In this document: piece after piece, positions 1 through 64,000 of the stretch
Position numbering within the stretch: position 1 is the stretch's first letter
Layout: each line of letters starts with the position of its first letter
Origin: Eubacterium sp. 14-2
GTDB lineage: Bacteria > Bacillota > Clostridia > Lachnospirales > Lachnospiraceae
NCBI RefSeq assembly: GCF_000403845.2
Contig: NZ_KE159567.1
Location: forward strand, 1,744,911 to 1,808,910
DNA: 64,000 bases
Direction of reading: 5' to 3'
Notes under the pieces: model-generated
The model's input: the letters and a program-made list of their open reading frames with translations, nothing else
Told to the model about the DNA's origin: nothing
Databases searched by the model: none
Translations under genes and position numbers: made by a program

Positions 1-2490
1 CAGGCATTTCTGGTGAACCGGCAGCGGCAGGAGGGAGAATGGGCGCTGGATGCATTTCCCAGGAATAAGGTGGATAAGGAATCTCCGCTGTATGCCTACT
101 ATATGTATCTGTGCACGCTGCGGGAACCGGAGCCGGTATATGTGAATAAATTAACAGGAAAAATCCGCAGAATTTACCACAGGAATCAGGAAAATAACCT
201 GTTGTTGTGGATGCTTTTGTTTCTGGACGAAGAATTAAATTACAGCAAGGGCAGAAAACTGGAGGTAATTGAGAAGCAGATTGAGGCGGGAGGGGAAAGT
301 CCTGTGCTTTATCTGGAGGCTTACCGGATTCTGGCAAGGGAGCCTTTTCTGATGTACCGGGCAGATGAATTTGAACGGAAGGTACTGCGCTGGGCTGTGA
401 AACACGAAGTCCTGACCAGAGGAATGGCGGAACAGGTATGCAGGATTGCGCCGGAGATTCCGGAGTATCATCCCGTCTGGTATCAGATTCTCTGTGAATG
501 TTACAGGGTATTTCCGGAAAAGGATATGCTCCATGCCATCTGCAGTTATTGTATGAAATGGAACTGTTATGGGAAATCTTACTGGAGATGGTATCATCAG
601 GGGATTATTGAGGAACTGCGTATTGCCGGAATTTATGAGGCATGGATCCTGTCAGCAGGAAAACAGCAGTTAAAGAGAATACCAAAATCTGCGGTTCTCT
701 ATTTTCAGTACCACAACCATCTGGCTTATCATCCTCAGGCCATGCTTTTTCGGACAATCATTGAGAATAAAACGTCCTGGAAAAACAATTATCCGCACTA
801 TCTGAAAATGATGGAAGAATTTGTGAAAAAGCAGATTTGTGCGGGAAGAATAGATCAGGATATGGCAGTGATTTACCAGGAGGTTCTCACCCCGGAACTG
901 ATAACGGAAGAACTGGTGGAACCTCTGGCCAGAATTCTGTTTGTGCATAAAGTCAAATGCAAAGATGACGGTGCACTGCGTCTGGTGGTGCGTCAGCATC
1001 CCCTGAAAAAAGAACTGACGGTTCCGCTGAATCATGGAACCGGGTATGTGAACCTGTACAGCAGTTCATACCAGATTCTGCTGGAGGATTCCAGGGGCGT
1101 ACGTTTTTTGCCGAAAGAGGAATTAACAGTAGTTCCTCTTTTGAACTGCGAGAAATTTCTGGAAAAGGGAATTTCCGGTGCGGAGGAAAAGCTGCCCTGG
1201 CTTTTAAAATATTTTGACGGGAAAAAAATATGGCAGACTTATGAAAAAAAAGACCTTCCATATCTTCAGATGCTGATAGATTCCGAAGTAATCAGTGAAG
1301 AGTACCGGGAAGAACTGCGGCCTCAGATGATTTCCTGGTATTACTATAATTATACCGGTACGGAACTGGATGAATTTCTGCTGTCTCTGTCCTTTGAAGG
1401 AATGCAGAAGCTGGCCAGAGAGAAAATCATGGAATTGCTGGTGGCCAGGCGCCATTACCAGCGGGCCTATGAACTTCTGCTGTCTTATGGCTGCGATAAC
1501 CTTTCGGCTGCAAAACTGGTACATGTTATCTGCCATCTGATGGAGAATCTGGAATCGGAAGACGAAGCAGATGAGTTTTTGCTGGGACTGTGCCGGAGCG
1601 TTTTTCTGCGGGGCAAATATAATGAGCGGATTTTGAATTACATGTGCAGGTTTTTCCATGGGACTTTGGATGAGATGATTCAGCTCTGGCAGGCTTCCTG
1701 TGACTTTGAACTGGACACTTACAGGCTGGAGGAGCGCTGTATTGTACAGTTCCTTTATACAGAGGATTTTTCTCTGAGTGTGGAAAAAATATTTGAAAGT
1801 TATGGGGAAAACCTGGGCCGGGAAACGGTGGTGCTTGCATATCTTTCCTGGATGTCTCACCAGTATGTCACAAAAGACGCAGTGGTGGCAGATTATGTCT
1901 TTCAGAAGATTTTTTGTCTTTTGCAGGAAAAGCAGGAACTGAATCCGGTGTGCAGAATCGGATTTCTGAAATGGTGTGCGTTTGGCCGGGAGCTGTCTTT
2001 AGAAGAAAAGCAGTGTGCAGAAAACATACTGAAGGAGTGCATTTCTCAGAAACGCTGTTTTGCTTTTTTCCAGTCTCTCCCCACGGAATTTGCCGGAAAA
2101 TATCTGTATCATGACAGGGTATTTCTGGAATATCGCACCATTCCGGGCAGGAAGGTGATGCTTTATTATCTTCCTGTGGGAAGCGAAGAATATACGGAAC
2201 TGCAGATGAAGGAAATGTATGATGGAATTTTCGTTAAGGAATTTCTGGTGTTTTACGGGGAAAAGATTCCCTACTATATAAAGGAAGAAAAAGAAGATAC
2301 CTGGATGGTGACGGAAAGCGGACAGGTGCAGACACAGGAGCTTTGCGTGAATGCAGAGGGCAGCCGTTATGACCTTTTAAATGATATGATGGTAAGCTGG
2401 CAGATAAAAGACGAGGCAACCCTTCTGGAGCGACTGGACACTTATGGACGACTGGATGGAATGATACGGGAACAGTTCGGTATTTTATGA
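1..2490 (+). CDS. DUF5717-like large protein, 5' truncated by window edge
   Basis: The frame is open from base 1. The first possible start in the window (GTG at 13) has no convincing ribosome binding site, so the true start lies upstream and at least 829 residues are visible. The protein looks soluble and helical, rich in Tyr/Leu/Glu/Arg, with no signal peptide or membrane segment. Its size and position directly ahead of an Hsp70/actin-like protein, a TPR protein and a coiled-coil membrane protein match the DUF5717-DUF5716 block I know from Lachnospiraceae chromosomes. The function of that block is unknown to me. The gene is 16 bp from the next gene, so co-transcription is likely. The family call rests on context and general resemblance, not on a domain search. 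Confidence 0.75.
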   Translation, partial: QAFLVNRQRQEGEWALDAFPRNKVDKESPLYAYYMYLCTLREPEPVYVNKLTGKIRRIYHRNQENNLLLWMLLFLDEELNYSKGRKLEVIEKQIEAGGESPVLYLEAYRILAREPFLMYRADEFERKVLRWAVKHEVLTRGMAEQVCRIAPEIPEYHPVWYQILCECYRVFPEKDMLHAICSYCMKWNCYGKSYWRWYHQGIIEELRIAGIYEAWILSAGKQQLKRIPKSAVLYFQYHNHLAYHPQAMLFRTIIENKTSWKNNYPHYLKMMEEFVKKQICAGRIDQDMAVIYQEVLTPELITEELVEPLARILFVHKVKCKDDGALRLVVRQHPLKKELTVPLNHGTGYVNLYSSSYQILLEDSRGVRFLPKEELTVVPLLNCEKFLEKGISGAEEKLPWLLKYFDGKKIWQTYEKKDLPYLQMLIDSEVISEEYREELRPQMISWYYYNYTGTELDEFLLSLSFEGMQKLAREKIMELLVARRHYQRAYELLLSYGCDNLSAAKLVHVICHLMENLESEDEADEFLLGLCRSVFLRGKYNERILNYMCRFFHGTLDEMIQLWQASCDFELDTYRLEERCIVQFLYTEDFSLSVEKIFESYGENLGRETVVLAYLSWMSHQYVTKDAVVADYVFQKIFCLLQEKQELNPVCRIGFLKWCAFGRELSLEEKQCAENILKECISQKRCFAFFQSLPTEFAGKYLYHDRVFLEYRTIPGRKVMLYYLPVGSEEYTELQMKEMYDGIFVKEFLVFYGEKIPYYIKEEKEDTWMVTESGQVQTQELCVNAEGSRYDLLNDMMVSWQIKDEATLLERLDTYGRLDGMIREQFGIL

Positions 2491-2506
2491 AAGGCAGGTA
2501 CGTGAG

Positions 2507-3745
2507 ATGAAGCCGGCAGCAGGAGAATGGTACATAGGAATAGACGCAGGAAGCAGATGGACACAGATAAGCTGTTACCATGGGAACCTGACGGAGCCGG
2601 AGACCAGGAGTACCCTGGCGGGAACGGAGCTGTATCGGATTCCCACAGCCATCTGTAAGCGTAAAATCAGCGGAAAATGGTGTTTTGGTGAGGAAGCCAG
2701 CCGGATGGCGGAAACCGGCGAGGGTATTTATGTGGATGATTTGTTAAATCGTGCTTTAAAAAAAGAAACAATTCTTCTGGATAAGGAGTATCGGGCGGAG
2801 GATTTGCTGCTGGTGTTTCTGAGAAAAGTGCTTCGGATTGCACTTCCTGCAAAGGGGGTGGAGGCTGTAACCAGATGTGTCTTTTCGGTAAAAGAGGTAA
2901 CCGACGAACTGGTAACGCTGCTGCGCCACATGGGAAAATCACTGGGGCTCTCCAGCCGGCAGCTGGTTATTCAGGACCAGCGGGAAAGTTTTTATGCCTA
3001 TGCAGTCTGCCAGGAACCGGAGTTGTGGCAGTATGATGTGGTGCTGTTTTCCTGCAGCGGAGAGGAAATCTGGATGAAACATCTGGTTTTAGGTAAAAAG
3101 ACCAGGCCTAAAATTGCGGAAGTGGAAGAAGTATGTCTGGGCAGACTGCCGGAAGACGTGCGGGAATGGGATATTACCTTTGCCCATATGGTGCAGAATG
3201 CCATGTCCGGCAGAATTGTATCTTCGGTCTATCTGATTGGAAGCGGATTTGAAGGAAACTGGATGAAAGAATCCCTGCAGGTTATCTGCCGGGGCAAACG
3301 GGCTTTTCAGGGGAAAAACCTCTATACCAAAGGAGCCTGTTATGCCGGGATGCTGGAGGTACATCAGGAAGAGGCAGACACCGTTTATTTCTGTGAATAC
3401 AAAGTACAGGAACATGTATTTCTGAAAGTGACCAGCGGAGATGACACAGGATTTTATCCTTTGTTGGAGGCAGGCTGCAACCGTCATCAGATTGAAAAGA
3501 AACTGCGGATACTTCTGGAGGGGGAAGGAACTCTGGATTTATGGATGCAGAAACCCGGAAGCCGGGAAGCAAAAATTGAGAGTCTGGAACTGCCGGAACT
3601 TGCCTCATCAGATATGGAGCGGTTTCGTCTGTCTCTGTCTCTTTTTTCCGGTGAGGAAGGAAAGCTCCTTTTGAATATAAGGGATATGGGATGGGGAGAA
3701 CTTTTGCCCGGAAGCGGCAGGGAATGGGAATATGAGATAGGATAA
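2507..3745 (+). CDS. Hsp70/actin-like ATPase-fold protein (DUF5716-like)
   Basis: 412 residues. Near the N terminus (about residues 9-20) the run YIGIDAGSRWTQISCY has the shape of a phosphate-1 loop of the actin/Hsp70/sugar-kinase fold, and the rest shows alternating strands and helices as in an Hsp70-type nucleotide-binding domain. A C-terminal region after about residue 280 looks beta-rich. There is no signal peptide. ATG at 2507 follows the upstream stop by 16 bp, with a weak purine-rich site. Inference: an ATP-binding partner of the flanking TPR and membrane proteins, perhaps scaffolding or chaperone-like. No substrate can be read from the sequence. Confidence 0.7.
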   Translation: MKPAAGEWYIGIDAGSRWTQISCYHGNLTEPETRSTLAGTELYRIPTAICKRKISGKWCFGEEASRMAETGEGIYVDDLLNRALKKETILLDKEYRAEDLLLVFLRKVLRIALPAKGVEAVTRCVFSVKEVTDELVTLLRHMGKSLGLSSRQLVIQDQRESFYAYAVCQEPELWQYDVVLFSCSGEEIWMKHLVLGKKTRPKIAEVEEVCLGRLPEDVREWDITFAHMVQNAMSGRIVSSVYLIGSGFEGNWMKESLQVICRGKRAFQGKNLYTKGACYAGMLEVHQEEADTVYFCEYKVQEHVFLKVTSGDDTGFYPLLEAGCNRHQIEKKLRILLEGEGTLDLWMQKPGSREAKIESLELPELASSDMERFRLSLSLFSGEEGKLLLNIRDMGWGELLPGSGREWEYEIG

Positions 3746-3834
3746 TGGGGGATATGTGCCCGGAAGCGCCCATACAGGTGCCAGGGTGCGGCGTCAAATC
3801 AGCAGAACAGTGAAACAGCAGGAAAGGGAACGTT

Positions 3835-4581
3835 ATGGGCCGAGTATGGTTATGTGAGGAAGTGACGGCAGAACATCCGTTTTATCTGGAAGAAGAAAAG
3901 GTGAACCTGTACTCTTTTGAAGAATTGTGTTATTATCTGTATCAGAATACCGGAGTGCTGGAAGAGAGCTTCTTTAATGAAAGGCTTTGCTTCTGGCTGG
4001 CGCAGGATGTGGGGCAGACAGAGCTTTCCCGCCAGCTCAGACAGGGCATTGAGCAGGAACGAAGCGGCTGCTGGTGTATGGAACAGATTTTAAAGGCCGG
4101 AGGATTTTACAGTTCAGAAGAATTGAAACAGGTTCTTAAAACAGCGGAGCGTATGGAACAGAAAACGCCTCTGGAGCGGGCAAAACTCCGGGGAGACCGC
4201 CTGCTGAGGGCAGAAAAGTACCGGGACGCCATTTCAGAGTACCGCAGAATCCTGGAACAGGCAGATTCAGATGATGATCCGGTGCCGGGGCTTATATGGC
4301 ACAATATGGGTACTGCATATGTGCGTCAGATGTTGTTTGCACCGGCAGCAGAATGTTATGAAACTGCTTATGGAATAAGCAAAAGAGAAGAGAGCAGGGA
4401 GGCTTATCTTCTGGCGCTGGCCTGCAGGGATGGGAAAGCAATAACCGGTGAGGCGGACAGCCTGGCAGAGGCCAGACAGCAGTTAAGGGAACTGAAACAG
4501 GCGGGAAACCGGGCCGGGTATGAGAAGCAGTTAGAGCGCCTGCTGCAGAATTTTAGATTAGAATACAGGAAAAGTGAGTAA
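3835..4581 (+). CDS. Tetratricopeptide-repeat protein
   Basis: 248 residues. The middle (about 120-200) has TPR-like helical pairs, for example KLRGDRLLRAEKYRDAISEY followed by an HNMGTAYV repeat start, so a protein-protein interaction role is likely. The N-terminal ~100 residues form a separate helical domain containing the run FEELCYYLYQNTG, typical of the TPR member of this Lachnospiraceae block. The ATG at 3835 is preceded by AGGAAAGGGAAC. The stop is 2 bp before the next ATG, indicating translational coupling. Confidence 0.75.
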   Translation: MGRVWLCEEVTAEHPFYLEEEKVNLYSFEELCYYLYQNTGVLEESFFNERLCFWLAQDVGQTELSRQLRQGIEQERSGCWCMEQILKAGGFYSSEELKQVLKTAERMEQKTPLERAKLRGDRLLRAEKYRDAISEYRRILEQADSDDDPVPGLIWHNMGTAYVRQMLFAPAAECYETAYGISKREESREAYLLALACRDGKAITGEADSLAEARQQLRELKQAGNRAGYEKQLERLLQNFRLEYRKSE

Positions 4582-4583
4582 AA

Positions 4584-5771
4584 ATGGGATTATTCAGAAA
4601 AAAGAAAAAACCAAAATATGTAGAGGAAATACTGGAATTTGAGGGGGAGATTCCTGCCAGAGGGAGACAGGAAGCGCAAAAGAAGACAAAAGAGCAAAAA
4701 GGGCCGAAGAAAAATATTGCCACAGATTACTGTGAGCAGATTAAGGACGCGGCAAAAAACCTGGAGGAAACCAAGCGGGAATATAAAATTGTCACCGATT
4801 ATCTTACAGATATTCAGATGATTGAGAATCTTCCGGAGCCGGAATTTGCAAAGATTCAGGAGACAGCACAGAATGTTGTGAACCTGAACGAGGCCAGAGA
4901 CGCATATCTGAATAAGGCCAAAACTATTTCTGACAGCCAGTTTGCCCAGATGGAACAGCTGGAAGCAGAAATGCCGGAAATTATCCGGCGCCTTCAGGAG
5001 AATGAGTCTTATCAGACTGTAGTGAAGCGGGATATGCAGTATCTGGAAGGCGAACGGGAGGAATGGCGTTATTACCAGGAATCTCTGGAGCAGGAGGAAA
5101 AGGTTCTGCGCAGGCTGCTGTTTGGGCTGCTGGGACTGTTTGTAGTGGCCGCAACAGTTATTGTAATACTGGGAACCGTTATGAAATTTGACATTATCAT
5201 GCCGTTTTTTGCAGCAGCCCTGATTGCGGGAGCGGTGGGGGGCCTTATGGTCTGGCGGCTTCAGAACGACGGAATGGAAAAAAAGAAATCCCAGGCAAAT
5301 ATCAACCGGGCCATTGTACTGATGAATAAAGTGAAGTTCAAATATGTGAATGTTACCAATGCGGTGGATTATGCCTGCGAGAAGTACCATGTGAAAAACG
5401 CTTATGAGCTGGGTTATCTCTGGGATCAGTATCTGGAGGCGGTAAAAGAGCGGGAAAAATACCAGCGCACCAATGATGATCTGGAGTATTTCAATGATAA
5501 GCTCATCCGCCAGCTGAAACGATATAAACTGTATGACGCCAAAATCTGGATTCACCAGGCCAGAGCCCTGTTGGAGCCGAAAGAAATGGTGGAAGTAAAA
5601 CATGAGCTTCTGGTACGACGCCAGAAACTGCGGGGCGGAATTGAACATCAGGTGGCAGACATGCGCAATGTCCGGAAAGAAATTGAAAGTCTGGTTAAAG
5701 GGCGTCCGGGAGGCAGCCGGGAAATTAAGGAAATTCTGGATTCTCTGGATGAAATATGCGGCATTGGCTGA
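4584..5771 (+). CDS. Coiled-coil protein with two central membrane segments
   Basis: 395 residues. The N-terminal ~165 residues are strongly charged and coiled-coil-like (many Glu/Lys/Gln). Two hydrophobic segments follow at about residues 176-196 (LLFGLLGLFVVAATVIVIL) and 205-223 (IMPFFAAALIAGAVGGLMVW), then a second charged helical region. Membrane anchoring with both long arms on the same side is the simplest topology. It is the last intact gene of the four-gene block, and its product may tether the Hsp70-like and TPR proteins to the membrane (inference). No enzymatic motif seen. Confidence 0.7.
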   Translation: MGLFRKKKKPKYVEEILEFEGEIPARGRQEAQKKTKEQKGPKKNIATDYCEQIKDAAKNLEETKREYKIVTDYLTDIQMIENLPEPEFAKIQETAQNVVNLNEARDAYLNKAKTISDSQFAQMEQLEAEMPEIIRRLQENESYQTVVKRDMQYLEGEREEWRYYQESLEQEEKVLRRLLFGLLGLFVVAATVIVILGTVMKFDIIMPFFAAALIAGAVGGLMVWRLQNDGMEKKKSQANINRAIVLMNKVKFKYVNVTNAVDYACEKYHVKNAYELGYLWDQYLEAVKEREKYQRTNDDLEYFNDKLIRQLKRYKLYDAKIWIHQARALLEPKEMVEVKHELLVRRQKLRGGIEHQVADMRNVRKEIESLVKGRPGGSREIKEILDSLDEICGIG

Positions 5772-5913
5772 ACATGTGGAACTGGTCAGGAACTGCTATG
5801 CGGTATTGCAGGAGATGTGAAATGCTTTAAAAGCAGAGTATGGGTACAGCGATGAAAATGCGTTTCTGGTGCTGAAAGATATTCTGGCCCGGTTGTGGAA
5901 CCGGAAAAATTAA
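5749..5913 (+). pseudogene. Short coding remnant after the operon's last gene
   Basis: Beyond the stop at 5771, a neighbouring frame reads as protein-like sequence (ALAEHVELVRNCYAVLQEM, one TGA at 5818, then ALKAEYGYSDENAFLVLKD to a TAA at 5911). The amphipathic helical character on both sides of the internal TGA suggests either a frameshifted C-terminal tail of the preceding protein or a decayed small gene. There is no independent ribosome binding site. The assignment is tentative. Confidence 0.35.
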
Positions 5914-5924
5914 TAGAAACAGAT

Positions 5925-5964
5925 AAAACAGAGAGGCTGTGCGTAGCGCAGGCCTCTCTGTTTT
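5925..5964. terminator. Strong intrinsic terminator (bidirectional)
   Basis: Perfect 13-bp stem: AAAACAGAGAGGC at 5925-5937 pairs with GCCTCTCTGTTTT at 5952-5964, with a 14-base loop. A/T tracts on both sides allow use in both directions. It ends the plus-strand operon and also faces the minus-strand cotJC remnant. Confidence 0.9.
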
Positions 5965-6018
5965 GTGAGAAAGTGTTTGCTTTTGTGAGCAGCAGGTCAT
6001 GCAGCAGGTAATATACGG

Positions 6019-6102
6019 CTATCTGCAGTCAAATGCCGGATTTGCCGCATAAAAGTTTTTGGAATCCAGGTTATCCTGTACAATGCGCAGTCCTTCACCG
6101 AA
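6019..6102 (-). pseudogene. cotJC: 3' end of split cotJC-type manganese catalase gene
   Basis: On the minus strand the frame reads FGEGLRIVQDNLDSKNFYAA then NPAFDCR and a TAG stop (6019-6021). This matches the conserved C terminus of spore-coat CotJC-type manganese catalases. It continues in phase from the fragment at 8957-9332 if the 10-bp repeat CTTCACCGAA is collapsed. It is separated from the rest of the gene by the 2.86 kb recombinase element. Confidence 0.75.
6093..6102. repeat. Putative attachment core, left copy
   Basis: CTTCACCGAA, identical to 8957-8966, at the junction between the element and the 3' part of cotJC. In the gene's direction it encodes the conserved FGE of the catalase. 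Confidence 0.7.
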
Positions 6103-6122
6103 ACGGGAGGATTGAAGTAAAA

Positions 6123-6464
6123 TTATCTGTTGATTTTTTGCATTTTCTTGATAATAGATTGCCAATACATGCGGTCTTTTAAGACCCGGATTACCGTAAT
6201 GGTGGAATCCTCCACAACAAAGAAAATTAAATATGTACTGTAAGGCTTGAAATAAACGCTTAATCCTTCGATCACATATCCCGTAGCTTCATAGCCTTTG
6301 GGGAAGGAATCCAGTTCTTTGATTGCCTTCTTTATCTTCTTTGAAAAATTTTCCGCATATTCCCGATATTTGAAGGTGTCAAGAATATACTTTTTTGTTG
6401 ACTTAATATCCAGGAGAGCATCTTTGGAAATCACAATTTTGTATTTTTTAGGTATATCCGGCAT
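6123..6464 (-). CDS. ParE/RelE-superfamily toxin
   Basis: 113 residues, normal for RelE/ParE toxins. It has the family pattern: N-terminal YKIVISKDALLDIKSTKKY (strand then helix), FPKGYEA in the middle and a C-terminal strand pair TITVIRVLKDRMYW. The C-terminal Arg and Tyr are consistent with an mRNA-interferase or gyrase-poison fold; the two are not separable by eye. The ATG at 6464 shares its A with the TAA of the upstream antitoxin, so translation is coupled. Its likely role is maintenance of the recombinase element. Confidence 0.85.
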   Translation of the reverse strand: MPDIPKKYKIVISKDALLDIKSTKKYILDTFKYREYAENFSKKIKKAIKELDSFPKGYEATGYVIEGLSVYFKPYSTYLIFFVVEDSTITVIRVLKDRMYWQSIIKKMQKINR

Positions 6465-6634
6465 TATATTTTGTCAATTTCCTCCCATGCTTCATCAATC
6501 GTATAGACATCGCCTTTTTTCATGCTGTCTATTCCCTTGGAGAGTTCGTCATATAATGCGCCTATGGCTGCTTTTTCGGAATATTCAGTTTTAAGGATTT
6601 CCTGATTTCTGATTGCCTGTGCTGCAGGTGCCAT
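6464..6634 (-). CDS. Small antitoxin paired with the ParE/RelE toxin
   Basis: 56 residues (starts MAPAAQAIRNQEILKTEYSE, ends with AWEEIDKI). The ATG at 6634 has the ribosome binding site AAAGGAAGTGAT. Its TAA overlaps the toxin start by one base, the classic antitoxin-toxin arrangement. Acidic and helical, probably with an N-terminal DNA-binding part and a C-terminal toxin-neutralising helix; the antitoxin family is not clear. Confidence 0.8.
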   Translation of the reverse strand: MAPAAQAIRNQEILKTEYSEKAAIGALYDELSKGIDSMKKGDVYTIDEAWEEIDKI

Positions 6635-6670
6635 AGTATCACTTCCTTTCGGTTGTTTTCTTTATTATAC

Positions 6671-6700
6671 ATTATACGGTATATAGTATTGGCTTATCAA
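6671..6700 (-). promoter_or_regulatory. Sigma-A type promoter of the toxin-antitoxin pair
   Basis: Read on the minus strand: TTGATA (6700-6695), 18 bases, TATAAT (6676-6671), about 37 bases upstream of the antitoxin ATG. Confidence 0.6.
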
Positions 6701-6757
6701 CAGATTTTTATTAAATTTTCCTCAAAACTGTGTGTCTTAGACTTTTGTGATTAATTG

Positions 6758-8266
6758 TTAAATGTTCCAGGTAATTTCAATGTTTCCGTCTGCAATCCGA
6801 ATGACTTTGATAAGCGTATCGACTACCGCCTGTCTGTCCTCGAAAGAAAGCGTTTCCCATGCTTTCACATGATTGGTTATCTGCTTCAATCTGCCCTCTG
6901 TATCTGTGACATTAGCCGTAACGATTTCTTCCTGCAAGGCTTTCCGCTCTGCGTCCAGTTCTGATACTTTTTCGTCTATGTACTTCATCAGAACGCCGCT
7001 TGCCCCGGATACTTTGGAGAGAAGTTCTTCGATTTCTTCCTCAATCTGTGTCAGACGGATTTTTTTCGTCATGTGTGATTGTTCTTCTCCTGCGTCAGAC
7101 AGGCAGGAGAGTTTTTGAAATTCTGACAGTCTTTCCCTGATTGCACCAAGCATATATTCTTCCAAAACGTCCGCGTAAATCGTACAGCCTGCCCCGGTGC
7201 AGTTGCTTCCGCGGCTTCCCGACTGGCTGCAAACAAAGTAACGTCCCCACTTTGTTTTCGCCTTACGGATTGTCAGCGCATAACCACATTTGCCGCATTT
7301 TACCTTGCCTGCAAGCCATGAATTTTTTGGTTTACAGGTTTTTGTTGACTGTCTGTTGTTCAGACACCGTATGCGGCAGGCAAGCCACGTCTTAGAGGGA
7401 ATAAAACCCTTATGCGGTGCAAGCACAATCTCTTTGTCGGATAAGTCGCTCTGTTTTCTTGAAGTGGAAACTGTACCCTTATAGAGATAGCAGGCATTAT
7501 AACTCGTAAAATCACTTGCCGGATTATAGATGTTTGCGCCTTGACTCTGGAAAAACTGATACACGTCAATATCGGCTTGCACATACACGGGATTACGGAG
7601 CATTTCACTGATACGGGCGGTATTCCAGTTTGTGCCGCGCAGGTTTTTAATCTGATGTTCATTCAGGTACCGCACAATATCCCCAAGTGAATTGTCCGTG
7701 TCCGCATACATGGAGTAAATCAGCTTTAGCTGTTCGCTTTCCTCCGGGACTTCCTCATACATGGAAGTGCGCACATTGTCAACGACCGTGCCTGTCAGAC
7801 GGTAGCCATAGGGAATACGCCCGCCCATATAAAGGCCGCGCCTGCACCGTGCATAGTAAGCGTCCGTTACACGTTTCTGTATCGTTTCCCGTTCCAGTTG
7901 GGCGAACACAATACAGATATTTAACATCGCCCTGCCGATTGGTGTGGACGTGTCAAACTTTTCCGTGGAAGAAACAAACTCCACATGATATTTCTGAAAT
8001 ATCTCCATCATGTTTGCAAAATCCAAAATGGAACGGCTGATACGGTCGAGTTTGTAGACAATAACCCGTTTGATTTTTCCTGCGCGAATATCATTCATCA
8101 TTTTTTCAAAGCCGGGACGGTTGGTGTCCTTGCCCGAAAAACCTTTGTCCGTATATTCAATGCAGGCTTCTCCGTGGGTTTCGTATCTGCAATACTCAAG
8201 CTGGCTTTCCACGGATATGCTGTCCTTTTTTTCGATTGACTGTCTTGCATATAATGCGTCGTACAT
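6758..8266 (-). CDS. Large serine recombinase
   Basis: 502 residues, full length for the family. The resolvase catalytic domain (1 to about 150) has the nucleophile Ser10 in YARQS and the conserved VYKLDRISRS and QLERETIQKR motifs. The recombinase domain follows (PYGYRL at about residue 155 to about 270). The zinc ribbon is CGKCGYAL ... CSQSGSRGSNC, and a C-terminal coiled coil comes after about 385. The ATG at 8266 follows AGGAGGTAGATAAA. No lesion is visible, so it could be active. It is the integration/excision enzyme of the element that splits cotJC. A perfect AAACGAT-CAT-ATCGTTT dyad at 8304-8320 lies just upstream and may be an operator. Confidence 0.95.
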   Translation of the reverse strand: MYDALYARQSIEKKDSISVESQLEYCRYETHGEACIEYTDKGFSGKDTNRPGFEKMMNDIRAGKIKRVIVYKLDRISRSILDFANMMEIFQKYHVEFVSSTEKFDTSTPIGRAMLNICIVFAQLERETIQKRVTDAYYARCRRGLYMGGRIPYGYRLTGTVVDNVRTSMYEEVPEESEQLKLIYSMYADTDNSLGDIVRYLNEHQIKNLRGTNWNTARISEMLRNPVYVQADIDVYQFFQSQGANIYNPASDFTSYNACYLYKGTVSTSRKQSDLSDKEIVLAPHKGFIPSKTWLACRIRCLNNRQSTKTCKPKNSWLAGKVKCGKCGYALTIRKAKTKWGRYFVCSQSGSRGSNCTGAGCTIYADVLEEYMLGAIRERLSEFQKLSCLSDAGEEQSHMTKKIRLTQIEEEIEELLSKVSGASGVLMKYIDEKVSELDAERKALQEEIVTANVTDTEGRLKQITNHVKAWETLSFEDRQAVVDTLIKVIRIADGNIEITWNI

Positions 8267-8342
8267 TTTATCTACCTCCTAAAACGTAAGAAGTATATCC
8301 ACAAAACGATCATATCGTTTCCATGATTGTTTTGCAAAGGAC

Positions 8343-8453
8343 TTACGCATATTTTTTAAAAATCTGATAGAGCCGTGCCCCGATTTCCTGTCGGGTTTCC
8401 TGCTCTGATTTTTTCTGAAAGGCGGGGTAGATGTTGGTAACGGTCAGCCTCAT
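8343..8453 (-). CDS. Small ORF upstream of the recombinase
   Basis: 36 residues beginning MRLTVTNIYP and ending YQIFKKYA, in the recombinase direction. Short peptides of this look precede serine recombinases in other Clostridial elements. There is no strong ribosome binding site, so translation is uncertain. Possibly a recombination directionality or accessory peptide (inference only). Confidence 0.4.
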   Translation of the reverse strand: MRLTVTNIYPAFQKKSEQETRQEIGARLYQIFKKYA

Positions 8454-8640
8454 TTTATCTTTGCGTATCTGGGTATCGGGTGTAGAAGAGTTATTAGTTT
8501 TTATATTAAACTTTCTCCTTTGACGGTTTCCCTGAATTTTATGAGAAGTGGCAAGTACACTATACGGGAATAGCGTAAATTCCGCGGGCAACGAGCCAGG
8601 CGGACGTGCTTGCACGTACATTTGGCGACTGCCGCGAGAG

Positions 8641-8955
8641 TCAGTAGGCTGCGCCCGCCACCCCGCAGGGGATTACCTTAATCAGCACATAATCCAAAAT
8701 AATGTTCGTTATGCCGCCTGTAAGGGAAAGCCCAAAGCCAGGACCGGGTTTTCCCGCTGCAACAAGGAAAATCTCAAAAATAATACTGAGCATTGCAAAC
8801 GGTATCAGAAGAAAAATGGGTACGGCATAGGCTTCACAAAGAGAATACAGCATTTCATCTGCGCCCATTGCGTGTAAAATCGGTTTTCTAAATACAATGC
8901 CAATGATACAGAAGACCGTACTGACAATGACAGCAAACTGTAATCTTCCCGGTTT
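8641..8955 (-). pseudogene. MATE efflux pump fragment
   Basis: The frame reads about 105 residues of a MATE transporter (…GIVFRKPILHAMGADEMLY…, GKPGPGFGLSLTGGITNIIL, DYVLIKV, GVAGAAY) and stops at TGA 8641-8643. It lacks both ends: the fragment starts at the element's right boundary and ends abruptly. It is a passenger or recombination scar inside the element and is unrelated in position to the intact MATE gene at 21213. Confidence 0.75.
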
Positions 8956-8956
8956 G

Positions 8957-8966
8957 CTTCACCGAA
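8957..8966. repeat. Putative attachment core, right copy
   Basis: CTTCACCGAA, identical to 6093-6102. cotJC-like sequence lies to its right and element sequence to its left. Confidence 0.7.
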
Positions 8967-9332
8967 TCTCTGGAAATGGACAATTTCGCGGGCGCGCAGG
9001 AACCGGATGGGATCTGCCACTTCCTGGTCTTTTACCAGACGCAGAATGTTGTCGTAAGTGCTGCGGGCTTTCTGTTCTGCAGCCAGGTTCTCGGTCAGAT
9101 CAGTAATGGGATCCCCTTTGGACTGGAATTCACAGGCATTGAAAGGAATTCCTCCTGCGGCCTGAGGCCACAGTGCCAGCGTGTGATCCACATAATATTT
9201 GTCAAAGCCGGAAGCCTTGATTTCTTCCGGGGTCAGGTCTTTGGTCAGCTGATAAACAATGGTGCAGATCATTTCCATGTGGGCCAGTTCTTCGGTACCT
9301 GCATTGTGCTCAGAAATGTTCCAGGTTAAGTC
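8957..9332 (-). pseudogene. cotJC: Central part of split cotJC-type manganese catalase gene
   Basis: The minus-strand frame reads DLTWNISEHNAGTEELAHME, then MICTIVYQLT, WPQAAGGIPFNACEFQSKGD, LAAEQKARSTYDNILRLVKD and AREIVHFQRFGE. These are hallmark segments of spore-coat manganese catalases, including Glu/His metal ligands. An in-frame TAA (9333-9335) and loss of similarity mark a second break: the N terminus (probably several dozen residues) is missing and was not found elsewhere in the window. An internal ATG at 9278 exists but would omit part of the ligand set. Because of the 5' loss, a simple excision of the recombinase element alone would not restore the whole protein. Confidence 0.8.
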
Positions 9333-9512
9333 TTATGCGGACAAGCCTGGTACCTTCAGCTTATCTATATATAGCTTTGTAAGCTATGTAAGAAATCACA
9401 CCATCATCAATTTCAATCATGTGTGCTTTACGAAGTCGCCTTTTTGGGAAAAATCGGATATATTATAGAAAAGCATACAATCATACCAAAATATAAAAAG
9501 CTGGAGGTTTAC

Positions 9513-9995
9513 ATGAAGTACAATGAAAAACAAATTTTTCGGAAATCAAGTATTGAACGTGTTTCTTCTCCTGAACAGCTAAACGATTATATCCGCGTAT
9601 CCAATCCGAGCGTATGGATGATGCTGGCGGCGGTGATTGTTTTGCTGGCGGGGGTATGCGTCTGGGGGATTTTTGGGCGTCTTGAAAGTAAGATCCTTTC
9701 TGCGGGGACGAGTGAAAACGGCATTTTTATCTGTTATGTTACAGAGGAAGAAGCCGCTAAGATTAAAACGGGAATGCTGGTAAAGGTAAATGGGAATGAT
9801 TTCGCTGTTTCTGAAATTGCCGAAAGTCCCATCGCCGTAGACGCGGATATGGATCCTTATTTGATGCATCTCGGAGGTTTTTCTGAGGGTGCGTGGATGT
9901 ATGAGATAATTGCAGATGTGGATATTCCAGACGGTACATACAAGACTGAAATCGTGACAGAAAGCGTATCGCCGATGTCGTTTATACTGAATTGA
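9513..9995 (+). CDS. NHLM-type bacteriocin secretion protein (short HlyD-like)
   Basis: 160 residues. The ATG at 9513 follows GGAGG (9503-9507), so earlier in-frame starts are rejected. A cytoplasmic N terminus with FRKSSIERVSSPEQLNDYI leads to one membrane segment (about 36-57, WMMLAAVIVLLAGVCVWGIF). A small extracytoplasmic beta domain follows that contains GMLVKVNGNDFAVSEI. This matches the accessory 'NHLM bacteriocin system secretion protein' that works with the two ABC exporters downstream. It is shorter than classical HlyD adaptors and lacks the long coiled coil. Confidence 0.75.
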   Translation: MKYNEKQIFRKSSIERVSSPEQLNDYIRVSNPSVWMMLAAVIVLLAGVCVWGIFGRLESKILSAGTSENGIFICYVTEEEAAKIKTGMLVKVNGNDFAVSEIAESPIAVDADMDPYLMHLGGFSEGAWMYEIIADVDIPDGTYKTEIVTESVSPMSFILN

Positions 9996-10010
9996 GAGGA
10001 GAGTCTGAAG

Positions 10011-12191
10011 ATGGGTACGACAAAGATAAAGCAGCCTGTCAGAAACGGCAAGGTGAAAGTTCCTGTGGTAATGCAAATGGAAGCGCTGGAGTGCGGCGCG
10101 GCTTCTCTCACGATGATCCTTGCATATTACGGGAAATGGATACCTCTTGAGCAGGTACGCGCCGACTGCGGCGTATCGCGCGACGGTTCCAACGCAAAAA
10201 ATATCCTGAAAGCAGCACGCAGCTATGGGTTGGTCGCAAAGGGCTATCGCTATGAGCCGGAGGGTTTAAAAGAGAATGGAAAATTTCCCTGTATCATTCA
10301 TTGGAATTTCAATCATTTTGTAGTGCTGGACGGCTTCAAGGGCAGCAAGGCATATCTGAACGACCCTGCAAAAGGGAGTTATTCCGTGCCCATGGAACTA
10401 TTTGACAAGTCTTTTACGGGGATTTACCTGATGTTCGAGCCTTCAGAGAGCTTTGAGCCGGGCGGAGCCCCCAAAAGCATACTGAAGTTTGCGAAAAAAC
10501 GGCTGAAAGAGGCCAAAACAGCAATGGTATTTGTGGCGCTGACAACGCTGATTACCGCTCTGTTGGGGATTATCACCCCGGCATTCTCACGGGTTTTCCT
10601 GGATAGGCTGCTTACCGGTGAAAACCCGGAATGGTTTTTGCCGTTTATTTTTGCACTTGGAGGAATAAGCGTGATACAGCTTATTGTGGAATAGATCAAA
10701 GCTGTGTATTCGCTGAAAATAAACGGTCAGCTTTCGGCGGTGGGAAGCACCGATTATATGTGGAAGGTTCTTCGGATGCCGATGGAATTTTTCTCCCAGC
10801 GTATGGCGGGGGATATTCAGCAGAGGCAGGGAATGAATGCTTCGGTTGCCCGGTCATTGGCAGAGACTTTCGCGCCGTTGGCGTTAAACACGGTTATGCT
10901 GGTGTTTTATTTTGCTGTAATGCTCCGCTACAACCCGATTCTGACGCTGGTGGGGGTGGCCTCTGTCGTAATCAATCTTGTGGTCTCAAAGATTATATCC
11001 AATAAGCGCATGAACATTACCCGAGTACAGATGCGTGATGCGGGAAAACTCGCAGGAGCTACCGTGGCGGGGATTGAAATGGTGGAAACCATCAAGGCCA
11101 GCGGAGCAGAGAATGGATTTTTTGAGAAGTGGGCGGGCTATCAGGCCAGCGTGAATACCCAACAGGTGCGTTTTGAACGTCTGAATCAGTATCTTGGCAT
11201 GATTCCTGAGCTTGTGGCGTCACTGGCTAATATCGCTGTACTGATACTCGGAGTTTATTTTACAATAGATGGGAAATTTACAGTGGGCATGATCATGGCA
11301 TTTCAGGGCTTTTTAGGTTCTTTTACCGAACCTGCGCAGACGTTGATTTCGGCGGGACAGACGCTCCAGGAAATGCGCACGCAGATGGAGCGCGTTGAAG
11401 ATGTGATGGAATACCCGACGGATGTGAATTGCAGCAGAGATGGGATTTTAGAGGATGCGGAGTACAGCAAATTATCGGGCAGCGTGGAACTTAAAAACGT
11501 CACGTTCGGCTATTCGCGTCTTGCCAAGCCTCTGATCAGGGACTTTAATTTAACGCTCAAAACTGGCAGCCGCGTGGCCTTTGTGGGCACATCAGGCTGC
11601 GGAAAATCCACGCTGTCAAAGTTGATTTCGGGACTTTACCAGCCCTGGGAAGGCGAAATCTTATTTGATGGAAAGCCCATAGAAAAAATTGACAGAAGTG
11701 TTTTTACCGGATCGTTGGCGGTGGTGGATCAGGATATCATTTTGTTTGAGGATACAATCGCAAACAATATCAAAATGTGGGATGATTCGATAGAGGATTT
11801 TGAGGTAATCATGGCAGCCCGGGATGCGCAGCTCCATGAGGATATTATGCAGCGTGACGGCGGCTACAGTTACAAAATCACCGAGGGTGGCAAGGACTTT
11901 TCGGGCGGCCAGCGGCAGCGAATGGAGATTGCCCGTGTGTTAGCCCAGGATCCGACCATCATCATTCTTGACGAGGCCACTTCTGCGCTGGATGCAAAAA
12001 CGGAATTTGAGGTTGTAAGATCCATAAAAGACCGTGGAATTACCTGTATTGTTGTGGCCCACAGGTTATCAACCATACGTGACTGCGATGAAATCATCGT
12101 GCTTGACAATGGAGAGGTTGCAGAGCGCGGAACACATGATGATCTGTACGAAAGAGGCGGCATCTACACACAGCTTGTAACAAACGAATAA
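10011..12191 (+). pseudogene. NHLM-type peptidase/ABC exporter with in-frame amber stop
   Basis: Homology is continuous in one frame across the TAG at 10692-10694. A C39 peptidase domain comes first: Cys28 in MEALECGAASL, the His in HWNFNHFVVLD and the Asp in LNDPAKG. Transmembrane segments begin at about residue 165, and a complete ABC ATPase lies at the C-terminal end (GTSGCGKST, FSGGQRQR, IIILDEATSALD). The intact protein would be about 725 residues. It would cut the leader after its double-Gly motif and export the core peptide. The amber codon lies inside the membrane domain, so truncation would separate peptidase from ATPase. Readthrough or suppression is possible but unsupported. ATG 10011 has AGAGGAGAG upstream. 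Confidence 0.85.
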
Positions 12192-12210
12192 AGGTGGTGA
12201 AAATAAGATA

Positions 12211-14411
12211 ATGGGATGGTTTGACGAACAGATAAAACAGCGGAAACAAAACGATCAGGACGTTTTTGCAGATGCTTTTATCAACATTGCCGGCGCAGTG
12301 ATGGGCAGTCATGTTTCAGCCGCGCTCAATGACGAGCGGCAGCAGATGAAAAACGCCTTTGACGAGATATTAAGATTTTATCATATAAATACGAAAGATA
12401 TTCCCGACAATATCACGGACAGAAATGAACAGCTTGAATACTTGCTTCGCCCCCATGGAATCATGCGCCGCACGGTAACGCTCTCGAAAGGCTGGTACAA
12501 AGATGCAATCGGAGCAATGCTGGGAATCCGTAAAAGCGATGGTATGGTTGTGGCGCTTATCCCCACGGGATTTTCAGGTTATCGTTACAGGGATATGGAA
12601 ACAGGAAAACAGGTGAAAATAAACGGCAAAAACCAGGAGCTTTTCGAGGAAGAAGCGATAGCTTTTTACAGGCCGCTGCCGCTGAAAGCACTTGGAATTT
12701 CGGATTTGATGCGGTATATTCTGGGAACGCTTTCCCCCGCTGATTTTGTGATGACAGGCGCATCAGCGCTGGCGGTGGCGTTGATCGGAATGTTATCGCC
12801 GAAACTTAATAATCTGCTGTTTTCACGTGTTATCGAGGACGGCAGCACACAGATTTTGCTTGCGATTACGGTGTTTATGATTTGCGTGACACTCAGTTCC
12901 CTGCTGATAAACGGCGTAAAGTCGCTGATTACAGCGCGGATAAACACTAAAATGAGTATTTCGGTTCAGGCTGCAATCATGTCCCGCTTAATGTCGCTGC
13001 CCGCAGGGTTTTTCAAGAATTACAGTTCAGGAGAATTATCTGCGCGGGCGCAATGCAGCAATTCGCTGTGCGAGATGCTGGTGTCTGTAGCGCTGACGAC
13101 CGGGCTTACGTCTGTATTTTCACTTGTATACATATCGCAGATCTTTGTGTACGCGCCCGCGCTGGTGATACCGTCCCTTATCATTACGCTTGCTACAGTG
13201 GCGTTTACAGGGGTATCGGCATTGGTACAGATGAAAGTCAGCAAAAAAAGATGGAGCTGTCCTCAAAAGAGAGCGGAATGTCCTATGGGCTGATATCGGG
13301 CGTGCAGAAGATTAAACTTTCGGGAGCGGAAATGCGTGCGTTCGCACGGTGGGGAAACCTTTATGCCGAAGAAGCGCGGCTTGCCTATAACCCTCCGATG
13401 TTTCTGAAAATAAACAGCGTTATTTCAAGCGCTATCTCCCTTGCAGGAACGCTTATGATGTATTGGATTGCAGTATCGTCAGGAGTGTCCGTAGCGGACT
13501 ACTATGCATTCAATACTGCTTACGGAATGGTTTCCGGGGCATTTATCTCGCTTGCGGGAATTGCGTTGACTGTGGCGCAGATTAAGCCAATTATGGATAT
13601 GGTAGAGCCGATTTTGAAGGCAGTTCCCGAAATTTCCGAGGGAAAGCAGATGATTACGCGGCTTTCGGGCAGCATTGAGCTGAATAACGTGTCCTTCCGT
13701 TACAACGAAAATATGCCCCTTGTGATTGACGATCTTTCGCTGAAAATCCGTCCGGGGCAGTATGTGGCAATCGTGGGTGCAACCGGGTGCGGGAAGTCTA
13801 CGCTTTTGCGGCTTATGCTGGGCTTTGAATCGCCGCAGAAGGGTGCTGTTTATGTAGATGGCAAGGATATTGCGGCGGTGGACTTAAAGTCTTTCAGGCG
13901 CAAGATCGGCGTGGTAATGCAAAATGGCAAGTTGTTTACGGGAGATATTTTCTCGAATATTATCATATCTGCACCGTGGCTTACTATGGATGATGCCTGG
14001 CATGCCGCCGAATTGTCAGGCATTGCAGAGGATATTCGCCGTATGCCGATGGGGATGCACACAATGATTTCCGAGGGCAGCGGCGGAATTTCGGGCGGGC
14101 AGCGGCAGCGGCTGATGATTGCCCGTGCCATCGCGCCGAAACCAAAAGTACTGATGTTTGACGAGGCGACTTCAGCCCTTGATAATCTTACGCAGAAAAC
14201 GGTTTCGGAATCGCTGGACAGTCTGAAATGCACGAGGATTGTTATCGCGCACAGGCTCTCTACCATTAAACAGTGCGACAGGATCCTGGTGCTTGATCAG
14301 GGAAAGATTATCGAAGACGGGACATATGACCAGTTGATACAAAGGGGAGGTTTTTTCGCAGAACTGGTGGCCAGGCAAAGGGTTGACGATACCGCAGAAT
14401 TGAAGGCATGA
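12211..14411 (+). pseudogene. NHLM-type ABC exporter ATP-binding protein, frameshifted
   Basis: The first frame runs from ATG 12211 to 13293. Homology continues in the -1 frame from about 13250 to 14411. An NHLM-specific N-terminal domain (about 150 residues) is followed by membrane segments and a C-terminal ATPase with GATGCGKSTLL, ISGGQRQRL and VLMFDEATSALD. There is no peptidase domain. The break is at an A7-G run (13244-13251); one extra A would restore a 733-residue protein. Such a run can promote slippage, but with a nonsense codon in its partner exporter, decay is the simpler reading. Confidence 0.85.
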
Positions 14412-14554
14412 AAATTTTTTGGAAATTTATTGGCTCTCGGCGGTTTTGATTCGTATAAAAGAACAGAGGCGCGAATTACGTCTGTGATTATCAGTTTTTA
14501 TACTGTAATCTGTAACAAAATGTAAAGGTAACTTAATCTCAGGAGGAAGGCACT

Positions 14555-14881
14555 ATGGAAAAAAAAGACCTTATTGCAAAGGCAACACAGACAAAAATTG
14601 ACGAAGAACTTATTGCAAAGGCAAAACAGGTAAACTCTGTCGAAGAGCTTATGGCTCTCGCAAAGGAAAATGGTTATCCGGTGGACGAGAAGGAGGCAGA
14701 GTTTTATTTTGGAAAGATTCACAAGACGGGCGAGTTATCGGATGATGAGCTTGATAATGTAGCAGGAGGCGGATGCCGTCCCAATCGTTGTAAATTCTGC
14801 GGAGGTGACCTTAACGCCGTCGAATCACACACTTATCCTCCAAATTTGACTTGCCCATACTGCGGTCAGTGGGAGTACTAA
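14555..14881 (+). CDS. RiPP precursor with Nif11/NHLP-like leader and Cys-rich core
   Basis: 108 residues; the ATG at 14555 has AGGAGGAAGG. The leader (1 to about 72) is acidic and helical, with ELSDDELDNVAGGG just before the cut site, the pattern removed by C39 peptidases. The core from Cys74 is about 35 residues with Cys at 74, 79, 82, 100 and 103 in CxxC-like pairs (CKFCGG … CPYCG), resembling a minimal zinc ribbon. Residues 6-12 and 19-25 are a near-exact duplication (LIAKATQ / LIAKAKQ), also visible in the DNA. The radical SAM maturase directly downstream is the likely modifying enzyme, and the exporter genes upstream the likely route out. The nature of the modification is not predictable here. 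Confidence 0.85.
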   Translation: MEKKDLIAKATQTKIDEELIAKAKQVNSVEELMALAKENGYPVDEKEAEFYFGKIHKTGELSDDELDNVAGGGCRPNRCKFCGGDLNAVESHTYPPNLTCPYCGQWEY

Positions 14882-14938
14882 GGATAATATCCGTATTTTG
14901 CGGCAGTTTCCGCAAATAATGTTAAGGAGTGAATTGAG

Positions 14939-16336
14939 ATGAGCCGGTACATATTAAATCCAGACATCGCCCTGCGCTCATGGCGGCTGGTGCCGTACGC
15001 ATATTACAGAAAGGGCGTCCGTTACGCGAAAGGATTGAAAAAGGAAGAGTTTGAATTCCTTTTGAAGTGCGACGGTAAAACGGAGCTTGAGGGAGAACTG
15101 CCGCTTGCGGAAAAATTTTTGGATATGGGATTTATTGCTCCTGCAAAGGATGAGAGTAACCTGTCTGAATGGCAAAAACACCTCGACTGTGACAACCGCT
15201 ATTTTCCTGCAATCAGCTGGATGATAACAGGGAAATGTAATTATAACTGCCTGCACTGCTTCAACGCTGCCGATAACGCTCCCATAATGAATGAGTGGAC
15301 GCCTGAGGAAGCAAACAGGCTGATTGAGCAGGCGCAAAAGTGTGGAATCAATGCTTTTACGATTACAGGCGGCGAGCCTATGCTCCATAAGAATTTTTTT
15401 GAGATTGTGGAGAGTATTTATGCACACGGAATGCACCTTGAGGATCTGAACACGAATGGTTCTTTCCTTGACGGGACAGCATTGGAGCAATTCAGGAAAA
15501 TCGGCTGTAATCCGCTGATTAAAATATCCTTTGATGGAATCGGGCATCACGACTGGCTCAGAAACCGCAAGGGGGCGGAGACGGACGCGCTTTTGGCAAT
15601 TCGCCTGTGCGTGGAGAAGGGTTTTCGTGTAAAAGTGCAGACGAACGTTCATCGGCTCAATATCGAATCCATGTTGCCTACAGCGGAAATGTTAGACGAA
15701 ATGGGTGTGGACGAAATGAGGGTGATCCGCACTTCAGAATCGCCGCGCTGGAAGGAAAATGCAGATGGTTCCTGCCTGGAGGTTGAGGAATATTACGAAA
15801 GTATGTTGGAATTTGCCGACAGATATGTTAAAAAGAAACACAATATGATCATAGATATATGGCAGTTTCTTACAGTGTTTCCACGAACAGAATCTTACCG
15901 CCTGCGCCCCGTTGAATACACTGCAGGAGAGTACCGGGACAGTATGCCCGTATGCCGTGGGAACAGAGGGATGGTTGCGGTTGCGGCAGACGGAAATGTT
16001 TACCCTTGTATGCAGATGTCAGGGTATTTTAGCGCGAAGAATAATTTCCTGGGCAATGTTAAAAAAGAGGGATTGCAGACAATTCTGCAAGAAGGGAGAT
16101 ATCTGAGGGAGGTCTGCACTACACTGGGGCAGTTGTCAGAGCACAATGAAACCTGCGCGGTGTGTCCTTATTTCAAACACTGCGGGGGTGGCTGCCGCGC
16201 GCTGGCACTGGCGATTACAGGTGATAAATTTGGCATTGATCCTGCAAAATGTCTGTTTTTCCAAAAAGGTTGGCACAGGAAAATCGAGGAAACGCTGCGG
16301 GGGTGGAAAAATGTGGCGCCTATGGAGGGCGAATGA
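14939..16336 (+). CDS. Radical SAM/SPASM peptide maturase
   Basis: 465 residues. The N-terminal ~85 residues look like a PqqD/RRE-type leader-binding domain (YILNPDIALRSWRLVPYAYY…). The SAM-cluster motif is Cys100-Cys104-Cys107 (CNYNCLHC), followed by GGEP for SAM binding. The C-terminal SPASM region supplies further Cys (CRGNRG … VYPCMQ, then CAVCPYFKHCGGGC and CLFF) for auxiliary iron-sulfur clusters. Such enzymes install thioether or C-C cross-links or epimerise residues in RiPP precursors. The ATG at 14939 follows AAGGAGTG. The TGA overlaps the next start (ATGA), so the next peptide is co-translated. Confidence 0.9.
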   Translation: MSRYILNPDIALRSWRLVPYAYYRKGVRYAKGLKKEEFEFLLKCDGKTELEGELPLAEKFLDMGFIAPAKDESNLSEWQKHLDCDNRYFPAISWMITGKCNYNCLHCFNAADNAPIMNEWTPEEANRLIEQAQKCGINAFTITGGEPMLHKNFFEIVESIYAHGMHLEDLNTNGSFLDGTALEQFRKIGCNPLIKISFDGIGHHDWLRNRKGAETDALLAIRLCVEKGFRVKVQTNVHRLNIESMLPTAEMLDEMGVDEMRVIRTSESPRWKENADGSCLEVEEYYESMLEFADRYVKKKHNMIIDIWQFLTVFPRTESYRLRPVEYTAGEYRDSMPVCRGNRGMVAVAADGNVYPCMQMSGYFSAKNNFLGNVKKEGLQTILQEGRYLREVCTTLGQLSEHNETCAVCPYFKHCGGGCRALALAITGDKFGIDPAKCLFFQKGWHRKIEETLRGWKNVAPMEGE

Positions 16337-16521
16337 TGGAAGAGGAATTACGGCGGCTGTTTGACTTTCAGAAATTTTCGGAAAATCTGCGTCTTGCCGA
16401 AATGAAGGATGAAACTGAGAAACGTTACGGCGAGACGCTTTCAGATGAAGAACTGGAACAGGTGAATGCCGCGGGCGAATTTGTCCCGTTTGAAAGCCGG
16501 GAGGATAATTCCGATGATTGA
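16333..16521 (+). CDS. Second leader-like peptide without Cys in its tail
   Basis: 62 residues from ATG 16333, which overlaps the maturase stop. The helical leader-like body ends in LSDEELEQVNAAGEF, closely parallel to LSDDELDNVAGGG of the main precursor. The remaining tail has about 14 residues rich in Asp/Glu/Ser and no Cys. It may be a second substrate, a leader mimic that regulates the maturase, or a degenerated precursor. The upstream in-frame ATG at 16249 is rejected because it lies deep in the maturase gene and lacks a ribosome binding site. Confidence 0.65.
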   Translation: MMEEELRRLFDFQKFSENLRLAEMKDETEKRYGETLSDEELEQVNAAGEFVPFESREDNSDD

Positions 16522-17017
16522 ACTGCACAAAAACACCGAATTTGAGCAGATTTATGCCAGGTTTAAGGATAAGGTGGCGCGATATATATATGGGAAAATA
16601 CCGAACGAACACGACGCAGAGGATTTGATCTCGGACGTGTTCGTCAAAGTATTTAAGGGGTTTTCGGGATTTGATGAGACAAAGGCTTCCCTGTCAACAT
16701 GGATCTACAGGATAACGCAGAATACCGTTATCGACTATTATCGGACGGCGAAGTCTGTTTGCGGGCTGCCGGAGGAACTTTGCTTTGAGGGAAACATTGA
16801 TGAGGAAATGCTTAACGAGGAAACGCTCAATAGTCTTGCGGACGCCCTCGAACAACTCTCCCGGCGGGAGCGCGATATTATTATCCTGCACTATTATAGC
16901 GGGAAAACATTGAAAAGTATCGCAGAAATAATGGATATTTCATACAGTTATGTAAAGCTGCTTCACACAAAGGCTTTGAAAGTTCTGCGCGAAATAATAT
17001 ATGATGAAACATCCTGA
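16514..17017 (+). CDS. ECF-like RNA polymerase sigma factor
   Basis: 167 residues. Region 2 has the HDAEDLISDVFVKVFKGF and LSTWIYRITQNTVIDYYR signatures; region 4 has LSRRERDIIILHYYSGKTLKSIAEIMDI with a helix-turn-helix. The ATG at 16514 overlaps the preceding gene by 8 bp, so the upstream in-frame start at 16466 is not needed. No anti-sigma gene is adjacent. It probably drives the RiPP operon itself. A GAAC-N14-CGTCTG sequence at 14461-14484, upstream of the precursor gene, is a weak ECF-promoter candidate. Confidence 0.85.
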   Translation: MIELHKNTEFEQIYARFKDKVARYIYGKIPNEHDAEDLISDVFVKVFKGFSGFDETKASLSTWIYRITQNTVIDYYRTAKSVCGLPEELCFEGNIDEEMLNEETLNSLADALEQLSRRERDIIILHYYSGKTLKSIAEIMDISYSYVKLLHTKALKVLREIIYDETS

Positions 17018-17112
17018 CAAACATGCTATTGATAATTCAGGCAGTCTTAGCTGATATAATACCTCTTAAGCAGACAATGGAAATAACCAAAATCTGCCTG
17101 GGAGGTGTTTTT

Positions 17113-17220
17113 ATGGCTAAATCACCACATACGCCAGAATTTTGTGATATGAAGTTATATGGTACAATCATTCTCTCATACATTGTGAATGAGGGAGGTG
17201 TTGCCTGTATTGAAACATAG
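17113..17220 (+). CDS. Small element-associated ORF
   Basis: 35 residues (MAKSPHTPEFCDMKLYGTII… ending GGVACIET). ATG 17113 follows GGGAGGTGTTTTT. The short peptide sits directly ahead of another small ORF and a serine recombinase, an order I associate with Clostridial mobilisable elements. Function unknown. Confidence 0.5.
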   Translation: MAKSPHTPEFCDMKLYGTIILSYIVNEGGVACIET

Positions 17221-17416
17221 AGAATTTATTTATGTCGGCGAGCCTGTTCCGGAATTGAATGAGCAGGAACACGCAGCATTTCTTATGAATTTTCAAAAGT
17301 CAATCCTTTTATCATTGGAAAAACGGAATTTATTGACCGCTTCACAGAGAGAACGCTGTTTGCTTGAGCTTGAAAAACAATATCGTATAAATCAGAAAAA
17401 GCAACGTCAGGCATAA
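17210..17416 (+). CDS. Small element-associated protein, SHOCT-like look
   Basis: About 68 residues if TTG 17210 is used (MKHREFIYVGEPVPEL…); GAGGGAGGTG at 17191-17200 is correctly spaced for it. An ATG at 17189 in the same frame overlaps the ribosome binding site and is less likely. The C-terminal half, LTASQRERCLLELEKQYRI, resembles SHOCT-type short C-terminal helices. It is a typical neighbour of site-specific serine recombinases in integrative elements. Role unknown. Confidence 0.6.
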   Translation: MKHREFIYVGEPVPELNEQEHAAFLMNFQKSILLSLEKRNLLTASQRERCLLELEKQYRINQKKQRQA

Positions 17417-17430
17417 CCGCTTGACGTTTT
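17403..17430 (+). terminator. Intrinsic terminator overlapping the stop codon
   Basis: AACGTCA (17403-17409) pairs with TGACGTT after a short loop, with extra GGC/GC pairing, followed by TTTT. It ends the small-ORF transcript ahead of the recombinase remnant. Confidence 0.5.
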
Positions 17431-17537
17431 TACATAGTCAAATGAAATAATAGAAGCAGTGCGGTTCGACATACACCGCAAGGGTATACCTTTATGCCCT
17501 GTAAAAACGGGAAAAATTAAGGAAAGGAGATATTCTT

Positions 17538-17744
17538 ATGTCAATAGATAAATACGAAACACTAAATCAGGAAAGAAAAATACAGCACACAAAAAGAAAG
17601 GTTGCCGCATATTGCCGAGTATCTACGGACAACGAAGACCAGGCAAATTCGTTTGAAAGCCAACAGCGTTATTTCAGACAATATATAGAGCGTAATCCCG
17701 ACTGGGAGCTTTATGAAGTGTTCGCAGAAATAAAACTCGCTTAA
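17538..17744 (+). pseudogene. Serine recombinase, N-terminal fragment
   Basis: 68 codons from ATG 17538 (GGAAAGGAG upstream). The resolvase N terminus is clear: KVAAYCRVSTDNEDQANSFE, with the catalytic Ser in CRVS, then YFRQYIERNPDWELYEVFAE, where the frame ends in IKLA*. A possible leftover tail, IDTKGKNRISDKPQK*, follows in another frame (from 17744), suggesting an internal deletion that removed about 400 residues. Not functional. Confidence 0.85.
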
Positions 17745-17790
17745 TTGATACAAAGGGAAAGAACAGAATATCGGATAAACCGCAGAAATA

Positions 17791-17837
17791 AAGGGCTTTC
17801 GGCACATTGGATGTGACCGAAGGCTCTTTATTTTTTT
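17791..17837 (+). terminator. Intrinsic terminator after the recombinase remnant
   Basis: AAGGGCTTTCGG (17791-17802) pairs imperfectly with CCGAAGGCTCTTT (17817-17829), with additional CACAT/ATGTG pairing inside, then a run of T (17831-17837). Confidence 0.75.
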
Positions 17838-17870
17838 GCATAATCTTATGGTTGTGTGGAAGTAAGGGTG

Positions 17871-17928
17871 TAAATGAACCCTCCCCACAGAAATTTGAAC
17901 CCTCTGTTTCTAAAAATTTGAACCCCCT
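17871..17928. repeat. Three imperfect GAACCC-containing repeats; otherwise empty gap
   Basis: TAAATGAACCCTCC at 17871, AAATTTGAACCCTC at 17891 and AAATTTGAACCCCC at 17914. Multiple such copies resemble the terminal repeats of some IS elements, and no transposase is present. The rest of the 385-base gap 17838-18222 is A/T-rich with no gene seen apart from the terminator at 18075-18110. Confidence 0.35.
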
Positions 17929-18074
17929 AAAGGCAAAATCAAAATGTTTTATTTGTATCTTATAGTGTGAATAAAAAAAGAAATAGAATCAGACTTTTAG
18001 AAAAGCAGAATGATATGTAGGTACGTTATTTTGATTAGTAGGCATAGGATATTTGAAAGAAAAAAGCGGCAATA

Positions 18075-18110
18075 AAGGCTTTCGCTATATCAGATGAAAA
18101 CGAAAGCCTT
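18075..18110 (-). terminator. Terminator of the HxlR gene
   Basis: Perfect 10-bp stem AAGGCTTTCG (18075-18084) / CGAAAGCCTT (18101-18110). On the minus strand a T-rich stretch (18060-18066 region) follows. Confidence 0.6.
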
Positions 18111-18222
18111 ACTAATTTAGGACTGTTCAGAAGAAACGTGGTGTAGGTGAATAAATCCTTCCTACTATTGAATTTGAATCCCAGTCATTTTAATGTAGGA
18201 TTGGGTATAAGTTTAAGTGCGG

Positions 18223-18555
18223 TTATAGTCTATTTTTGTCTCCCCATTCGCACATTCCATCAAGAATTGGTATTAAAGATTTTCCGCGCTCTGTAAGGCT
18301 GTATTCTACCTTTGGGGGAATCTGGGGATATTCTTTTCTGTGTACTAACTGATCTGCTTCCAATTCCTTTAAGGTAGAACTAAGCGTCTTATAAGAAATT
18401 TCCCCAATATATTTTTTCATTTCATTAAACCGGACAATACCAAATTCCATAAGCGTATAAAGAATTGTCATTTTGTATTTCCCATTGATGAGGGATAATG
18501 TGTAGCTAAAACCTGTTGTTTCCAGGCATTCTTGTGATATGCAGCGTTCGCCCAT
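18223..18555 (-). CDS. HxlR-family winged-helix regulator
   Basis: 110 residues, normal for HxlR/MarR-like regulators. The winged helix spans about residues 20-100 (LINGKYKMTILYTLMEFGIV, RFNEMKKYIGEISYKTLSSTLKELEADQLV, PKVEYSLTERGKSLIPIL). Cys5 and Cys10 lie in the N-terminal arm, where HxlR proteins such as YodB and HypR carry redox-sensing Cys. The gene is divergent from a flavoenzyme operon with a shared 144-bp promoter region, so it most likely controls that operon in response to electrophile or quinone stress (inference). ATG 18555 is preceded on its strand by AAAGGAGAG. Confidence 0.9.
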   Translation of the reverse strand: MGERCISQECLETTGFSYTLSLINGKYKMTILYTLMEFGIVRFNEMKKYIGEISYKTLSSTLKELEADQLVHRKEYPQIPPKVEYSLTERGKSLIPILDGMCEWGDKNRL

Positions 18556-18595
18556 TTTTACACTCTCCTTTAGGTAAGTATATAACTTTCGTGTT

Positions 18596-18620
18596 AGTAT
18601 CGCACTTAAAGGTGCGTACT
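18596..18620. promoter_or_regulatory. Candidate HxlR operator palindrome
   Basis: Nearly perfect 25-bp dyad: AGTATCGCAC at the left, GGTGCGTACT at the right, central TTAAA. It overlaps the -35 of the plus-strand promoter at its right end, so bound regulator would block transcription. Confidence 0.55.
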
Positions 18621-18647
18621 TGTTTTCTGTTTTATTCTTGCTATAAT
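18620..18647 (+). promoter_or_regulatory. Promoter of the redox operon
   Basis: TTGTTT (18620-18625), 16 bases, TATAAT (18642-18647); 52 bases to the ATG at 18700, which has AAAGGAGG. Confidence 0.65.
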
Positions 18648-18699
18648 TATAATATCAACAGCAGGAAAAGTCAATCCTGCAGGTAAAGGAGGCACAGAC

Positions 18700-20673
18700 A
18701 TGCAGAACTATGAGTATTTAGGAAAGCCGCTTCAGATTGGCAGACTGACCATTAAGAATAGGTTTTGTATGGCGCCAATTGGCGGCGGACAGCACCATCT
18801 TCCGGGAGGTGGTCTGAAAGACGAAACGATACAATATCTTGTAGAGAGGGCGAAAGGTGGCTTTGGCCTGATTTTTACCGGGGCAATCGCAGCCGATGGA
18901 ACCGTTGACCCGTATACCGGGGTTGGGCCCACAATCTTGCAGAATCCAGATGCATTTAAGATGACAGCAACAGAACTAAATGAGCGGGTCGGTGCTTACG
19001 GTACGAAGGTGTTTGCTCAGATTACTATGGGACTTGGGCGGAATTACCCCAATCTTCCGGCACCGTCTTCTGTACATGTTTTCCGGCATCCGGGGGAAGT
19101 TTCACCGGAACTGACCCGTGACCAGATCAAATCTAAAATTGAGTCCGTTGTAAAGGCATCTAAAATTGCAAAGGATTCGGGTTTCTCTGGCGTAGAGGTT
19201 CATTCCATCCACTGGGGGTATTTGCTTGACCAGTTTGCCCTGTCCATGATGAACCACCGCACTGATGAATATGGCGGCAGCCTGGAAAACCGTTTACGGG
19301 CGGCAAAGGAAATTCTGGAAGGTATTAAGCAGGAATGCGGCAGTGATTTTCCAGTCAGTATGCGTCTTGGACTGAAAACCTTTGTAAAAGGATTTGAGCA
19401 GGCAAGTTTGACTGGTGAGGAGGAAATTGGCCGTACACTGGAAGAAGGGATTGAGATAGCGAAGCTGCTGGAATCCTATGGCTATGACTGTCTGAATGTA
19501 GATACAGGTATTTACGATTCCTTCTACTATGCCTGCCCGCCTATGTATATGCCGAAAGGGTATCTGGTGGAACTGGCAGCGAAGGCAAAAGAAGCCGTTA
19601 ATATCCCGATTCTGGCAGGCGGCCGCATGAATGAAGCAGATATTGCGGAAAAGGCGATACGGGATGGTAAGATTGATGCAGTTGTCCTTGGGCGTGCTGC
19701 TTTAGCAGATCCGGAGTATCCAAACAAGGTGCTGACCGGACATACGGAGAAGATCCGTCCCTGCATTGCCTGCAATCAGGGGTGTATCACAAGGCTCCAG
19801 CAGGGAAAACAGCCTACCTGTGCAGTAAACCCGGCAGCAATGCGGGAAGTGAGGTATGCACTCCGTCCCTGCGTACAGCCGAAAAAGGTTGTGGTCGTGG
19901 GCGGCGGTGTTGCCGGTATGGAGGCTGCCAGAACCGCAGCCATGCGTGGACATAAAGTTTCTTTGTATGAAAAGAATGAGTCTCTGGGCGGCAATCTGAT
20001 TCCTGGCGGCTCCCACAGCTTCAAAAAAGAGGTACGGGAATTAAATGCGTGGTATCAGAATGAATTAAAGGTACTGCCTGTGGAGATCCATACCGGGGAA
20101 GCTGTTACTGCTGACCAGCTCCGCAATATGGATGCAGATGTGATCATTGTGGCAGCAGGTTCCGTCCCTGTCACGCCGAAAGTGCCGGGAATAGATGATA
20201 AAAAGGTAATTGACTGTATGGAAGCATTTGCACATCCGGAAAAAGTCGGGCAAAAAGTCATGGTAATCGGAGGCGGTCTGGTTGGCTGTGAAATGGCATT
20301 AGAATATGCACAGGACGGCAAAGAGGTTACGGTTGTGGAAGCCCTGCCTAAGATTTTGTCGGCAGGTATCCCATCCCCGATTCCAAATGGCCAGATGATC
20401 CCGGATCTGTTTGAACATCATCATGTGGCTGTATTGGAGAACCACCGTCTTTCTGCTGTGGAAGATGGCAGGGTTATTCTGGAGAGCGATGGTCAGAAAA
20501 AGGCATTTGATGCAGATTCGGTTGTGATCGCAGTCGGTTTCCGTCCAGTTCCATCCATGGCGCAGGAGCTCCAAGGATGCGGTGCTGCCGTTTATGAGAT
20601 TGGCGATGGTCAGAAGGTCAGCACGATCCTTCATGCTGTATGGGACGGCTATGAAGTAGGGAACAATATTTAA
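18700..20673 (+). CDS. NADH:flavin oxidoreductase / 2-enoate reductase family (OYE-type)
   Basis: 657 residues, the usual length for the FadH/BaiCD/2-enoate-reductase family. An FMN TIM barrel spans 1 to about 345. The 4Fe-4S motif is CIACNQGC … CAVNP. A Rossmann FAD/NAD part follows, with VVVVGGGVAGMEAAR and a second dinucleotide fold VMVIGGGLVGCEMALEYA. The family reduces alpha,beta-unsaturated carbonyl compounds with NAD(P)H; members act on dienoyl-CoA, cinnamate-type acids or bile-acid intermediates. The substrate cannot be read from the sequence. It is the first gene of the HxlR-controlled operon, cytoplasmic. Confidence 0.9.
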   Translation: MQNYEYLGKPLQIGRLTIKNRFCMAPIGGGQHHLPGGGLKDETIQYLVERAKGGFGLIFTGAIAADGTVDPYTGVGPTILQNPDAFKMTATELNERVGAYGTKVFAQITMGLGRNYPNLPAPSSVHVFRHPGEVSPELTRDQIKSKIESVVKASKIAKDSGFSGVEVHSIHWGYLLDQFALSMMNHRTDEYGGSLENRLRAAKEILEGIKQECGSDFPVSMRLGLKTFVKGFEQASLTGEEEIGRTLEEGIEIAKLLESYGYDCLNVDTGIYDSFYYACPPMYMPKGYLVELAAKAKEAVNIPILAGGRMNEADIAEKAIRDGKIDAVVLGRAALADPEYPNKVLTGHTEKIRPCIACNQGCITRLQQGKQPTCAVNPAAMREVRYALRPCVQPKKVVVVGGGVAGMEAARTAAMRGHKVSLYEKNESLGGNLIPGGSHSFKKEVRELNAWYQNELKVLPVEIHTGEAVTADQLRNMDADVIIVAAGSVPVTPKVPGIDDKKVIDCMEAFAHPEKVGQKVMVIGGGLVGCEMALEYAQDGKEVTVVEALPKILSAGIPSPIPNGQMIPDLFEHHHVAVLENHRLSAVEDGRVILESDGQKKAFDADSVVIAVGFRPVPSMAQELQGCGAAVYEIGDGQKVSTILHAVWDGYEVGNNI

Positions 20674-20740
20674 TCTATTCATTATGGTATGAGGCAGAAT
20701 GCTTTATATAATGTCAAAAAAATTTAAGGAGGCTATTACA

Positions 20741-21124
20741 ATGAGAGCAGAATTAAAGGAATATCAGGCAGTAGAGGCTGCTGCAATGAAGTTTGTCAAG
20801 AGTGTTGCCGAGGGAAACAGCACATATGCAAAGGAGCTGTTCACGGATGAAGCTGTTTTGTTCGGCTATCTGGACGGTAAGCTGGAGCATGGCTCTATTG
20901 ATCAGTTCTACCACAATGTGGATACCGTACCCGGCGGCGATAATTTCAAGGCTCGTGTGGACGTCCTGATGGTTGAGGAATCCCTGGCTGTTGTACGTGT
21001 GCTGGAAGAAGGCTGGGGCAACCGCATTGACTTTACGGATGTGCTGCTTCTGTTGAAGATGGATGGCGAATGGAAATGCGTTGCAAAGGCATATAACCAG
21101 AATTCCGATACCATTCAGAAATAA
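20741..21124 (+). CDS. NTF2-like (lumazine-binding/SnoaL-type) small protein
   Basis: 127 residues from ATG 20741 (AAGGAGGCTATTACA); an in-frame ATG at 20699 lacks a site. The sequence has the cone-fold pattern of NTF2-like proteins: N-terminal helix (VEAAAMKFVKSVAEGNS), ELFTDEAVLFGYLDGKLEHG, and ending with a strand pair (GEWKCVAKAYNQ). Such proteins bind small aromatic or steroid-like ligands or act as isomerases. Here it may bind the reductase's substrate or product (inference). Confidence 0.75.
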   Translation: MRAELKEYQAVEAAAMKFVKSVAEGNSTYAKELFTDEAVLFGYLDGKLEHGSIDQFYHNVDTVPGGDNFKARVDVLMVEESLAVVRVLEEGWGNRIDFTDVLLLLKMDGEWKCVAKAYNQNSDTIQK

Positions 21125-21212
21125 CCGTCACAAGTAGAACAGTGGAGAAAGTGGAGAACAGGCGGGTATGCCGGAAATGCAGCCTTGCCTGTTCTTTTAT
21201 AGGTGGCTGTAT

Positions 21213-22604
21213 ATGTCTGGATTTAAAACCACGCAGGAATTGTTGGAGGAGACGCCCGTAAGCCGTTTGGTCATCCGTTTAGGGATTCCTGCAATGTTCG
21301 GTCAGCTTTTTAATATTTTATATAACATTGTAGACCGCATTTTTATTGGTAAAATACCGGAAACAGGAAGCCTCTGCCTTGCGAGTATCGGTGTTTGTGC
21401 GCCGGCATTGACAGCCCTGACGGCTTTTGCATTTATGGTAGGGATTGGCGGGGCTTCTTATATGAGCATCAGCCTTGGGCGGAAAGAGGAGCGCAGGGCG
21501 CGGGAGATCATTGGAAATGCCTTTTTTATGATTTTAGTTATATCGGCGGCAGTAACTCCCCTGCTTTTACTGAACCGGGAAAAAATACTATACTTGCTGG
21601 GCAGCAGCAAAGATATGTACCCTTACGCAGAAACTTATTTTACAATATATGTCTGCGGGACTTTTGCATCGCTTCTTGGATGTGGGATGAACCAGTTTAT
21701 TCTGGCACAGGGGTTTGCAAGGCAGGGCATGTTTTCAGTGGCACTTGGAGCTGTGGTAAATGTGGTTCTTGACCCTATCCTGATTTTTGGGTGCAGTATG
21801 GGGATTGCGGGTGCAGCATGGGGAACTGTTATTGCACAATGCTGTACTTGTGTTTATGTAATCTGTTTTCTGCGCAGCAGGATTATTCCGGTACGCCTGT
21901 GCCCAAGCAGGCTGCAAAAGAAGATTGTACTTAGAATCTTGTCCATAGGATGCATGTCATTCATGATTACGATATTGGATAACCTGATCATTATTTTTCT
22001 AAATACTTCGTTACGGAAATACGGCGGAGATTCGCAGGGGGATTTATTGATTACCTGTGCTACGGTTATCCAGAGTTTTATGACGATAGTAGCCTGTCCT
22101 GCACAGGGGATCACGACAGGATGCGGAACGATATTCAGTTTTCACTATGGGGCAGGAAATGATACAAAGATCCGGCAGGCTTTCCTTTATGTGTTTTTAT
22201 TATGCGGAGTATACATCGGAACATTGGGAATTGCAGTGCAGGTATTACCGGAGGTGTTTGCAGGATTTTTCTTGAAGGAGTCAGGCACAATACAGTTGAC
22301 CGCGGGCAGTATCCGTATGTATACGTTTGCATTGCTTGGTATTGCAGTACAGTATGCCTTGGTAGATGGTCTGACTGCAATGGGAAAGGTCAAATATGCG
22401 CTTCCGTTGTCGCTGTTTCGTAAAATTGTATATATGATATGCCTTTGCATTCTGCCGTTGTTTCTGGATATACGATATGTTTTTTATGCAGGGACGATAT
22501 CAGATGCGGTGGGTGCTTTATTCAGCCTGATATTGTTTTGGGGTGCAATCAATCCCAGAATAAGGCGTGAATTGAGTAAAGAAAGGATGGTCAGACATGG
22601 ATAA
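21213..22604 (+). CDS. MATE-family multidrug/metabolite exporter
   Basis: 463 residues from ATG 21213 (AGGTGG upstream); 12 hydrophobic segments in two repeats. MATE signatures are PVSRLVIRLGIPAMFGQLF at the N terminus, VDRIFIGKIPETGSLCLASI, GMNQFILAQGFARQGMFSVA and GAVVNVVLDPILIFG. It exports cationic or xenobiotic compounds using Na+ or H+ gradients. Its position inside the redox operon suggests export of the toxic compound or its reduced product. The stop overlaps the next start by 8 bp. Confidence 0.9.
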   Translation: MSGFKTTQELLEETPVSRLVIRLGIPAMFGQLFNILYNIVDRIFIGKIPETGSLCLASIGVCAPALTALTAFAFMVGIGGASYMSISLGRKEERRAREIIGNAFFMILVISAAVTPLLLLNREKILYLLGSSKDMYPYAETYFTIYVCGTFASLLGCGMNQFILAQGFARQGMFSVALGAVVNVVLDPILIFGCSMGIAGAAWGTVIAQCCTCVYVICFLRSRIIPVRLCPSRLQKKIVLRILSIGCMSFMITILDNLIIIFLNTSLRKYGGDSQGDLLITCATVIQSFMTIVACPAQGITTGCGTIFSFHYGAGNDTKIRQAFLYVFLLCGVYIGTLGIAVQVLPEVFAGFFLKESGTIQLTAGSIRMYTFALLGIAVQYALVDGLTAMGKVKYALPLSLFRKIVYMICLCILPLFLDIRYVFYAGTISDAVGALFSLILFWGAINPRIRRELSKERMVRHG

Positions 22605-23709
22605 ATATAATGCCACAGGCAGGGTAAAAAAAGCCATTGATATCATATTGGGATTGCTGTTTATAGCATTATTGGGGTATTCCTTTACAGGCGCTCCCTT
22701 CCATGAGGTGGCTGGCATTGTATTTATTGCAATGACCATAATTCATAATATCATCAACATAAAGTGGTATAAAGCGATAAAGAAAGGTATTTATAACAGG
22801 AAAAGAAAGATTGCGGTTGCTGTAAATTTTGCCTTAGCGGCAGATATGGCATCTATTTTGTTGACAGGCATTATCAATTCCAGATACTTGTTCCATACAG
22901 GCATCCATATGGCGGGTATTGGACGGATACATGCTGTTTTAGCTTTGGCCGGATTTGTGCTTATTGCGTTCCATGTACTGGTTCATACATTTGGCCGCGT
23001 ACAAAAGAAATATAAGGTACTTCCGGCTGCTCTGGTAATACTGATCTCCCTTCTGGCGGTGCTTATGGATGTATGGCTGCTGCCCTATGTTAAGAGACAT
23101 TTTCTGACAGTTGAGGTTGATCAGGAAACGGCTATCTCAGGTGAAAGCGTAGATTTTAACGGCAGAAAGATTCTGACCGTATATTTTACGAGGGTTGGCA
23201 ATACGGACTTTGCTGATGGTGTGGACGCAGTCTCCGGGGCATCCCTGCTGCTCAATGAGAAAAAGGAATTCCTGGGGAACAGCCAGGTGATCGGGCAGAT
23301 GATACAGGATGCTGCAGGCGGGGATATTGTTTCCATCAACACGAAAGAACATTACCCGTCTTCCTATTCCGATACTGTATCGGCGGCAAGTGAGGAAATG
23401 GGGCGTCAGGAACTGCCGGAGCTTGTGGATATGCCGGAAAATATTGATGGGTATGATTTGGTATTCCTTGTGTTCCCATTATGGTGGGATACGATACCGA
23501 AACCTGTAGAGGCGTTCCTGAATCGTTATGACTTTTCAGGGAAATCTGTCATACCTGTGGTGACCCATGGCGGAGGCGGTGCAGGCAGAAGCATAGAGGA
23601 CATAAAAGCAGTGTGCAGCGGGACAGTTGTGGAAGAACCATTGGAGATATACTGCGGCGATATACCATATTGCAGGGAGCAGGTGACAGAATGGCTGAAA
23701 GGATTATGA
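22597..23709 (+). CDS. DUF4405-like membrane domain fused to flavodoxin
   Basis: 370 residues. The N-terminal part (1 to about 170) has four membrane segments carrying conserved His (HEVAG, IIHNIIN, HTGIHMAGIGRIHAV, FHVLVHTF), the arrangement of DUF4405/cytochrome-b-like heme-binding bundles. The C-terminal part (about 190-370) is a flavodoxin: KILTVYFTRVGNTDFADGV for the FMN phosphate, LVFPLWWDTIPKPVEAFL and VTHGGGGAGRSIEDI. It looks like a membrane electron carrier that could pass electrons between quinone or heme and a cytoplasmic FMN domain. The fusion is continuous, with no lesion. Confidence 0.8.
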   Translation: MDKYNATGRVKKAIDIILGLLFIALLGYSFTGAPFHEVAGIVFIAMTIIHNIINIKWYKAIKKGIYNRKRKIAVAVNFALAADMASILLTGIINSRYLFHTGIHMAGIGRIHAVLALAGFVLIAFHVLVHTFGRVQKKYKVLPAALVILISLLAVLMDVWLLPYVKRHFLTVEVDQETAISGESVDFNGRKILTVYFTRVGNTDFADGVDAVSGASLLLNEKKEFLGNSQVIGQMIQDAAGGDIVSINTKEHYPSSYSDTVSAASEEMGRQELPELVDMPENIDGYDLVFLVFPLWWDTIPKPVEAFLNRYDFSGKSVIPVVTHGGGGAGRSIEDIKAVCSGTVVEEPLEIYCGDIPYCREQVTEWLKGL

Positions 23710-23785
23710 AAGCCGGATTAAAGAATAGGTTTTGGTATGGCTTATTATAAAAAACAAGAAGGACGAAAAAAGGAGGAATCGTTGT

Positions 23786-24331
23786 ATGAGTAAGAAAATT
23801 GTTGTTATTACAGGAAGCCCGCGCAAAAATGGTAACAGTTTTGCCATGACGGATGCGTTTATCAAGGCCGCCGAGGAGAAAGGGCATACAGTTACCCGTT
23901 TTGATGCCGCCTTGAAAAAGGTAGGTGGATGCCGTGCCTGTGAAACATGCTATTCCACAGGGAAAGCATGTACCTTTGATGATGACTTCAATACGATAGC
24001 GCCAGCTATTTTGGAGGCAGACGTTATTGTATTCACGATGCCGGTCTACTGGTACTCTATCCCGGCACAGATCAAGGGTGTCATAGACCGGATATTCTCT
24101 TTCGTAGTAAGCGGTAAAGACATTTCTGGCAAGGAGTGTGCGCTGATCACCTGTTGCGAGGAAGAGGATATGTCGGTCATGGATGGAGTCCGTATCCCCA
24201 TGGAGCGTATGTGTGCTTTGAACAAATGGAAAATGGTTGGCGAGGTTCTGATCCCTGGGGTTCTGAATGTGGGTGACATTGACAAGACGGATGGCTGCAA
24301 AAAGGCAGCGGCTTTAGCAGATGAGATTTAA
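23786..24331 (+). CDS. NADPH-dependent FMN reductase / iron-sulfur flavoprotein family
   Basis: 181 residues from ATG 23786 (AAAAAGGAGGAATC). The flavodoxin-like FMN site is IVVITGSPRKNGNSFAMTDA. The Cys set GCRACETCYSTGKAC could bind an iron-sulfur cluster as in Isf-type flavoproteins. MPVYWYSIPAQIKGVIDRIF is the typical second FMN loop. It is a cytoplasmic electron donor or quinone/nitro-reductase-like enzyme in the operon. Confidence 0.85.
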   Translation: MSKKIVVITGSPRKNGNSFAMTDAFIKAAEEKGHTVTRFDAALKKVGGCRACETCYSTGKACTFDDDFNTIAPAILEADVIVFTMPVYWYSIPAQIKGVIDRIFSFVVSGKDISGKECALITCCEEEDMSVMDGVRIPMERMCALNKWKMVGEVLIPGVLNVGDIDKTDGCKKAAALADEI

Positions 24332-24341
24332 GGAGGGGAAT

Positions 24342-24890
24342 ATGGGCAAGAAGATTGTGATTCTAAATGGAAGCCCCAGGAAAGCGGGGAATACAGCAGC
24401 TTTGACAGCAGAATTTACGAAAGGCGCAAAAGAAGCAGGAAATACAGTTACAGAATTTTTCCTTGACGGTATGGATATCCATGGCTGCAAGGGCTGCTTT
24501 GGCGGTCATAGCAGCAGGGAATGCCCTTGTGTCCAAAGAGATGATATGGATAAAATTTATCCTGCGGTAAAAGAATGCGATGTGGTCGTACTTGCCACAC
24601 CGTTGTATTACTGGAATATGAGCGGTCAGATTAGGACTGCCATTGACCGCCTGTTTGCATTAGAGGAAGGCGATGGGAATCTCCTGAGAGGGTATGGCAG
24701 GGCTTCGGCACTGCTGATGGCTGCGGAAGGAAATGGTTTCGATGATGTGCTTCTTTACTATGACCATTTGATGGAACATTTGAAATGGGAAAACCTTGGG
24801 GCTGTACTTGCCGGAGGGAATGGGCATGTGGGTGAGATTGAAGGGAAACCAGAACTTCAAAAAGCCTACGAGCTTGGAAAATCAATTTGA
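24342..24890 (+). CDS. Second NADPH-dependent FMN reductase (flavodoxin-fold)
   Basis: 182 residues from ATG 24342, just behind AAGGAGGGGAA; the in-frame ATG 24321 overlaps the upstream gene and is rejected. It is a paralogue of the preceding gene (IVILNGSPRKAGNTAALTAE, then GCKGCFGGHSSRECPC, TPLYYWNMSGQIRTAIDRLF). The Cys spacing differs (CxxC then CPC), so cluster binding may differ. Ten bases separate the two genes. Confidence 0.85.
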   Translation: MGKKIVILNGSPRKAGNTAALTAEFTKGAKEAGNTVTEFFLDGMDIHGCKGCFGGHSSRECPCVQRDDMDKIYPAVKECDVVVLATPLYYWNMSGQIRTAIDRLFALEEGDGNLLRGYGRASALLMAAEGNGFDDVLLYYDHLMEHLKWENLGAVLAGGNGHVGEIEGKPELQKAYELGKSI

Positions 24891-24916
24891 TAACTCAATG
24901 AAAGGAAATGCTAATT

Positions 24917-25414
24917 ATGAATAAAATCAATTTACCGCAGGCGGCAAAGCTGACTTCTCCGAATCCGGTAAGCCTTGTATGCACACAAAAGCCGGATGGC
25001 TCCACGAATCTTGCTACAGTGTCCTGGTGGACATATCTTTCTTTCAATCCGAACATGATCGGGTATGCTATGGCAAAGACTTCTTACAGCGGAGAAATGG
25101 TACGGAATAATAAGAAAGTTATCCTTACAATTCCCGGTACAGAAATAGCCGAAGCAGTGATGGGCTGTGGAAGTACTACAGGCCGCGATACGGATAAAGT
25201 TGCCCAATTTGGTATTGAACTTACAGAAGTAGAGGGCAGTGACATTAAGATTCCTGTCCATAGCCGTGTGGCAATTGTATGTAGCATGAAAGAATATCAC
25301 GAGGTTGGTGACCATTACCTGTATATTTGTGATGTAGAACAGGTTTATGGCAATGAAGTGGAGGAAGCCCTGTTTGCATGGAATGGGTATTCCCAAGTGC
25401 ATCCGGCGAAGTAA
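24917..25414 (+). CDS. Flavin reductase-like, FMN-binding split-barrel protein
   Basis: 165 residues from ATG 24917 (GGAAATGC upstream). It has the pattern of flavin reductase-like domains: NPVSLVCTQKPDGSTNLATV, SFNPNMIGYAMAKTSYSGEMV, KVILTIPGTEIAEAVMGCGS and HYLYICDVEQVYG. These enzymes supply reduced flavin or act on flavin-dependent substrates. Last gene of the operon; no strong terminator directly after it. Confidence 0.85.
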   Translation: MNKINLPQAAKLTSPNPVSLVCTQKPDGSTNLATVSWWTYLSFNPNMIGYAMAKTSYSGEMVRNNKKVILTIPGTEIAEAVMGCGSTTGRDTDKVAQFGIELTEVEGSDIKIPVHSRVAIVCSMKEYHEVGDHYLYICDVEQVYGNEVEEALFAWNGYSQVHPAK

Positions 25415-25524
25415 GGAGGCTGATTCGATATCATGTTAATAGATAACGCGTTTGTAAAGAGCGTAATCATTATAAAGTAATATAATCAAGGTTTTTACAG
25501 GCTTTATGAACCAGATAGGAAAGT

Positions 25525-25965
25525 GTGAGGGAGGTTGATGACATCGGACGCATAGTAATAGAATTTAATGAGCAGGATTCAGATGCTGTTGAAAAAATAG
25601 TGTGTGCGGTGAATCGCCATCCTGCTTTTGAGGAACTGTGGTTAAGCAATGATGAGGTTCTGTGTCTTTCGGAGTTGGAAATTTATCCTGGCCGTAGAAA
25701 GGTTTACTGCTATGGAAAGGAAATTGAACTAAAGGCAAAGGAATTTGATCTTCTTTGCCTTTTGGTAGTTAATAAAGGATATGTTCTTACTTATACACAA
25801 ATTTATGAAAAGCTATGGGGGCAAGATTCTCTTGGCAATGAAAACAATTCAGTGGGCTGTCATGTTCGTAGTCTGCGGAGAAAATTGTATAAGGAATATC
25901 CGAACACTCCATTTATAATTCGATGTTTTCGTAGTATTGGATATTGCCTTGAAACAAAATTATAA
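25525..25965 (+). CDS. Orphan PhoB/OmpR-type winged-helix DNA-binding protein
   Basis: 146 residues. The C-terminal ~100 residues are a complete OmpR-type effector domain (LEIYPGRRKVYCYGKEIELK, EFDLLCLLVVNKGYVLTYTQ, VGCHVRSLRRKLYKEY). There is no receiver domain; instead a ~45-residue N-terminal piece precedes it (IVIEFNEQDSDAVEKIVCAV). The start is taken as GTG 25525, with AGGAAA upstream. An 11-bp tandem repeat array at 26297-26340, the kind of site such proteins bind, lies 330 bp downstream. Confidence 0.8.
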   Translation: MREVDDIGRIVIEFNEQDSDAVEKIVCAVNRHPAFEELWLSNDEVLCLSELEIYPGRRKVYCYGKEIELKAKEFDLLCLLVVNKGYVLTYTQIYEKLWGQDSLGNENNSVGCHVRSLRRKLYKEYPNTPFIIRCFRSIGYCLETKL

Positions 25966-26024
25966 TAAGTGTTACATAGGACGGTTTGAGAATTGGAACC
26001 GCATAAAATTTACTGTTTTTAGTG

Positions 26025-26092
26025 TTTCCCCGTGGAATAACTATATTCACATTTGTATATGTGCATATGGCTATTCCACGGGGGAATTTTTG
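26025..26092 (+). terminator. Strong terminator after the winged-helix gene
   Basis: TTCCCCGTGGAATA (26026-26039) pairs with TATTCCACGGGG-GAA (26072-26086), then TTTTTG. It closes the 18.7-26.0 kb transcription unit. Confidence 0.85.
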
Positions 26093-26296
26093 TACTCAAG
26101 AGAATTTAAGGACTTTTTTTGTGCGATTGTGCCGTTGTGTTGAATATTGCTTACACAAATTATTCTGCCAAACCTGAAAATCAGACTGTTTCTTTGTACT
26201 TGCTATGTTATTTCAGAGAGAATATTTTATCTTTTCATAACATCTTATGTCAGATTACATTCTGTTAATTTTTCGTGTCGTAACTTGCGTTTTTTT

Positions 26297-26340
26297 ATCG
26301 TTTCGATATCGTTTCATTACCGTTTCGCTACTATTTCATT
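26297..26340. repeat. Four 11-bp tandem repeats (regulator-site or iteron-like)
   Basis: ATCGTTTCGAT (26297), ATCGTTTCATT (26308), ACCGTTTCGCT (26319), ACTATTTCATT (26330): strict 11-bp period with core TTTC. The period is one helical turn, as in PhoB/OmpR-family operators. It lies in the 752-base noncoding stretch 25966-26717, which otherwise holds only terminators and a TTGAC-containing 14-mer at 26348-26361 that recurs at 37074-37087. Confidence 0.6.
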
Positions 26341-26485
26341 TTATATAATTTCCCCATTGACAAGCTGTTGGGGAAAGGCTGAATTATATGCTGTGTATCC
26401 CCGGAAAGGGGATGCCATGAATCTACCACGGGCAGGGACAGGCTTCATGCCTTACATACCAAAACAATATATGCTTTCTGTACAT

Positions 26486-26519
26486 ACCGCAGTCCTTGAG
26501 GGGATTGCGGTATTTTTTC
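26486..26519 (+). terminator. Intrinsic terminator
   Basis: ACCGCAGTCC pairs with GGATTGCGGT around a short loop, followed by TATTTTTT. It lies upstream of the first prophage gene and insulates it. Confidence 0.75.
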
Positions 26520-26583
26520 ATTCGACATATTCCCTGCCAATCCCCATAAGTCCACCAATATGCACCACCTTTTTTAAGACGAG

Positions 26584-26613
26584 CGCACCTGCCTTACGGC
26601 GGGTGCGTTTTTT
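26584..26613 (+). terminator. Intrinsic terminator ahead of the prophage
   Basis: CGCACCTGCC (26584-26593) pairs with GGCGGGTGCG (26598-26607), loop TTAC, then TTTTTT. It is the second insulator between host-side and phage genes. Confidence 0.8.
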
Positions 26614-26717
26614 CGTTGTCGGAAAAAGGCTCTTTCTGACATTTTATCAATCCCGTGCGCCGCCTTCCAGTCTTGAATTTTCTGTTTTCAAAAATTTCAG
26701 GACTGGAGGAAATCAAA

Positions 26718-27104
26718 GTGAAAATTAAATATGAATTTGCAGATGGGACAGTGTCGGAAATCAAGGTGGAGGAATCCATCGGTGCCGTCATCATTGAGGA
26801 CAGGCGGCTGGAGGACAACCTTGCAAGGAAGGAACGCTATCACTGCCATTCGCTGGATGCCGTGGAGTTTGAGGGTGTGGAGTACGGCACGGAAGAAACG
26901 CCGGAAGCGATGCTTGCCGCCATGGAAGAGGACAGACGTGTATATGAGGCTTTCCATAAGCTCTCTAAGGTGCAGCAGAGGAGGCTGTTAAAGCTGGCGG
27001 GCGGTATGTCAATCCGGGAGATCGCACGGCAGGAAGGCACGAATTTCAGGACCGTGCATGAGTCGGTTGAGGCTGGAAGGAAAAAATTTAAAAAATTTTT
27101 CTGA
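26718..27104 (+). CDS. Sigma-70 region-4-like helix-turn-helix protein
   Basis: 128 residues from GTG 26718 (GGAGGAAATC upstream); the ORF extension to 26655 lacks a site. The C-terminal half has a region-4 type helix-turn-helix (LSKVQQRRLLKLAGGMSIRE, IARQEGTNFRTVHESVEAGR). The N-terminal half has no recognisable domain. It is probably an early phage transcription regulator. Confidence 0.75.
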   Translation: MKIKYEFADGTVSEIKVEESIGAVIIEDRRLEDNLARKERYHCHSLDAVEFEGVEYGTEETPEAMLAAMEEDRRVYEAFHKLSKVQQRRLLKLAGGMSIREIARQEGTNFRTVHESVEAGRKKFKKFF

Positions 27105-27187
27105 AAAACACCCCATCAAAACAGCCTCCAAATCTCCGTATAGTGAAGGGCATAAAATCCCGCCCTTTAGAAATCGGAGGTGGAAAG

Positions 27188-27406
27188 GTGAGGCACACAT
27201 TGAGGATCAGTGTTTCAAAAGAACCGGCGGCGGAAGGGATCGTGAGCTGCCGCAATGTCTCCGTGAGGGAGCGTTTCCTGCGCTTCCTCTTTGGGGAGAA
27301 ACAGAGGCTGACCATCATCGTTCCGGGCGGTTCCGTCCGGGAGCTGGCAGTCAGTGAAGTCATGGAAGGAGGAAATGTACATGGGAAAAGTGAAGTTACT
27401 GCTTGA
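27188..27406 (+). CDS. Small conserved phage protein, unknown function
   Basis: 72 residues from GTG 27188 (GGAGGTGGAAAG upstream). Begins MRHTLRISVSKEPAAEGIVS and contains RERFLRFLFGEKQRLTIIVP. I recognise the type as a recurrent small gene ahead of DUF2800 in Clostridial prophages, without known function. Overlaps the next gene by 26 bp. Confidence 0.6.
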   Translation: MRHTLRISVSKEPAAEGIVSCRNVSVRERFLRFLFGEKQRLTIIVPGGSVRELAVSEVMEGGNVHGKSEVTA

Positions 27407-27767
27407 CGTCATCGGGGATTTACGTTCCCTTGCAGACAGCCTGCAGGCCGTTGCGGATGCGGTGGCGGACAACGATGCGGCAGAGGCGGAGATGACGACC
27501 ACGAAGGAGCCGGAGGAGACCGGGAAAGCGGGCAAGACAGTGAAATCCGCAAAGAACATGGCGAAGAAGGATGCGAAGGCGGCAAAGCAGGAGCCGGAGG
27601 AGAAGCCGCTGACGCTGGAGGAAGTGCGGGCGGTACTGGCGGAGAAGTCCCGCTCCGGACACACGGAGGAAGTGAGGGCGTTGCTGAATAAGCACGGTGC
27701 GGATAAGCTGTCAGAGATCGACCCGGCGGAATACCCTGCGCTGCTTGCGGAAGCGGAGGTGTTGTGA
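27381..27767 (+). CDS. Small helical phage protein, unknown function
   Basis: 128 residues from ATG 27381 (AAGGAGGAAATGTAC); ATG 27375 and 27354 are too close to or ahead of the site. Ala/Lys/Glu-rich linker in the middle. The C-terminal ~50 residues (LTLEEVRAVLAEKSRSGHTE, VRALLNKHGADKLSEIDPAE) form a compact helical module seen in several phage recombination-region proteins. The TGA overlaps the next ATG by one base (TGATG). Confidence 0.65.
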   Translation: MGKVKLLLDVIGDLRSLADSLQAVADAVADNDAAEAEMTTTKEPEETGKAGKTVKSAKNMAKKDAKAAKQEPEEKPLTLEEVRAVLAEKSRSGHTEEVRALLNKHGADKLSEIDPAEYPALLAEAEVL

Positions 27768-28888
27768 TGGGGAGACACGCATTACTGTCCGCATCCTCCA
27801 GCCACCGGTGGCTTGCCTGCCCGCCGTCGGCAAGGCTCTGTGAAAATTACGAGGATACGGGCAGCGAATACGCGCAGCAAGGCACCGATGCCCACAGCCT
27901 GTGTGAACACAAGCTGAAGCTGTCCCTGGGCATGGAAACGAAAGACCCTACAGAGGGGCTTGCCTTCTACGATGAAGAGATGGAGGAATGTGCCTGCGGC
28001 TATGCGGAGTATGTCCTTTCCCTTGTGGAGGAGGCCAAGAAAAACTGCAAAGACCCGGTGGTGCTGATTGAGCAGCGGCTGGACTTCTCCCGGTATGTGG
28101 AGGAAGGCTTCGGCACCGGCGACTGCGTCATCATCGCAGATGGGACTTTGTATATCATTGACTACAAGCACGGCAAGGGCGTGGAGGTTTACGCAGAGGG
28201 AAATCCGCAGATGATGCTGTATGCCCTGGGTGCATTGGAGCTGTTCGACGGCATCTATGACATTGACACCGTCCGCATGGCGATTTACCAGCCGCGCCGG
28301 GAGAATGTCAGCGTGTATGCCATGGCGAAGGATGACCTTCTTATATGGGCGGTGGGTGAGCTTGCCGAAAAAGCAAAGCTGGCCTATGCCGGGGAGGGCG
28401 AGTTCTGCGCCGGGGAACACTGCAGGTTCTGCAAGGCGAAGGCAGCCTGCAGGAAGCGGGCCGAGTACAACCTGGAGCTTGCAAAGTATGACTTCGAGAT
28501 GCCCGCCACGCTGGAGGATGACGAAATCGCGGCGATCCTCGTGAAGGCGGATGAGCTGGCGGCATGGGCGGCAGACGTGAAGGAGTTCGCTTTGCAGCAG
28601 GCGTTAAGCGGCGTGAAGTATGCCGGATTTAAAATTGTTGAGGGCCGTTCCAACCGGAAGTACACGGATGAGGACGCTGTGGCGGATACCGTGAAGAAGG
28701 CGGGCTTCGACCCGTATGAGCCAAAGCTGCTTGGAATTACCGCCATGGAGAAACTGCTCGGAAAGAAGAAGTTTGCGGAGATTTTAAAGAGCCTTGTGGA
28801 GAAGCCGCAGGGCAAGCCTGCGTTAGTCCCGGAGAGCGACAAGCGCCCGGAGATGAACACGGCGCAGGAAGATTTCAAGGAAGATTAG
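27767..28888 (+). CDS. DUF2800 protein, PD-(D/E)XK nuclease-like
   Basis: 373 residues. The family is typical of phage replication modules. The N terminus, LLSASSSHRWLACPPSARLC, and the core, LYIIDYKHGKGVEVYAEGNP, resemble the D-x(n)-D/E-x-K nuclease core (IIDYKHGKG). GEHCRFCKAKAAC gives Cys residues like those of Cas4/AddB-type iron-sulfur nucleases. It probably acts in DNA end processing or recombination with the DUF2815 protein. Adjacent, almost overlapping genes on both sides. Confidence 0.85.
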   Translation: MGRHALLSASSSHRWLACPPSARLCENYEDTGSEYAQQGTDAHSLCEHKLKLSLGMETKDPTEGLAFYDEEMEECACGYAEYVLSLVEEAKKNCKDPVVLIEQRLDFSRYVEEGFGTGDCVIIADGTLYIIDYKHGKGVEVYAEGNPQMMLYALGALELFDGIYDIDTVRMAIYQPRRENVSVYAMAKDDLLIWAVGELAEKAKLAYAGEGEFCAGEHCRFCKAKAACRKRAEYNLELAKYDFEMPATLEDDEIAAILVKADELAAWAADVKEFALQQALSGVKYAGFKIVEGRSNRKYTDEDAVADTVKKAGFDPYEPKLLGITAMEKLLGKKKFAEILKSLVEKPQGKPALVPESDKRPEMNTAQEDFKED

Positions 28889-28904
28889 TCAGGAGGAAAA
28901 TCAT

Positions 28905-29477
28905 ATGTCAAACACAGCCAATAATCCAACAAAGGTAATCACCGGCCCGAACACACGGTGGAGCTACTGCAACGCATGGGAAGCGAAGGCAATCCAGGGC
29001 GGCACGCCGAAATTTTCTGTTTCCCTCATCATCCCGAAGTCGGATAAAAAGACCATTGCCAAGATTGAGGAAGCAATCAAGGCGGCATACCGTGAGGGCG
29101 AGGCGAAGCTGAAGGGGAACGGCAGGAGCGTTCCTGCGCTTTCCGTGCTGAAGACCCCGCTGCGTGACGGGGATGTGGAGCGTCCGGATGATGAAGCCTA
29201 TGCGGATTCCTATTTCGTCAACGCCAACAGCTCCACGGCTCCGGGGATTGTGGATGCGGACCGGCAGCCGATTTTAGACCATTCCGAGGTGTACAGCGGC
29301 GTGTACGGCAGGGCGAGCATCAATTTCTATGCTTTCAACAGCAATGGCAATAAGGGAATCGCCTGCGGCCTGAACAATTTACAGAAAATCCGTGACGGGG
29401 AGCCTTTGGGCGGGCGTTCCCGTGCGGAGGATGACTTTGCGGATGATGCCGGGGATGATGAGGATTTCCTGTCTTAA
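28905..29477 (+). CDS. DUF2815 protein, probable ssDNA-binding
   Basis: 190 residues from ATG 28905 (AGGAGGAAAATC). The family pairs with DUF2800 in phages and is generally regarded as a single-strand DNA-binding or annealing protein. Visible segments are TRWSYCNAWEAKAIQGGTPK, FSVSLIIPKSDKKTI and NFYAFNSNGNKGIACGLNN. The acidic C-terminal tail (DDFADDAGDDEDFLS) is like that of SSB proteins and may recruit partners. Confidence 0.85.
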   Translation: MSNTANNPTKVITGPNTRWSYCNAWEAKAIQGGTPKFSVSLIIPKSDKKTIAKIEEAIKAAYREGEAKLKGNGRSVPALSVLKTPLRDGDVERPDDEAYADSYFVNANSSTAPGIVDADRQPILDHSEVYSGVYGRASINFYAFNSNGNKGIACGLNNLQKIRDGEPLGGRSRAEDDFADDAGDDEDFLS

Positions 29478-29561
29478 CGGCATAACAGGAACACACTGCC
29501 GGGTGGCGGGGAGAGGGCATCTTCCTTTTCCCTGCCGCCCTTAAGGCGGTGAAAGGAGCTG

Positions 29562-31496
29562 GTGGAATTGAAGTCTTTAGGAATCGACTTGGAAACATTT
29601 TCGTCTGTGGATCTGACCAAATGCGGCGTTTACCGGTATGCTTCTTCGCCGGATTTTGACATCCTCTTATTCGGATACAGCGTGGACAGCGGCGAAGTAC
29701 GGGTGGTTGACCTTGCCTGTGGTGAGGAAATTCCTGCAGATATCGTGGCGGCGCTCTCGGATGACTCCGTCATTAAGTGGAGTTACAATAACAATTTCGA
29801 GCGCGTCTGTCTGTCAAATTATTTCGGCACATGGTTCGAGCCTGGGAGCTGGCGCTGCACGATGGTGTGGGCGGCTTACCTCGGCCTCCCGCGGTCGCTG
29901 GAGGATGTGGGCGCGGTGCTTGGGCTGGAGAAACAGAAGCTGTCCGAAGGGAAAGAGCTGATCCGGTATTTCTGCGTACCCTGCAAGCCGACCAAGGCAA
30001 ACGGCGGCCGGATGCGGAACCTGCCCGAACACGACAGGGAGAAGTGGGAGCGGTTCAAGGCATACAACCTCCGTGATGTAGAGGCAGAGATGCAGATACA
30101 GCAGAGGCTTGCCAAATTCCCCGTGCCGGAGTTCATATGGGAGGAATACCGGCAGGATCAGGAAATAAACGACCGGGGCATCGGGGTGGACATGGAGATG
30201 GTCAAACAGGCAATCGCCATGGATGGGCGATCCAAGGCGGAACTGTCGGTTGCAATGAAGGAACTGACGGAACTGGAAAACCCGAATTCCGTGCAGCAGA
30301 TGAAGCGGTGGCTTTTGGAGAACGGGGTGGAAACGGATTCGCTGGACAAAAAGGCGGTGGCCGCAATGCTGGAGGGTGCGCCGGAGCCTTTGAAAACTGT
30401 GCTGACGCTCCGGCAGCAGCTTGCCAAGTCCTCTGTGAAGAAATACCAGGCGATGGAGAATGCGGTGTGTGCGGACAGCCGGGCGCACGGGATGTTTGCT
30501 TTCTACGGTGCTAATAGGACCGGCCGGTATAGCGGACGAATTATTCAATTGCAAAATCTGCCTCAGAACCATATCCCCGATTTGGCCCAGGCAAGGGAGC
30601 TTGTGAAAGCAGGGGACTTTGATGCCCTTGCCATGCTGTATGAGGATGTCCCGGATACGCTCTCGCAGCTCATCCGCACGGCTTTTGTGCCGCAGAACGG
30701 CAGGAAGTTCATCGTGGCGGATTTTTCCGCTATTGAGGCGAGGGTGCTTGCGTGGCTTGCCGGGGAGCGGTGGGTGTCAGAAGTGTTTGAAAAAGGCGGT
30801 GACATTTACTGTGAAACTGCTGCCCGTATGTTCCACTGCAGGGTGGAGAAGCATGGTGAAAATGCGGAACTAAGGCAGAAAGGCAAGCAGGCTACGCTGT
30901 CCTGTGGATACGGCGGATCAGTCGGTGCTTTGAAAGCAATGGGCGCACTGGAAGCAGGGATGACGGAGGATGAGCTGCAGCCGCTCGTGGATAGCTGGCG
31001 GGAGGCGAACCCCAATATCGTGCAGCTATGGTGGGATGTGGATCGTGCCGCGAAGGAATGCATCAAAAAGAGGATGCCCACAGAGACACACGGTATCAGG
31101 TTTGATTACCAGAGCGGCATGATGTTCACCACGCTCCCATCGGGCAGACGGCTCGCCTATGTGAAGCCGCGTATCGGGGCGAACCGTTTCGGCGGGGAGT
31201 CCGTCACCTACATGGGTGTGGGCGGCACAAAGAAATGGGAACGTCTGGAAAGCTATGGTGCAAAGTTTGTGGAGAACCTTGTGCAGGGTATTGCCCGCGA
31301 CATCTTATGCCATGCCATGCAGACACTGAAAAACTGTGCGATTGTCGGACACATCCACGATGAGATCATCATCGAGGCGGACAGGAGGATGTCCGTGGAG
31401 GCTGTGTGTGAACAGATGGGCAGAACGCCGTCCTGGGCAAAGGGGCTGCTGCTCCGGGCAGATGGATATTCTTGTGAGTGGTATCAGAAAGATTAG
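29562..31496 (+). CDS. Phage family A DNA polymerase
   Basis: 644 residues from GTG 29562 (AAAGGAG upstream). The N-terminal 3'-5' exonuclease domain starts with LGIDLETFSSVDL (Exo I Asp/Glu). The polymerase domain has motif A DFSAIEARVLAWLAGE, motif B QKGKQATLSCGYGGSVGALK and motif C VGHIHDEIIIEA. All catalytic Asp residues are present, so it appears functional. The lack of a 5'-3' exonuclease is normal for this phage type. It replicates the phage genome together with the primase/helicase at 32433. Confidence 0.95.
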   Translation: MELKSLGIDLETFSSVDLTKCGVYRYASSPDFDILLFGYSVDSGEVRVVDLACGEEIPADIVAALSDDSVIKWSYNNNFERVCLSNYFGTWFEPGSWRCTMVWAAYLGLPRSLEDVGAVLGLEKQKLSEGKELIRYFCVPCKPTKANGGRMRNLPEHDREKWERFKAYNLRDVEAEMQIQQRLAKFPVPEFIWEEYRQDQEINDRGIGVDMEMVKQAIAMDGRSKAELSVAMKELTELENPNSVQQMKRWLLENGVETDSLDKKAVAAMLEGAPEPLKTVLTLRQQLAKSSVKKYQAMENAVCADSRAHGMFAFYGANRTGRYSGRIIQLQNLPQNHIPDLAQARELVKAGDFDALAMLYEDVPDTLSQLIRTAFVPQNGRKFIVADFSAIEARVLAWLAGERWVSEVFEKGGDIYCETAARMFHCRVEKHGENAELRQKGKQATLSCGYGGSVGALKAMGALEAGMTEDELQPLVDSWREANPNIVQLWWDVDRAAKECIKKRMPTETHGIRFDYQSGMMFTTLPSGRRLAYVKPRIGANRFGGESVTYMGVGGTKKWERLESYGAKFVENLVQGIARDILCHAMQTLKNCAIVGHIHDEIIIEADRRMSVEAVCEQMGRTPSWAKGLLLRADGYSCEWYQKD

Positions 31497-31506
31497 GGGG
31501 TGTGCG

Positions 31507-31836
31507 ATGGAACGGCTGCGGATTGAATACGGGACGGGATACATGGAGCTGAACGTGGAGGCGTTCTTCCCCTGCAAGATGCCGGCGATGAGGAAGGCCG
31601 CAAGGCTCATCAATTCATACTGTACCGATGAGGCAAGGGCGGAGCTGCTCTCGGAACTGCGGGAGATGGCGGACGGGTACAAGGCACTCTGCGATATGTA
31701 CAGAGAAACAGAAGAGGCGCTTCCTGCGGATTCCCCGGAGCGGAGGCACTGGAGGGCGCAGTTCAACAAGACGGAAGCCCTCCGCAGAAGGATGGAGGGG
31801 AATATCAGATTGATTTCAGGAGGAGGAAAGGGATGA
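31507..31836 (+). CDS. Small phage protein, unknown function
   Basis: 109 residues from ATG 31507 (TAGGGGGTGTGCG upstream, weak). Mostly helical and charged (KMPAMRKAARLINSYCTDEA, LLSELREMADGYKALCDMYR). Overlaps the next gene by 4 bp (ATGA). No family recognised. Confidence 0.65.
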   Translation: MERLRIEYGTGYMELNVEAFFPCKMPAMRKAARLINSYCTDEARAELLSELREMADGYKALCDMYRETEEALPADSPERRHWRAQFNKTEALRRRMEGNIRLISGGGKG

Positions 31837-32030
31837 GCAGGGCGGCAATGCAGGGGTGCAGGGCGCATAATGACTGTTTCGCAAACAGGGGAGGCGTCTG
31901 CACCTGCTTAAAGGACAATGACTTTGGCGGGAGGGACTGCCCGTTTTACAAGCCTGCGGACACAGTCCGGGAAGGCCGGCGCAGGCAGGATGGAGGTAGA
32001 TTTTATGGGAATCAGCAGATACAACAGTGA
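31833..32030 (+). CDS. Small Cys-rich phage protein
   Basis: 65 residues from ATG 31833 (AGGAGGAAAGGG upstream). Five Cys in the first 37 residues (GCRAHNDCFANRGGVCTCLK … DCPFY) suggest a zinc-binding knuckle. Overlaps neighbours on both sides, consistent with a compact early operon. Function unknown. Confidence 0.65.
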   Translation: MSRAAMQGCRAHNDCFANRGGVCTCLKDNDFGGRDCPFYKPADTVREGRRRQDGGRFYGNQQIQQ

Positions 32031-32436
32031 GGGATACAGCGACCCGACAAGCCATGTGGCGCTGTCGGGGATCAGGAAGGAGGAAAGGGCGGCAAAGCGG
32101 GCATACCGGCCGCTTGTCTATATATGCTCCCCGTTTGCCGGGGACAGGTCAGGCAACACGCAGAAGGCGAGGCGGTACAGCAGGTTTGCGGTAAAGAACG
32201 GCGCGATTCCGTTCGCCCCGCACCTGCTCTTTCCGCAGTTTTTGGATGACGGGAAATCTGCGGAGCGGGCAATCGGTATGTTTATGGGGATGGTGCTGCT
32301 TGGAAAGTGCGAGCAGCTATGGGTGTTCGGCAGCACCATATCCACGGGGATGGCGGCGGAGATTGAGAAAGCGGAGAAGCGGGATATGCCAATCCGCTAT
32401 TTTACGGAAAACTGCGAGGAGGTCTGTAAATTATGA
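32005..32436 (+). CDS. DUF4406 / nucleoside deoxyribosyltransferase-like protein
   Basis: 143 residues from ATG 32005 (GGAGGTAGATTTT). The fold motif RPLVYICSPFAGDRSGNTQK, then AIPFAPHLLFPQFLDDG, GKCEQLWVFGSTISTGMAAE and IRYFTENC fit the DUF4406 branch of the deoxyribosyltransferase superfamily. A nucleotide-related or base-hypermodification role is possible. Overlaps the primase gene by 4 bp. Confidence 0.8.
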   Translation: MGISRYNSEGYSDPTSHVALSGIRKEERAAKRAYRPLVYICSPFAGDRSGNTQKARRYSRFAVKNGAIPFAPHLLFPQFLDDGKSAERAIGMFMGMVLLGKCEQLWVFGSTISTGMAAEIEKAEKRDMPIRYFTENCEEVCKL

Positions 32437-34677
32437 AAATGACATTTTACACGGCGAACTGCAGGGGGAACGCAAAGAACAGCCTTTATCCCAACAGGCG
32501 TGTCATTGACAATGAGGATGACTGCATGGAGGTGGCAGCGTTCGACCATGTGTGCGCGGAATTCAAGGGCTGCCGCAGGAGCGGGGACAATTTCCTCTCC
32601 TGCGATGTGGACGTGATGGACTGCGACAATTCCCATTCCGACAATCCGGCAGACTGGATTCATCCGGAAGATTTGGAAGAAAAAATCGGGAAGGATGTGG
32701 CGTTTGTTGTGGTGCCGAGCCGGAACAATATGAAGCCGAAGGAGGGGAAGTCCGCAAGGCCGAGGTTCCATGTGTACTTCCCGCATGATCCAATCACAGA
32801 TGGGGAGGCGTGTGCGGCTTTGAAGAAAGCCATACAGCAGAAATTCCCTTTCTTCGATGCCAAGGCGCTGGATTCTGCCCGTTTCATTTTTGGGCATCCT
32901 GCGGACTCCATCTTTTGGCACGAGGGCGAGATCACCATTGACTGCATCGTGAAGCACCAGGGCGGCAGGGAGATACCGCAGGGGCAGCGCAACGCCACCA
33001 TGTCCCATTTTGCCGGGCGCGTGGTGAAGCGGTACGGGGCTACGGAACGGGCGCAGGAGATTTTCATGGAGGAGGCGGCAAAGTGCAATCCGCCCCTGGA
33101 AGATGCGGAGCTTGCAATGATCTGGCAGAGCGCCTGCCGGTTTGCGGAGAAAGTGCAGGGGCAGGAGGGATATGTGGCACCGGATGCGTACAATGACGAG
33201 TTCGGGCGAGAGTCTTTAAAACCAGGCGATTACTCCGACATCGGGCAGGCGAAGGTGCTGACCAGGGAGTACGGCGTGGAGCTGCGCTATACGGCAGCCA
33301 CGGATTACCTGCGTTTCTGCGGGCAGTATTGGGTGGAGTCCAAGCAGCAGGCAGTGGGAGCTGCAGAGGAATTTTTAGACCTCCAGCTTGCGGACGCGAA
33401 GGATGAGATCGCCCGGACGAAACAGGCGCTCATGGACACCGGCATTTCGGAGGATGCCATCACCTCCGGCGGCAAGTCGCTGGAAAAGAAGATCAGCGGC
33501 GGGCAGATGGACGCCTACCTTGCGTATCTGTCTGCCCAGGCATATAAGGCGTTCGTGATGAAACGCAGGGACATGAAGTATGTGGTTTCCGCACTGCAGG
33601 CGGCAAAGCCGATGCTGGAGATCAGCGTGTCTGACCTGGATAAAGACGGCTTTCTGCTGAACACGCCGGACGGCACCTATTACCTCCCGGATGGGCTGGA
33701 AGGGAAGCGTGACCACAGCCCGGAGGACTATATCACAAAAATAACGGCGGCAGCTCCCGGTGACAAAGGGGAGAAACTGTGGCAGGATTCTTTAAACACT
33801 ATTTTCTGCAAAGACCAGGAGCTGATTGATTATGTGCAGCAGATCGTGGGCATGGCTGCGGTGGGGCGCGTCTACATGGAATCGCTGGTCATTGCCTACG
33901 GGGAGGGGAGGAACGGCAAGTCCACCTTCTGGAACACGATAGCCCGTGTGCTTGGCACCTACAGCGGGAATATGTCCGCCGACACACTTACGGTCGGGTG
34001 CAAGAGGAACGTGAGTGAAGCCGGAACTTGCCGAGGCGAAGGGCAAGCGGCTCATTATTGCCGCAGAGCTGGAGGAAGGGATGCGCCTGAACACTTCCGT
34101 TGTGAAGCAGATGTGTTCCACGGATGAGATTTTTGCGGAGAAAAAGTATAAGGACCCGTTCTCCTTCACGCCAAGCCATACCCTCGTGCTTTATACCAAC
34201 CACCTACCAAGGGTGGGCGCAAATGACCCTGGGACGTGGCGGCGCTTAATCGTGATCCCCTTCCATGCCAGGATAGAGGGCGCAGGGGATGTGAAGAATT
34301 ATGCTGATTTCCTCGTTTCGGAGGCGGCTCCGGCTGTCATGAAGTGGATCATTGAGGGCGCGCAAAAGGCAATCAGCCGGAACTTCCACATCCCTTCCCC
34401 TGCCTGCGTGGAGGAAGCCATCAAATCATACCGGGAGGACAATGACTGGCTTGGGCATTTCCTGCATGAGTGCTGCGAGGCCGATAAAACGTACCGGGAG
34501 AAGTCCGGCGTTCTGTACCAGGAATACCGCAGCTACTGTATGCGGACGGGCGAGTACACCAGAAGCACGGCCGATTTTTATAACGCGCTGGAGTCTGCCG
34601 GCTTTTCCCGAAGGAAGGCGAAGGCCGGCATTATCGTGTATGGGCTGCGGATAAAGGAGGAAGATTTAGAGGACTGA
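32433..34677 (+). pseudogene. Phage primase/D5-type helicase broken by 4-bp duplication
   Basis: The first frame (32433-34127) carries an archaeo-eukaryotic primase-like N-terminal part, a D5_N-like region, and Walker A in VIAYGEGRNGKSTFW. At 34011-34018 the DNA reads GTGAGTGA; removing one GTGA restores …CKRNVKPELAEAKGKR… and an uninterrupted 746-residue protein ending at 34677. The second part includes AAELEEGMRLNTSVVKQM, TNHLPRVGANDPGTWRRL and a C-terminal winged helix. Reinitiation at GTG 34015 (AGAGGAAC upstream) could make the C-terminal half separately. The helicase core is split between the two products, so autonomous replication is probably impaired. Confidence 0.85.
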
Positions 34678-34699
34678 GAAAGCCCATGCTTTGGGGAAA

Positions 34700-34805
34700 G
34701 GTGCAGGTCGGTGCAGGTCTTGGTATAAACCCCCTTTAGGGCAGTTTTTTCAGCAAAAAATCACTTATAGAGGAGTTTTAGGTACGACTTGCACCGACCT
34801 GCACC
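34700..34805. repeat. Paired 10-bp repeats in inverted arms: origin candidate
   Basis: Left arm 34700-34719 is two exact copies of GGTGCAGGTC. Right arm 34786-34805 is the inverse, GACTTGCACC GACCTGCACC, one mismatch in 20. The 66-bp spacer is A/T-rich with T and A runs. The site lies in the only sizeable noncoding gap (34678-34850) of the replication block, directly after the primase/helicase. Confidence 0.6.
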
Positions 34806-34850
34806 CTAAAGGCTGGAATGATTGAAAAATAAGGGATTGGAGGCATTTGC

Positions 34851-35132
34851 ATGAGAGAGAAAACCATAGAGCAGAAATTCAGGGCGGCAGTCAAGGTCGC
34901 CGGGGGCTTGGCACTTAAGTTCGCATCGCCCGGTTTTGATGGGGTGCCTGACAGACTGGCACTTCTCCCTAGCGGGAGGATGGCATTCGTGGAGGTCAAG
35001 GCTCCGGGGGAAAAGCCACGCCCCCTGCAGCTTTCCCGGCACCGGCTCCTGCGGCGGCTTGGGTTTAAGGTGTATGTGCTAGATGACGAATCGCAGATTG
35101 GAGGGATCATTGATGAGATACAGTCCACATGA
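34851..35132 (+). CDS. VRR-NUC family nuclease
   Basis: 93 residues, typical for stand-alone phage VRR-NUC proteins. Catalytic pattern of the PD-(D/E)XK type: GLALKFASPGFDGVPDRLAL (Asp of PDR), then RMAFVEVKAPGEKPRPLQ (E-x-K). Such nucleases cut branched DNA and accompany SNF2 helicases in phages. Overlaps the helicase start by 20 bp. Confidence 0.9.
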   Translation: MREKTIEQKFRAAVKVAGGLALKFASPGFDGVPDRLALLPSGRMAFVEVKAPGEKPRPLQLSRHRLLRRLGFKVYVLDDESQIGGIIDEIQST

Positions 35133-36477
35133 ATACCAGAAATTTACAGCAGAATACATTGAGGCGCATCCGGTATCCGCAATCTTCCTGGACTGCGGAT
35201 TAGGGAAAACGAGCATCACGCTGACGGCAGTCAATGACCTGATGTTTGACAGCTTTGAAATCCACAGGGTGCTTGTGGTAGCACCAATCCGTGTAGCTTC
35301 TTACAGTTGGCCGGCGGAAATTGAAAAATGGGACCACCTTGAAGGTCTGAAATACAGCGTGGCGGTCGGAACGGCGGCAGAGAGGCTTGCGGCATTAAAA
35401 AAGCCGGCAGACATTTACCTCATCAACCGTGAGAACGTACAGTGGCTGATTACTGAGAGCGGCATCCCTTTTGACTTCGACATGGTGGTGATCGATGAGC
35501 TGTCCTCTTTCAAGAACCACCAGACGAAGCGGTTCAAGGCGCTGATGAAAGTACGACCAAAGGTGAAACGCATCGTGGGGCTGACAGGAACGCCGAGCAG
35601 CAATGGACTGATGGACTTATGGGCGGAGTTCCGGCTGCTGGACATGGGGGAGCGGCTCGGCAGGTTCATCGGGCAGTACCGCACTTCCTACTTCCGGCCG
35701 GATAAGCAGAACGGGCAGGTGGTGTTTTCTTACAAGCCGCTGCCTGGGGCGGAGAAACAGATATACGGCAAAATATCCGACATCACCATTTCCATGAAGT
35801 CCACCGACCACCTGCAGATGCCGGAACTGATAAATTCCAGATACACGGTGTATCTTTCTGAGAAAGAGGATTCGCACTATGCGGATTTGAAGAAAGACCT
35901 CGTCCTTCAGCTTCCGGACGGCGACATCACAGCCGCCAATGCCGCATCCCTTTCCGGGAAGCTGTCGCAGATGGCGAACGGCGCAGTCTACACGGATGCC
36001 GGGGAGACGGTCGCCATCCATGAGCGGAAGCTGGACGCACTGGAGGACATCATCGAGGCGGCAAACGGCAAGCCGGTGCTTGTGGCATACTGGTTCCGGC
36101 ATGACCTGGAACGCATCACGGAACGGCTGTACAAACTGAAAATCCCATGTTCCCGGCTGGATACCGACAGCAGCATCCGGAAATGGAACGCCGGGGAAAT
36201 CCCGGTGGCGCTGATCCACCCGGCATCCGCCGGACACGGCCTCAACCTCCAAAGCGGTGGGAACACGCTGGTGTGGTTCGGCCTTACCTGGTCACTGGAA
36301 TTATACCAGCAGACGGTGGCGAGGCTGTGGCGGCAGGGGCAGGCATCCGAGACCGTGGTGGTGCAGCACATCATCACGAAAGGCACCATAGACGAGCGGA
36401 TCATGAAGGCGCTTTCCGAAAAGGACACCACGCAGGCCGCACTGATCGATGCGGTGAAGGCAGACTTGAGGCTGTAA
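35113..36477 (+). CDS. SNF2-type DEAD/H-box helicase
   Basis: 454 residues from ATG 35113 (GGAGGGATC). Motif I IFLDCGLGKTSITLTAV, motif II VVIDELSSFKN (DE-box variant), motif III VGLTGTPSSNG, and C-terminal motifs HGLNLQSGGNTLVWFGLTWS and QQTVARLWRQGQ. ATP-dependent DNA translocase, probably acting with the VRR-NUC protein in replication or recombination. Confidence 0.92.
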   Translation: MRYSPHEYQKFTAEYIEAHPVSAIFLDCGLGKTSITLTAVNDLMFDSFEIHRVLVVAPIRVASYSWPAEIEKWDHLEGLKYSVAVGTAAERLAALKKPADIYLINRENVQWLITESGIPFDFDMVVIDELSSFKNHQTKRFKALMKVRPKVKRIVGLTGTPSSNGLMDLWAEFRLLDMGERLGRFIGQYRTSYFRPDKQNGQVVFSYKPLPGAEKQIYGKISDITISMKSTDHLQMPELINSRYTVYLSEKEDSHYADLKKDLVLQLPDGDITAANAASLSGKLSQMANGAVYTDAGETVAIHERKLDALEDIIEAANGKPVLVAYWFRHDLERITERLYKLKIPCSRLDTDSSIRKWNAGEIPVALIHPASAGHGLNLQSGGNTLVWFGLTWSLELYQQTVARLWRQGQASETVVVQHIITKGTIDERIMKALSEKDTTQAALIDAVKADLRL

Positions 36478-36586
36478 GTAGAAAAGCCGCCAGTCAAAAT
36501 TGCAAATCTGAGCCAATCAATGAAAATCAACGACAATCTTTGAAAATCCGGGGGAAGCAAATCTATTTTGATTGGAGGCATGGCTT

Positions 36587-37048
36587 ATGAGCATTATCTG
36601 GAAGTATCTTGACAAGCGGTCAGCGGCCGTGGATGCGCTGAAGGATTACAGCAGCATGAAATTCATCATCGAACACACGGATGATGAGATAAAGGCGGCA
36701 TATGAGAAGATGGGCGGTGTCAGCAGCCCGCAGTCTGACGGGATGCCCCGCACACACAATCCCCATGCTGTGGAGGACAGGATGATAAAGGGCATTGAGG
36801 AGATCGATGTGCTGAAGGAGCGTTACCGTCAGGCAGTGGAATATATGGCGTGGTTCCTCCCGGCATGGGAGGAGCTTTCGGAGGATGAGCGGTATGTGCT
36901 GGAAGCCTTTTATGGCGACGGCAACGAATATGGCAGCAGCGTCATTTATAAAATCGCAGACCATTTCCACATTGAGCAGAGTTCCGCCTATAACAAAAAG
37001 AACCGCGCGCTGCACCACCTCACCATCCTGCTTTTTGGGAAAAGCTGA
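36587..37048 (+). CDS. ArpU/DUF1492-like phage regulator (sigma region-4 fold)
   Basis: 153 residues from ATG 36587 (GGAGGCATGGCTT). The N-terminal half is helical. The C-terminal third reads as a sigma region-4/ArpU-type helix-turn-helix (LSEDERYVLEAFYGDGNEYG, IYKIADHFHIEQSSAYNKKN). ArpU-like proteins often control late genes and sit just before the HNH/terminase block, as here. Confidence 0.75.
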   Translation: MSIIWKYLDKRSAAVDALKDYSSMKFIIEHTDDEIKAAYEKMGGVSSPQSDGMPRTHNPHAVEDRMIKGIEEIDVLKERYRQAVEYMAWFLPAWEELSEDERYVLEAFYGDGNEYGSSVIYKIADHFHIEQSSAYNKKNRALHHLTILLFGKS

Positions 37049-37125
37049 AATTCATGAAAATAGGAGTGGATATATTTCCCCATTGACGGTAATATGCACC
37101 ATACCAAAACGAGAGGAGGTGCAGG

Positions 37126-37596
37126 ATGGCAGAAGAGGATGAAGTTTCAAAAATCATGGCGGTGGCGGAGAAATACAGCGATTACTTTAACGAGTGGCAT
37201 TCGGACATCGCCATTGGCAGGAAAGGTCCGAACTTTTTCTATGTGTACAACGACCAGTACCGTTACTTTGAGGTGTTTGAGGAATTCAGCACGGCGGAGG
37301 AACTGGAGAAGCTGATCATCGGGACAATGGCGGAGAACATGGAGACCTTCAATGCCGTGGCGTTGGAGAACACGCAGAAGATGTTTGAAAACCTGGACAT
37401 CAACGAGAATGTCGGCAGTTACGACCCGGACTTCCACATCTACAAGCTGCTTCGGCAGATGGAGATCATGACGGGGCAGTTGGAACACTGGTCGGAACTT
37501 GTGGCAGGCACATACCGGTCATTTGCAAATGTCTGTAAAGACATGAAATTTGGCGGGAAAAAACGGGCGGGGACGCACATGAGTAATTCCGTGTAA
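37126..37596 (+). CDS. Phage protein, unknown function
   Basis: 156 residues, ATG 37126 with GAGAGGAGGTGCAGG. Acidic and aromatic-rich (FNEWHSDIAIGRKGPNFFYV, FEVFEEFSTAEELEKLI). The C-terminal part is helical. No domain recognised. Confidence 0.65.
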   Translation: MAEEDEVSKIMAVAEKYSDYFNEWHSDIAIGRKGPNFFYVYNDQYRYFEVFEEFSTAEELEKLIIGTMAENMETFNAVALENTQKMFENLDINENVGSYDPDFHIYKLLRQMEIMTGQLEHWSELVAGTYRSFANVCKDMKFGGKKRAGTHMSNSV

Positions 37597-37713
37597 AATG
37601 TTTGCCATATGGCGTGGTATACTGACATTATCGAAAACTGCATAAAGACAGACGGCCTTCGTGGGAAACTTCTCCTGCGGGGGCTTTCTTTATGCCATGA
37701 GGAGGTGAGAGCA

Positions 37714-38073
37714 ATGCCAAGGAAACCGAAGAGGCCGTGTTCCTTCCCCGGCTGTCCCAAGTTGACAGAGGGGCGCTTTTGTGAGGAGCATGGGAAGCAG
37801 GAGAACCGCCGCTACGAGAAGTACGACCGTGACCCGGCTGTACGCCGTAGGTATGGGCGGGCATGGAAACGAATCCGTGACCGCTACGCCGCAAAGCACC
37901 CGTTCTGTGAGGAGTGCTACAAGAAGGGCGTGCTGCGTCCTGTTGAGGAGGTACACCACAAGCTGCCGCTGGCAGAGGGCGGGACGCATGACGAGGGAAA
38001 CCTTGTGTCGCTGTGCCAGCCGTGCCATGCGAGGATTCATGCGGAGCGCGGTGACAGGTGGAATAAGCATTAA
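37714..38073 (+). CDS. HNH endonuclease
   Basis: 119 residues from ATG 37714 (GAGGAGGTGAGAGC). N-terminal Cys pair (CSFPGCPKLTEGRFC) and HNH core: FCEECYKKGVLRPVEEVHHK, EGGTHDEGNLVSLCQPCHAR, H. It is the conserved HNH gene immediately before the small terminase of HK97-like phages, needed with terminase for specific DNA cutting in several such phages. Confidence 0.92.
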   Translation: MPRKPKRPCSFPGCPKLTEGRFCEEHGKQENRRYEKYDRDPAVRRRYGRAWKRIRDRYAAKHPFCEECYKKGVLRPVEEVHHKLPLAEGGTHDEGNLVSLCQPCHARIHAERGDRWNKH

Positions 38074-38321
38074 TTTATTTTATGGGAATCAGTGCTGTGT
38101 TGATTTATGCTGTGGAGGTTTCTGCTGACCCGGAGGGGCGGTCGGAATCTCTACAGCATATTTTCTGTGGAACGGGCGTGGGGTGTCACGCATAAAAACC
38201 GAAAATCAAACGGGGGATTGCCCCGCTCTGATTTTCCATATTTCATGGGCATTTTTAGGTGCTGCGGTGTTTGATTCCGCAGCATTTTTTCAAACGAAAT
38301 CAAAGAAACGGGGTGAAAACG
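38074..38321. other. Noncoding gap, candidate cos region
   Basis: 248 bases between the HNH and small terminase genes, where cos sites lie in related phages. It holds a G-rich stretch (38130-38143), a GAAAATCA…TGATTTTC stem (38201-38236) enclosing GGGG…CCCC, and a terminator-like hairpin (38259-38290). No ORF is convincing. The cleavage point cannot be located by eye. Confidence 0.4.
38259..38290 (+). terminator. Intrinsic terminator before the small terminase gene
   Basis: GTGCTGCGG pairs with CCGCAGCAT across a 9-base loop, followed by TTTTTT. Confidence 0.75.
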
Positions 38322-38855
38322 GTGGCAAAAGACGGCAGCAACCGGGGCGGCGCAAGGCCGGGGGCAGGGCGCAAGCCCAAGGCGCTCACAGAGAAGATCA
38401 GCGAGGGGAAGACGGCAGAGGTGCTGATGGAGCCTGCCGAGCTGGAGGGCATGGATGTGCCGCCCGTGAAGGACTTCCTCAAGTCCCCGCAGAAGAGCGG
38501 GCGGGAGCTGGTGGCGGAGGAAGTGTACAACGAAACGTATGCATGGCTGAAAGCGAGGGGCTGCGAGAAGCTGGTCACTGTGCAGATGGTGGAGCAGTAT
38601 GCCATGAGTGTGTCCCGTTGGATTCAGTGCGAGGAGATTGTTTCCTCCACTGGATTTTTAGCGAAACACCCGACCACAGGAGCCGCCATCGCTTCGCCTT
38701 ATGTTTCCATGAGCCAGTCCTATATGAAACAGACCAATTACTGCTGGATGCAGATTTACCAGATCGTGAAGGAGAACTGTTCGGTAGAGTTCCAGGGCAA
38801 CACGCCCCAGGATGACGTGATGGAGCGTCTGCTCCGTGCGAGGAAAGGAGTGTAG
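38322..38855 (+). CDS. Terminase small subunit (P27-like)
   Basis: 177 residues from GTG 38322 (GGGG 38310-38313 at good spacing). The N-terminal basic DNA-binding motif GSNRGGARPGAGRKPKA is typical of P27-type small terminases. A helical core follows (LVAEEVYNETYAWLKARGCE, VTVQMVEQYAMSVSRWIQCE). It recognises the packaging site and recruits the large subunit, which lies unusually far away (47385). Confidence 0.85.
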   Translation: MAKDGSNRGGARPGAGRKPKALTEKISEGKTAEVLMEPAELEGMDVPPVKDFLKSPQKSGRELVAEEVYNETYAWLKARGCEKLVTVQMVEQYAMSVSRWIQCEEIVSSTGFLAKHPTTGAAIASPYVSMSQSYMKQTNYCWMQIYQIVKENCSVEFQGNTPQDDVMERLLRARKGV

Positions 38856-38862
38856 ATAAAAA

Positions 38863-40119
38863 ATGGGAAAGACGACAACCGAGATGCAGCTTGTGCCACT
38901 CTCCAAATTAGTGCCGTATGTGAACAATGCGCGGACGCACTCGCCGGAGCAGCTCACGAAGCTCCGCTCATCCCTGCGGGAGTTCGGTTTCATCAACCCG
39001 GTCATCATCGACCGGGATTTCAATGTCATCGCGGGGCATGGCAGGATTGCCGCCGCGAAAGAGGAAGGCATGGAGGAAGTGCCGTGTGTGTTTGCAGACT
39101 TCTTGACGGAGGCGCAGAAGAAAGCCTATATCCTTGCGGACAACCGCATGGCTCTTGATGCGGGATGGGATGAGGAACTGCTCCGCATCGAGATTGAAAG
39201 TTTGCAGGGTGCGGATTTTGATGTATCCCTGACAGGCTTCGGCGAAGATGAGATTGCAGACCTCTTTGCTGGGGATGGGGAAAAAGATGTAAAGGATGAT
39301 GATTTCGACCTTTCCGCCGCATTGGAAAAAGCGGCGTTCGTGGAGCGGGGCGACATCTGGACGGTGGGCAGGCACAGGCTGATGTGCGGCGATGCCACAA
39401 GTGCGGAAGATGTGGCGGCGCTCATGGATGGGAAGAAAGCAAACCTCATCGTGACAGACCCTCCCTATGGAGTTTCTTTCAAGAGTTCCGGCGGGCTGAC
39501 CATCCAGAACGACAGTATGAAGGGGGATGAATTCTACACATTTCTGTACAATTCGTTCTCATGCATGGTGGAGCATCTGGAAAGTGGCGGCGCGGCTTAT
39601 GTGTTCCATGCGGACACCGAGGGGCTGAATTTCCGTAAGGCTTTCGTGGACGCAGGGTTCCACCTTGCCGGGGTGTGTATCTGGGTGAAGAATTCCCTCG
39701 TGCTTGGACGTTCGGACTACCAGTGGCGGCATGAGCCTGTGCTGTACGGCTTTCTGAAGAACGGCAAGCACCCGTGGTATTCCGACCGGAAGCAGACTAC
39801 CATCTGGAACTACGACAAGCCGAAGCGGAACAAGAACCATCCGACCTCCAAACCGCTCGACCTGCTCGGATACCCGATCTGCAATTCCTCTCAGGAGAAC
39901 GCCATCGTTTTGGACACCTTCGGCGGCAGCGGCTCCACGATGATGGCGTGTGAGCAGACGAACCGTATCTGCTGCATGATGGAGCTGGATGAGAAGTATG
40001 CATCCGTCATCCTGCGGAGGTATGTGGAGGACACCGGGGATTCGGAAAATGTGTATGTGGTGCGTAGCGGGGAAAAAATCTCGTACTCCGCACTGGTAAA
40101 GGAGGTGGAGACGGCATGA
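38863..40119 (+). CDS. ParB-like domain fused to adenine DNA methyltransferase
   Basis: 418 residues. The ParB/sulfiredoxin-like N terminus (LVPYVNNARTHSPEQLTKLR, NVIAGHGRIAAAKEEGMEEV) spans about 10-115. The methylase part contains VTDPPYGV (motif IV of N6-adenine/N4-cytosine enzymes) and later DTFGGSGSTMMACEQTNR (motif I), so motif order is IV…I (beta class). Such enzymes protect phage DNA from host restriction. Overlaps the C5 methylase start by 4 bp. Confidence 0.92.
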   Translation: MGKTTTEMQLVPLSKLVPYVNNARTHSPEQLTKLRSSLREFGFINPVIIDRDFNVIAGHGRIAAAKEEGMEEVPCVFADFLTEAQKKAYILADNRMALDAGWDEELLRIEIESLQGADFDVSLTGFGEDEIADLFAGDGEKDVKDDDFDLSAALEKAAFVERGDIWTVGRHRLMCGDATSAEDVAALMDGKKANLIVTDPPYGVSFKSSGGLTIQNDSMKGDEFYTFLYNSFSCMVEHLESGGAAYVFHADTEGLNFRKAFVDAGFHLAGVCIWVKNSLVLGRSDYQWRHEPVLYGFLKNGKHPWYSDRKQTTIWNYDKPKRNKNHPTSKPLDLLGYPICNSSQENAIVLDTFGGSGSTMMACEQTNRICCMMELDEKYASVILRRYVEDTGDSENVYVVRSGEKISYSALVKEVETA

Positions 40120-42368
40120 ATGCGGACGCTATATATATCCATAGTAGGGAGTCCGGCACTGGCGGCGGAGACACACCGAATCCGCAGAGTGCGGATTCAC
40201 GGCTGACACTCGGAAGCCTTTTTGACGGAAGCGGGGGATTCCCGCTCGGCGGGCTGCTTGCGGGCATCACGCCTTTATGGGCATCAGAAATTGAGCCTTT
40301 CCCCATCCGGGTGACCACAAAGCGGCTGCCCTTTGTGAAGCACTTGGGCGACATTTCCACGGTGGACGGTGCAAAGATCGCCCCCGTGGACATCATCACC
40401 TTCGGCTCGCCCTGCACCGATATGTCGGTGGCCGGCAAGCGGGCGGGGCTGGACGGGCGGCAGTCGTGCCTGTTCTACCAGGCAGTAAGAATCATAAAGG
40501 AAATGAGGTGTGCAACAGATGGAAAATACCCAAGGTTTATCGTATGGGAGAACGTCCCCGGCGCCTTCTCCTCCAACAAAGGGGAGGACTTCAAGGCAGT
40601 CCTCGAAGCGGTCTGCTCCGTCAAAGACGAAAGTGTTTCTGTACCTGGAGCTCCAAAGGGGAAATGGGCAAACGCCGGGACTGTCGTGGGGGACGGATTT
40701 TCCCTCGCATGGCGGGTGCTTGACGCGCAATTTTGGGGAGTCCCCCAGCGAAGGAAACGCATCTACCTTGTCGCAGATTTTGCAGGCGGGAGTGCCGGAA
40801 AGGTATTATTTGAGTCCGAAGGCGTGTCTGGGTATTCTGCGGAGGGCTTCCGTGCGTGGCAAGGAGCTGCCGGAGGTGCTTCGGAAGGCTCTGGAGCGCC
40901 AAGCGGCATCTGCCTGAACGACCAGGGCGGGCAGCGGATGGATGTGACGGATGAGGTGACCTGCACTCTGCGAGCAGAGGCGCACCATCCCCCATGTGTG
41001 CTGGAATCGGCCGGTTTCTGCACGGAGCATTCTGCAAAGGCACGGGGCATTGGCTATGAAGAGGAAACCTCGCCCACACTCCGTGCCGGAACAGTGCCGG
41101 CGGCGGTGGCACTCTATGAGAACCATTCGCAGGATACCAGATACACGGGGCCGCTGGATACCGCACCCACCGTCAATGCCACTTATGGGATGGGCGGAAA
41201 CAACCAGCCGTTCGTGGTGGAAACGCCCAAGACGCTGAAAATCCGCTCCGGCTGTGAAGGCGGCGGGAAAGGGGCGATCATACAAGATGACAAGTCCGCG
41301 ACGCTCTCCTGCAACAATGACCAGACGGTGTTCGTGCCGTTCTGCAAGGGATACCGCGCCCACTACAAAGGGGATGCGCCGACCTGGAAGGACGGGAAGG
41401 TGGCAAACACCCTGAACACTTTTGATGTGGGGGAAAGCCGCTGCAATGAGCTGGTGGTGCAGGCTTACGGCATCTGCTCCAAGGACAGTAACGCCATGAA
41501 GTCTGACAATCCCCACAGCGGATTCTATGAGGCGGAAACCTCCCGGACGCTGGATGGAAACGGCGGGAATCCGTCCTGCAACCAGGGCGGCATTGCCGTG
41601 GTGGAGCCGGAGGGAATGTCGGCATTCCATATCAACCAGAGGGATGAAGTCATCGACCTGCAGGGGAAGTCCGGGGCGCTGATGGCTACCCGGAATATGC
41701 AGATGCAGACCTTTGTCTTGCAGGGCTCCATGATCGGGCGGGATGACAGGAACGGTCCGCAGGGCAGCGGCATTAATGAGGATGTAGCTTTTTCACTCAC
41801 GGCAGCCGACCGCCATGCCGTGGCACAGCCGACCTACTGCACGAGCAAGAATTCCCATTTTACGAGAGCAGAGAAGGAGCTGGCGAACACGCTGGTGGCT
41901 ACGGATTATAAGGACCCTCCCGTCATCAATGATGTGCAGACTGCATCCGGCAAGGAGGTGTTCGGAACACTCTCGGCAAGCATGGGCTCCAAGCAGTGGC
42001 TTGGGAACCAGGAGGCGTTCAGCGGGGATTACCATATCGTGGAGCCGGAGTATATCGTCCGCAGGCTGACGCCGACCGAGTGTGCGAGGCTGCAGGGCTT
42101 TCCGGACTGGTGGTGCGGCGGGCTTGGGACGGAGAAACCCACGGAGGATGAGCTGTTGTTCTGGCGGGAAGTCTTTGAGACCCACCGGAAGATTGTGGGG
42201 ACTTCCACAAAGCCAAAGACGGATAAGCAGATCATTAAATGGCTGAAGAATCCGCATTCCGATAGTGCCGAGTATAAAATGTGGGGCAACGGCGTCGCAC
42301 TGCCGAACGTATATTTCGTGCTTTCGGGGATCGTGTACTATGCACAGTTCCCGGACTTTTTATTGTGA
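40116..42368 (+). CDS. Cytosine-C5 DNA methyltransferase with long repeat insert
   Basis: 750 residues, about twice the usual length. Catalytic motifs are complete: LGSLFDGSGGFPLGG (I), FGSPCTDMSVAGKRAG with nucleophile Cys100 (IV), IVWENVPGA (VI), WGVPQRRKRIYLVAD (VIII), and at the C terminus LTPTECARLQGFPDWW plus KMWGNGVALP (IX/X). Between about 265 and 645 lie ten imperfect copies of a 'TLxA…xxVV' unit in place of an ordinary target-recognition domain. It works beside the adenine methylase as a phage anti-restriction pair (inference). Confidence 0.92.
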   Translation: MNADAIYIHSRESGTGGGDTPNPQSADSRLTLGSLFDGSGGFPLGGLLAGITPLWASEIEPFPIRVTTKRLPFVKHLGDISTVDGAKIAPVDIITFGSPCTDMSVAGKRAGLDGRQSCLFYQAVRIIKEMRCATDGKYPRFIVWENVPGAFSSNKGEDFKAVLEAVCSVKDESVSVPGAPKGKWANAGTVVGDGFSLAWRVLDAQFWGVPQRRKRIYLVADFAGGSAGKVLFESEGVSGYSAEGFRAWQGAAGGASEGSGAPSGICLNDQGGQRMDVTDEVTCTLRAEAHHPPCVLESAGFCTEHSAKARGIGYEEETSPTLRAGTVPAAVALYENHSQDTRYTGPLDTAPTVNATYGMGGNNQPFVVETPKTLKIRSGCEGGGKGAIIQDDKSATLSCNNDQTVFVPFCKGYRAHYKGDAPTWKDGKVANTLNTFDVGESRCNELVVQAYGICSKDSNAMKSDNPHSGFYEAETSRTLDGNGGNPSCNQGGIAVVEPEGMSAFHINQRDEVIDLQGKSGALMATRNMQMQTFVLQGSMIGRDDRNGPQGSGINEDVAFSLTAADRHAVAQPTYCTSKNSHFTRAEKELANTLVATDYKDPPVINDVQTASGKEVFGTLSASMGSKQWLGNQEAFSGDYHIVEPEYIVRRLTPTECARLQGFPDWWCGGLGTEKPTEDELLFWREVFETHRKIVGTSTKPKTDKQIIKWLKNPHSDSAEYKMWGNGVALPNVYFVLSGIVYYAQFPDFLL

Positions 42369-42385
42369 CATTTTTTCTCACATAA

Positions 42386-42430
42386 CGCTTGCTATTTCTG
42401 CGGTTCAGAGTGATTAATGTAGTACCGAAA
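42386..42430 (+). promoter_or_regulatory. Shared promoter/leader, degenerate copy A
   Basis: TTGCTA (42389-42394), 17 bases, GATTAA (42412-42417), then AGTACCGAAA. Same spacing and tail as the copies at 43744, 46029 and 47001, but less conserved. Confidence 0.55.
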
Positions 42431-42450
42431 AACGAAGGAGGTACAAAAAA

Positions 42451-43203
42451 ATGAGGTTTGAATTCAACAGGACAGGGGCAGAGCGGAAAGCGCTGGTGCA
42501 GGCGATGGGAGAGATTTTAGGGGTGAAGCCGAGATACCTTGGGATGCCCACGGCGGCTTATGAGGTGGATTACTTCCACATCGACAAGACTGGTGCGATG
42601 GAGTTCGACGACCGGGCGGACAGCAAGGAGATTGAAAACCTGATGGAGCGGCTTGCCGAGAGGGGGATCATTGCAGCCCCGGCGGAAACGGCACAGGAAG
42701 GCGGCACGGCGGAAGAAACCGCAGAGCCGGAAAACCATGCGGAGGAGCCGGAAACAGCGCCGCAGGAGGCGAACGTGCGGCTTACGGTGGCAATGCCGAG
42801 GGATTCTTTCACGGATGCCGCACTGGATAACCTGCGGAAGCTGGTGGACGCCAAGGGCAGCCTCATCAAAAAGGCACTGGCGGTTGAAAGCCTCCAGATT
42901 GAGGCGGACGGGGAGAAGGTTTCTTTCCCCTGGTTTTCCAAAACGGACAGCGAATCGGCAGCGGCCTACACCCACTTCATTGCCGCCCTCTGCGACATGG
43001 CGAGGAACCAGAAGCGCATCACGGCGACCGAGAAAAAGGTGGAGAATGAAAAATACGCTTTCCGGTGTTTCCTGCTCCGGCTCGGATTCATCGGGGCGGA
43101 ATACAAGGGCGAGCGGAAAATCCTGCTGAAGAACCTTTCCGGCAGCTCGGCCTTCAAAAACGGCGAAAGGAAGGAGGCGGGCAGCAATGAAGTTTCCGAG
43201 TAG
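42451..43203 (+). CDS. Phage accessory protein with amidoligase-like C-terminal module
   Basis: 250 residues, ATG 42451 (GAAGGAGGTAC). N-terminal domain about 1-75 (MRFEFNRTGAERKALVQAMG…), Glu/Ala-rich linker 75-110, then a middle domain (RLTVAMPRDSFTDAALDNLR) and a C-terminal module (KYAFRCFLLRLGFIGAEYKG, SGSSAFKNG). The last module recurs at the C terminus of the amidoligase gene product at 43828. Some databases label such genes 'virulence-related', without mechanism. Overlaps the next gene by 17 bp. Confidence 0.7.
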   Translation: MRFEFNRTGAERKALVQAMGEILGVKPRYLGMPTAAYEVDYFHIDKTGAMEFDDRADSKEIENLMERLAERGIIAAPAETAQEGGTAEETAEPENHAEEPETAPQEANVRLTVAMPRDSFTDAALDNLRKLVDAKGSLIKKALAVESLQIEADGEKVSFPWFSKTDSESAAAYTHFIAALCDMARNQKRITATEKKVENEKYAFRCFLLRLGFIGAEYKGERKILLKNLSGSSAFKNGERKEAGSNEVSE

Positions 43204-43417
43204 GGAGATTGTGGAGCGTGTCCGCAGGGAGTACCCTGCAGGCACACGGGTGGAGCTTGTGCGGATGGAGGATGTGCAGGCTCCGCCCATCGGAACGAAG
43301 GGAACCGTGACGGGCGTGGATGACACGGCGAGCATCATGGTGGCGTGGGACAACGGCAGCCGCCTCCATGTAATTTATGGAGAGGATGAAGTGAGAAAAA
43401 TCAAGGGGGACGATTAG
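43187..43417 (+). CDS. DUF4314 protein
   Basis: 76 residues, ATG 43187 with AAGGAGGCGGGC. A small beta-barrel-like protein (GTRVELVRMEDVQAPPIGTK, GTVTGVDDTASIMVAWDNGS) of a family found beside amidoligase and anti-restriction genes in Clostridial mobile elements. Function unknown. Confidence 0.8.
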   Translation: MKFPSREIVERVRREYPAGTRVELVRMEDVQAPPIGTKGTVTGVDDTASIMVAWDNGSRLHVIYGEDEVRKIKGDD

Positions 43418-43699
43418 ATGGAACAGGACATTCTGAAACAGATTTATTTTGGGGAGATCGTGCCGTGGGAGAACCGGAACGACAAGACGCCGGAAATGGT
43501 GGAGATCGCCGACCGCATTGACGGGGAGATTGAACGCCTGAAAGGGCTGTTGGACAGTGAGGGGAAGGCGCTGCTGGAGAAACTTCTGGACGATGCTTCC
43601 GACCTTGAGTGCAAGACCATCTGCGAAGGGTTCAAGGACGGATTCCGGCTCGGCGCACAGATTACGGCGGCATCCCTGGGCAGTGTAAAAAAGCCATAA
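43418..43699 (+). CDS. DUF6809-like small helical protein
   Basis: 93 residues; ATG 43418 abuts the previous stop. Starts MEQDILKQIYFGEIVPWENR, then a helical hairpin, then CKTICEGFKDGFRLGAQITA. The FGEI…P and GFxxGFRLG features recall the DUF6809 family common in Clostridial phages and ICEs. Unknown function. Confidence 0.7.
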   Translation: MEQDILKQIYFGEIVPWENRNDKTPEMVEIADRIDGEIERLKGLLDSEGKALLEKLLDDASDLECKTICEGFKDGFRLGAQITAASLGSVKKP

Positions 43700-43743
43700 A
43701 ATACACAAAAAACAGGGCAGAACATTGTGTAGATTATGCTCCG

Positions 43744-43800
43744 AATTGACTTGCTATTATCCCCTTTTAGAGCGAATATGTGTACTACCGAAAGGGAAAA
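43744..43800 (+). promoter_or_regulatory. Shared promoter/leader, copy B
   Basis: 57 bases identical to 46029-46085. TTGCTA (43751-43756), 17 bases, GAATAT (43774-43779), then TGTGTACTACCGAAAGGG in the presumed transcript start region. It precedes the amidoligase gene. Confidence 0.75.
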
Positions 43801-43827
43801 CACACAACAAAAACGGAGGATTTCAGC

Positions 43828-44775
43828 ATGAACGAAAAATTAGCAAGACAGGTTGAGGAAATGAAAAAGCAGACCATCGGGGTTGAGGTGGAGATGAACA
43901 GCATCGCAAGGGACAGGGCGGCGAGGATTGCGGCTAAGTTCTTCGGCACAGGAAGGTACGAAAACACGGCGGCACGGAACGGCTACAGCACTTGGAGCGC
44001 ATGGGACGCAGACGGCAGGGAGTGGAAATTCCAGAAGGACGTGAGCATCGCGGGGCCGGACAGCGAAAAATGCGAGATGGTGACACCGATCCTTACCTAC
44101 GCGGACATGGAAACCCTGCAGGAACTCATCCGGCAGCTGCGGCACGCCGGAGCGAAGAGCGACGCGGGAAGGGGCTGCGGGGTACACATCCACATCGGGG
44201 CAAAGGGCCACACGCCGCAGACGCTCCGCAACCTTGCCAACATCATGGCAGGCCACGAGAGCCTTATCGCGGATGCCTTAAACCTTGACCGCTGGAGGAT
44301 GAACCGCTACTGCCGCACGGTTGACCCGCGGTTCTTAGAGGAGGTCAACAGAAAGAAGCCTTCCACGATGGCAGCCCTTGCGGACATCTGGTACACGAGC
44401 CACGGCGCAAATTACGGTAGAAGCCAGCACTACAACGACAGCCGCTACCATATGCTCAACTACCACGCGACTTTCACCAAAGGCACGGTCGAGTTCCGCC
44501 TCTTTCAGTTCGACGAGCCGGGAGACGGGCGCAGGGGCGGCCTCCATGCAGGGCAGCTAAAAAGCTACATCCAGCTCTGCCTCGCACTGAGCCAGATGGC
44601 GAAGGAAGTGAAAACGGCAAGCCCGAAGCCGCAGCAGAATGAAAACCCGAAATACGCCATGAGGACCTGGCTCCTCCGGCTCGGCTTCATCGGGGACGAA
44701 TTCAAGACCGCAAGGGACATCCTCACAAGGAGGCTTGCAGGGGACGCATCCTTCCGCAACGGAAGGGCTGCTTGA
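43828..44775 (+). CDS. Amidoligase-family enzyme
   Basis: 315 residues from ATG 43828 (GGAGGATTTCAGC). Fits the Amidoligase_2 family: IGVEVEMNSIARDRAARIAA at the start (Glu pair for metal/ATP), GREWKFQKDVSI, CEMVTPILTYADMETLQELI, GCGVHIHIGAKGHTPQTLRN and GTVEFRLFQF. This glutamine-synthetase-fold family forms isopeptide or amide bonds and is known to co-occur with GGCT-type cyclotransferases, as here. The C-terminal ~45 residues repeat the module of the protein at 42451. Its substrate is unknown; peptide or protein tagging, or a small metabolite, is plausible. Confidence 0.88.
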   Translation: MNEKLARQVEEMKKQTIGVEVEMNSIARDRAARIAAKFFGTGRYENTAARNGYSTWSAWDADGREWKFQKDVSIAGPDSEKCEMVTPILTYADMETLQELIRQLRHAGAKSDAGRGCGVHIHIGAKGHTPQTLRNLANIMAGHESLIADALNLDRWRMNRYCRTVDPRFLEEVNRKKPSTMAALADIWYTSHGANYGRSQHYNDSRYHMLNYHATFTKGTVEFRLFQFDEPGDGRRGGLHAGQLKSYIQLCLALSQMAKEVKTASPKPQQNENPKYAMRTWLLRLGFIGDEFKTARDILTRRLAGDASFRNGRAA

Positions 44776-44891
44776 AGGGAACGCGGGAGGTAGCCTCCTG
44801 CCACCTTTCCTGCCGCGGAAACGGCAGCGGACCGCTACGGCGGTCTTAAGGTGGTAGAAGGGTGCCCCCTTCGGAAAGGATGGATTTCAAA

Positions 44892-45584
44892 ATGGAAAAG
44901 AGATACTACATTGCTTACGGCTCGAACCTGAATGTCGGGCAGATGCGGATGCGCTGCCCTGGGGCGAGGATTATCGGCACTTCGGTGGTGGAAGGCTACC
45001 GGCTGCTGTTCAAGGGGAGCAGAACCGGCTCCTACCTCACCATCGAGCCGCAGGAGGGTGCAAGCGTCCCCGTGGCGGCATGGGAGGTAAATGTGGAGAA
45101 CGAGGCGGCGCTCGACCGCTACGAGGGCTTCCCCCACTTTTACTACAAAAAGGAGATGGAACTGCCCATCAAGGGCATCAGGACCGGCAAGGTCCGCAGG
45201 CGGAAGGTTTTCGTCTACATCATGCATGAGGACCGCCCGCTTGGTCTGCCAAGCGCATCCTACATGGCGACCTGCATGGAGGGATACCGGAGGTTCGGAT
45301 TCGACGAGGCATTTCTGGAACAGGCGTATGCCGACAGCGCGGAGGAATTTCCGGGCGGGTGGAAAACGGGGGATGCCTGCTTCCTGGTGACTAACCGGAA
45401 GAACGGCTGCACGGGCAGCTACACCGTGCTGGGATTTGACGGGAGGTATTTCACCCTCCAGAACCGCAGGGGAAGCTGCTGCCGCGCATCCGCAGGACGG
45501 ATATTCCGCAGCAGGGAGGCGGCGCTCGCCCCTCGGAAGGAAAACACGGAACCAGGAGGAAAACACGATGAAGGAAACAGATAA
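44892..45584 (+). CDS. Gamma-glutamylcyclotransferase (GGCT/AIG2-like) with extra C-terminal part
   Basis: 230 residues from ATG 44892 (AAAGGATGG upstream; ATG 44880 in frame is also possible). The GGCT motif YYIAYGSNLNVGQMRMRCPG and the acid segment LDRYEGFPHFYYKKEMEL are clear. After about residue 165 a second, Cys/Arg-rich region follows (VTNRKNGCTGSYTVLGFDGR, LQNRRGSCCRASAGRIF) that is unusual for GGCT. GGCTs split gamma-glutamyl amides into 5-oxoproline, the reverse logic of the adjacent amidoligase. Overlaps the next gene by 17 bp. Confidence 0.85.
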   Translation: MEKRYYIAYGSNLNVGQMRMRCPGARIIGTSVVEGYRLLFKGSRTGSYLTIEPQEGASVPVAAWEVNVENEAALDRYEGFPHFYYKKEMELPIKGIRTGKVRRRKVFVYIMHEDRPLGLPSASYMATCMEGYRRFGFDEAFLEQAYADSAEEFPGGWKTGDACFLVTNRKNGCTGSYTVLGFDGRYFTLQNRRGSCCRASAGRIFRSREAALAPRKENTEPGGKHDEGNR

Positions 45585-45786
45585 TATTGCGAGGATTTCG
45601 GTCTGCCCCAGGTGCGGGCAGACCTACCACGGCAGGCCGGCAGTCTCACGGGCGGACAACAGAACGCAGCTCTGCCCGGACTGCGGCACCAGGGAGGCGC
45701 TAGAGAGCATTGGAGTGGACGGGGAGGAGCAGGAACAGATTCTGGAAGCCATCCACAGATGCTACGGAAGGAGGCAGGAGCCGTGA
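45568..45786 (+). CDS. Small zinc-ribbon protein
   Basis: 72 residues from ATG 45568 (CAGGAGGAAAACAC). Zinc ribbon: VCPRCGQTYHGRPAV … LCPDCGTREALES. The C-terminal helix ends HRCYGRRQEP. Could be an adaptor or substrate for the amidoligase system (inference from position only). Overlaps the next start. Confidence 0.75.
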   Translation: MKETDNIARISVCPRCGQTYHGRPAVSRADNRTQLCPDCGTREALESIGVDGEEQEQILEAIHRCYGRRQEP

Positions 45787-45974
45787 AAGCATATGGGAGG
45801 AACCTCCGCTGGATAGAGAACCACCAGTACGGGGATGAGATGCACACGGGGATTCCCCTGACGTCCTCCGGCAAAAAACGGGGACAGCGGCGGAAGCGGT
45901 ATGAGCGCCCTTTCAAAAAGTCGGAGCGGCAGCATTCCAAAAATGAAATCCGGAAGGAACTGGACGGGGAGTGA
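45783..45974 (+). CDS. Small basic 'MKAYG' protein, first copy
   Basis: 63 residues from GTG 45783, overlapping the zinc-ribbon stop; GAAGGAGGCAGGAG upstream. Starts MKAYGRNLRWIENHQYGDEM and ends in a strongly basic helix (KKRGQRRKRYERPFKKSERQ). It shares its start and basic tail with the gene at 46484. Probably nucleic-acid binding; function unknown. Confidence 0.65.
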   Translation: MKAYGRNLRWIENHQYGDEMHTGIPLTSSGKKRGQRRKRYERPFKKSERQHSKNEIRKELDGE

Positions 45975-46028
45975 GCTGCCATAAACTACACAATTCCCAC
46001 CGTGGATATTTGTTTAATTTATGCCTGT

Positions 46029-46085
46029 AATTGACTTGCTATTATCCCCTTTTAGAGCGAATATGTGTACTACCGAAAGGGAAAA
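46029..46085 (+). promoter_or_regulatory. Shared promoter/leader, copy C
   Basis: 57 bases identical to copy B. TTGCTA (46036-46041), 17 bases, GAATAT (46059-46064). It precedes the gene at 46111. The sequence about 40 bases upstream (AAACTACACAA) is also shared with copy D. Confidence 0.75.
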
Positions 46086-46110
46086 TACAAAGAAAGCGGA
46101 GGTACACACC

Positions 46111-46479
46111 ATGAAAAAAATTGAACTTTTTGAAAGAGCTATTGCGGAGCAGGCAGCAAGCCTTAAGGATTGGGACATCAACCTGACACTGTTCTGGGCG
46201 TACCGCAACAGTATCACGGCGGGCAACAGTCAGATTGATTTCAGCGAGACCATATGGGACAGCGACATTGAGGAGATTACAAAGACGCTGAAGGAGAACG
46301 GCATCAGTGAGTTTACCATCAGCAGCACCTTTTCAAGCCTGATTCCGACCCTTGCGGAATTTGCAAAGCACGGCTTCCAGATGGCGGGGCTGACCGAGGT
46401 AAAGGCAAACTATACGGACTTTCAGACACAGGAGCGGGCAGTCATTCCGGCAATCCGGATAGAACTAAAGGAGGCGTAA
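46111..46479 (+). CDS. Phage accessory protein, unknown function
   Basis: 122 residues from ATG 46111 (GCGGAGGTACACACC). Reads MKKIELFERAIAEQAASLKD, WDINLTLFWAYRNSITAGNS, then FTISSTFSSLIPTLAEFAKH. I recognise the type as a recurrent Clostridial mobile-element protein without known function; no catalytic motif. Separated by 4 bases from the next ORF. Confidence 0.65.
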   Translation: MKKIELFERAIAEQAASLKDWDINLTLFWAYRNSITAGNSQIDFSETIWDSDIEEITKTLKENGISEFTISSTFSSLIPTLAEFAKHGFQMAGLTEVKANYTDFQTQERAVIPAIRIELKEA

Positions 46480-46483
46480 GGCC

Positions 46484-46657
46484 ATGAAAGCATATGGTGA
46501 ACGGGAACATCAGGGAAAATACATCCTTGAGGACTACACATGGTCGAGGAACCACCACCGGGCGGAGACCATCCGCCGGTGGAAACGAAACCTTAAGCGG
46601 AAAGCGAGGAAGCACAATAAAATACGCCCGCAGGATTATGCGGAAACCAACGAATAG
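46484..46657 (+). CDS. Small basic 'MKAYG' protein, second copy
   Basis: 57 residues (MKAYGEREHQGKYILEDYTW, WSRNHHRAETIRRWKRNLKR). ATG 46484 with AAAGGAGGCG at good distance. Paralogous in start, size and basic tail to 45783-45974, and likewise the last gene after an accessory gene with the shared leader. Function unknown. Confidence 0.65.
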   Translation: MKAYGEREHQGKYILEDYTWSRNHHRAETIRRWKRNLKRKARKHNKIRPQDYAETNE

Positions 46658-46669
46658 GAGGAAAATTTT

Positions 46670-46951
46670 ATGGATGCAAAAAAGATAAATCAGGAAGAAG
46701 AGCTGGAGCTGAACGATGAGCAGGCGGCGAGGAACGATGAGGTTTACAGCGGGGTATTTGACCTCTGCAGGATGCTGTCGGAGAACCCGGAACTGGAATG
46801 GGACATGAGTTTTATCGGGGAGATTGCGGACTGTGCCGCATCCATCCTTGGGCGGCACGGCATCAGGGTGCGTTTCCCCGCAGTAGTGACCAATGAGGAC
46901 GGCTCGCAGTACATTGAAGAATATTACGGCGGGGATGAATCCGGGGAGTAA
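46670..46951 (+). CDS. Small acidic phage protein, unknown function
   Basis: 93 residues, ATG 46670 (TAGGAGGAAAATTT). Acidic N terminus (NQEEELELNDEQAARNDEVY), then SGVFDLCRMLSENPELEWDM. No family recognised. Co-transcribed with the small basic protein 12 bases upstream. Confidence 0.65.
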   Translation: MDAKKINQEEELELNDEQAARNDEVYSGVFDLCRMLSENPELEWDMSFIGEIADCAASILGRHGIRVRFPAVVTNEDGSQYIEEYYGGDESGE

Positions 46952-47000
46952 ACTACACAAATTTTCCTACAGATATTTGTGCAGGATATGTTCTGAATCC

Positions 47001-47051
47001 GCTTGCTATTACCGGCAGAAAGAGCGAATATGTGTACTACCGAAAGGGAAA
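47001..47051 (+). promoter_or_regulatory. Shared promoter/leader, copy D
   Basis: TTGCTA (47003-47008), 17 bases of different sequence, GAATAT (47026-47031), then the conserved TGTGTACTACCGAAAGGG. Conserved spacing but variable spacer sequence supports a promoter. Confidence 0.7.
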
Positions 47052-47075
47052 ACACAGAAAACGGAGGGCATGGAC

Positions 47076-47270
47076 ATGACAAGATTTGAACGGGATTTGA
47101 AAGCTGCAAAGGAAGGAAACGGGATTGAGATTCTGGCAGGAAGGAAAGCAGAACTTGACCGTCTTTGGAAAGAGGGGAAAGCCTGCAAAAACGGATTTAG
47201 AAGGCAGTGCATAGCACAGGAATACACAAGGCTGAAAGCTGAGTATGATAAAATTGACGCACTTTTCTAA
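47076..47270 (+). CDS. Small helical phage protein, unknown function
   Basis: 64 residues from ATG 47076 (GGAGGG at 47063-47068; ATG 47070 is too close). Reads MTRFERDLKAAKEGNGIEIL … QCIAQEYTRLKAEYDKIDAL. One helical hairpin. Last gene of the accessory block, controlled by leader copy D. Confidence 0.65.
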   Translation: MTRFERDLKAAKEGNGIEILAGRKAELDRLWKEGKACKNGFRRQCIAQEYTRLKAEYDKIDALF

Positions 47271-47384
47271 AATGTGAATCTGAAAATCCAAGAACGGAGC
47301 CGGAAGGCTCTGTATCTTGTACCGATAGATTACGGCTTGCCACTGGCAGGCTATTTTTCATGCCATCTTCTGGAGGTGATGCCT

Positions 47385-48992
47385 ATGGCAATGCGGAAAC
47401 TGAAAAAGTATAAGCCGACAAAGTTCAAGGCAAAGGACAGCCGCTATGATAAGGATGCCGCCGATTTTGCCGTGATGTTCATAGAAAGCCTGTGCCACAC
47501 CAAAGGGACATGGGCGGGGAAGCCTTTTGAACTGATCGACTGGCAGGAGCAGATCATCCGTGATATTTTCGGCACGTTAAAGCCGAACGGATACCGCCAG
47601 TTCAACACAGCATACGTTGAGATTCCGAAGAAGCAGGGCAAGTCAGAGCTGGCGGCGGCCGTGGCGCTGCTTTTGACCTGCGGGGACGGGGAGGAACGCG
47701 CCGAGGTGTACGGCTGTGCCGCTGACCGTCAGCAGGCCACTATCGTCTTTGACGTGGCGGCGGACATGGTGCGGATGTGTCCGGCGCTTTCCAAGAGGGT
47801 GAAGATACTCGCCTCGCAGAAGCGGATCATATACACGCCGACCAATTCCTTCTACCAGGTGCTTTCGGCGGAGGCGTATTCCAAGCACGGCTTCAACATC
47901 CACGACGTGGTGTTTGACGAGCTGCACACGCAGCCGAACCGGAAATTGTTTGATGTCATGACCAAGGGTTCCGGGGACGCCAGGATGCAGCCGCTGTATT
48001 TCCTCATCACCACGGCGGGGACGGACACCCATTCCATCTGCTATGAGACGCACCAGAAGGCGACGGATATTTTAGAGGGCAGGAAGATTGACCCTACATT
48101 TTACCCGGTGATTTATGGTGCGGATGAAGCGGATGACTGGACGGACCCGAAGGTGTGGAAAAAGGCGAACCCCTCACTGAACATCACGGTGGACATTGAT
48201 AAGGTGGAGGCTGCCTGCGAGTCGGCAAAGCAGAATCCGGGGGAAGAGAACAGTTTCCGGCAGCTCCGCCTGAACCAGTGGGTGAAACAGGCGGTGCGGT
48301 GGATGCCCATGGACAAATGGGATGCCTGTGCCTTCACGGTTTCGGAGGATGGGCTGGAGGGGCGTGTCTGCTACGGCGGGCTGGACTTATCCTCCACCAC
48401 GGATATCACGGCATTCGTGCTGGTGTTCCCGCCGCTGGATGAGGAGGACAAATACTGCATCCTGCCGTACTTCTGGGTGCCGGAGGAGACGCTGGAGCTG
48501 CGGGTGCGGCGCGACCATGTCCCCTATGATGTGTGGGAGCGGCAGGGGAAGCTGATGACCACGGAGGGGAACGTGGTGCATTACGGCTTTATTGAGAAAT
48601 ACATTGAGAGGCTCGGTGAGCGGTTCAACATCCGGGAGATCGCCTTTGACCGGTGGGGCGCTGTGCAGATGGTGCAGAACCTTGAGGGGATGGGATTCAC
48701 GGTGGTCCCGTTCGGGCAGGGCTTCAAGGATATGTCCCCGCCCACCAAGGAGCTGATGAAGCTGGTGCTGGAGCAGATGATTGCCCACGGCGGGCATCCG
48801 GTCCTGCGGTGGATGATGGATAACATCTTCATCCGCACCGACCCTGCAGGAAATATAAAGGCAGATAAGGAGAAGTCCACGGAGAAGATTGACGGGGCAG
48901 TGGCCGCCATCATGGGGCTTGACCGTGCCATCCGCTGCGGGAATGAAACTTCGGAGAGCGTCTATGATTCCCGCGGCTTGTTGGTATTTTAA
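47385..48992 (+). CDS. Terminase large subunit
   Basis: 535 residues from ATG 47385 (GGAGGT 47372-47377). Walker A YVEIPKKQGKSELAAAVALL, Walker B HDVVFDELHTQPNRK, and nuclease-domain Asp in CYGGLDLSSTTDITAFVLVF. Fits HK97/YmfN-type large terminases. It packages DNA into the procapsid through the portal at 49468. Intact. Confidence 0.95.
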   Translation: MAMRKLKKYKPTKFKAKDSRYDKDAADFAVMFIESLCHTKGTWAGKPFELIDWQEQIIRDIFGTLKPNGYRQFNTAYVEIPKKQGKSELAAAVALLLTCGDGEERAEVYGCAADRQQATIVFDVAADMVRMCPALSKRVKILASQKRIIYTPTNSFYQVLSAEAYSKHGFNIHDVVFDELHTQPNRKLFDVMTKGSGDARMQPLYFLITTAGTDTHSICYETHQKATDILEGRKIDPTFYPVIYGADEADDWTDPKVWKKANPSLNITVDIDKVEAACESAKQNPGEENSFRQLRLNQWVKQAVRWMPMDKWDACAFTVSEDGLEGRVCYGGLDLSSTTDITAFVLVFPPLDEEDKYCILPYFWVPEETLELRVRRDHVPYDVWERQGKLMTTEGNVVHYGFIEKYIERLGERFNIREIAFDRWGAVQMVQNLEGMGFTVVPFGQGFKDMSPPTKELMKLVLEQMIAHGGHPVLRWMMDNIFIRTDPAGNIKADKEKSTEKIDGAVAAIMGLDRAIRCGNETSESVYDSRGLLVF

Positions 48993-49086
48993 CATTTTAC
49001 AGGGTTGTGTGCGGAATCTTTGGTGGTTCCTTGTATGGCTATTTTTCCCGCATTCCTTTATGCTGTCTGGCGAAGGAGGTGGAAGG

Positions 49087-49386
49087 ATGGACGATAAGGA
49101 TTTCCTTGAGCTTATCATTTCGGAACGGATGGGGATGCACCATGATAACTTTAAGAAAGAGCATCCCCCTACGGAGGAGCAGGCCGCGGAAGCAGAAAAG
49201 GCAGGCCGGGCACACGAGCTGCTGTTCCAGCAGTTAAGTGCGGAGCAGCGGGAAATGATGGAGCTGTGCGAGGATGTAACAAATTCGGAAGCCACACGGG
49301 AAACCGAATATTACTACCGTGCAGGGTTCCGGGACGGGGTGAGCCTTGACAGGCTGATAAAGCAGATCAGGGAAAATAATAAATAA
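49087..49386 (+). CDS. Small phage protein between terminase and portal
   Basis: 99 residues from ATG 49087 (AAGGAGGTGGAAGG). Helical and acidic (MDDKDFLELIISERMGMHHD, QLSAEQREMMELCEDVTNSE, YYYRAGFRDGVSLDRLIKQI). Its C-terminal GFRDG pattern is faintly like the DUF6809-type protein at 43418. Function unknown. Confidence 0.65.
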   Translation: MDDKDFLELIISERMGMHHDNFKKEHPPTEEQAAEAEKAGRAHELLFQQLSAEQREMMELCEDVTNSEATRETEYYYRAGFRDGVSLDRLIKQIRENNK

Positions 49387-49467
49387 AAACATAAGACAGG
49401 GATTAAGACGGGCATCGCTTTTGCGGTGCCTTTCTGCTGTCCGTTTTCAGAAAGGAGAGTGGTTCCT

Positions 49468-50823
49468 ATGGGATTATTCAGCGGATTGTTCAGGGCGAGG
49501 GATGCCCCTCAGAACAGGACTTCCGGCAGCGCCTACAGTTTTTTCATGGGCGGCAGCACGAGCGGGAAAAGGGTAAATGAGCGTTCCTCCATGCAGATGA
49601 CGGCGGTGTACTCCTGCGTCCGGATTCTTTCCGAGGCGGTGGCGGGGCTTCCGCTGCATTTCTACAGATATACGGATAACGGCGGGAAGGAAAAGGCGGC
49701 AGACCACCCGCTGTATTTTTTACTCCATGACGAGCCGAACCCGGAGATGACTTCCTTTGTGTTCCGGGAAACGCTGATGACGCACCTGCTCCTCTGGGGC
49801 AACGCCTACGCACAGATCATCCGCAACGGCAAGGGGGAAGTTATCGCGCTGTACCCATTGATGCCAGACAGGATGAATGTGGAGCGGAATTCCAAGGGGC
49901 AGCTTTATTACGAATACACGGTGAGCATGGATGACGCACCCACGGTGAAGGGCAGCACGGTCATCCTGCCGCCCACGGAGGTGCTGCACATCCCCGGACT
50001 CGGCTTTGACGGGCTGGTGGGCTATTCCCCCATTGCCATGGCAAAGAACGCCATCGGCATGGCGATAGCCTGCGAGGAATACGGGGCGAAGTTCTTCGCC
50101 AACGGCGCGCAGCCGAGCGGCGTGCTGGAGCATCCGGGGACGCTGAAAGACCCTTCAAGGGTAAGGGAGAGCTGGCAGTCCACCTTCGGCGGCAGCCACA
50201 ATGCCAACAAGGTGGCTGTTTTGGAGGAGGGGATGAAATATACACCGATTTCCATTTCCCCGGAACAGGCGCAGTTCCTTGAGACGCGGAAGTTCCAGAT
50301 CAATGAGATAGCAAGGATTTTCCGTGTGCCTCCCCACATGGTGGGCGACCTGGAAAAGAGCAGCTTCTCCAACATCGAGCAGCAGTCTTTGGAATTTGTA
50401 AAATACACTCTCGACCCGTGGGTGTCGAGGTGGGAGCAGTCCATGGCGAGGTCCCTGCTGACACCGGAGGAAAAGAAGCAGTATTTTGTGAAGTTCAACG
50501 TGGACGGCCTGCTCCGGGGCGACTACCAGAGCCGCATGAACGGGTACGCCGTGGGGCGGCAGAACGGGTGGATGTCCGCAAACGACATCCGGGAGTTGGA
50601 GAACCTTGACCGCATCCCGGAGGAACTGGGCGGCGACTTATACCTTATCAATGGGAACATGATGCCGCTTTCAATGTCAGGGGCGGCATACCAGAAAGGG
50701 AAGGAGGAATCCAATGAAAACGAAGAAGTTCTGGAAGTGGAGGAACCAGGCGGAGGCGGGGACGGCTCCGGAGGAGAGGACTCTGTTTCTGAACGGCACC
50801 ATCGCAGAGGAAAGCTGGTTTGA
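49468..50823 (+). CDS. Phage portal protein (HK97 family)
   Basis: 451 residues from ATG 49468 (AAAGGAGAG). Typical segments are MQMTAVYSCVRILSEAVAGL, LPLHFYRYTDNGG, HPLYFLLHDEPNPEMTSFVF, LLLWGNAYAQIIRNGKGEVI, FRVPPHMVGDLEKSSFSNIE and VKYTLDPWVSRWEQSM. It forms the dodecameric DNA gate. The C terminus overlaps the protease gene by 110 bp. Confidence 0.95.
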   Translation: MGLFSGLFRARDAPQNRTSGSAYSFFMGGSTSGKRVNERSSMQMTAVYSCVRILSEAVAGLPLHFYRYTDNGGKEKAADHPLYFLLHDEPNPEMTSFVFRETLMTHLLLWGNAYAQIIRNGKGEVIALYPLMPDRMNVERNSKGQLYYEYTVSMDDAPTVKGSTVILPPTEVLHIPGLGFDGLVGYSPIAMAKNAIGMAIACEEYGAKFFANGAQPSGVLEHPGTLKDPSRVRESWQSTFGGSHNANKVAVLEEGMKYTPISISPEQAQFLETRKFQINEIARIFRVPPHMVGDLEKSSFSNIEQQSLEFVKYTLDPWVSRWEQSMARSLLTPEEKKQYFVKFNVDGLLRGDYQSRMNGYAVGRQNGWMSANDIRELENLDRIPEELGGDLYLINGNMMPLSMSGAAYQKGKEESNENEEVLEVEEPGGGGDGSGGEDSVSERHHRRGKLV

Positions 50824-51541
50824 CGATGATGTCACGCCGCAGCTTTTCAAAGATGAACTGAACAGCGGCACGGGTGACATTACCGTGTGGATCAACTCGC
50901 CGGGCGGCGACTGCGTGGCGGCGGCACAGATTTACAATATGCTCACCAATTACAAGGGCAAAGTGACTGTAAAAATAGACGGCATCGCCGCAAGCGCCGC
51001 CAGTGTGATTGCCATGGCGGGCGACACGGTCCTGGTATCCCCGGTCTCCATGCTGATGATCCACAATCCCGCCACCATCGCCTGGGGCGACCATGCGGAG
51101 ATGCAGAAGGCCATCGATATGCTTTCCGAAGTGAAGGAATCCATCATCAATGCCTATGTGCTAAAGACGGGGCTGTCCCGGCCGAAGCTGTCGCACCTGA
51201 TGGATGCGGAAACATGGATGGATGCAAACAAGGCGGTGGAGCTTGGCTTTGCGGATGAGATCATGACGCGGGCAAAGGCAGAGCCGGAAAAGGAGCAGGA
51301 GGAAGGCGAGGGGGATACGGACGGGGAGGAAGAAGAAAAGAAATTCCCTCCCGCTCCAAGCTCCATGCTGTTCTCCCGCAGGGCGGCAAACAACGCCCTT
51401 TTAAATAAACTGGCCGCCAAATATGGCGGGGAAAAACCGAAGGCGGATATCCAGGCGCAGGCAAAAATCCCTGCTGCGGATACAGAAACCGGCCGTTCCG
51501 TGGACGCACTCATGGAGCGGCTTAATTTATTAAAGCGATAA
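50714..51541 (+). CDS. ClpP-like head maturation protease
   Basis: 275 residues, ATG 50714 (AAAGGAGGAATCC). ClpP fold: ITVWINSPGGDCVAAAQIYN, VKIDGIAASAASVIAMAGDT with the catalytic Ser, MLMIHNPATIAWGD with the His, and AETWMDANKAVELGFADEIM. An acidic tail of about 80 residues may act in scaffolding. It cleaves the capsid protein's N-terminal segment during assembly. The long overlap with the portal gene suggests translational coupling. Confidence 0.93.
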   Translation: MKTKKFWKWRNQAEAGTAPEERTLFLNGTIAEESWFDDDVTPQLFKDELNSGTGDITVWINSPGGDCVAAAQIYNMLTNYKGKVTVKIDGIAASAASVIAMAGDTVLVSPVSMLMIHNPATIAWGDHAEMQKAIDMLSEVKESIINAYVLKTGLSRPKLSHLMDAETWMDANKAVELGFADEIMTRAKAEPEKEQEEGEGDTDGEEEEKKFPPAPSSMLFSRRAANNALLNKLAAKYGGEKPKADIQAQAKIPAADTETGRSVDALMERLNLLKR

Positions 51542-51557
51542 GAAGGAGGATTTCATT

Positions 51558-52778
51558 ATGACGATTCTGGAACTGCGCGAGAAACGCGCAAAGGCATGGG
51601 AGGCGGCAAAGGCATTTCTGGATTCCCACAGGAAGGAGAACGGAGTCCTTTCCGCAGAGGATGACGCCGCATACACGAAGATGGAGCAGGAGATCACCGA
51701 CCTTGGGAAAGAGATCGCAAGGCTGGAGCGGCAGGAGGCATTGGACGCAGAGCTGAACCGCCCGGTAAACAAGCCCCTCACGGGGAAGCCGGGCGGCAGG
51801 GCGGACGCGGACGATGGGGAGGATAAGACGGGGCGCGCCTCCGATGATTACCGGAAGAACTTCTGGAACGCCATGCGCTCCAAGGTTCCGATGCCCGCGG
51901 TCACCAATGCCCTGCAGATTGGCACGGACTCCGAGGGCGGCTACCTGGTGCCGGATGAATACGAGAGGACGCTGGTGGAGGCTCTGGAGGAGGAGAACAT
52001 CTTCCGGCAGATGGCGAAGGTGATAAAGACCTCCAGCGGCGACCGCAAGATTCCCGTTGTTGCGTCCAAGGGTACGGCATCCTGGATTGACGAGGAGGGC
52101 GCATACCCGGAGAGTGACGACTCCTTCGGGCAGGTTTCCATCGGGGCGTATAAGCTGGGCACCATGATCAAGGTTTCCGAAGAGCTGTTAAACGACAGCG
52201 TCTTTGACCTACAGTCCTATATCTCCCGCGAGTTTGCCCGCCGCATCGGGGCGAAGGAAGAGGAGGCGTTCTTCACGGGGGACGGCAAGGGCAAGCCGTT
52301 AGGTGTATTGGCGGCAACCGGCGGTGCAGAAACGGGCGTGACCGCAGCGTCCGCCACGGCAGTGACGGCGGATGAGCTGATGGATTTATATTACTCGCTG
52401 AAATCCCCGTACCGCAAGAAATCCGTGTGGGTGCTGAATGATTCCACCATCAAGGCCATCCGCAAGCTGAAGGACAATAACGGGCAGTATTTATGGCAGC
52501 CTTCCCTGACGGCAGGGGCGCCGGACATGATCCTGGGCCGTCCCATCAAGACTTCTGCCTATATGCCGGCCATTGCCGCGGGTGCAAAGACCATCGCCTT
52601 CGGTGATTTCAGCTACTATTGGATTGCCGACCGGCAGGGGCGCAGCTTCAAGCGCCTGAACGAGCTGTTCGCGGCCACCGGGCAGGTGGGATTCCTCGCT
52701 TCGCAGCGTGTGGACGGGAAGATGATCCTTGCGGAAGCGGTGAAGGTGCTGGTGCAGAAAGCGGCATCCGCAGGCTAA
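51558..52778 (+). CDS. Major capsid protein (HK97 fold)
   Basis: 406 residues, ATG 51558 (GAAGGAGGATTTC). The N-terminal ~110 residues are coiled coil (delta domain, removed by the protease). The mature domain starts around ALQIGTDSEGGYLVPDEYER and continues with TSSGDRKIPVVASKGTASWI, GTMIKVSEELLNDSVFDLQS and IAFGDFSYYWIADRQGRSF. Complete. Confidence 0.95.
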   Translation: MTILELREKRAKAWEAAKAFLDSHRKENGVLSAEDDAAYTKMEQEITDLGKEIARLERQEALDAELNRPVNKPLTGKPGGRADADDGEDKTGRASDDYRKNFWNAMRSKVPMPAVTNALQIGTDSEGGYLVPDEYERTLVEALEEENIFRQMAKVIKTSSGDRKIPVVASKGTASWIDEEGAYPESDDSFGQVSIGAYKLGTMIKVSEELLNDSVFDLQSYISREFARRIGAKEEEAFFTGDGKGKPLGVLAATGGAETGVTAASATAVTADELMDLYYSLKSPYRKKSVWVLNDSTIKAIRKLKDNNGQYLWQPSLTAGAPDMILGRPIKTSAYMPAIAAGAKTIAFGDFSYYWIADRQGRSFKRLNELFAATGQVGFLASQRVDGKMILAEAVKVLVQKAASAG

Positions 52779-52796
52779 TGGAAGGGGGCGGCGGGC

Positions 52797-53072
52797 ATGG
52801 TGGTGACGCTGGAAGAAATGAAAAATTATCTCCGTGTGGATTACGATGACGATGATACCCTGATTGAAAGCATTATCCGGGCATCGGAAAAAATCTGCAT
52901 GGATGTGGCGAGGATGGATGACACGCAGGAATTTTACGCAGTGGAAAATGCAGAAATAGCAGTACAGTATACGGCCGCCTATCTGTATGAACACCGGGAG
53001 GATGCCGACCACCATGCCATGATGCTGACGCTCCGTGCGCTTCTTTCCGGCAGCCGGAAGGAGGCGTTCTGA
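52797..53072 (+). CDS. Head-tail connector (gp6-like)
   Basis: 91 residues. VVTLEEMKNYLRVDYDDDDT followed by helical packing (AVQYTAAYLYEHREDADHHA) is the standard gp6-like connector pattern. Stop and next start overlap (TGATGG). Confidence 0.88.
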   Translation: MVVTLEEMKNYLRVDYDDDDTLIESIIRASEKICMDVARMDDTQEFYAVENAEIAVQYTAAYLYEHREDADHHAMMLTLRALLSGSRKEAF

Positions 53073-53413
53073 TGGAGGTTTCCCTTTTGAATGTCCACAT
53101 CACCTTTCAGAAGAATGCCGTGGAGGTGGACGGCATCGGCAACCACACAAACACATGGGCAGATTATTATTCCTGCCATGCTACAGTAAGCGGTGAGGCC
53201 GGGAATCAGACCAGTGAGACAGATGTGGCCGGGACTGTGGCGGATGAATCGGATGTTTCGTTTACTGTCCGCTGGTGCAGGAAGGCGTCCGTGATTGATT
53301 CCACAGGATACCGGGTGGTTTTTGGCGGGGAACTATACGACATCCTCGCCATCGACCACATGAACTATAAAAAGAAATGCCTGAAATTCAAGTGCAGGAA
53401 AGCGAGGCGGTGA
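53072..53413 (+). CDS. Head closure / head-tail adaptor protein
   Basis: 113 residues from ATG 53072. Beta-rich pattern with ITFQKNAVEVDGIGNHTNTW, ADYYSCHATVSG and VIDSTGYRVVFGGELYDILA, as in phage head-tail joining proteins. Position between gp6-like and gp10-like genes fits. Confidence 0.82.
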   Translation: MEVSLLNVHITFQKNAVEVDGIGNHTNTWADYYSCHATVSGEAGNQTSETDVAGTVADESDVSFTVRWCRKASVIDSTGYRVVFGGELYDILAIDHMNYKKKCLKFKCRKARR

Positions 53414-53415
53414 TA

Positions 53416-53796
53416 ATGGCAAACGGCGTATCAATTGACCAGATGGCAGAGGAGATCATGAAGGGGCTAACCGAATATGCGGACCTTGCCACGGAGGATG
53501 TGAAAAAGGCGGTGAAGAAAGCCGGGACTGCGGTGCGGAAGGACATTGAAGCCAACGCGCCGAAAGACACCGGGAAGTATGCAAAGTCATGGGCGGTGAA
53601 GGCCACAAAGGAAACGTCCAATTCACTGGAAGTGACGGTGCATTCCAGGAACCGCTACCAACTGACGCACCTTCTGGAACACGGCCACGCCAAGCGGGGC
53701 GGCGGGCGCGTCCCGGCAAAGCCGCATATCGCGGCGGCGGAAGAGGCCGGCATAGAGCAGCTTGAAAAAGAGATACAGAAAGCATTGGAGGGATAA
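53416..53796 (+). CDS. HK97 gp10-like tail-completion protein
   Basis: 126 residues from ATG 53416 (GAGGCGG). Reads VKKAVKKAGTAVRKDIEANA, PKDTGKYAKSWAVKATKETS and NRYQLTHLLEHGHAKRGGGR, the hallmark RYxLTHLLExGH motif of gp10 proteins. Confidence 0.9.
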   Translation: MANGVSIDQMAEEIMKGLTEYADLATEDVKKAVKKAGTAVRKDIEANAPKDTGKYAKSWAVKATKETSNSLEVTVHSRNRYQLTHLLEHGHAKRGGGRVPAKPHIAAAEEAGIEQLEKEIQKALEG

Positions 53797-53799
53797 ATT

Positions 53800-54138
53800 G
53801 TGAAAACATTACTGGCGCTTTTGAAGGAAACCGGCATCCCCTTCGCCTATGACCATTTTGCGGAGGGCGAGTCGCCGGAACCGCCGTTTGTCTGCTACCT
53901 CCTGCCGCAGAGCGACAATTTCGCCGCTGACGGCATGGTGTACTTCAAGGCGAGCGGCGTGAAGATAGAGCTGTACACCGACACCAAGGACCCGTCGGTG
54001 GAGAAGAAACTGGAGGACGCGTTGGATAAGCGGCGCATCTTCTACAACAAGTCGGAGGTCTGGATTGACAGCGAGAAGCTGTACGAGGTCCTCTACCAGT
54101 TTGACATGGAGGTGGTTTACGATGCCGAAGAAGAATAA
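53800..54138 (+). CDS. Tail terminator/minor tail component
   Basis: 112 residues from GTG 53800 (TGGAGGGATAAATT). Reads MKTLLALLKETGIPFAYDHF, PPFVCYLLPQSDNFAADGMV and VKIELYTDTKDPSVEKKLED, like gp11/DUF3168-type tail terminators. Overlaps the tail tube gene by 17 bp. Confidence 0.8.
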   Translation: MKTLLALLKETGIPFAYDHFAEGESPEPPFVCYLLPQSDNFAADGMVYFKASGVKIELYTDTKDPSVEKKLEDALDKRRIFYNKSEVWIDSEKLYEVLYQFDMEVVYDAEEE

Positions 54139-54745
54139 AGTGAAATTCAATATCTGCAACGTGCATTACGCGCTGCTGACGCTGGGGACGGACGGGGCGG
54201 TGTCCTTTGGCACGCCCGTTGCGATGCCCGGCGCCGTCTCCCTTTCCCTCGACCCCAACGGCGAGCCGAGCAACTTTTACGCTGACGGGTACGCCTATTA
54301 CACGGTCAGCAACAACATGGGCTACGAGGGCGACCTGGAGCTTGCCATGGTGCCGGAGAGCTTCCGCACCGACGTGCTGAAGGAGTCGCTGGATGAGAAT
54401 AAAGTGCTTTTAGAGAACGCCAACGCGGAGACGGAGAACTTCGCCCTGCTGTTCGAGTTTGACGGCGATGTGCGGAAAATCCGCCATGTGCTGTACAACT
54501 GCTCGGCAGCGCGCCCGACCATTGAGTCCCAGACCAACGAGGAGGAGATCGAGGTGCAGACCGAGACGCTGTCCATCACGGCTGCGCCCCTGGCGAGCGG
54601 CTATGTGAAGGCGAAGACCGGGGACGCCACCACGGATGAAGTTTACCAGAACTGGTACAAGAGCGTGTACCTGCCGGATGCGGCAGCGGGCGGGAATACA
54701 GATACAGATACCGGCGGCACTGTTGATACGGAAGGGGAGGGATAA
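54122..54745 (+). CDS. Major tail (tube) protein
   Basis: 207 residues from ATG 54122 (GGAGGTGG 54107-54114). Beta-rich with VKFNICNVHYALLTLGTDGA, PVAMPGAVSLSLDPNGEPSN and ATTDEVYQNWYKSVYLPDAA. A Gly/Thr/Asp-rich end (GGNTDTDTGGTVDTEGEG) is likely exposed. Fits the phi13-type major tail protein family. Confidence 0.88.
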   Translation: MPKKNKVKFNICNVHYALLTLGTDGAVSFGTPVAMPGAVSLSLDPNGEPSNFYADGYAYYTVSNNMGYEGDLELAMVPESFRTDVLKESLDENKVLLENANAETENFALLFEFDGDVRKIRHVLYNCSAARPTIESQTNEEEIEVQTETLSITAAPLASGYVKAKTGDATTDEVYQNWYKSVYLPDAAAGGNTDTDTGGTVDTEGEG

Positions 54746-54748
54746 CCT

Positions 54749-55126
54749 ATGAGCATGAAGCAGAATATCGAGATTGACGGGAAGCAGGTGCCTTTCAGGG
54801 CATCCGCAGCCATACCGCGCATTTACCGGATGAAATTCCACCGGGACATCTATAAGGATTTAAGGAGCCTTGAGAAATCCATCGGTGACGGGGACGAGGA
54901 GAGTTCCAATCTGGATTTATTCTCTTTGGAGATGTTTGAGAATATCGCCTATGTAATGGCGAAACACGCAGACCCGGATATCCCGGACAGCCCGGAGGAG
55001 TGGCTGGATGAATTCAACACCTTCTCCATCTATCAGGTGCTGCCCAAGCTGATACAGCTTTGGGGGCTGAACGTGCAGACGGATGTCCAGTCTAAAAAAA
55101 ACTTCGCCCGACTGACCGGGAAATGA
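54749..55126 (+). CDS. Tail assembly chaperone (gpG-like)
   Basis: 125 residues (ATG 54749; ATG 54755 is also possible). IDGKQVPFRASAAIPRIYRM and LEMFENIAYVMAKHADPDIP are typical of tail assembly chaperones of siphophages. Near the end the gene contains a slippery heptamer (55096-55102), so a fraction of ribosomes should continue in the -1 frame to give a gpGT-type fusion. Confidence 0.88.
   Translation: MSMKQNIEIDGKQVPFRASAAIPRIYRMKFHRDIYKDLRSLEKSIGDGDEESSNLDLFSLEMFENIAYVMAKHADPDIPDSPEEWLDEFNTFSIYQVLPKLIQLWGLNVQTDVQSKKNFARLTGK
55096..55102 (+). promoter_or_regulatory. Programmed -1 frameshift site A-AAA-AAC
   Basis: Zero-frame codons AAA AAC preceded by A form the canonical X-XXY-YYZ heptamer. 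The -1 frame is open from here through 55290. It sits eight codons before the stop of the chaperone gene, the expected location for G/GT frameshifting. Confidence 0.8.
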
Positions 55127-55290
55127 CAACGCCGCTGTTCCTGCTCCGGTGCGTACAGCTTGGGCTCTCCATCCGTGACCTTGACCTTCTCACCATCGGG
55201 ATGGTCAACGATATGTTCGCGGAGAGCAGGAATGACGAATACAAGGGCTATAAGGAAATCGCTACCCAGGAGGATTTCGACCGCTTTTAG
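55123..55290 (+). CDS. Tail chaperone frameshift extension (gpT-like)
   Basis: The -1 frame encodes 55 residues from the first ATG at 55123 (MTTPLFLLRCVQLGLSIRDL … NDEYKGYKEIATQEDFDRF). The ATG overlaps the TGA of the upstream gene, but no good ribosome binding site precedes it. Expression by frameshifting at 55096-55102 would give a ~180-residue fusion (118 zero-frame codons plus 62). LGLSIRDLDLLTIGMVNDMF is typical of the T part. Too short to be found by ordinary ORF length cut-offs. Confidence 0.85.
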   Translation: MTTPLFLLRCVQLGLSIRDLDLLTIGMVNDMFAESRNDEYKGYKEIATQEDFDRF

Positions 55291-55342
55291 GCGGCGTCCC
55301 CCTGGGCATATTTTTGCATTTTAACAGGAAGGGGTGTCCGCC

Positions 55343-58180
55343 GTGGCGAACAGAATCAAGGGTATCACTGTTGAGATCGGCGGGGATACCACCAAGTTAC
55401 AGACCGCATTAAAGGGAGTCAATTCCTCCATCCGGGATACGCAGTCGCAGCTACGGGATGTGGAGAAGCTCTTAAAATTAGATCCCGGCAACACGGAGCT
55501 GCTGGCACAGAAGCACAGGCTTTTGGGCGAGGCGGTGGCGGGGACGAAGGAAAAGCTGGAGACCCTAAAGACCGCCGCAGAGCAGGCAAACACGGCCCTT
55601 GCCAATGGGGAAATCTCACAGGACCAGTACGATGCCCTCCAGAGGGAGATCATCGAAACGGAAAACAATCTGCGTGACCTGGAGCGGCAGGCAGGGCAGT
55701 CCGCTGTGGCATTACAGAAAATCGCCGCCACGGGTGAAAAGCTGAAGACTGTCGGGGATAACATTTCCTCCGCCGGGCAGAAGCTGCTCCCCGTCACGGC
55801 AGGCGTGACTGCCCTCGGCACGGCGGCGGTCAGCACGGCGGCAAACTTTGAAAGCTCCATGTCGCAGGTGCAGGCAACGATGGGAATCACGAAGGATGCC
55901 ATGTCCACGGTCAACGGCGAGAGCGTCAACACGATGGATACGCTTTCCGCACTGGCAAAGAAGATGGGCAGCGAGACAGCATTCTCCGCAAGCGAGTGTG
56001 CGGAGGCTTTGAACTACCTCGCCCTTGCCGGTTATGACACACAGCAGATGTGCGACACGCTCCCCACCGTCCTAAATCTTGCGGCGGCGGGAGGCATCGA
56101 CCTTGCGGCGGCATCGGACATGGTGACGGACGCCATGTCCGCCCTGGGCATGGGCGTGGATGAGGCGGGGACGATGGTTGACCAGATGGCGAAGACCGCC
56201 TCCACCACCAACACATCTGTGGCGCAGCTTGGCGAGGGCATCCTCACCATCGGTGCGACTGCCAAGACCGTGAAAGGCGGCACGGCGGAGCTGAACACGG
56301 CCCTCGGCATCCTCGCCAACAACGGCATCAAGGGCGCGGAGGGCGGCACACACCTCCGAAATGTCATCCTGTCATTACAGAACCCGACCGACAAGGCGGC
56401 TGCCTGTATGGAGCAGCTTGGCCTGGATGTTTACGATTCCGAGGGGAATATGCGCTCCTTAAACGACATCCTGGGTGACCTGAACATGAGCATGGACGGC
56501 ATGACGGCGGCGGAGAAGTCCAATATCATCGGGCAGATTTTCAACAAGACCGACCTGTCTTCCGTGAACGCCCTGCTTGCCAATACAGGGACTACCTGGG
56601 ATGACCTGCAGCAGTCCATCATCGACAGCGGCGGTGCGGCGCAGCAGATGGCGGACACACAGCTTGACAACCTGCAGGGGCAGATCACTATTTTAAAGTC
56701 AGCCTTAGAGGGGCTGGCTATTTCTTTTGGGGAGCTTTTGATGCCCGCCATCAAAATGATTGTGGGGTGGGTGCAGCAGTTCGTAGACTGGCTGAACGGC
56801 ATGGACGAGGGGACGAAGAAAGTCATAACCACGGTCGCACTATTGGCGGCGGCTTTGAGGCCGGTGCTGATTGTCGTTGGGAAAGTGGTGTCTGCGGTCG
56901 GCACAATCATGACGATTGTCCCGAAAGTGGCAGGCGTCATCAATACCGTAAAGACTGCCTTTGCTGCCTTAAACACCACCATGCTGGCGAACCCCATCTT
57001 CTTAATCATAGCGGCAATCACGGCACTGGTGGCGGCCTTTATTTATCTGTGGAACACGAATGAGGATTTCCGGCAGTTCTGGATTAACCTTTGGGAGAAT
57101 GTGAAAGAAGTCGCCATTGCCGTATGGGAGGCAATCAAAAACTTCTTTGCGGCGGCATGGGAGGCCATCTCGTCCACAGCGCAGGCTGTTTGGAACGGGA
57201 TAAAGGATTTTTTTTCCGGGCTGTGGGAAGGGATAAAAACGATATTCAGCACAGTGGTGGAAGTGATTAAAACCATCATCACCACTTATTTCAATATTTA
57301 CAAGACCATTATCACTACGGTCTTAAATGCGATAAAGACGGTATTCACAACCATTTGGAATGGGATAAAAACCGTGGTTACCACGGTAGTGACGGCAATC
57401 CAGACCTTTATCACCACGGCATGGAACGCCACCAAAAATACAGTCACTACAGTCCTGAATGCGATAAAGACGGTCATCACCACGGTTTGGAATGGAATAA
57501 AAACTGCTGTCACGACTGTGGTAAATGCCATAAAGACTGTAATTTCTACCGTTTGGAATGGGATAAAAAGCACGGTCAGCACCGTGGTAAACGGGATAAA
57601 AAATACAGTTTCAACAGTGTTCAATAACATCAAGTCCTCCATCAGCGGCACGATGGGCAATATCGTATCTGTGATAAAGAGCGGCTTTAACAACGCCATC
57701 AGCTTCATCACGAGCCTACCGTCCAAAGCCCTGCAGTGGGGCAAGGACATGATCATGGGTATCGTGAACGGCATTAAGAGCTGTATCGGGGCTGTGGGAG
57801 ATGCTGTGAGCAGCGTGGCAAACAAGATCAAGTCCTTCCTGCACTTCTCCGTGCCGGACGAAGGGCCGCTGACCGATTACGAGAGCTGGATGCCGGACTT
57901 CATGAAGGGGCTGGCAAAGGGCATCGAGGACAGCAAGAGCATGGTGGCAAAGGCAGTGGACGGCGTGGCGGCGGATATGGTGCTGAACCCTTCCGCAGCC
58001 GTGCAGGAGATTTCTGTATCTGGAAATGGCGGGGACGGACCGTCACAGGGCGGCTCCATAAACGGGCCGCTGATCGAGGTGAAGGAAATGAACGTGAGGA
58101 GCGAGGAGGACATCCGCAAAATCTCACAGCAGCTTTACCGGCAGCTCCAGCAGGGACGGCGGGCAAACGGATATTCGTAG
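55343..58180 (+). CDS. Tail tape measure protein
   Basis: 945 residues from GTG 55343 (AGGAAGGG; GTG 55334 in frame is too close to the site). Coiled coil at 1-140 (SSIRDTQSQLRDVEKLLKLD), TMP core 'FESSMSQVQATMGITKDAMS … ALNYLALAGYDTQQM', then membrane-like segments at about 500-590. A run of 11-residue repeats (VWNGIKTAVTT, VVNAIKTVIST …) spans about 650-780, and a C-terminal domain holds FLHFSVPDEGPLTDYESWMP. It sets tail length and helps DNA entry. Confidence 0.95.
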   Translation: MANRIKGITVEIGGDTTKLQTALKGVNSSIRDTQSQLRDVEKLLKLDPGNTELLAQKHRLLGEAVAGTKEKLETLKTAAEQANTALANGEISQDQYDALQREIIETENNLRDLERQAGQSAVALQKIAATGEKLKTVGDNISSAGQKLLPVTAGVTALGTAAVSTAANFESSMSQVQATMGITKDAMSTVNGESVNTMDTLSALAKKMGSETAFSASECAEALNYLALAGYDTQQMCDTLPTVLNLAAAGGIDLAAASDMVTDAMSALGMGVDEAGTMVDQMAKTASTTNTSVAQLGEGILTIGATAKTVKGGTAELNTALGILANNGIKGAEGGTHLRNVILSLQNPTDKAAACMEQLGLDVYDSEGNMRSLNDILGDLNMSMDGMTAAEKSNIIGQIFNKTDLSSVNALLANTGTTWDDLQQSIIDSGGAAQQMADTQLDNLQGQITILKSALEGLAISFGELLMPAIKMIVGWVQQFVDWLNGMDEGTKKVITTVALLAAALRPVLIVVGKVVSAVGTIMTIVPKVAGVINTVKTAFAALNTTMLANPIFLIIAAITALVAAFIYLWNTNEDFRQFWINLWENVKEVAIAVWEAIKNFFAAAWEAISSTAQAVWNGIKDFFSGLWEGIKTIFSTVVEVIKTIITTYFNIYKTIITTVLNAIKTVFTTIWNGIKTVVTTVVTAIQTFITTAWNATKNTVTTVLNAIKTVITTVWNGIKTAVTTVVNAIKTVISTVWNGIKSTVSTVVNGIKNTVSTVFNNIKSSISGTMGNIVSVIKSGFNNAISFITSLPSKALQWGKDMIMGIVNGIKSCIGAVGDAVSSVANKIKSFLHFSVPDEGPLTDYESWMPDFMKGLAKGIEDSKSMVAKAVDGVAADMVLNPSAAVQEISVSGNGGDGPSQGGSINGPLIEVKEMNVRSEEDIRKISQQLYRQLQQGRRANGYS

Positions 58181-58196
58181 GAAAGGAGGCAGGCAG

Positions 58197-58973
58197 ATGG
58201 GTTTTTCTTTTGACGGCGTCACATCAAAAAGCATGGGGATTGCAAGCCGCATGGCCACGGAGAACCGGGTGCCGGAACTGAAAAACCGCACCATTTCCAT
58301 GGCGGGCAGGGACGGCCTTGTTGACCTGGGTGCGTCCCTTTCCGAACGGGTGATAGAGATATCCTGCTTCATCCCTCCAAAGCGGACGGCGGCGGAGCTG
58401 CTTGAGTGCAAGGATGAAATCGTAAGCTGGCTGAGCCCGGACAAAGGCGTGTGCGGACTGAAACTGGATACGGAGCCGGGGCGGGTGTATTACGCAAGGC
58501 TCCAGGAGGGTGTGACTTTTGAGCGGGTGGTGAGGCTGGCGGCGACATTTGACCTCACTTTTTTCTGCCCTGACCCATTCGGCTATGCTGCGGAGGATGA
58601 GGTTTTTACCGTCACGGCAGTGGGGAGCCACACGGTGAGGCGGAGGCTTGGGAATCTGTACTCCAATCCCGTCTATCGGCTGAAAGGCATCCTGGCTTCC
58701 GGGGCAGGCAGGTATATCAGCATCACCACAAATGGCATGGAACTGAAAATATCAAATGCGGTTTTATCCGCATCGGAAACACTGGTAATCGATACAGCGA
58801 AAATGACGGCATGGGTGGAGGACGTGGAGGGGAACACGCTCCGCAACGCCCTGCCGTATATCAGCGAACTGAACTTCCCCACGCTTGACGCGGGGTTGAA
58901 CACGGTGGAGGTGGCAGTATCGAACGCCACCTTTACGGAACTTGAAATACAGGCAAAGAGCCGCTGGAGGTGA
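58197..58973 (+). CDS. Distal tail protein (phage tail family)
   Basis: 258 residues, ATG 58197 (AAAGGAGGCAGGCAG). N-terminal ring domain pattern (MGFSFDGVTSKSMGIASRMA, TISMAGRDGLVDLGASL) and the C-terminal galectin-like domain (NPVYRLKGILASGAGRYISI) of Dit/DUF2276-like proteins. It forms the hub linking tail tube and tip. Confidence 0.88.
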   Translation: MGFSFDGVTSKSMGIASRMATENRVPELKNRTISMAGRDGLVDLGASLSERVIEISCFIPPKRTAAELLECKDEIVSWLSPDKGVCGLKLDTEPGRVYYARLQEGVTFERVVRLAATFDLTFFCPDPFGYAAEDEVFTVTAVGSHTVRRRLGNLYSNPVYRLKGILASGAGRYISITTNGMELKISNAVLSASETLVIDTAKMTAWVEDVEGNTLRNALPYISELNFPTLDAGLNTVEVAVSNATFTELEIQAKSRWR

Positions 58974-58979
58974 TGTTTT

Positions 58980-61508
58980 ATGGGCTTGCAGGTAATTTTG
59001 AATACACAGACGGATTTCACGGGGGAATTCCCTGCGGAGTATGCAAAGGACGGATTGTGGCGTTTCAATGATTCCGCCCCGGATGCGGACACCATGCTAA
59101 TCGATTCGTCCGGCAAAGGCAGGAAGATGTTTATTTCTGGCTGGTCGGGTACGAGCGCCGGTTTCCGCAACGGGCAGAAAGGGCGGCATTTCCGCATGAA
59201 CATCACGAATCCCGCTTCGGAGAAAACCTATCTGAAGGTAACGAATGACGGCTCCATTTTCCAGAGCCTTGGGGAGCGGATTGTTGTGGGCGGCTGGATG
59301 AACCCCACCACCTATTCCGTGGGCAACACCTACACGCCGATTTTCAATACCAGGCAGGGGCCGGGGCAACCGATTTTTTATCTTTCCCTTATCCGGGGGA
59401 AACCGAGGATCATGCTCTATAATTCCTCCGGTACCCTGATACTGGATGAGTCGGTGACGCCGCCTTTTGCTTTTGCGAATAACAGGTGGTACTTCATTGC
59501 CTGCGTGATAGAGCCTGATAATAAAAAGGTACAGTATGTCATAGGCGACCAAGAAAGCGGGGCGGTGTGGGTTTCGGCGGCGCTCTCCTTTACGGGGGAG
59601 CTGAACCGCTCCTGCACGGCAGACCTCATCATGGGGATGCACGCCGGTTCCTACTGGTTTGCGGGAGGTTTTGATGACTGGTTTCTGGACTGCGATTCAG
59701 AACTGACCGCAGATGACCTTGCAGACTATTTCCGCGCCACGGCCTTTGCCAACGGCGGCGATACTGTAGGGGATGTGGATGCCCTCTCTGTCACAGATGG
59801 CGTGACGCTGCGGAAGGGAAGTAACGGTGCGTACCCGGAAAGCGGTGTGCTGTATACCCGTGCCGTGGAATACGGGCTGTCCAGCGCAGGAAAAATATCT
59901 GTCTCAAGCGAGTGCGTACCCGGCGTGACGGACATTTCCCTTGTGGAAACCTCCACAAGCAATGACCTCATTAGCTGGAGCGATTGGGTGGCGGTGGGCG
60001 CGGATGGAAAAATGCCGTCCCCTGCCCGCACATACATCCGTTTCCGGGTAACGCTCACGACAGCGGACACGGCAAGGACACCGAAGCTGACGGACATCCG
60101 GATTTATGACGTACCGAAATCCCCCTACGAGAAAATCGGCTATGCCCGCCCCGTGGTTTTGGATTCTAATGGCACATGGGAGGCGGTGCTGGAAAACGCC
60201 TATGATATCATTGTGACGGGGGAGATCAATGGCGAGGATACGCTTAATTTCAAAATTCCCTTTGCCGATGCCAAGCGGGGATATATCGACAACGAGAAGA
60301 AAATCCAGATCGTGGATGACGTGTACATCATCCGAACGGTCACGGACAGCAAGGACGCCTCCGGCAACGCCGTGACAGAGGTGTATGCCGAGGCGGAGTT
60401 TTACAACCTTGCCTATTCCGTCCGGAAGGAGGAGAAAGCCTTTGACGCGGAGACGGCGGATGCGGCCATGGCTTATGCCCTTTCCGGCACGGAATGGAAA
60501 GTCGGCACGGTCACGGTCACCACGAAACGCACATGGACCTCCACGGAGAAGAATGCGCTTTCCATCCTCCGCAATGTTGCGGATTTACACGGCGGCGACC
60601 TGGTGTTTGACTGCCCGAACCGGCTGGTGCATCTGCTCATCTTAAACGGAAAGGACAGCGGCGCGCTGTTCATGTACGGGAAGAACATGAAGGACATCGA
60701 GCGGACGGTGGACACCACGGGACTTGTCACGAGACTTTATGCGGTCGGTGCGGACGGCATGACCTTTGCCAGCATCAACGGCGGGAAGCCTTATGTGGAG
60801 GATTTTACTTATTCCAAAGAAATCCGTGTTTCCTCCCTGGACTGCTCCGCATTCACCAATCCTTACCAGATGCTTGAATTTACCCGCATGAGGCTTGCGG
60901 ATTACTGTAAAGCGACCGTGTCCTATGTGCTGAACGCCATGGATTTATCTGTGCTGACGGGATATGAGCATGAGGCGTGGGAGCTTGGGGATTATGTGCG
61001 GGTGGAGGATAAGGATCTGGGGCTTTCGGTCACCACGAGGATTGTAAGAAGGGAATACAACCTGCAGGAACCGTGGAACACGGTGCTGGAGCTTTCCACG
61101 GTGCTTAAGAACTTGGGCAGCTCCACGAGCAAGTGGGACAATGCCGCCGATTCCTTAGAGGGCGTCAGCGTGGTGTCCAGCGAGGACATCGCAGAGCTGG
61201 TGCCGTTCAACCTCCTTAGAAATTCCCGTGCCGATGACGGGCTTGCGTATTGGGTGTCCTCCGGATTCGAAGCAGACGGGGAAAACGGGGCGAGCGGCAC
61301 AGCCTCTTTTAAGGCGGAAGGAGTAGCAGGCATGACCAAGAGCCTGTCGCAGACGGTATATCCCGCCAACCGTGACAGCTACACCATCTCGGCGCAGATC
61401 GCGTCCGAGAACCTTAAGAAACTGAGCGGGAATTCGCAGGTCGGCATTGAGATTGTGCTGGAATATGAGGACGGCAGCACGGAGTCAAGGTTTATCGACC
61501 TGTATTGA
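58980..61508 (+). CDS. Tail-tip protein with LamG-like and prophage-tail domains
   Basis: 842 residues, ATG 58980 (GGAGGTGATGTTTT). The N-terminal ~260 residues contain a LamG/concanavalin-like module (GLWRFNDSAPDADTML, NRWYFIACVIEPDNKKVQYV, HAGSYWFAGGFDDWFLD). The middle (about 390-720) resembles prophage endopeptidase-tail (Tal-like) proteins (INGEDTLNFKIPFADAKRGY, ADLHGGDLVFDCPNRLVHLL, HEAWELGDYVRVEDKDLGL). The C-terminal ~110 residues form another jelly-roll-like module. Probable host-surface binding and cell-wall contact. The lectin-like module at the N terminus is unusual for Tal. Confidence 0.85.
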   Translation: MGLQVILNTQTDFTGEFPAEYAKDGLWRFNDSAPDADTMLIDSSGKGRKMFISGWSGTSAGFRNGQKGRHFRMNITNPASEKTYLKVTNDGSIFQSLGERIVVGGWMNPTTYSVGNTYTPIFNTRQGPGQPIFYLSLIRGKPRIMLYNSSGTLILDESVTPPFAFANNRWYFIACVIEPDNKKVQYVIGDQESGAVWVSAALSFTGELNRSCTADLIMGMHAGSYWFAGGFDDWFLDCDSELTADDLADYFRATAFANGGDTVGDVDALSVTDGVTLRKGSNGAYPESGVLYTRAVEYGLSSAGKISVSSECVPGVTDISLVETSTSNDLISWSDWVAVGADGKMPSPARTYIRFRVTLTTADTARTPKLTDIRIYDVPKSPYEKIGYARPVVLDSNGTWEAVLENAYDIIVTGEINGEDTLNFKIPFADAKRGYIDNEKKIQIVDDVYIIRTVTDSKDASGNAVTEVYAEAEFYNLAYSVRKEEKAFDAETADAAMAYALSGTEWKVGTVTVTTKRTWTSTEKNALSILRNVADLHGGDLVFDCPNRLVHLLILNGKDSGALFMYGKNMKDIERTVDTTGLVTRLYAVGADGMTFASINGGKPYVEDFTYSKEIRVSSLDCSAFTNPYQMLEFTRMRLADYCKATVSYVLNAMDLSVLTGYEHEAWELGDYVRVEDKDLGLSVTTRIVRREYNLQEPWNTVLELSTVLKNLGSSTSKWDNAADSLEGVSVVSSEDIAELVPFNLLRNSRADDGLAYWVSSGFEADGENGASGTASFKAEGVAGMTKSLSQTVYPANRDSYTISAQIASENLKKLSGNSQVGIEIVLEYEDGSTESRFIDLY

Positions 61509-61520
61509 TGGGAGGTCAGC

Positions 61521-61721
61521 ATGGCATATTTTTCAAGGACAATAGCAAAAATCACTCCGGAAAACTTCTCATCCGAAAGACTGAAATCCGTCACCGTCCG
61601 CGTCTGTATCACAGACTGCACGGGTGATTTCTATATCACGGATATCCTCCTGCAGGGAGGGCCGGTGGCAATGGGATGGGTGGGGCATCCCTCGGAACTG
61701 AGGTGGACGCTGGATGGCTGA
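61521..61721 (+). CDS. Small tail-associated protein, paralogue of the next gene's N terminus
   Basis: 66 residues, ATG 61521 (GGGAGGTCAGC). The stretch LKSVTVRVCITDCTGDFYIT, DILLQGGPVAMGW aligns with RVVSVTVVPTIADCSGRIWF, TDLQLQEGPGLTGY of the following protein. It may be a beta-sandwich piece derived from a carbohydrate-binding module. Overlaps the next gene by 8 bp. Confidence 0.7.
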   Translation: MAYFSRTIAKITPENFSSERLKSVTVRVCITDCTGDFYITDILLQGGPVAMGWVGHPSELRWTLDG

Positions 61722-62292
61722 GTTTGTTAGGCTTGCGGAAGTGGTCAATAAGAAAAAGGATATGCGCGTCGTGAGCGTGACGGTGGTCCCCACCATTGCC
61801 GACTGCTCCGGGCGCATCTGGTTTACCGACCTCCAACTGCAGGAAGGGCCGGGTCTTACGGGATATGCCCCGCACACGGAAACCTGCCTGCAGAAGTTCC
61901 GGGAGGATGGCGGGATAAAGGCTCCCGTGTGGTTCAACGGCGTGGTGCGCTCGGAGGAGACGGTCATCCTCTTCAACCTGGGAAAGACCTCCGCGCCGTT
62001 AGATATCCACATCTACCCGAAATCCGATATGGCGGCGGGGACGGTGCGGCTCGCCCAGGGCGTGGGCGGCCAGAGGATGGTGTTCCCAAATTCCGTGAAT
62101 GCGGAGGATGATATCGCGCTGCTTGCCAGTACGAGGGAATGCACGAAGAACGGGGTTCCGGAGAAAAAGGAAGGGTTCTACCAGTACAGCGCCGCATGGG
62201 ATTCCAAGCATAAGGTGATGCTGGAGGGCGGGAAAACGGCGAGGCTGTTATTTACGATGCAGGAGATGCAGGAAGGGGGCGGGACATTCTGA
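61714..62292 (+). CDS. Tail-associated beta-rich protein
   Basis: 192 residues, ATG 61714. The first ~60 residues duplicate the preceding protein; the rest is a separate beta domain (APVWFNGVVRSEETVILFNL, SAPLDIHIYPKSDMAAGTVR, KHKVMLEGGKTARLLFTMQE). It probably decorates the tail tip or baseplate. TGA and the next ATG overlap. Confidence 0.75.
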   Translation: MAEFVRLAEVVNKKKDMRVVSVTVVPTIADCSGRIWFTDLQLQEGPGLTGYAPHTETCLQKFREDGGIKAPVWFNGVVRSEETVILFNLGKTSAPLDIHIYPKSDMAAGTVRLAQGVGGQRMVFPNSVNAEDDIALLASTRECTKNGVPEKKEGFYQYSAAWDSKHKVMLEGGKTARLLFTMQEMQEGGGTF

Positions 62293-64000
62293 TGGACGCA
62301 CTCAAAGGAAAGCAGATCATGGTATGGACATTCATGGGCAATACGAGGATGTACCAGGCGCTCCGGGACTACGGCGACCGCATCAGCCAGATCGGGCTTT
62401 TTTCCTTCAAGGTCAGGGCGACCGGGGAAATTTATGAGAGCGGCGTTTCCATTGCGGCAGGCTCCACCATGCGGACGTATATCAGCAAATGGCCGCACAT
62501 CAAGTGGCTGCTGACCGTGGCGAATGACGGCACGAACAGCATCTTCAAGGCACTGCGGGAGAACACGGACGGGGCGCAGGATAAGTTCCTCTCGGAGCTT
62601 GTGCGGATCATGGAAAAGTACCCGTGGTGTGACGGCGTGGACATCGACCTGGAGAAAGGGGACGATTATTCCACGGCGGCAAAATCAACCGCCATGTTCC
62701 GCAATATTTACAACACTGTGAAGTCCTACAACCCCGCAAAGCTGATGAACATCTGCCTGCCGGGGATGGACAGCATCAACGGATCTGTTGGAGGAGAGAA
62801 CTGGTGCGTCTACGGCGACCTTAATCAATACTGCGATACGGCCTCCATCATGAGCTACGGCATGGCATGGGCGGGCAGCGCGCCGGGGCCGGTATCTCCC
62901 CGCTCATGGCTGGAGGGCATCTATGATTACGCCGTAAAAGTGATGAACCCGGATAAGGTGTTTTTGGGGATGCCCGCCTACGGGTGGAACTGGAGGATAC
63001 ACGATACACAAAAAAATATGGGCGTGACCTACCGGGGGACTTCCAACACCTACTATGCCGCACAGCTTTGGATGACGGGCGGTTATAACTTCACGGATGA
63101 CAAGCCGCCGCAGCCCTTCATCCCCATCGTGGCCTATTGGGACGACTACGACAAAGTGCCGTGGGCGCTTCCCCATGTGTACGACTACATGGAGGGGCGG
63201 GATGCAGTTTCCTATGAATACCCGCTGCTTTCCGGCACATACAACCGCAGGCATTACCTTACCGCTTATGGCAAGGAGCAGAAGACGGAATTTGAAAATA
63301 TCCTTGTTGACCGGAGCGCAGATAATCCGTCAAATGCGGCAGGCATTATTTCCATTGAAAACGGCGTGGCGGTGCTTGGGGATGAAGGTTCGGCAACGTA
63401 CCAATTTAGTGTATCTTCGGCGGGAACCTATGATGTGGCGGTGCGTATCTGTTATCCGTTTTGGGATAAGAATAGCATCTACATTTCGCTTGATGGGACG
63501 ACATCGCATTTCACGGAAAGCCGCCTGTGGTGGCCGTACTGGAGGACTTCCTTCTGGACGATGCTTGCAAAGGGAATATCGCTTTCGGCGGGGACGCATA
63601 CCATCAAAATATCCGTGGACATGAAGGGCGTGCAGTTTTATGGTTTCCGTGTCTGCGGCTCTTTTTTCGAATATCCGTCTGCGGGGAAAGCGGTCTATAC
63701 GCTTGCGCCGCGGAAATTCAAGGACGTGGACGGCAACATGGCGCAGCCGGACAAAGGCTTCAAGCTGACGCTGGAGATGCTCCGCAGGAAGCCGGACTCG
63801 GCACTCATCTGGTACGAGGACTTCCGGGATGAGAACCCCCTGCCGGAAAGCTACTGGACGACGCTCTCCGGCAAATGGGAGGTGTGGCGGGAGGGCTACG
63901 AGAACCGGCCGTACTCCCAGCTTGAGGGGAGCGGGCAGCTTGCATGGAAGTACAGCGGATTTAAGGAACTGCACCTGCGGGCAAGGCTGGCGTTCCCGGC
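62292..64000 (+). CDS. GH18-type glycoside hydrolase of the tail, 3' truncated by window edge
   Basis: 569 residues are visible and the frame is still open at 64000. The GH18 barrel spans about 1-320: IMVWTFMGNTRMYQALRDYG at the start, the catalytic motif CDGVDIDLEKGDD (DxxDxDxE with the acid Glu), NICLPGMD, SIMSYGMAWAG and VFLGMPAYGWNW. A CBM-like beta-sandwich follows (TYQFSVSSAGTYDVAVRICY, TIKISVDMKGVQFYGFRVCG), then the start of a third domain. The enzyme should cut beta-1,4-N-acetylglucosamine linkages in cell-wall glycan or capsule during infection. It begins at the overlap with the previous stop. Confidence 0.88.
   Translation, partial: MDALKGKQIMVWTFMGNTRMYQALRDYGDRISQIGLFSFKVRATGEIYESGVSIAAGSTMRTYISKWPHIKWLLTVANDGTNSIFKALRENTDGAQDKFLSELVRIMEKYPWCDGVDIDLEKGDDYSTAAKSTAMFRNIYNTVKSYNPAKLMNICLPGMDSINGSVGGENWCVYGDLNQYCDTASIMSYGMAWAGSAPGPVSPRSWLEGIYDYAVKVMNPDKVFLGMPAYGWNWRIHDTQKNMGVTYRGTSNTYYAAQLWMTGGYNFTDDKPPQPFIPIVAYWDDYDKVPWALPHVYDYMEGRDAVSYEYPLLSGTYNRRHYLTAYGKEQKTEFENILVDRSADNPSNAAGIISIENGVAVLGDEGSATYQFSVSSAGTYDVAVRICYPFWDKNSIYISLDGTTSHFTESRLWWPYWRTSFWTMLAKGISLSAGTHTIKISVDMKGVQFYGFRVCGSFFEYPSAGKAVYTLAPRKFKDVDGNMAQPDKGFKLTLEMLRRKPDSALIWYEDFRDENPLPESYWTTLSGKWEVWREGYENRPYSQLEGSGQLAWKYSGFKELHLRARLAFP

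What the first reader, a model, noticed from the sequence alone, without database searches (positions are those of the whole stretch)
6019..9332. Skin-like interruption of a spore-coat catalase gene by a serine-recombinase element
Seen: two cotJC-type fragments in the same orientation and phase, separated by 2.86 kb that encodes an intact large serine recombinase. A 10-bp repeat (CTTCACCGAA) sits exactly at both junctions and encodes the conserved FGE; collapsing it gives an in-frame FQRFGEGLRIVQ. Known: sporulation genes such as sigK are split by elements that serine recombinases excise in the mother cell, where excision is never inherited. cotJC is a mother-cell gene, so a cotJC-intervening element would be a new example. 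The missing cotJC 5' end argues that this copy is now decayed.
Basis: partly seen in the sequence, partly recalled or inferred. Interest (0 to 1): 0.8.

Follow-up and report, generated by a model that had tools for sequence, protein, structure and literature searches.

The report
Spore-coat gene split by excisable elements
A spore-coat enzyme gene, cotJC, is cut into in-frame pieces by mobile elements that each carry their own DNA-cutting recombinase, and the same is seen at the same few positions in many related gut bacteria, which suggests that the elements are cut out, and the gene restored, when the cell makes a spore.

Summary
cotJC is cut in THREE here. The 5' part is not lost: it ends an intact cotJA-cotJB-cotJC operon 72 kb away, outside the window. 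A 72-kb element sits at codon 63 (core GGTAC) and a 2,864-bp element at codon 175 (core TTCGGTGAAG); the pieces read through as one 199-residue CotJC. Of 27 same-genus genomes with a CotJC match, 15 are split at codons 63-67, 2 at 175 only, 3 show one piece, 7 are whole. The window's recombinase is a cotJC specialist: 75 of 80 kept relatives lie in cotJC. Slots near codons 30 and 136 have other recombinases; one contig carries cotJC in four colinear pieces. Three unrelated recombinase families share a promoter-like box resembling sigma-E sites; cotJ has a sigma-K-type promoter. Best reading: skin-like elements removed in the mother cell, in several slots of one gene. Excision was not observed; the elements move horizontally, so intact pieces may partly reflect recency. 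In this genome both systems look damaged: the codon-63 recombinase gene is itself split, and the accessory ORF at codon 175 lacks its start.

The parts
6019..6102 (-). cotJC 3' piece (from about codon 173 to the stop)
   Evidence: tblastn and translation; a like tail at 71 of 80 relatives of the recombinase
6093..6102 (.). Core repeat copy 1 (CTTCACCGAA; codons 173-176), junction of the 2.86-kb element with the 3' piece
   Evidence: conserved arm in relatives
6103..8966 (-). Slot-175 intervening element (2,864 bp with one core copy); notes and some calls name this slot 178
   Evidence: junction comparison with relatives
6123..6464 (-). ParE-type toxin
   Evidence: Pfam PF05016 over cut-off
6464..6634 (-). 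RelB/ParD-type antitoxin (weak match, below cut-off)
   Evidence: NCBIfam NF050811 E=0.0006
6758..8266 (-). LSR175, large serine recombinase, 502 aa, open frame intact
   Evidence: Pfam PF00239, PF07508, PF13408; relatives
8309..8337 (-). sigma-A-like promoter TTGCAA-17-TATGAT overlapped by an inverted repeat, before LSR175
   Evidence: read directly; similar upstream of many relatives
8343..8621 (-). Small accessory ORF (candidate directionality factor, inferred); the start codon conserved in relatives is absent here, the frame opens further upstream
   Evidence: no match in Pfam, NCBIfam or PHROGs
8536..8563 (-). Promoter-like box ATA-N2-GTAC-N11-CATA-N3-T before the accessory ORF
8641..8950 (-). 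MATE transporter fragment, remnant cargo (approximate upper end)
   Evidence: weak PF01554, below cut-off; frame reading
8957..8966 (.). Core repeat copy 2 (CTTCACCGAA), junction of the 2.86-kb element with the middle piece
8957..9299 (-). cotJC middle piece (about codons 62-175)
   Evidence: PF05067 positions 62-190
9295..9299 (-). Core GGTAC (codons 62-63), junction of the 72-kb element with the middle piece
9300..64000 (.). Slot-63 intervening element, part inside the window; runs on to G000:C1:1826190 (about 72.0 kb in all)
10011..16336 (+). Cargo: C39 peptidase, ABC transporter and radical SAM-SPASM proteins
   Evidence: Pfam
17157..17184 (+). Promoter-like box ATATGGTACAATCATTCTCTCATACATT before the LSR63 operon
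17189..17416 (+). Small ORF (75 aa as listed) before LSR63 (candidate directionality factor, inferred)
   Evidence: similar ORF in elements of 10 other genus genomes; no match in NCBIfam or PHROGs
17538..17728 (+). LSR63 gene, codons 1 to about 63; the rest is at G000:C1:1817531 onward
17729..64000 (.). Inner 54.9-kb insertion in the LSR63 gene, part inside the window, with prophage genes (terminase 47274-48992, portal 49426-50823, tape measure 55334-58180)

Best explanation
cotJC in this group of Lachnospiraceae is a host gene for skin-like intervening elements. Each element carries a large serine recombinase that uses one fixed place ('slot') in cotJC and is joined there by a short shared core, so precise excision would restore the reading frame (shown: junctions, cores, slot-specific recombinases; inferred: the reaction). 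A promoter-like box of mother-cell (sigma-E) type before a small ORF plus recombinase would switch excision on in the mother cell; the restored cotJABC operon would then be read from its sigma-K-type promoter (both inferred from motifs). The mother cell dies, so the element is not lost from the germ line and can spread at little cost (established for skin, inferred here). In the window's genome the gene is split twice (codons 63 and 175), and both excision systems look damaged, so this copy may be unable to restore cotJC now.
For: One cotJC in the genome, three pieces, full 199-aa frame on collapse. Genus: 15 of 27 genomes with a CotJC match are split with both pieces at codons 63-67, 2 more at 175 only. 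LSR175: 75 of 80 kept loci have a cotJC piece, 70 of 71 tails lie downstream and co-directional. All 71 tails found stay in frame and 70 reach a stop within 150 nt (tails were found by protein match, so a badly decayed one could be missed; the 4 cotJC loci without a tail in their flanks have one elsewhere in the genome). LSR63 relatives in other genera: 11 of 17 loci beside a cotJC piece, flanks about 1.5 kb. Five recombinase families (22-28% identity) at five places: about codons 30, 63, 65-67, 136, 175. Four colinear pieces on one contig with three different recombinases. No stop in the aligned codons of any of 27 genus genomes; median dN/dS of the middle piece 0.025 in split and 0.02 in whole genes, over pairs with computable dS. 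Box ATA-N2-GTAC-N11-CATA-N3-T: 6 hits in 3.99 Mb, 3 of them in these elements; 13 of 13 hits in 51 genus loci, which were picked around cotJC, lie in cotJC elements; 65 of 80 LSR175 loci have it; 0 of 20 recombinase loci of this genome (19 unrelated to cotJC). cotJA: AC-N16/17-CATAnnnTA in 24 of 27 upstream regions. sigE and sigK open and over cut-off.
Against: No excised form seen: the slot-63 circle pattern gave 0 hits in viral contigs and in 29 genus genomes, the slot-175 pattern 0 in viral contigs and in 397 family genomes. LSR63 moves horizontally: dS 0.024 between G003 and G011 although cotJC dS is saturated, so intact pieces may reflect recent insertion. The codon-175 insertion leaves residues 1-175, which might work without excision. 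The fixed box is absent in the one codon-30 and both codon-65 loci examined, in 2 of 5 slot-136 loci and before LSR63 of L175; copies within a family are not independent, and the reversed control gave 3 hits against 6. LSR175 also has a plain sigma-A-like promoter. Five of 80 LSR175 loci show no cotJC piece. Six of 40 genomes hold a further whole cotJC. In this genome LSR63 is interrupted.
Confidence: 0.7

Rival explanations
1. cotJC is only a conserved, dispensable landing site. Elements insert there, inactivate or truncate it, and leave only to transfer; there is no sporulation-timed excision.
For: Horizontal movement of LSR63; sigma-A-like promoter before LSR175; no fixed box in loci of two of five recombinase families; a passage of PMC12122855 says that B. 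subtilis without this coat protein shows no apparent defect; G017 has sigK over cut-off but no CotJC match, in a genome 82% complete.
Against: Pieces in frame wherever checked, over recombinase divergences from dS 0.02 to saturation; five unrelated families at one 200-codon mother-cell gene; a shared sigma-E-like box in three of them.
Confidence: 0.2
2. Truncated product: the codon-175 elements leave a working CotJC of about 175 residues plus a short element-coded end, so no excision is needed at that slot.
For: The element arm codes a short extension and stop in loci that were read.
Against: The tail, not translated without excision, stays in frame in all 71 loci where it was found; the idea does not explain slots at codons 30, 63, 65-67 and 136, nor the double splits.
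Confidence: 0.08
3. The window's copy is a dying pseudogene, as the first reader suggested (compatible with the main reading for the relatives; its odds are not exclusive of it).
For: LSR63 gene interrupted by a 54.9-kb insertion; accessory ORF of the slot-175 element without its conserved start; MATE remnant between arm and box.
Against: The three cotJC pieces, their cores and the cotJ promoter-like site are intact in this genome; the 5' end is present.
Confidence: 0.35

Closest known systems
skin of Clostridioides difficile (CD1231 recombinase, CD1234 directionality factor; PMC5025042, passages)
   Same: Recombinase element splitting a mother-cell gene; recombinase from a sigma-A promoter, small directionality factor under sigma-E. 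The slot-175 element shows a like layout: sigma-E-like box, small ORF, sigma-A-like promoter, recombinase.
   Different: Different gene, several slots and several elements in one gene; excision and factor function untested here.
gin in gerE of Bacillus cereus (PMC5595907, abstract and sections 5 and 11)
   Same: Non-phage intervening element, 9-bp core, serine recombinase plus small factor, sporulation-specific expression, found in several strains.
   Different: One element in the gene; gin has 31 genes and three recombinases, here down to about 2.5 kb with one.
SP-beta in spsM, vfbin in spoVFB, yin in yabG (PMC10747680 passages; PMC4191935 start of abstract in a listing)
   Same: Sporulation genes split by elements with recombinases; small candidate directionality factor in yin.
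   Different: cotJC was not named as split in the passages read; one slot each there.
Interruption elements of heterocyst cyanobacteria (PMC4874684 passages)
   Same: Several elements can split one gene (four in nifD of Rivularia), with recombinase genes in the elements, in a differentiating cell.
   Different: Cyanobacteria and nitrogen fixation; here a spore-former and a coat gene.
phi027 prophage next to cotG of C. difficile (PMC11222575, PMC12122855 passages)
   Same: Mobile element beside a CotJC-type catalase gene.
   Different: Reported as lying downstream of attR, not as splitting the gene.

Membership tests
Sporulation gene-intervening element (skin-like) | Mother-cell gene split into in-frame pieces that share a short core | tested here: met
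   recurs in relatives; that cotJC acts in the mother cell is known for relatives (PMC3789822 passages), not tested here
Sporulation gene-intervening element (skin-like) | Element codes a site-specific recombinase tied to that site | tested here: met
   LSR175 open in the window, 75 of 80 kept relatives with a cotJC piece; LSR63 interrupted in this genome
Sporulation gene-intervening element (skin-like) | Recombinase or directionality factor under sporulation control | tested here: inconclusive
   sigma-E-like box in three of five families; no expression data
Sporulation gene-intervening element (skin-like) | Excision restores the gene in sporulating mother cells | not testable with these tools
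   no reads or cultures; circle patterns absent from the assemblies searched
Sporulation gene-intervening element (skin-like) | Host has the mother-cell sigma factors | tested here: met
   sigE and sigK over cut-off in G000; sigK over cut-off in 27 of 29 genus genomes
Single-target large serine recombinase | Close relatives integrate in one target gene | tested here: met
   75 of 80; the other 5 show no cotJC piece
Recombinase plus small directionality factor unit | Small conserved ORF beside the recombinase acts on direction | not testable with these tools
   small ORFs of about 47-92 aa before three families; no database match for the two scanned

The most novel reading that the evidence does not exclude
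cotJC of gut Lachnospiraceae is a multi-slot gene: at least five fixed positions, each served by its own unrelated recombinase family, can be occupied alone or together (four colinear pieces on one contig; four occupied slots in one metagenome-assembled genome). All elements would be removed in the mother cell by a shared sigma-E-type switch, so that sigma-K then reads an intact cotJABC: a bacterial gene with several developmentally removed DNA interruptions, spread among species by horizontal transfer.
Probability: 0.55. Interest if true: 0.9.

Novelty: new variant of a known kind. Interest (0 to 1): 0.82.

Why it matters
Developmentally excised elements in sporulation genes are described, in the papers seen here, one gene and one element at a time, in Bacillus and clostridial models. 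Here one coat gene attracts at least five recombinase families, with three elements seen in one copy on one contig and four inferred in another genome, across dozens of Lachnospiraceae genomes. That makes it testable why mobile elements converge on mother-cell genes (a cost-free harbour), how several excisions in one gene are timed, and it supplies recombinases with natural target sites. It also warns that a cotJC recorded as fragments may be whole in spores.

Tried and rejected
Circle-junction patterns: slot 175, 0 hits in viral contigs and 0 of 397 family genomes; slot 63, 0 hits in viral contigs and 0 of 29 genus genomes. Exact patterns, so diverged circles would be missed.

dN/dS as proof of function while split: rejected as decisive, because LSR63 has moved recently between species and many dS values are saturated.

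G013 as a natural control: beside an intact cotJC it carries a 3' remnant with a large deletion, as expected if redundancy lets pieces decay; but G437 has an intact gene plus an intact further piece, so one case each way.

Three stops flagged in G424 looked like decay; reading the region showed another insertion near codon 30. Stop flags in G449, G450, G452, G453 and G454 belong to matches that run past a junction; I did not check each. G021 has one flagged stop before its piece; its contig ends there.

Matches starting at codon 42 (L083, L091) were extensions into element sequence, not a slot.

A general sporulation consensus with GTAC: rejected. The box occurs six times in the genome; of the three hits outside these elements one lies inside ORFs, one before a weak ORF and one before a 483-aa peptidase-like ORF (named by eye), none recognised as a sporulation gene. 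The sigma-E consensus is recalled from B. subtilis; the AC and CATATAAT boxes of sigma-K and a CATATTAT box of a sigma-E-like site were read in passages of PMC3789822.
Full report
1. Observation. The two cotJC pieces, the 10-bp repeat and the serine recombinase are as described. The repeat copies lie at 6093-6102 and 8957-8966, so the element is 2,864 bp. The core covers codons 173-176 of the joined protein; I call this slot 175 (protein matches run on to 178, and my notes say 178).

2. The missing 5' end. A search of the window's own genome (G000) with PF05067 found one more piece, codons 1-64, at C1:1826185-1826373(-), 72 kb beyond the middle piece. It ends a cotJA-cotJB-cotJC operon. Both ends of the 72-kb stretch share GGTAC, and the arms facing inward hold inverted copies of GGAACATTTC. 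Collapsing both cores gives an uninterrupted 199-residue CotJC. No other cotJC was found in the genome.

3. Genus survey. Of 29 genomes of the genus, 27 have a CotJC match: 15 split at codons 63-67 with both pieces found (13 at codon 63; G007 and G023 a few bases further on), 2 split at 175 only (G006, G028), 3 with one piece only (G010, G016, G021), 7 with a whole gene. G000 and G005 are split at both. Where both pieces lie on one contig the codon-63 elements measure about 18 kb (G014), 33 kb (G003), 40 kb (G005), 72 kb (G000) and 80 kb (G025). No stop codon was found in the aligned codons of the 27 genomes.

4. Recombinases by slot. LSR175 (the window's) has relatives in 104 stretches of the genome collection, of which the best 80 were kept: 71 have the cotJC tail, 26 the 5' or middle piece, 75 either; 70 of the 71 tails lie 3' of the recombinase in the same direction, 27-3,877 bp away, median 209. 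Identity to the window's protein runs from 68 to 97%. In 22 loci both ends are seen, 2.5-7.0 kb apart. The 71 tails stay in frame; 70 reach a stop within 150 nt. Tails were found by protein match, which favours intact ones; the four cotJC loci without a tail in their flanks (L099, L111, L121, L128) have one elsewhere in their genomes. In the five loci without any cotJC piece the element's arm is joined to other sequence (clear in L077, L096, L127, L129; doubtful in L143), which suggests GA as the crossover dinucleotide. LSR63 abuts the N piece in G003, G009, G010, G011, G012, G014, G025 and G026, is cut by the contig end in G020, is fragmentary there in G027, and lies elsewhere in the element in G000 and G005; in G016, G018 and G022 contigs end too early. 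Of 18 loci with LSR63 relatives from 17 family genomes, one is G000's own; of the other 17, 11 have a cotJC piece in flanks of about 1.5 kb. G007 and G023 use a third recombinase. Others serve slots near codon 136 (shared AGCAGA core; L173, L175-L178) and codon 30 (G424, G460). The five families are 22-28% identical over partial alignments; the two codon-30 recombinases are 36% identical over a partial frame.

5. Several elements in one gene. In G451 (contig CAJTIU010000046.1, Lachnospiraceae isolate C64_1) one contig carries codons 1-63, 61-136, 133-180 and the tail in order and on one strand, with LSR63, the codon-136 recombinase and LSR175 in the three gaps. In G460, a metagenome-assembled genome, slots at about 30, 63 and 136 are occupied on one contig and 175 on another; the 137-175 piece was not found. 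One search covered 40 of the 80 genomes.

6. Regulation, from motifs only. A small ORF precedes LSR63 in G000 and ten other genus genomes. Before it lies ATA-N17-CATACATT in 7 of 11 genus loci, 8 with a relaxed form (G010 has no upstream sequence), and a relaxed form in 5 of 7 loci of other genera; background 0.003 (strict) and 0.015 (relaxed) per 300 nt. LSR175 has its own small ORF and the relaxed form in 52 of 74 sequences within 350 nt and 57 of 76 within 700 nt, window included, against 1.0% of shuffles and 1 of 19 other recombinases of this genome. A fixed box, ATA-N2-GTAC-N11-CATA-N3-T, covers LSR63, LSR175 and three of five codon-136 loci; it occurs six times in the whole genome, three in these elements (one of them at an LSR63 remnant), with three hits for the reversed control. 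It was not found in the one codon-30 and two third-type loci examined. cotJA has AC-N16/17-CATAnnnTA in 24 of 27 upstream regions from 26 genomes; two of the three misses have under 140 nt, the third a looser form. In C. difficile the CotJC-type genes cotCB and cotD depend on sigma-K (PMC3789822 passages). So a sigma-E step (excision) before a sigma-K step (cotJ transcription) is the natural reading, but it is a prediction.

7. How firm is function. Median dN/dS of the middle piece is 0.025 among split and 0.02 among whole genomes, over the pairs with computable dS. However, LSR63 dS is far below cotJC dS for several pairs (G003 and G011, 0.024 against saturation) while others exceed 1: the elements arrive repeatedly from a mobile pool. 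Intact pieces therefore argue for function only together with the convergence of five families on one gene and the shared box.

8. State in this genome. The LSR63 gene is cut at codon about 63 by a 54.9-kb insertion with prophage genes and two further serine recombinases; the catalytic serine (position recalled) is in the short N-terminal part. The slot-175 element keeps its recombinase and nearly complete arms, but its accessory ORF lacks the start codon found in 36 of the 37 copies the script could read; 39 more were not readable by that pattern (the window is the 37th). So this copy may be stuck.

9. Literature. In the open-access library the listings (20 of 93 papers listed; 2 of 3 listed) and 69, seen as titles and starts of abstracts, showed no report of cotJC split by an element; the phi027-cotG neighbourhood in C. 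difficile came nearest (passages). Papers outside that library were not searched.

Noticed in passing
window 17729 to G000:C1:1817530; L165, L188, L189, L191: An insertion whose right end (TTGTATCAAAGAC preceded by GGCAAA repeats) sits in LSR63-type recombinase genes at about codon 62 (DEGISGT) in G000, L165, L188 (identical to G000 over 3 kb) and L189, and at codon 280 in L191: a mobile element that parks in integrase genes.
   Followed up: partly
G000, C1, C2 and C3: 31 large serine recombinase matches in one 4-Mb genome, six tandem groups of three among them.
   Followed up: no
window 10011-16336; L058, L039: A C39 peptidase/ABC transporter/radical-SAM cargo cluster in the codon-63 element; transporter proteins 93-98% identical in elements of G027 and, for one of them, G014.
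   Followed up: partly
L050:1964-3489: AbiEii toxin (PF08843) and a sub-threshold AbiEi match near the 3' end of a codon-63 element, similar proteins in element regions of six other genomes; ParE at the window's slot-175 element: possible addiction modules.
   Followed up: partly
L054:1039-18160: G013 has an intact cotJC followed 16 kb later by a deleted cotJC remnant (codons 60-92).
   Followed up: partly
L070:11654-11862: A second, deleted LSR63 remnant with its own promoter-like box inside the 72-kb element.
   Followed up: no
L187: An IMG/VR contig carries LSR63 at 99.6% identity beside cotJC codons 28-69: a host junction filed as virus.
   Followed up: no
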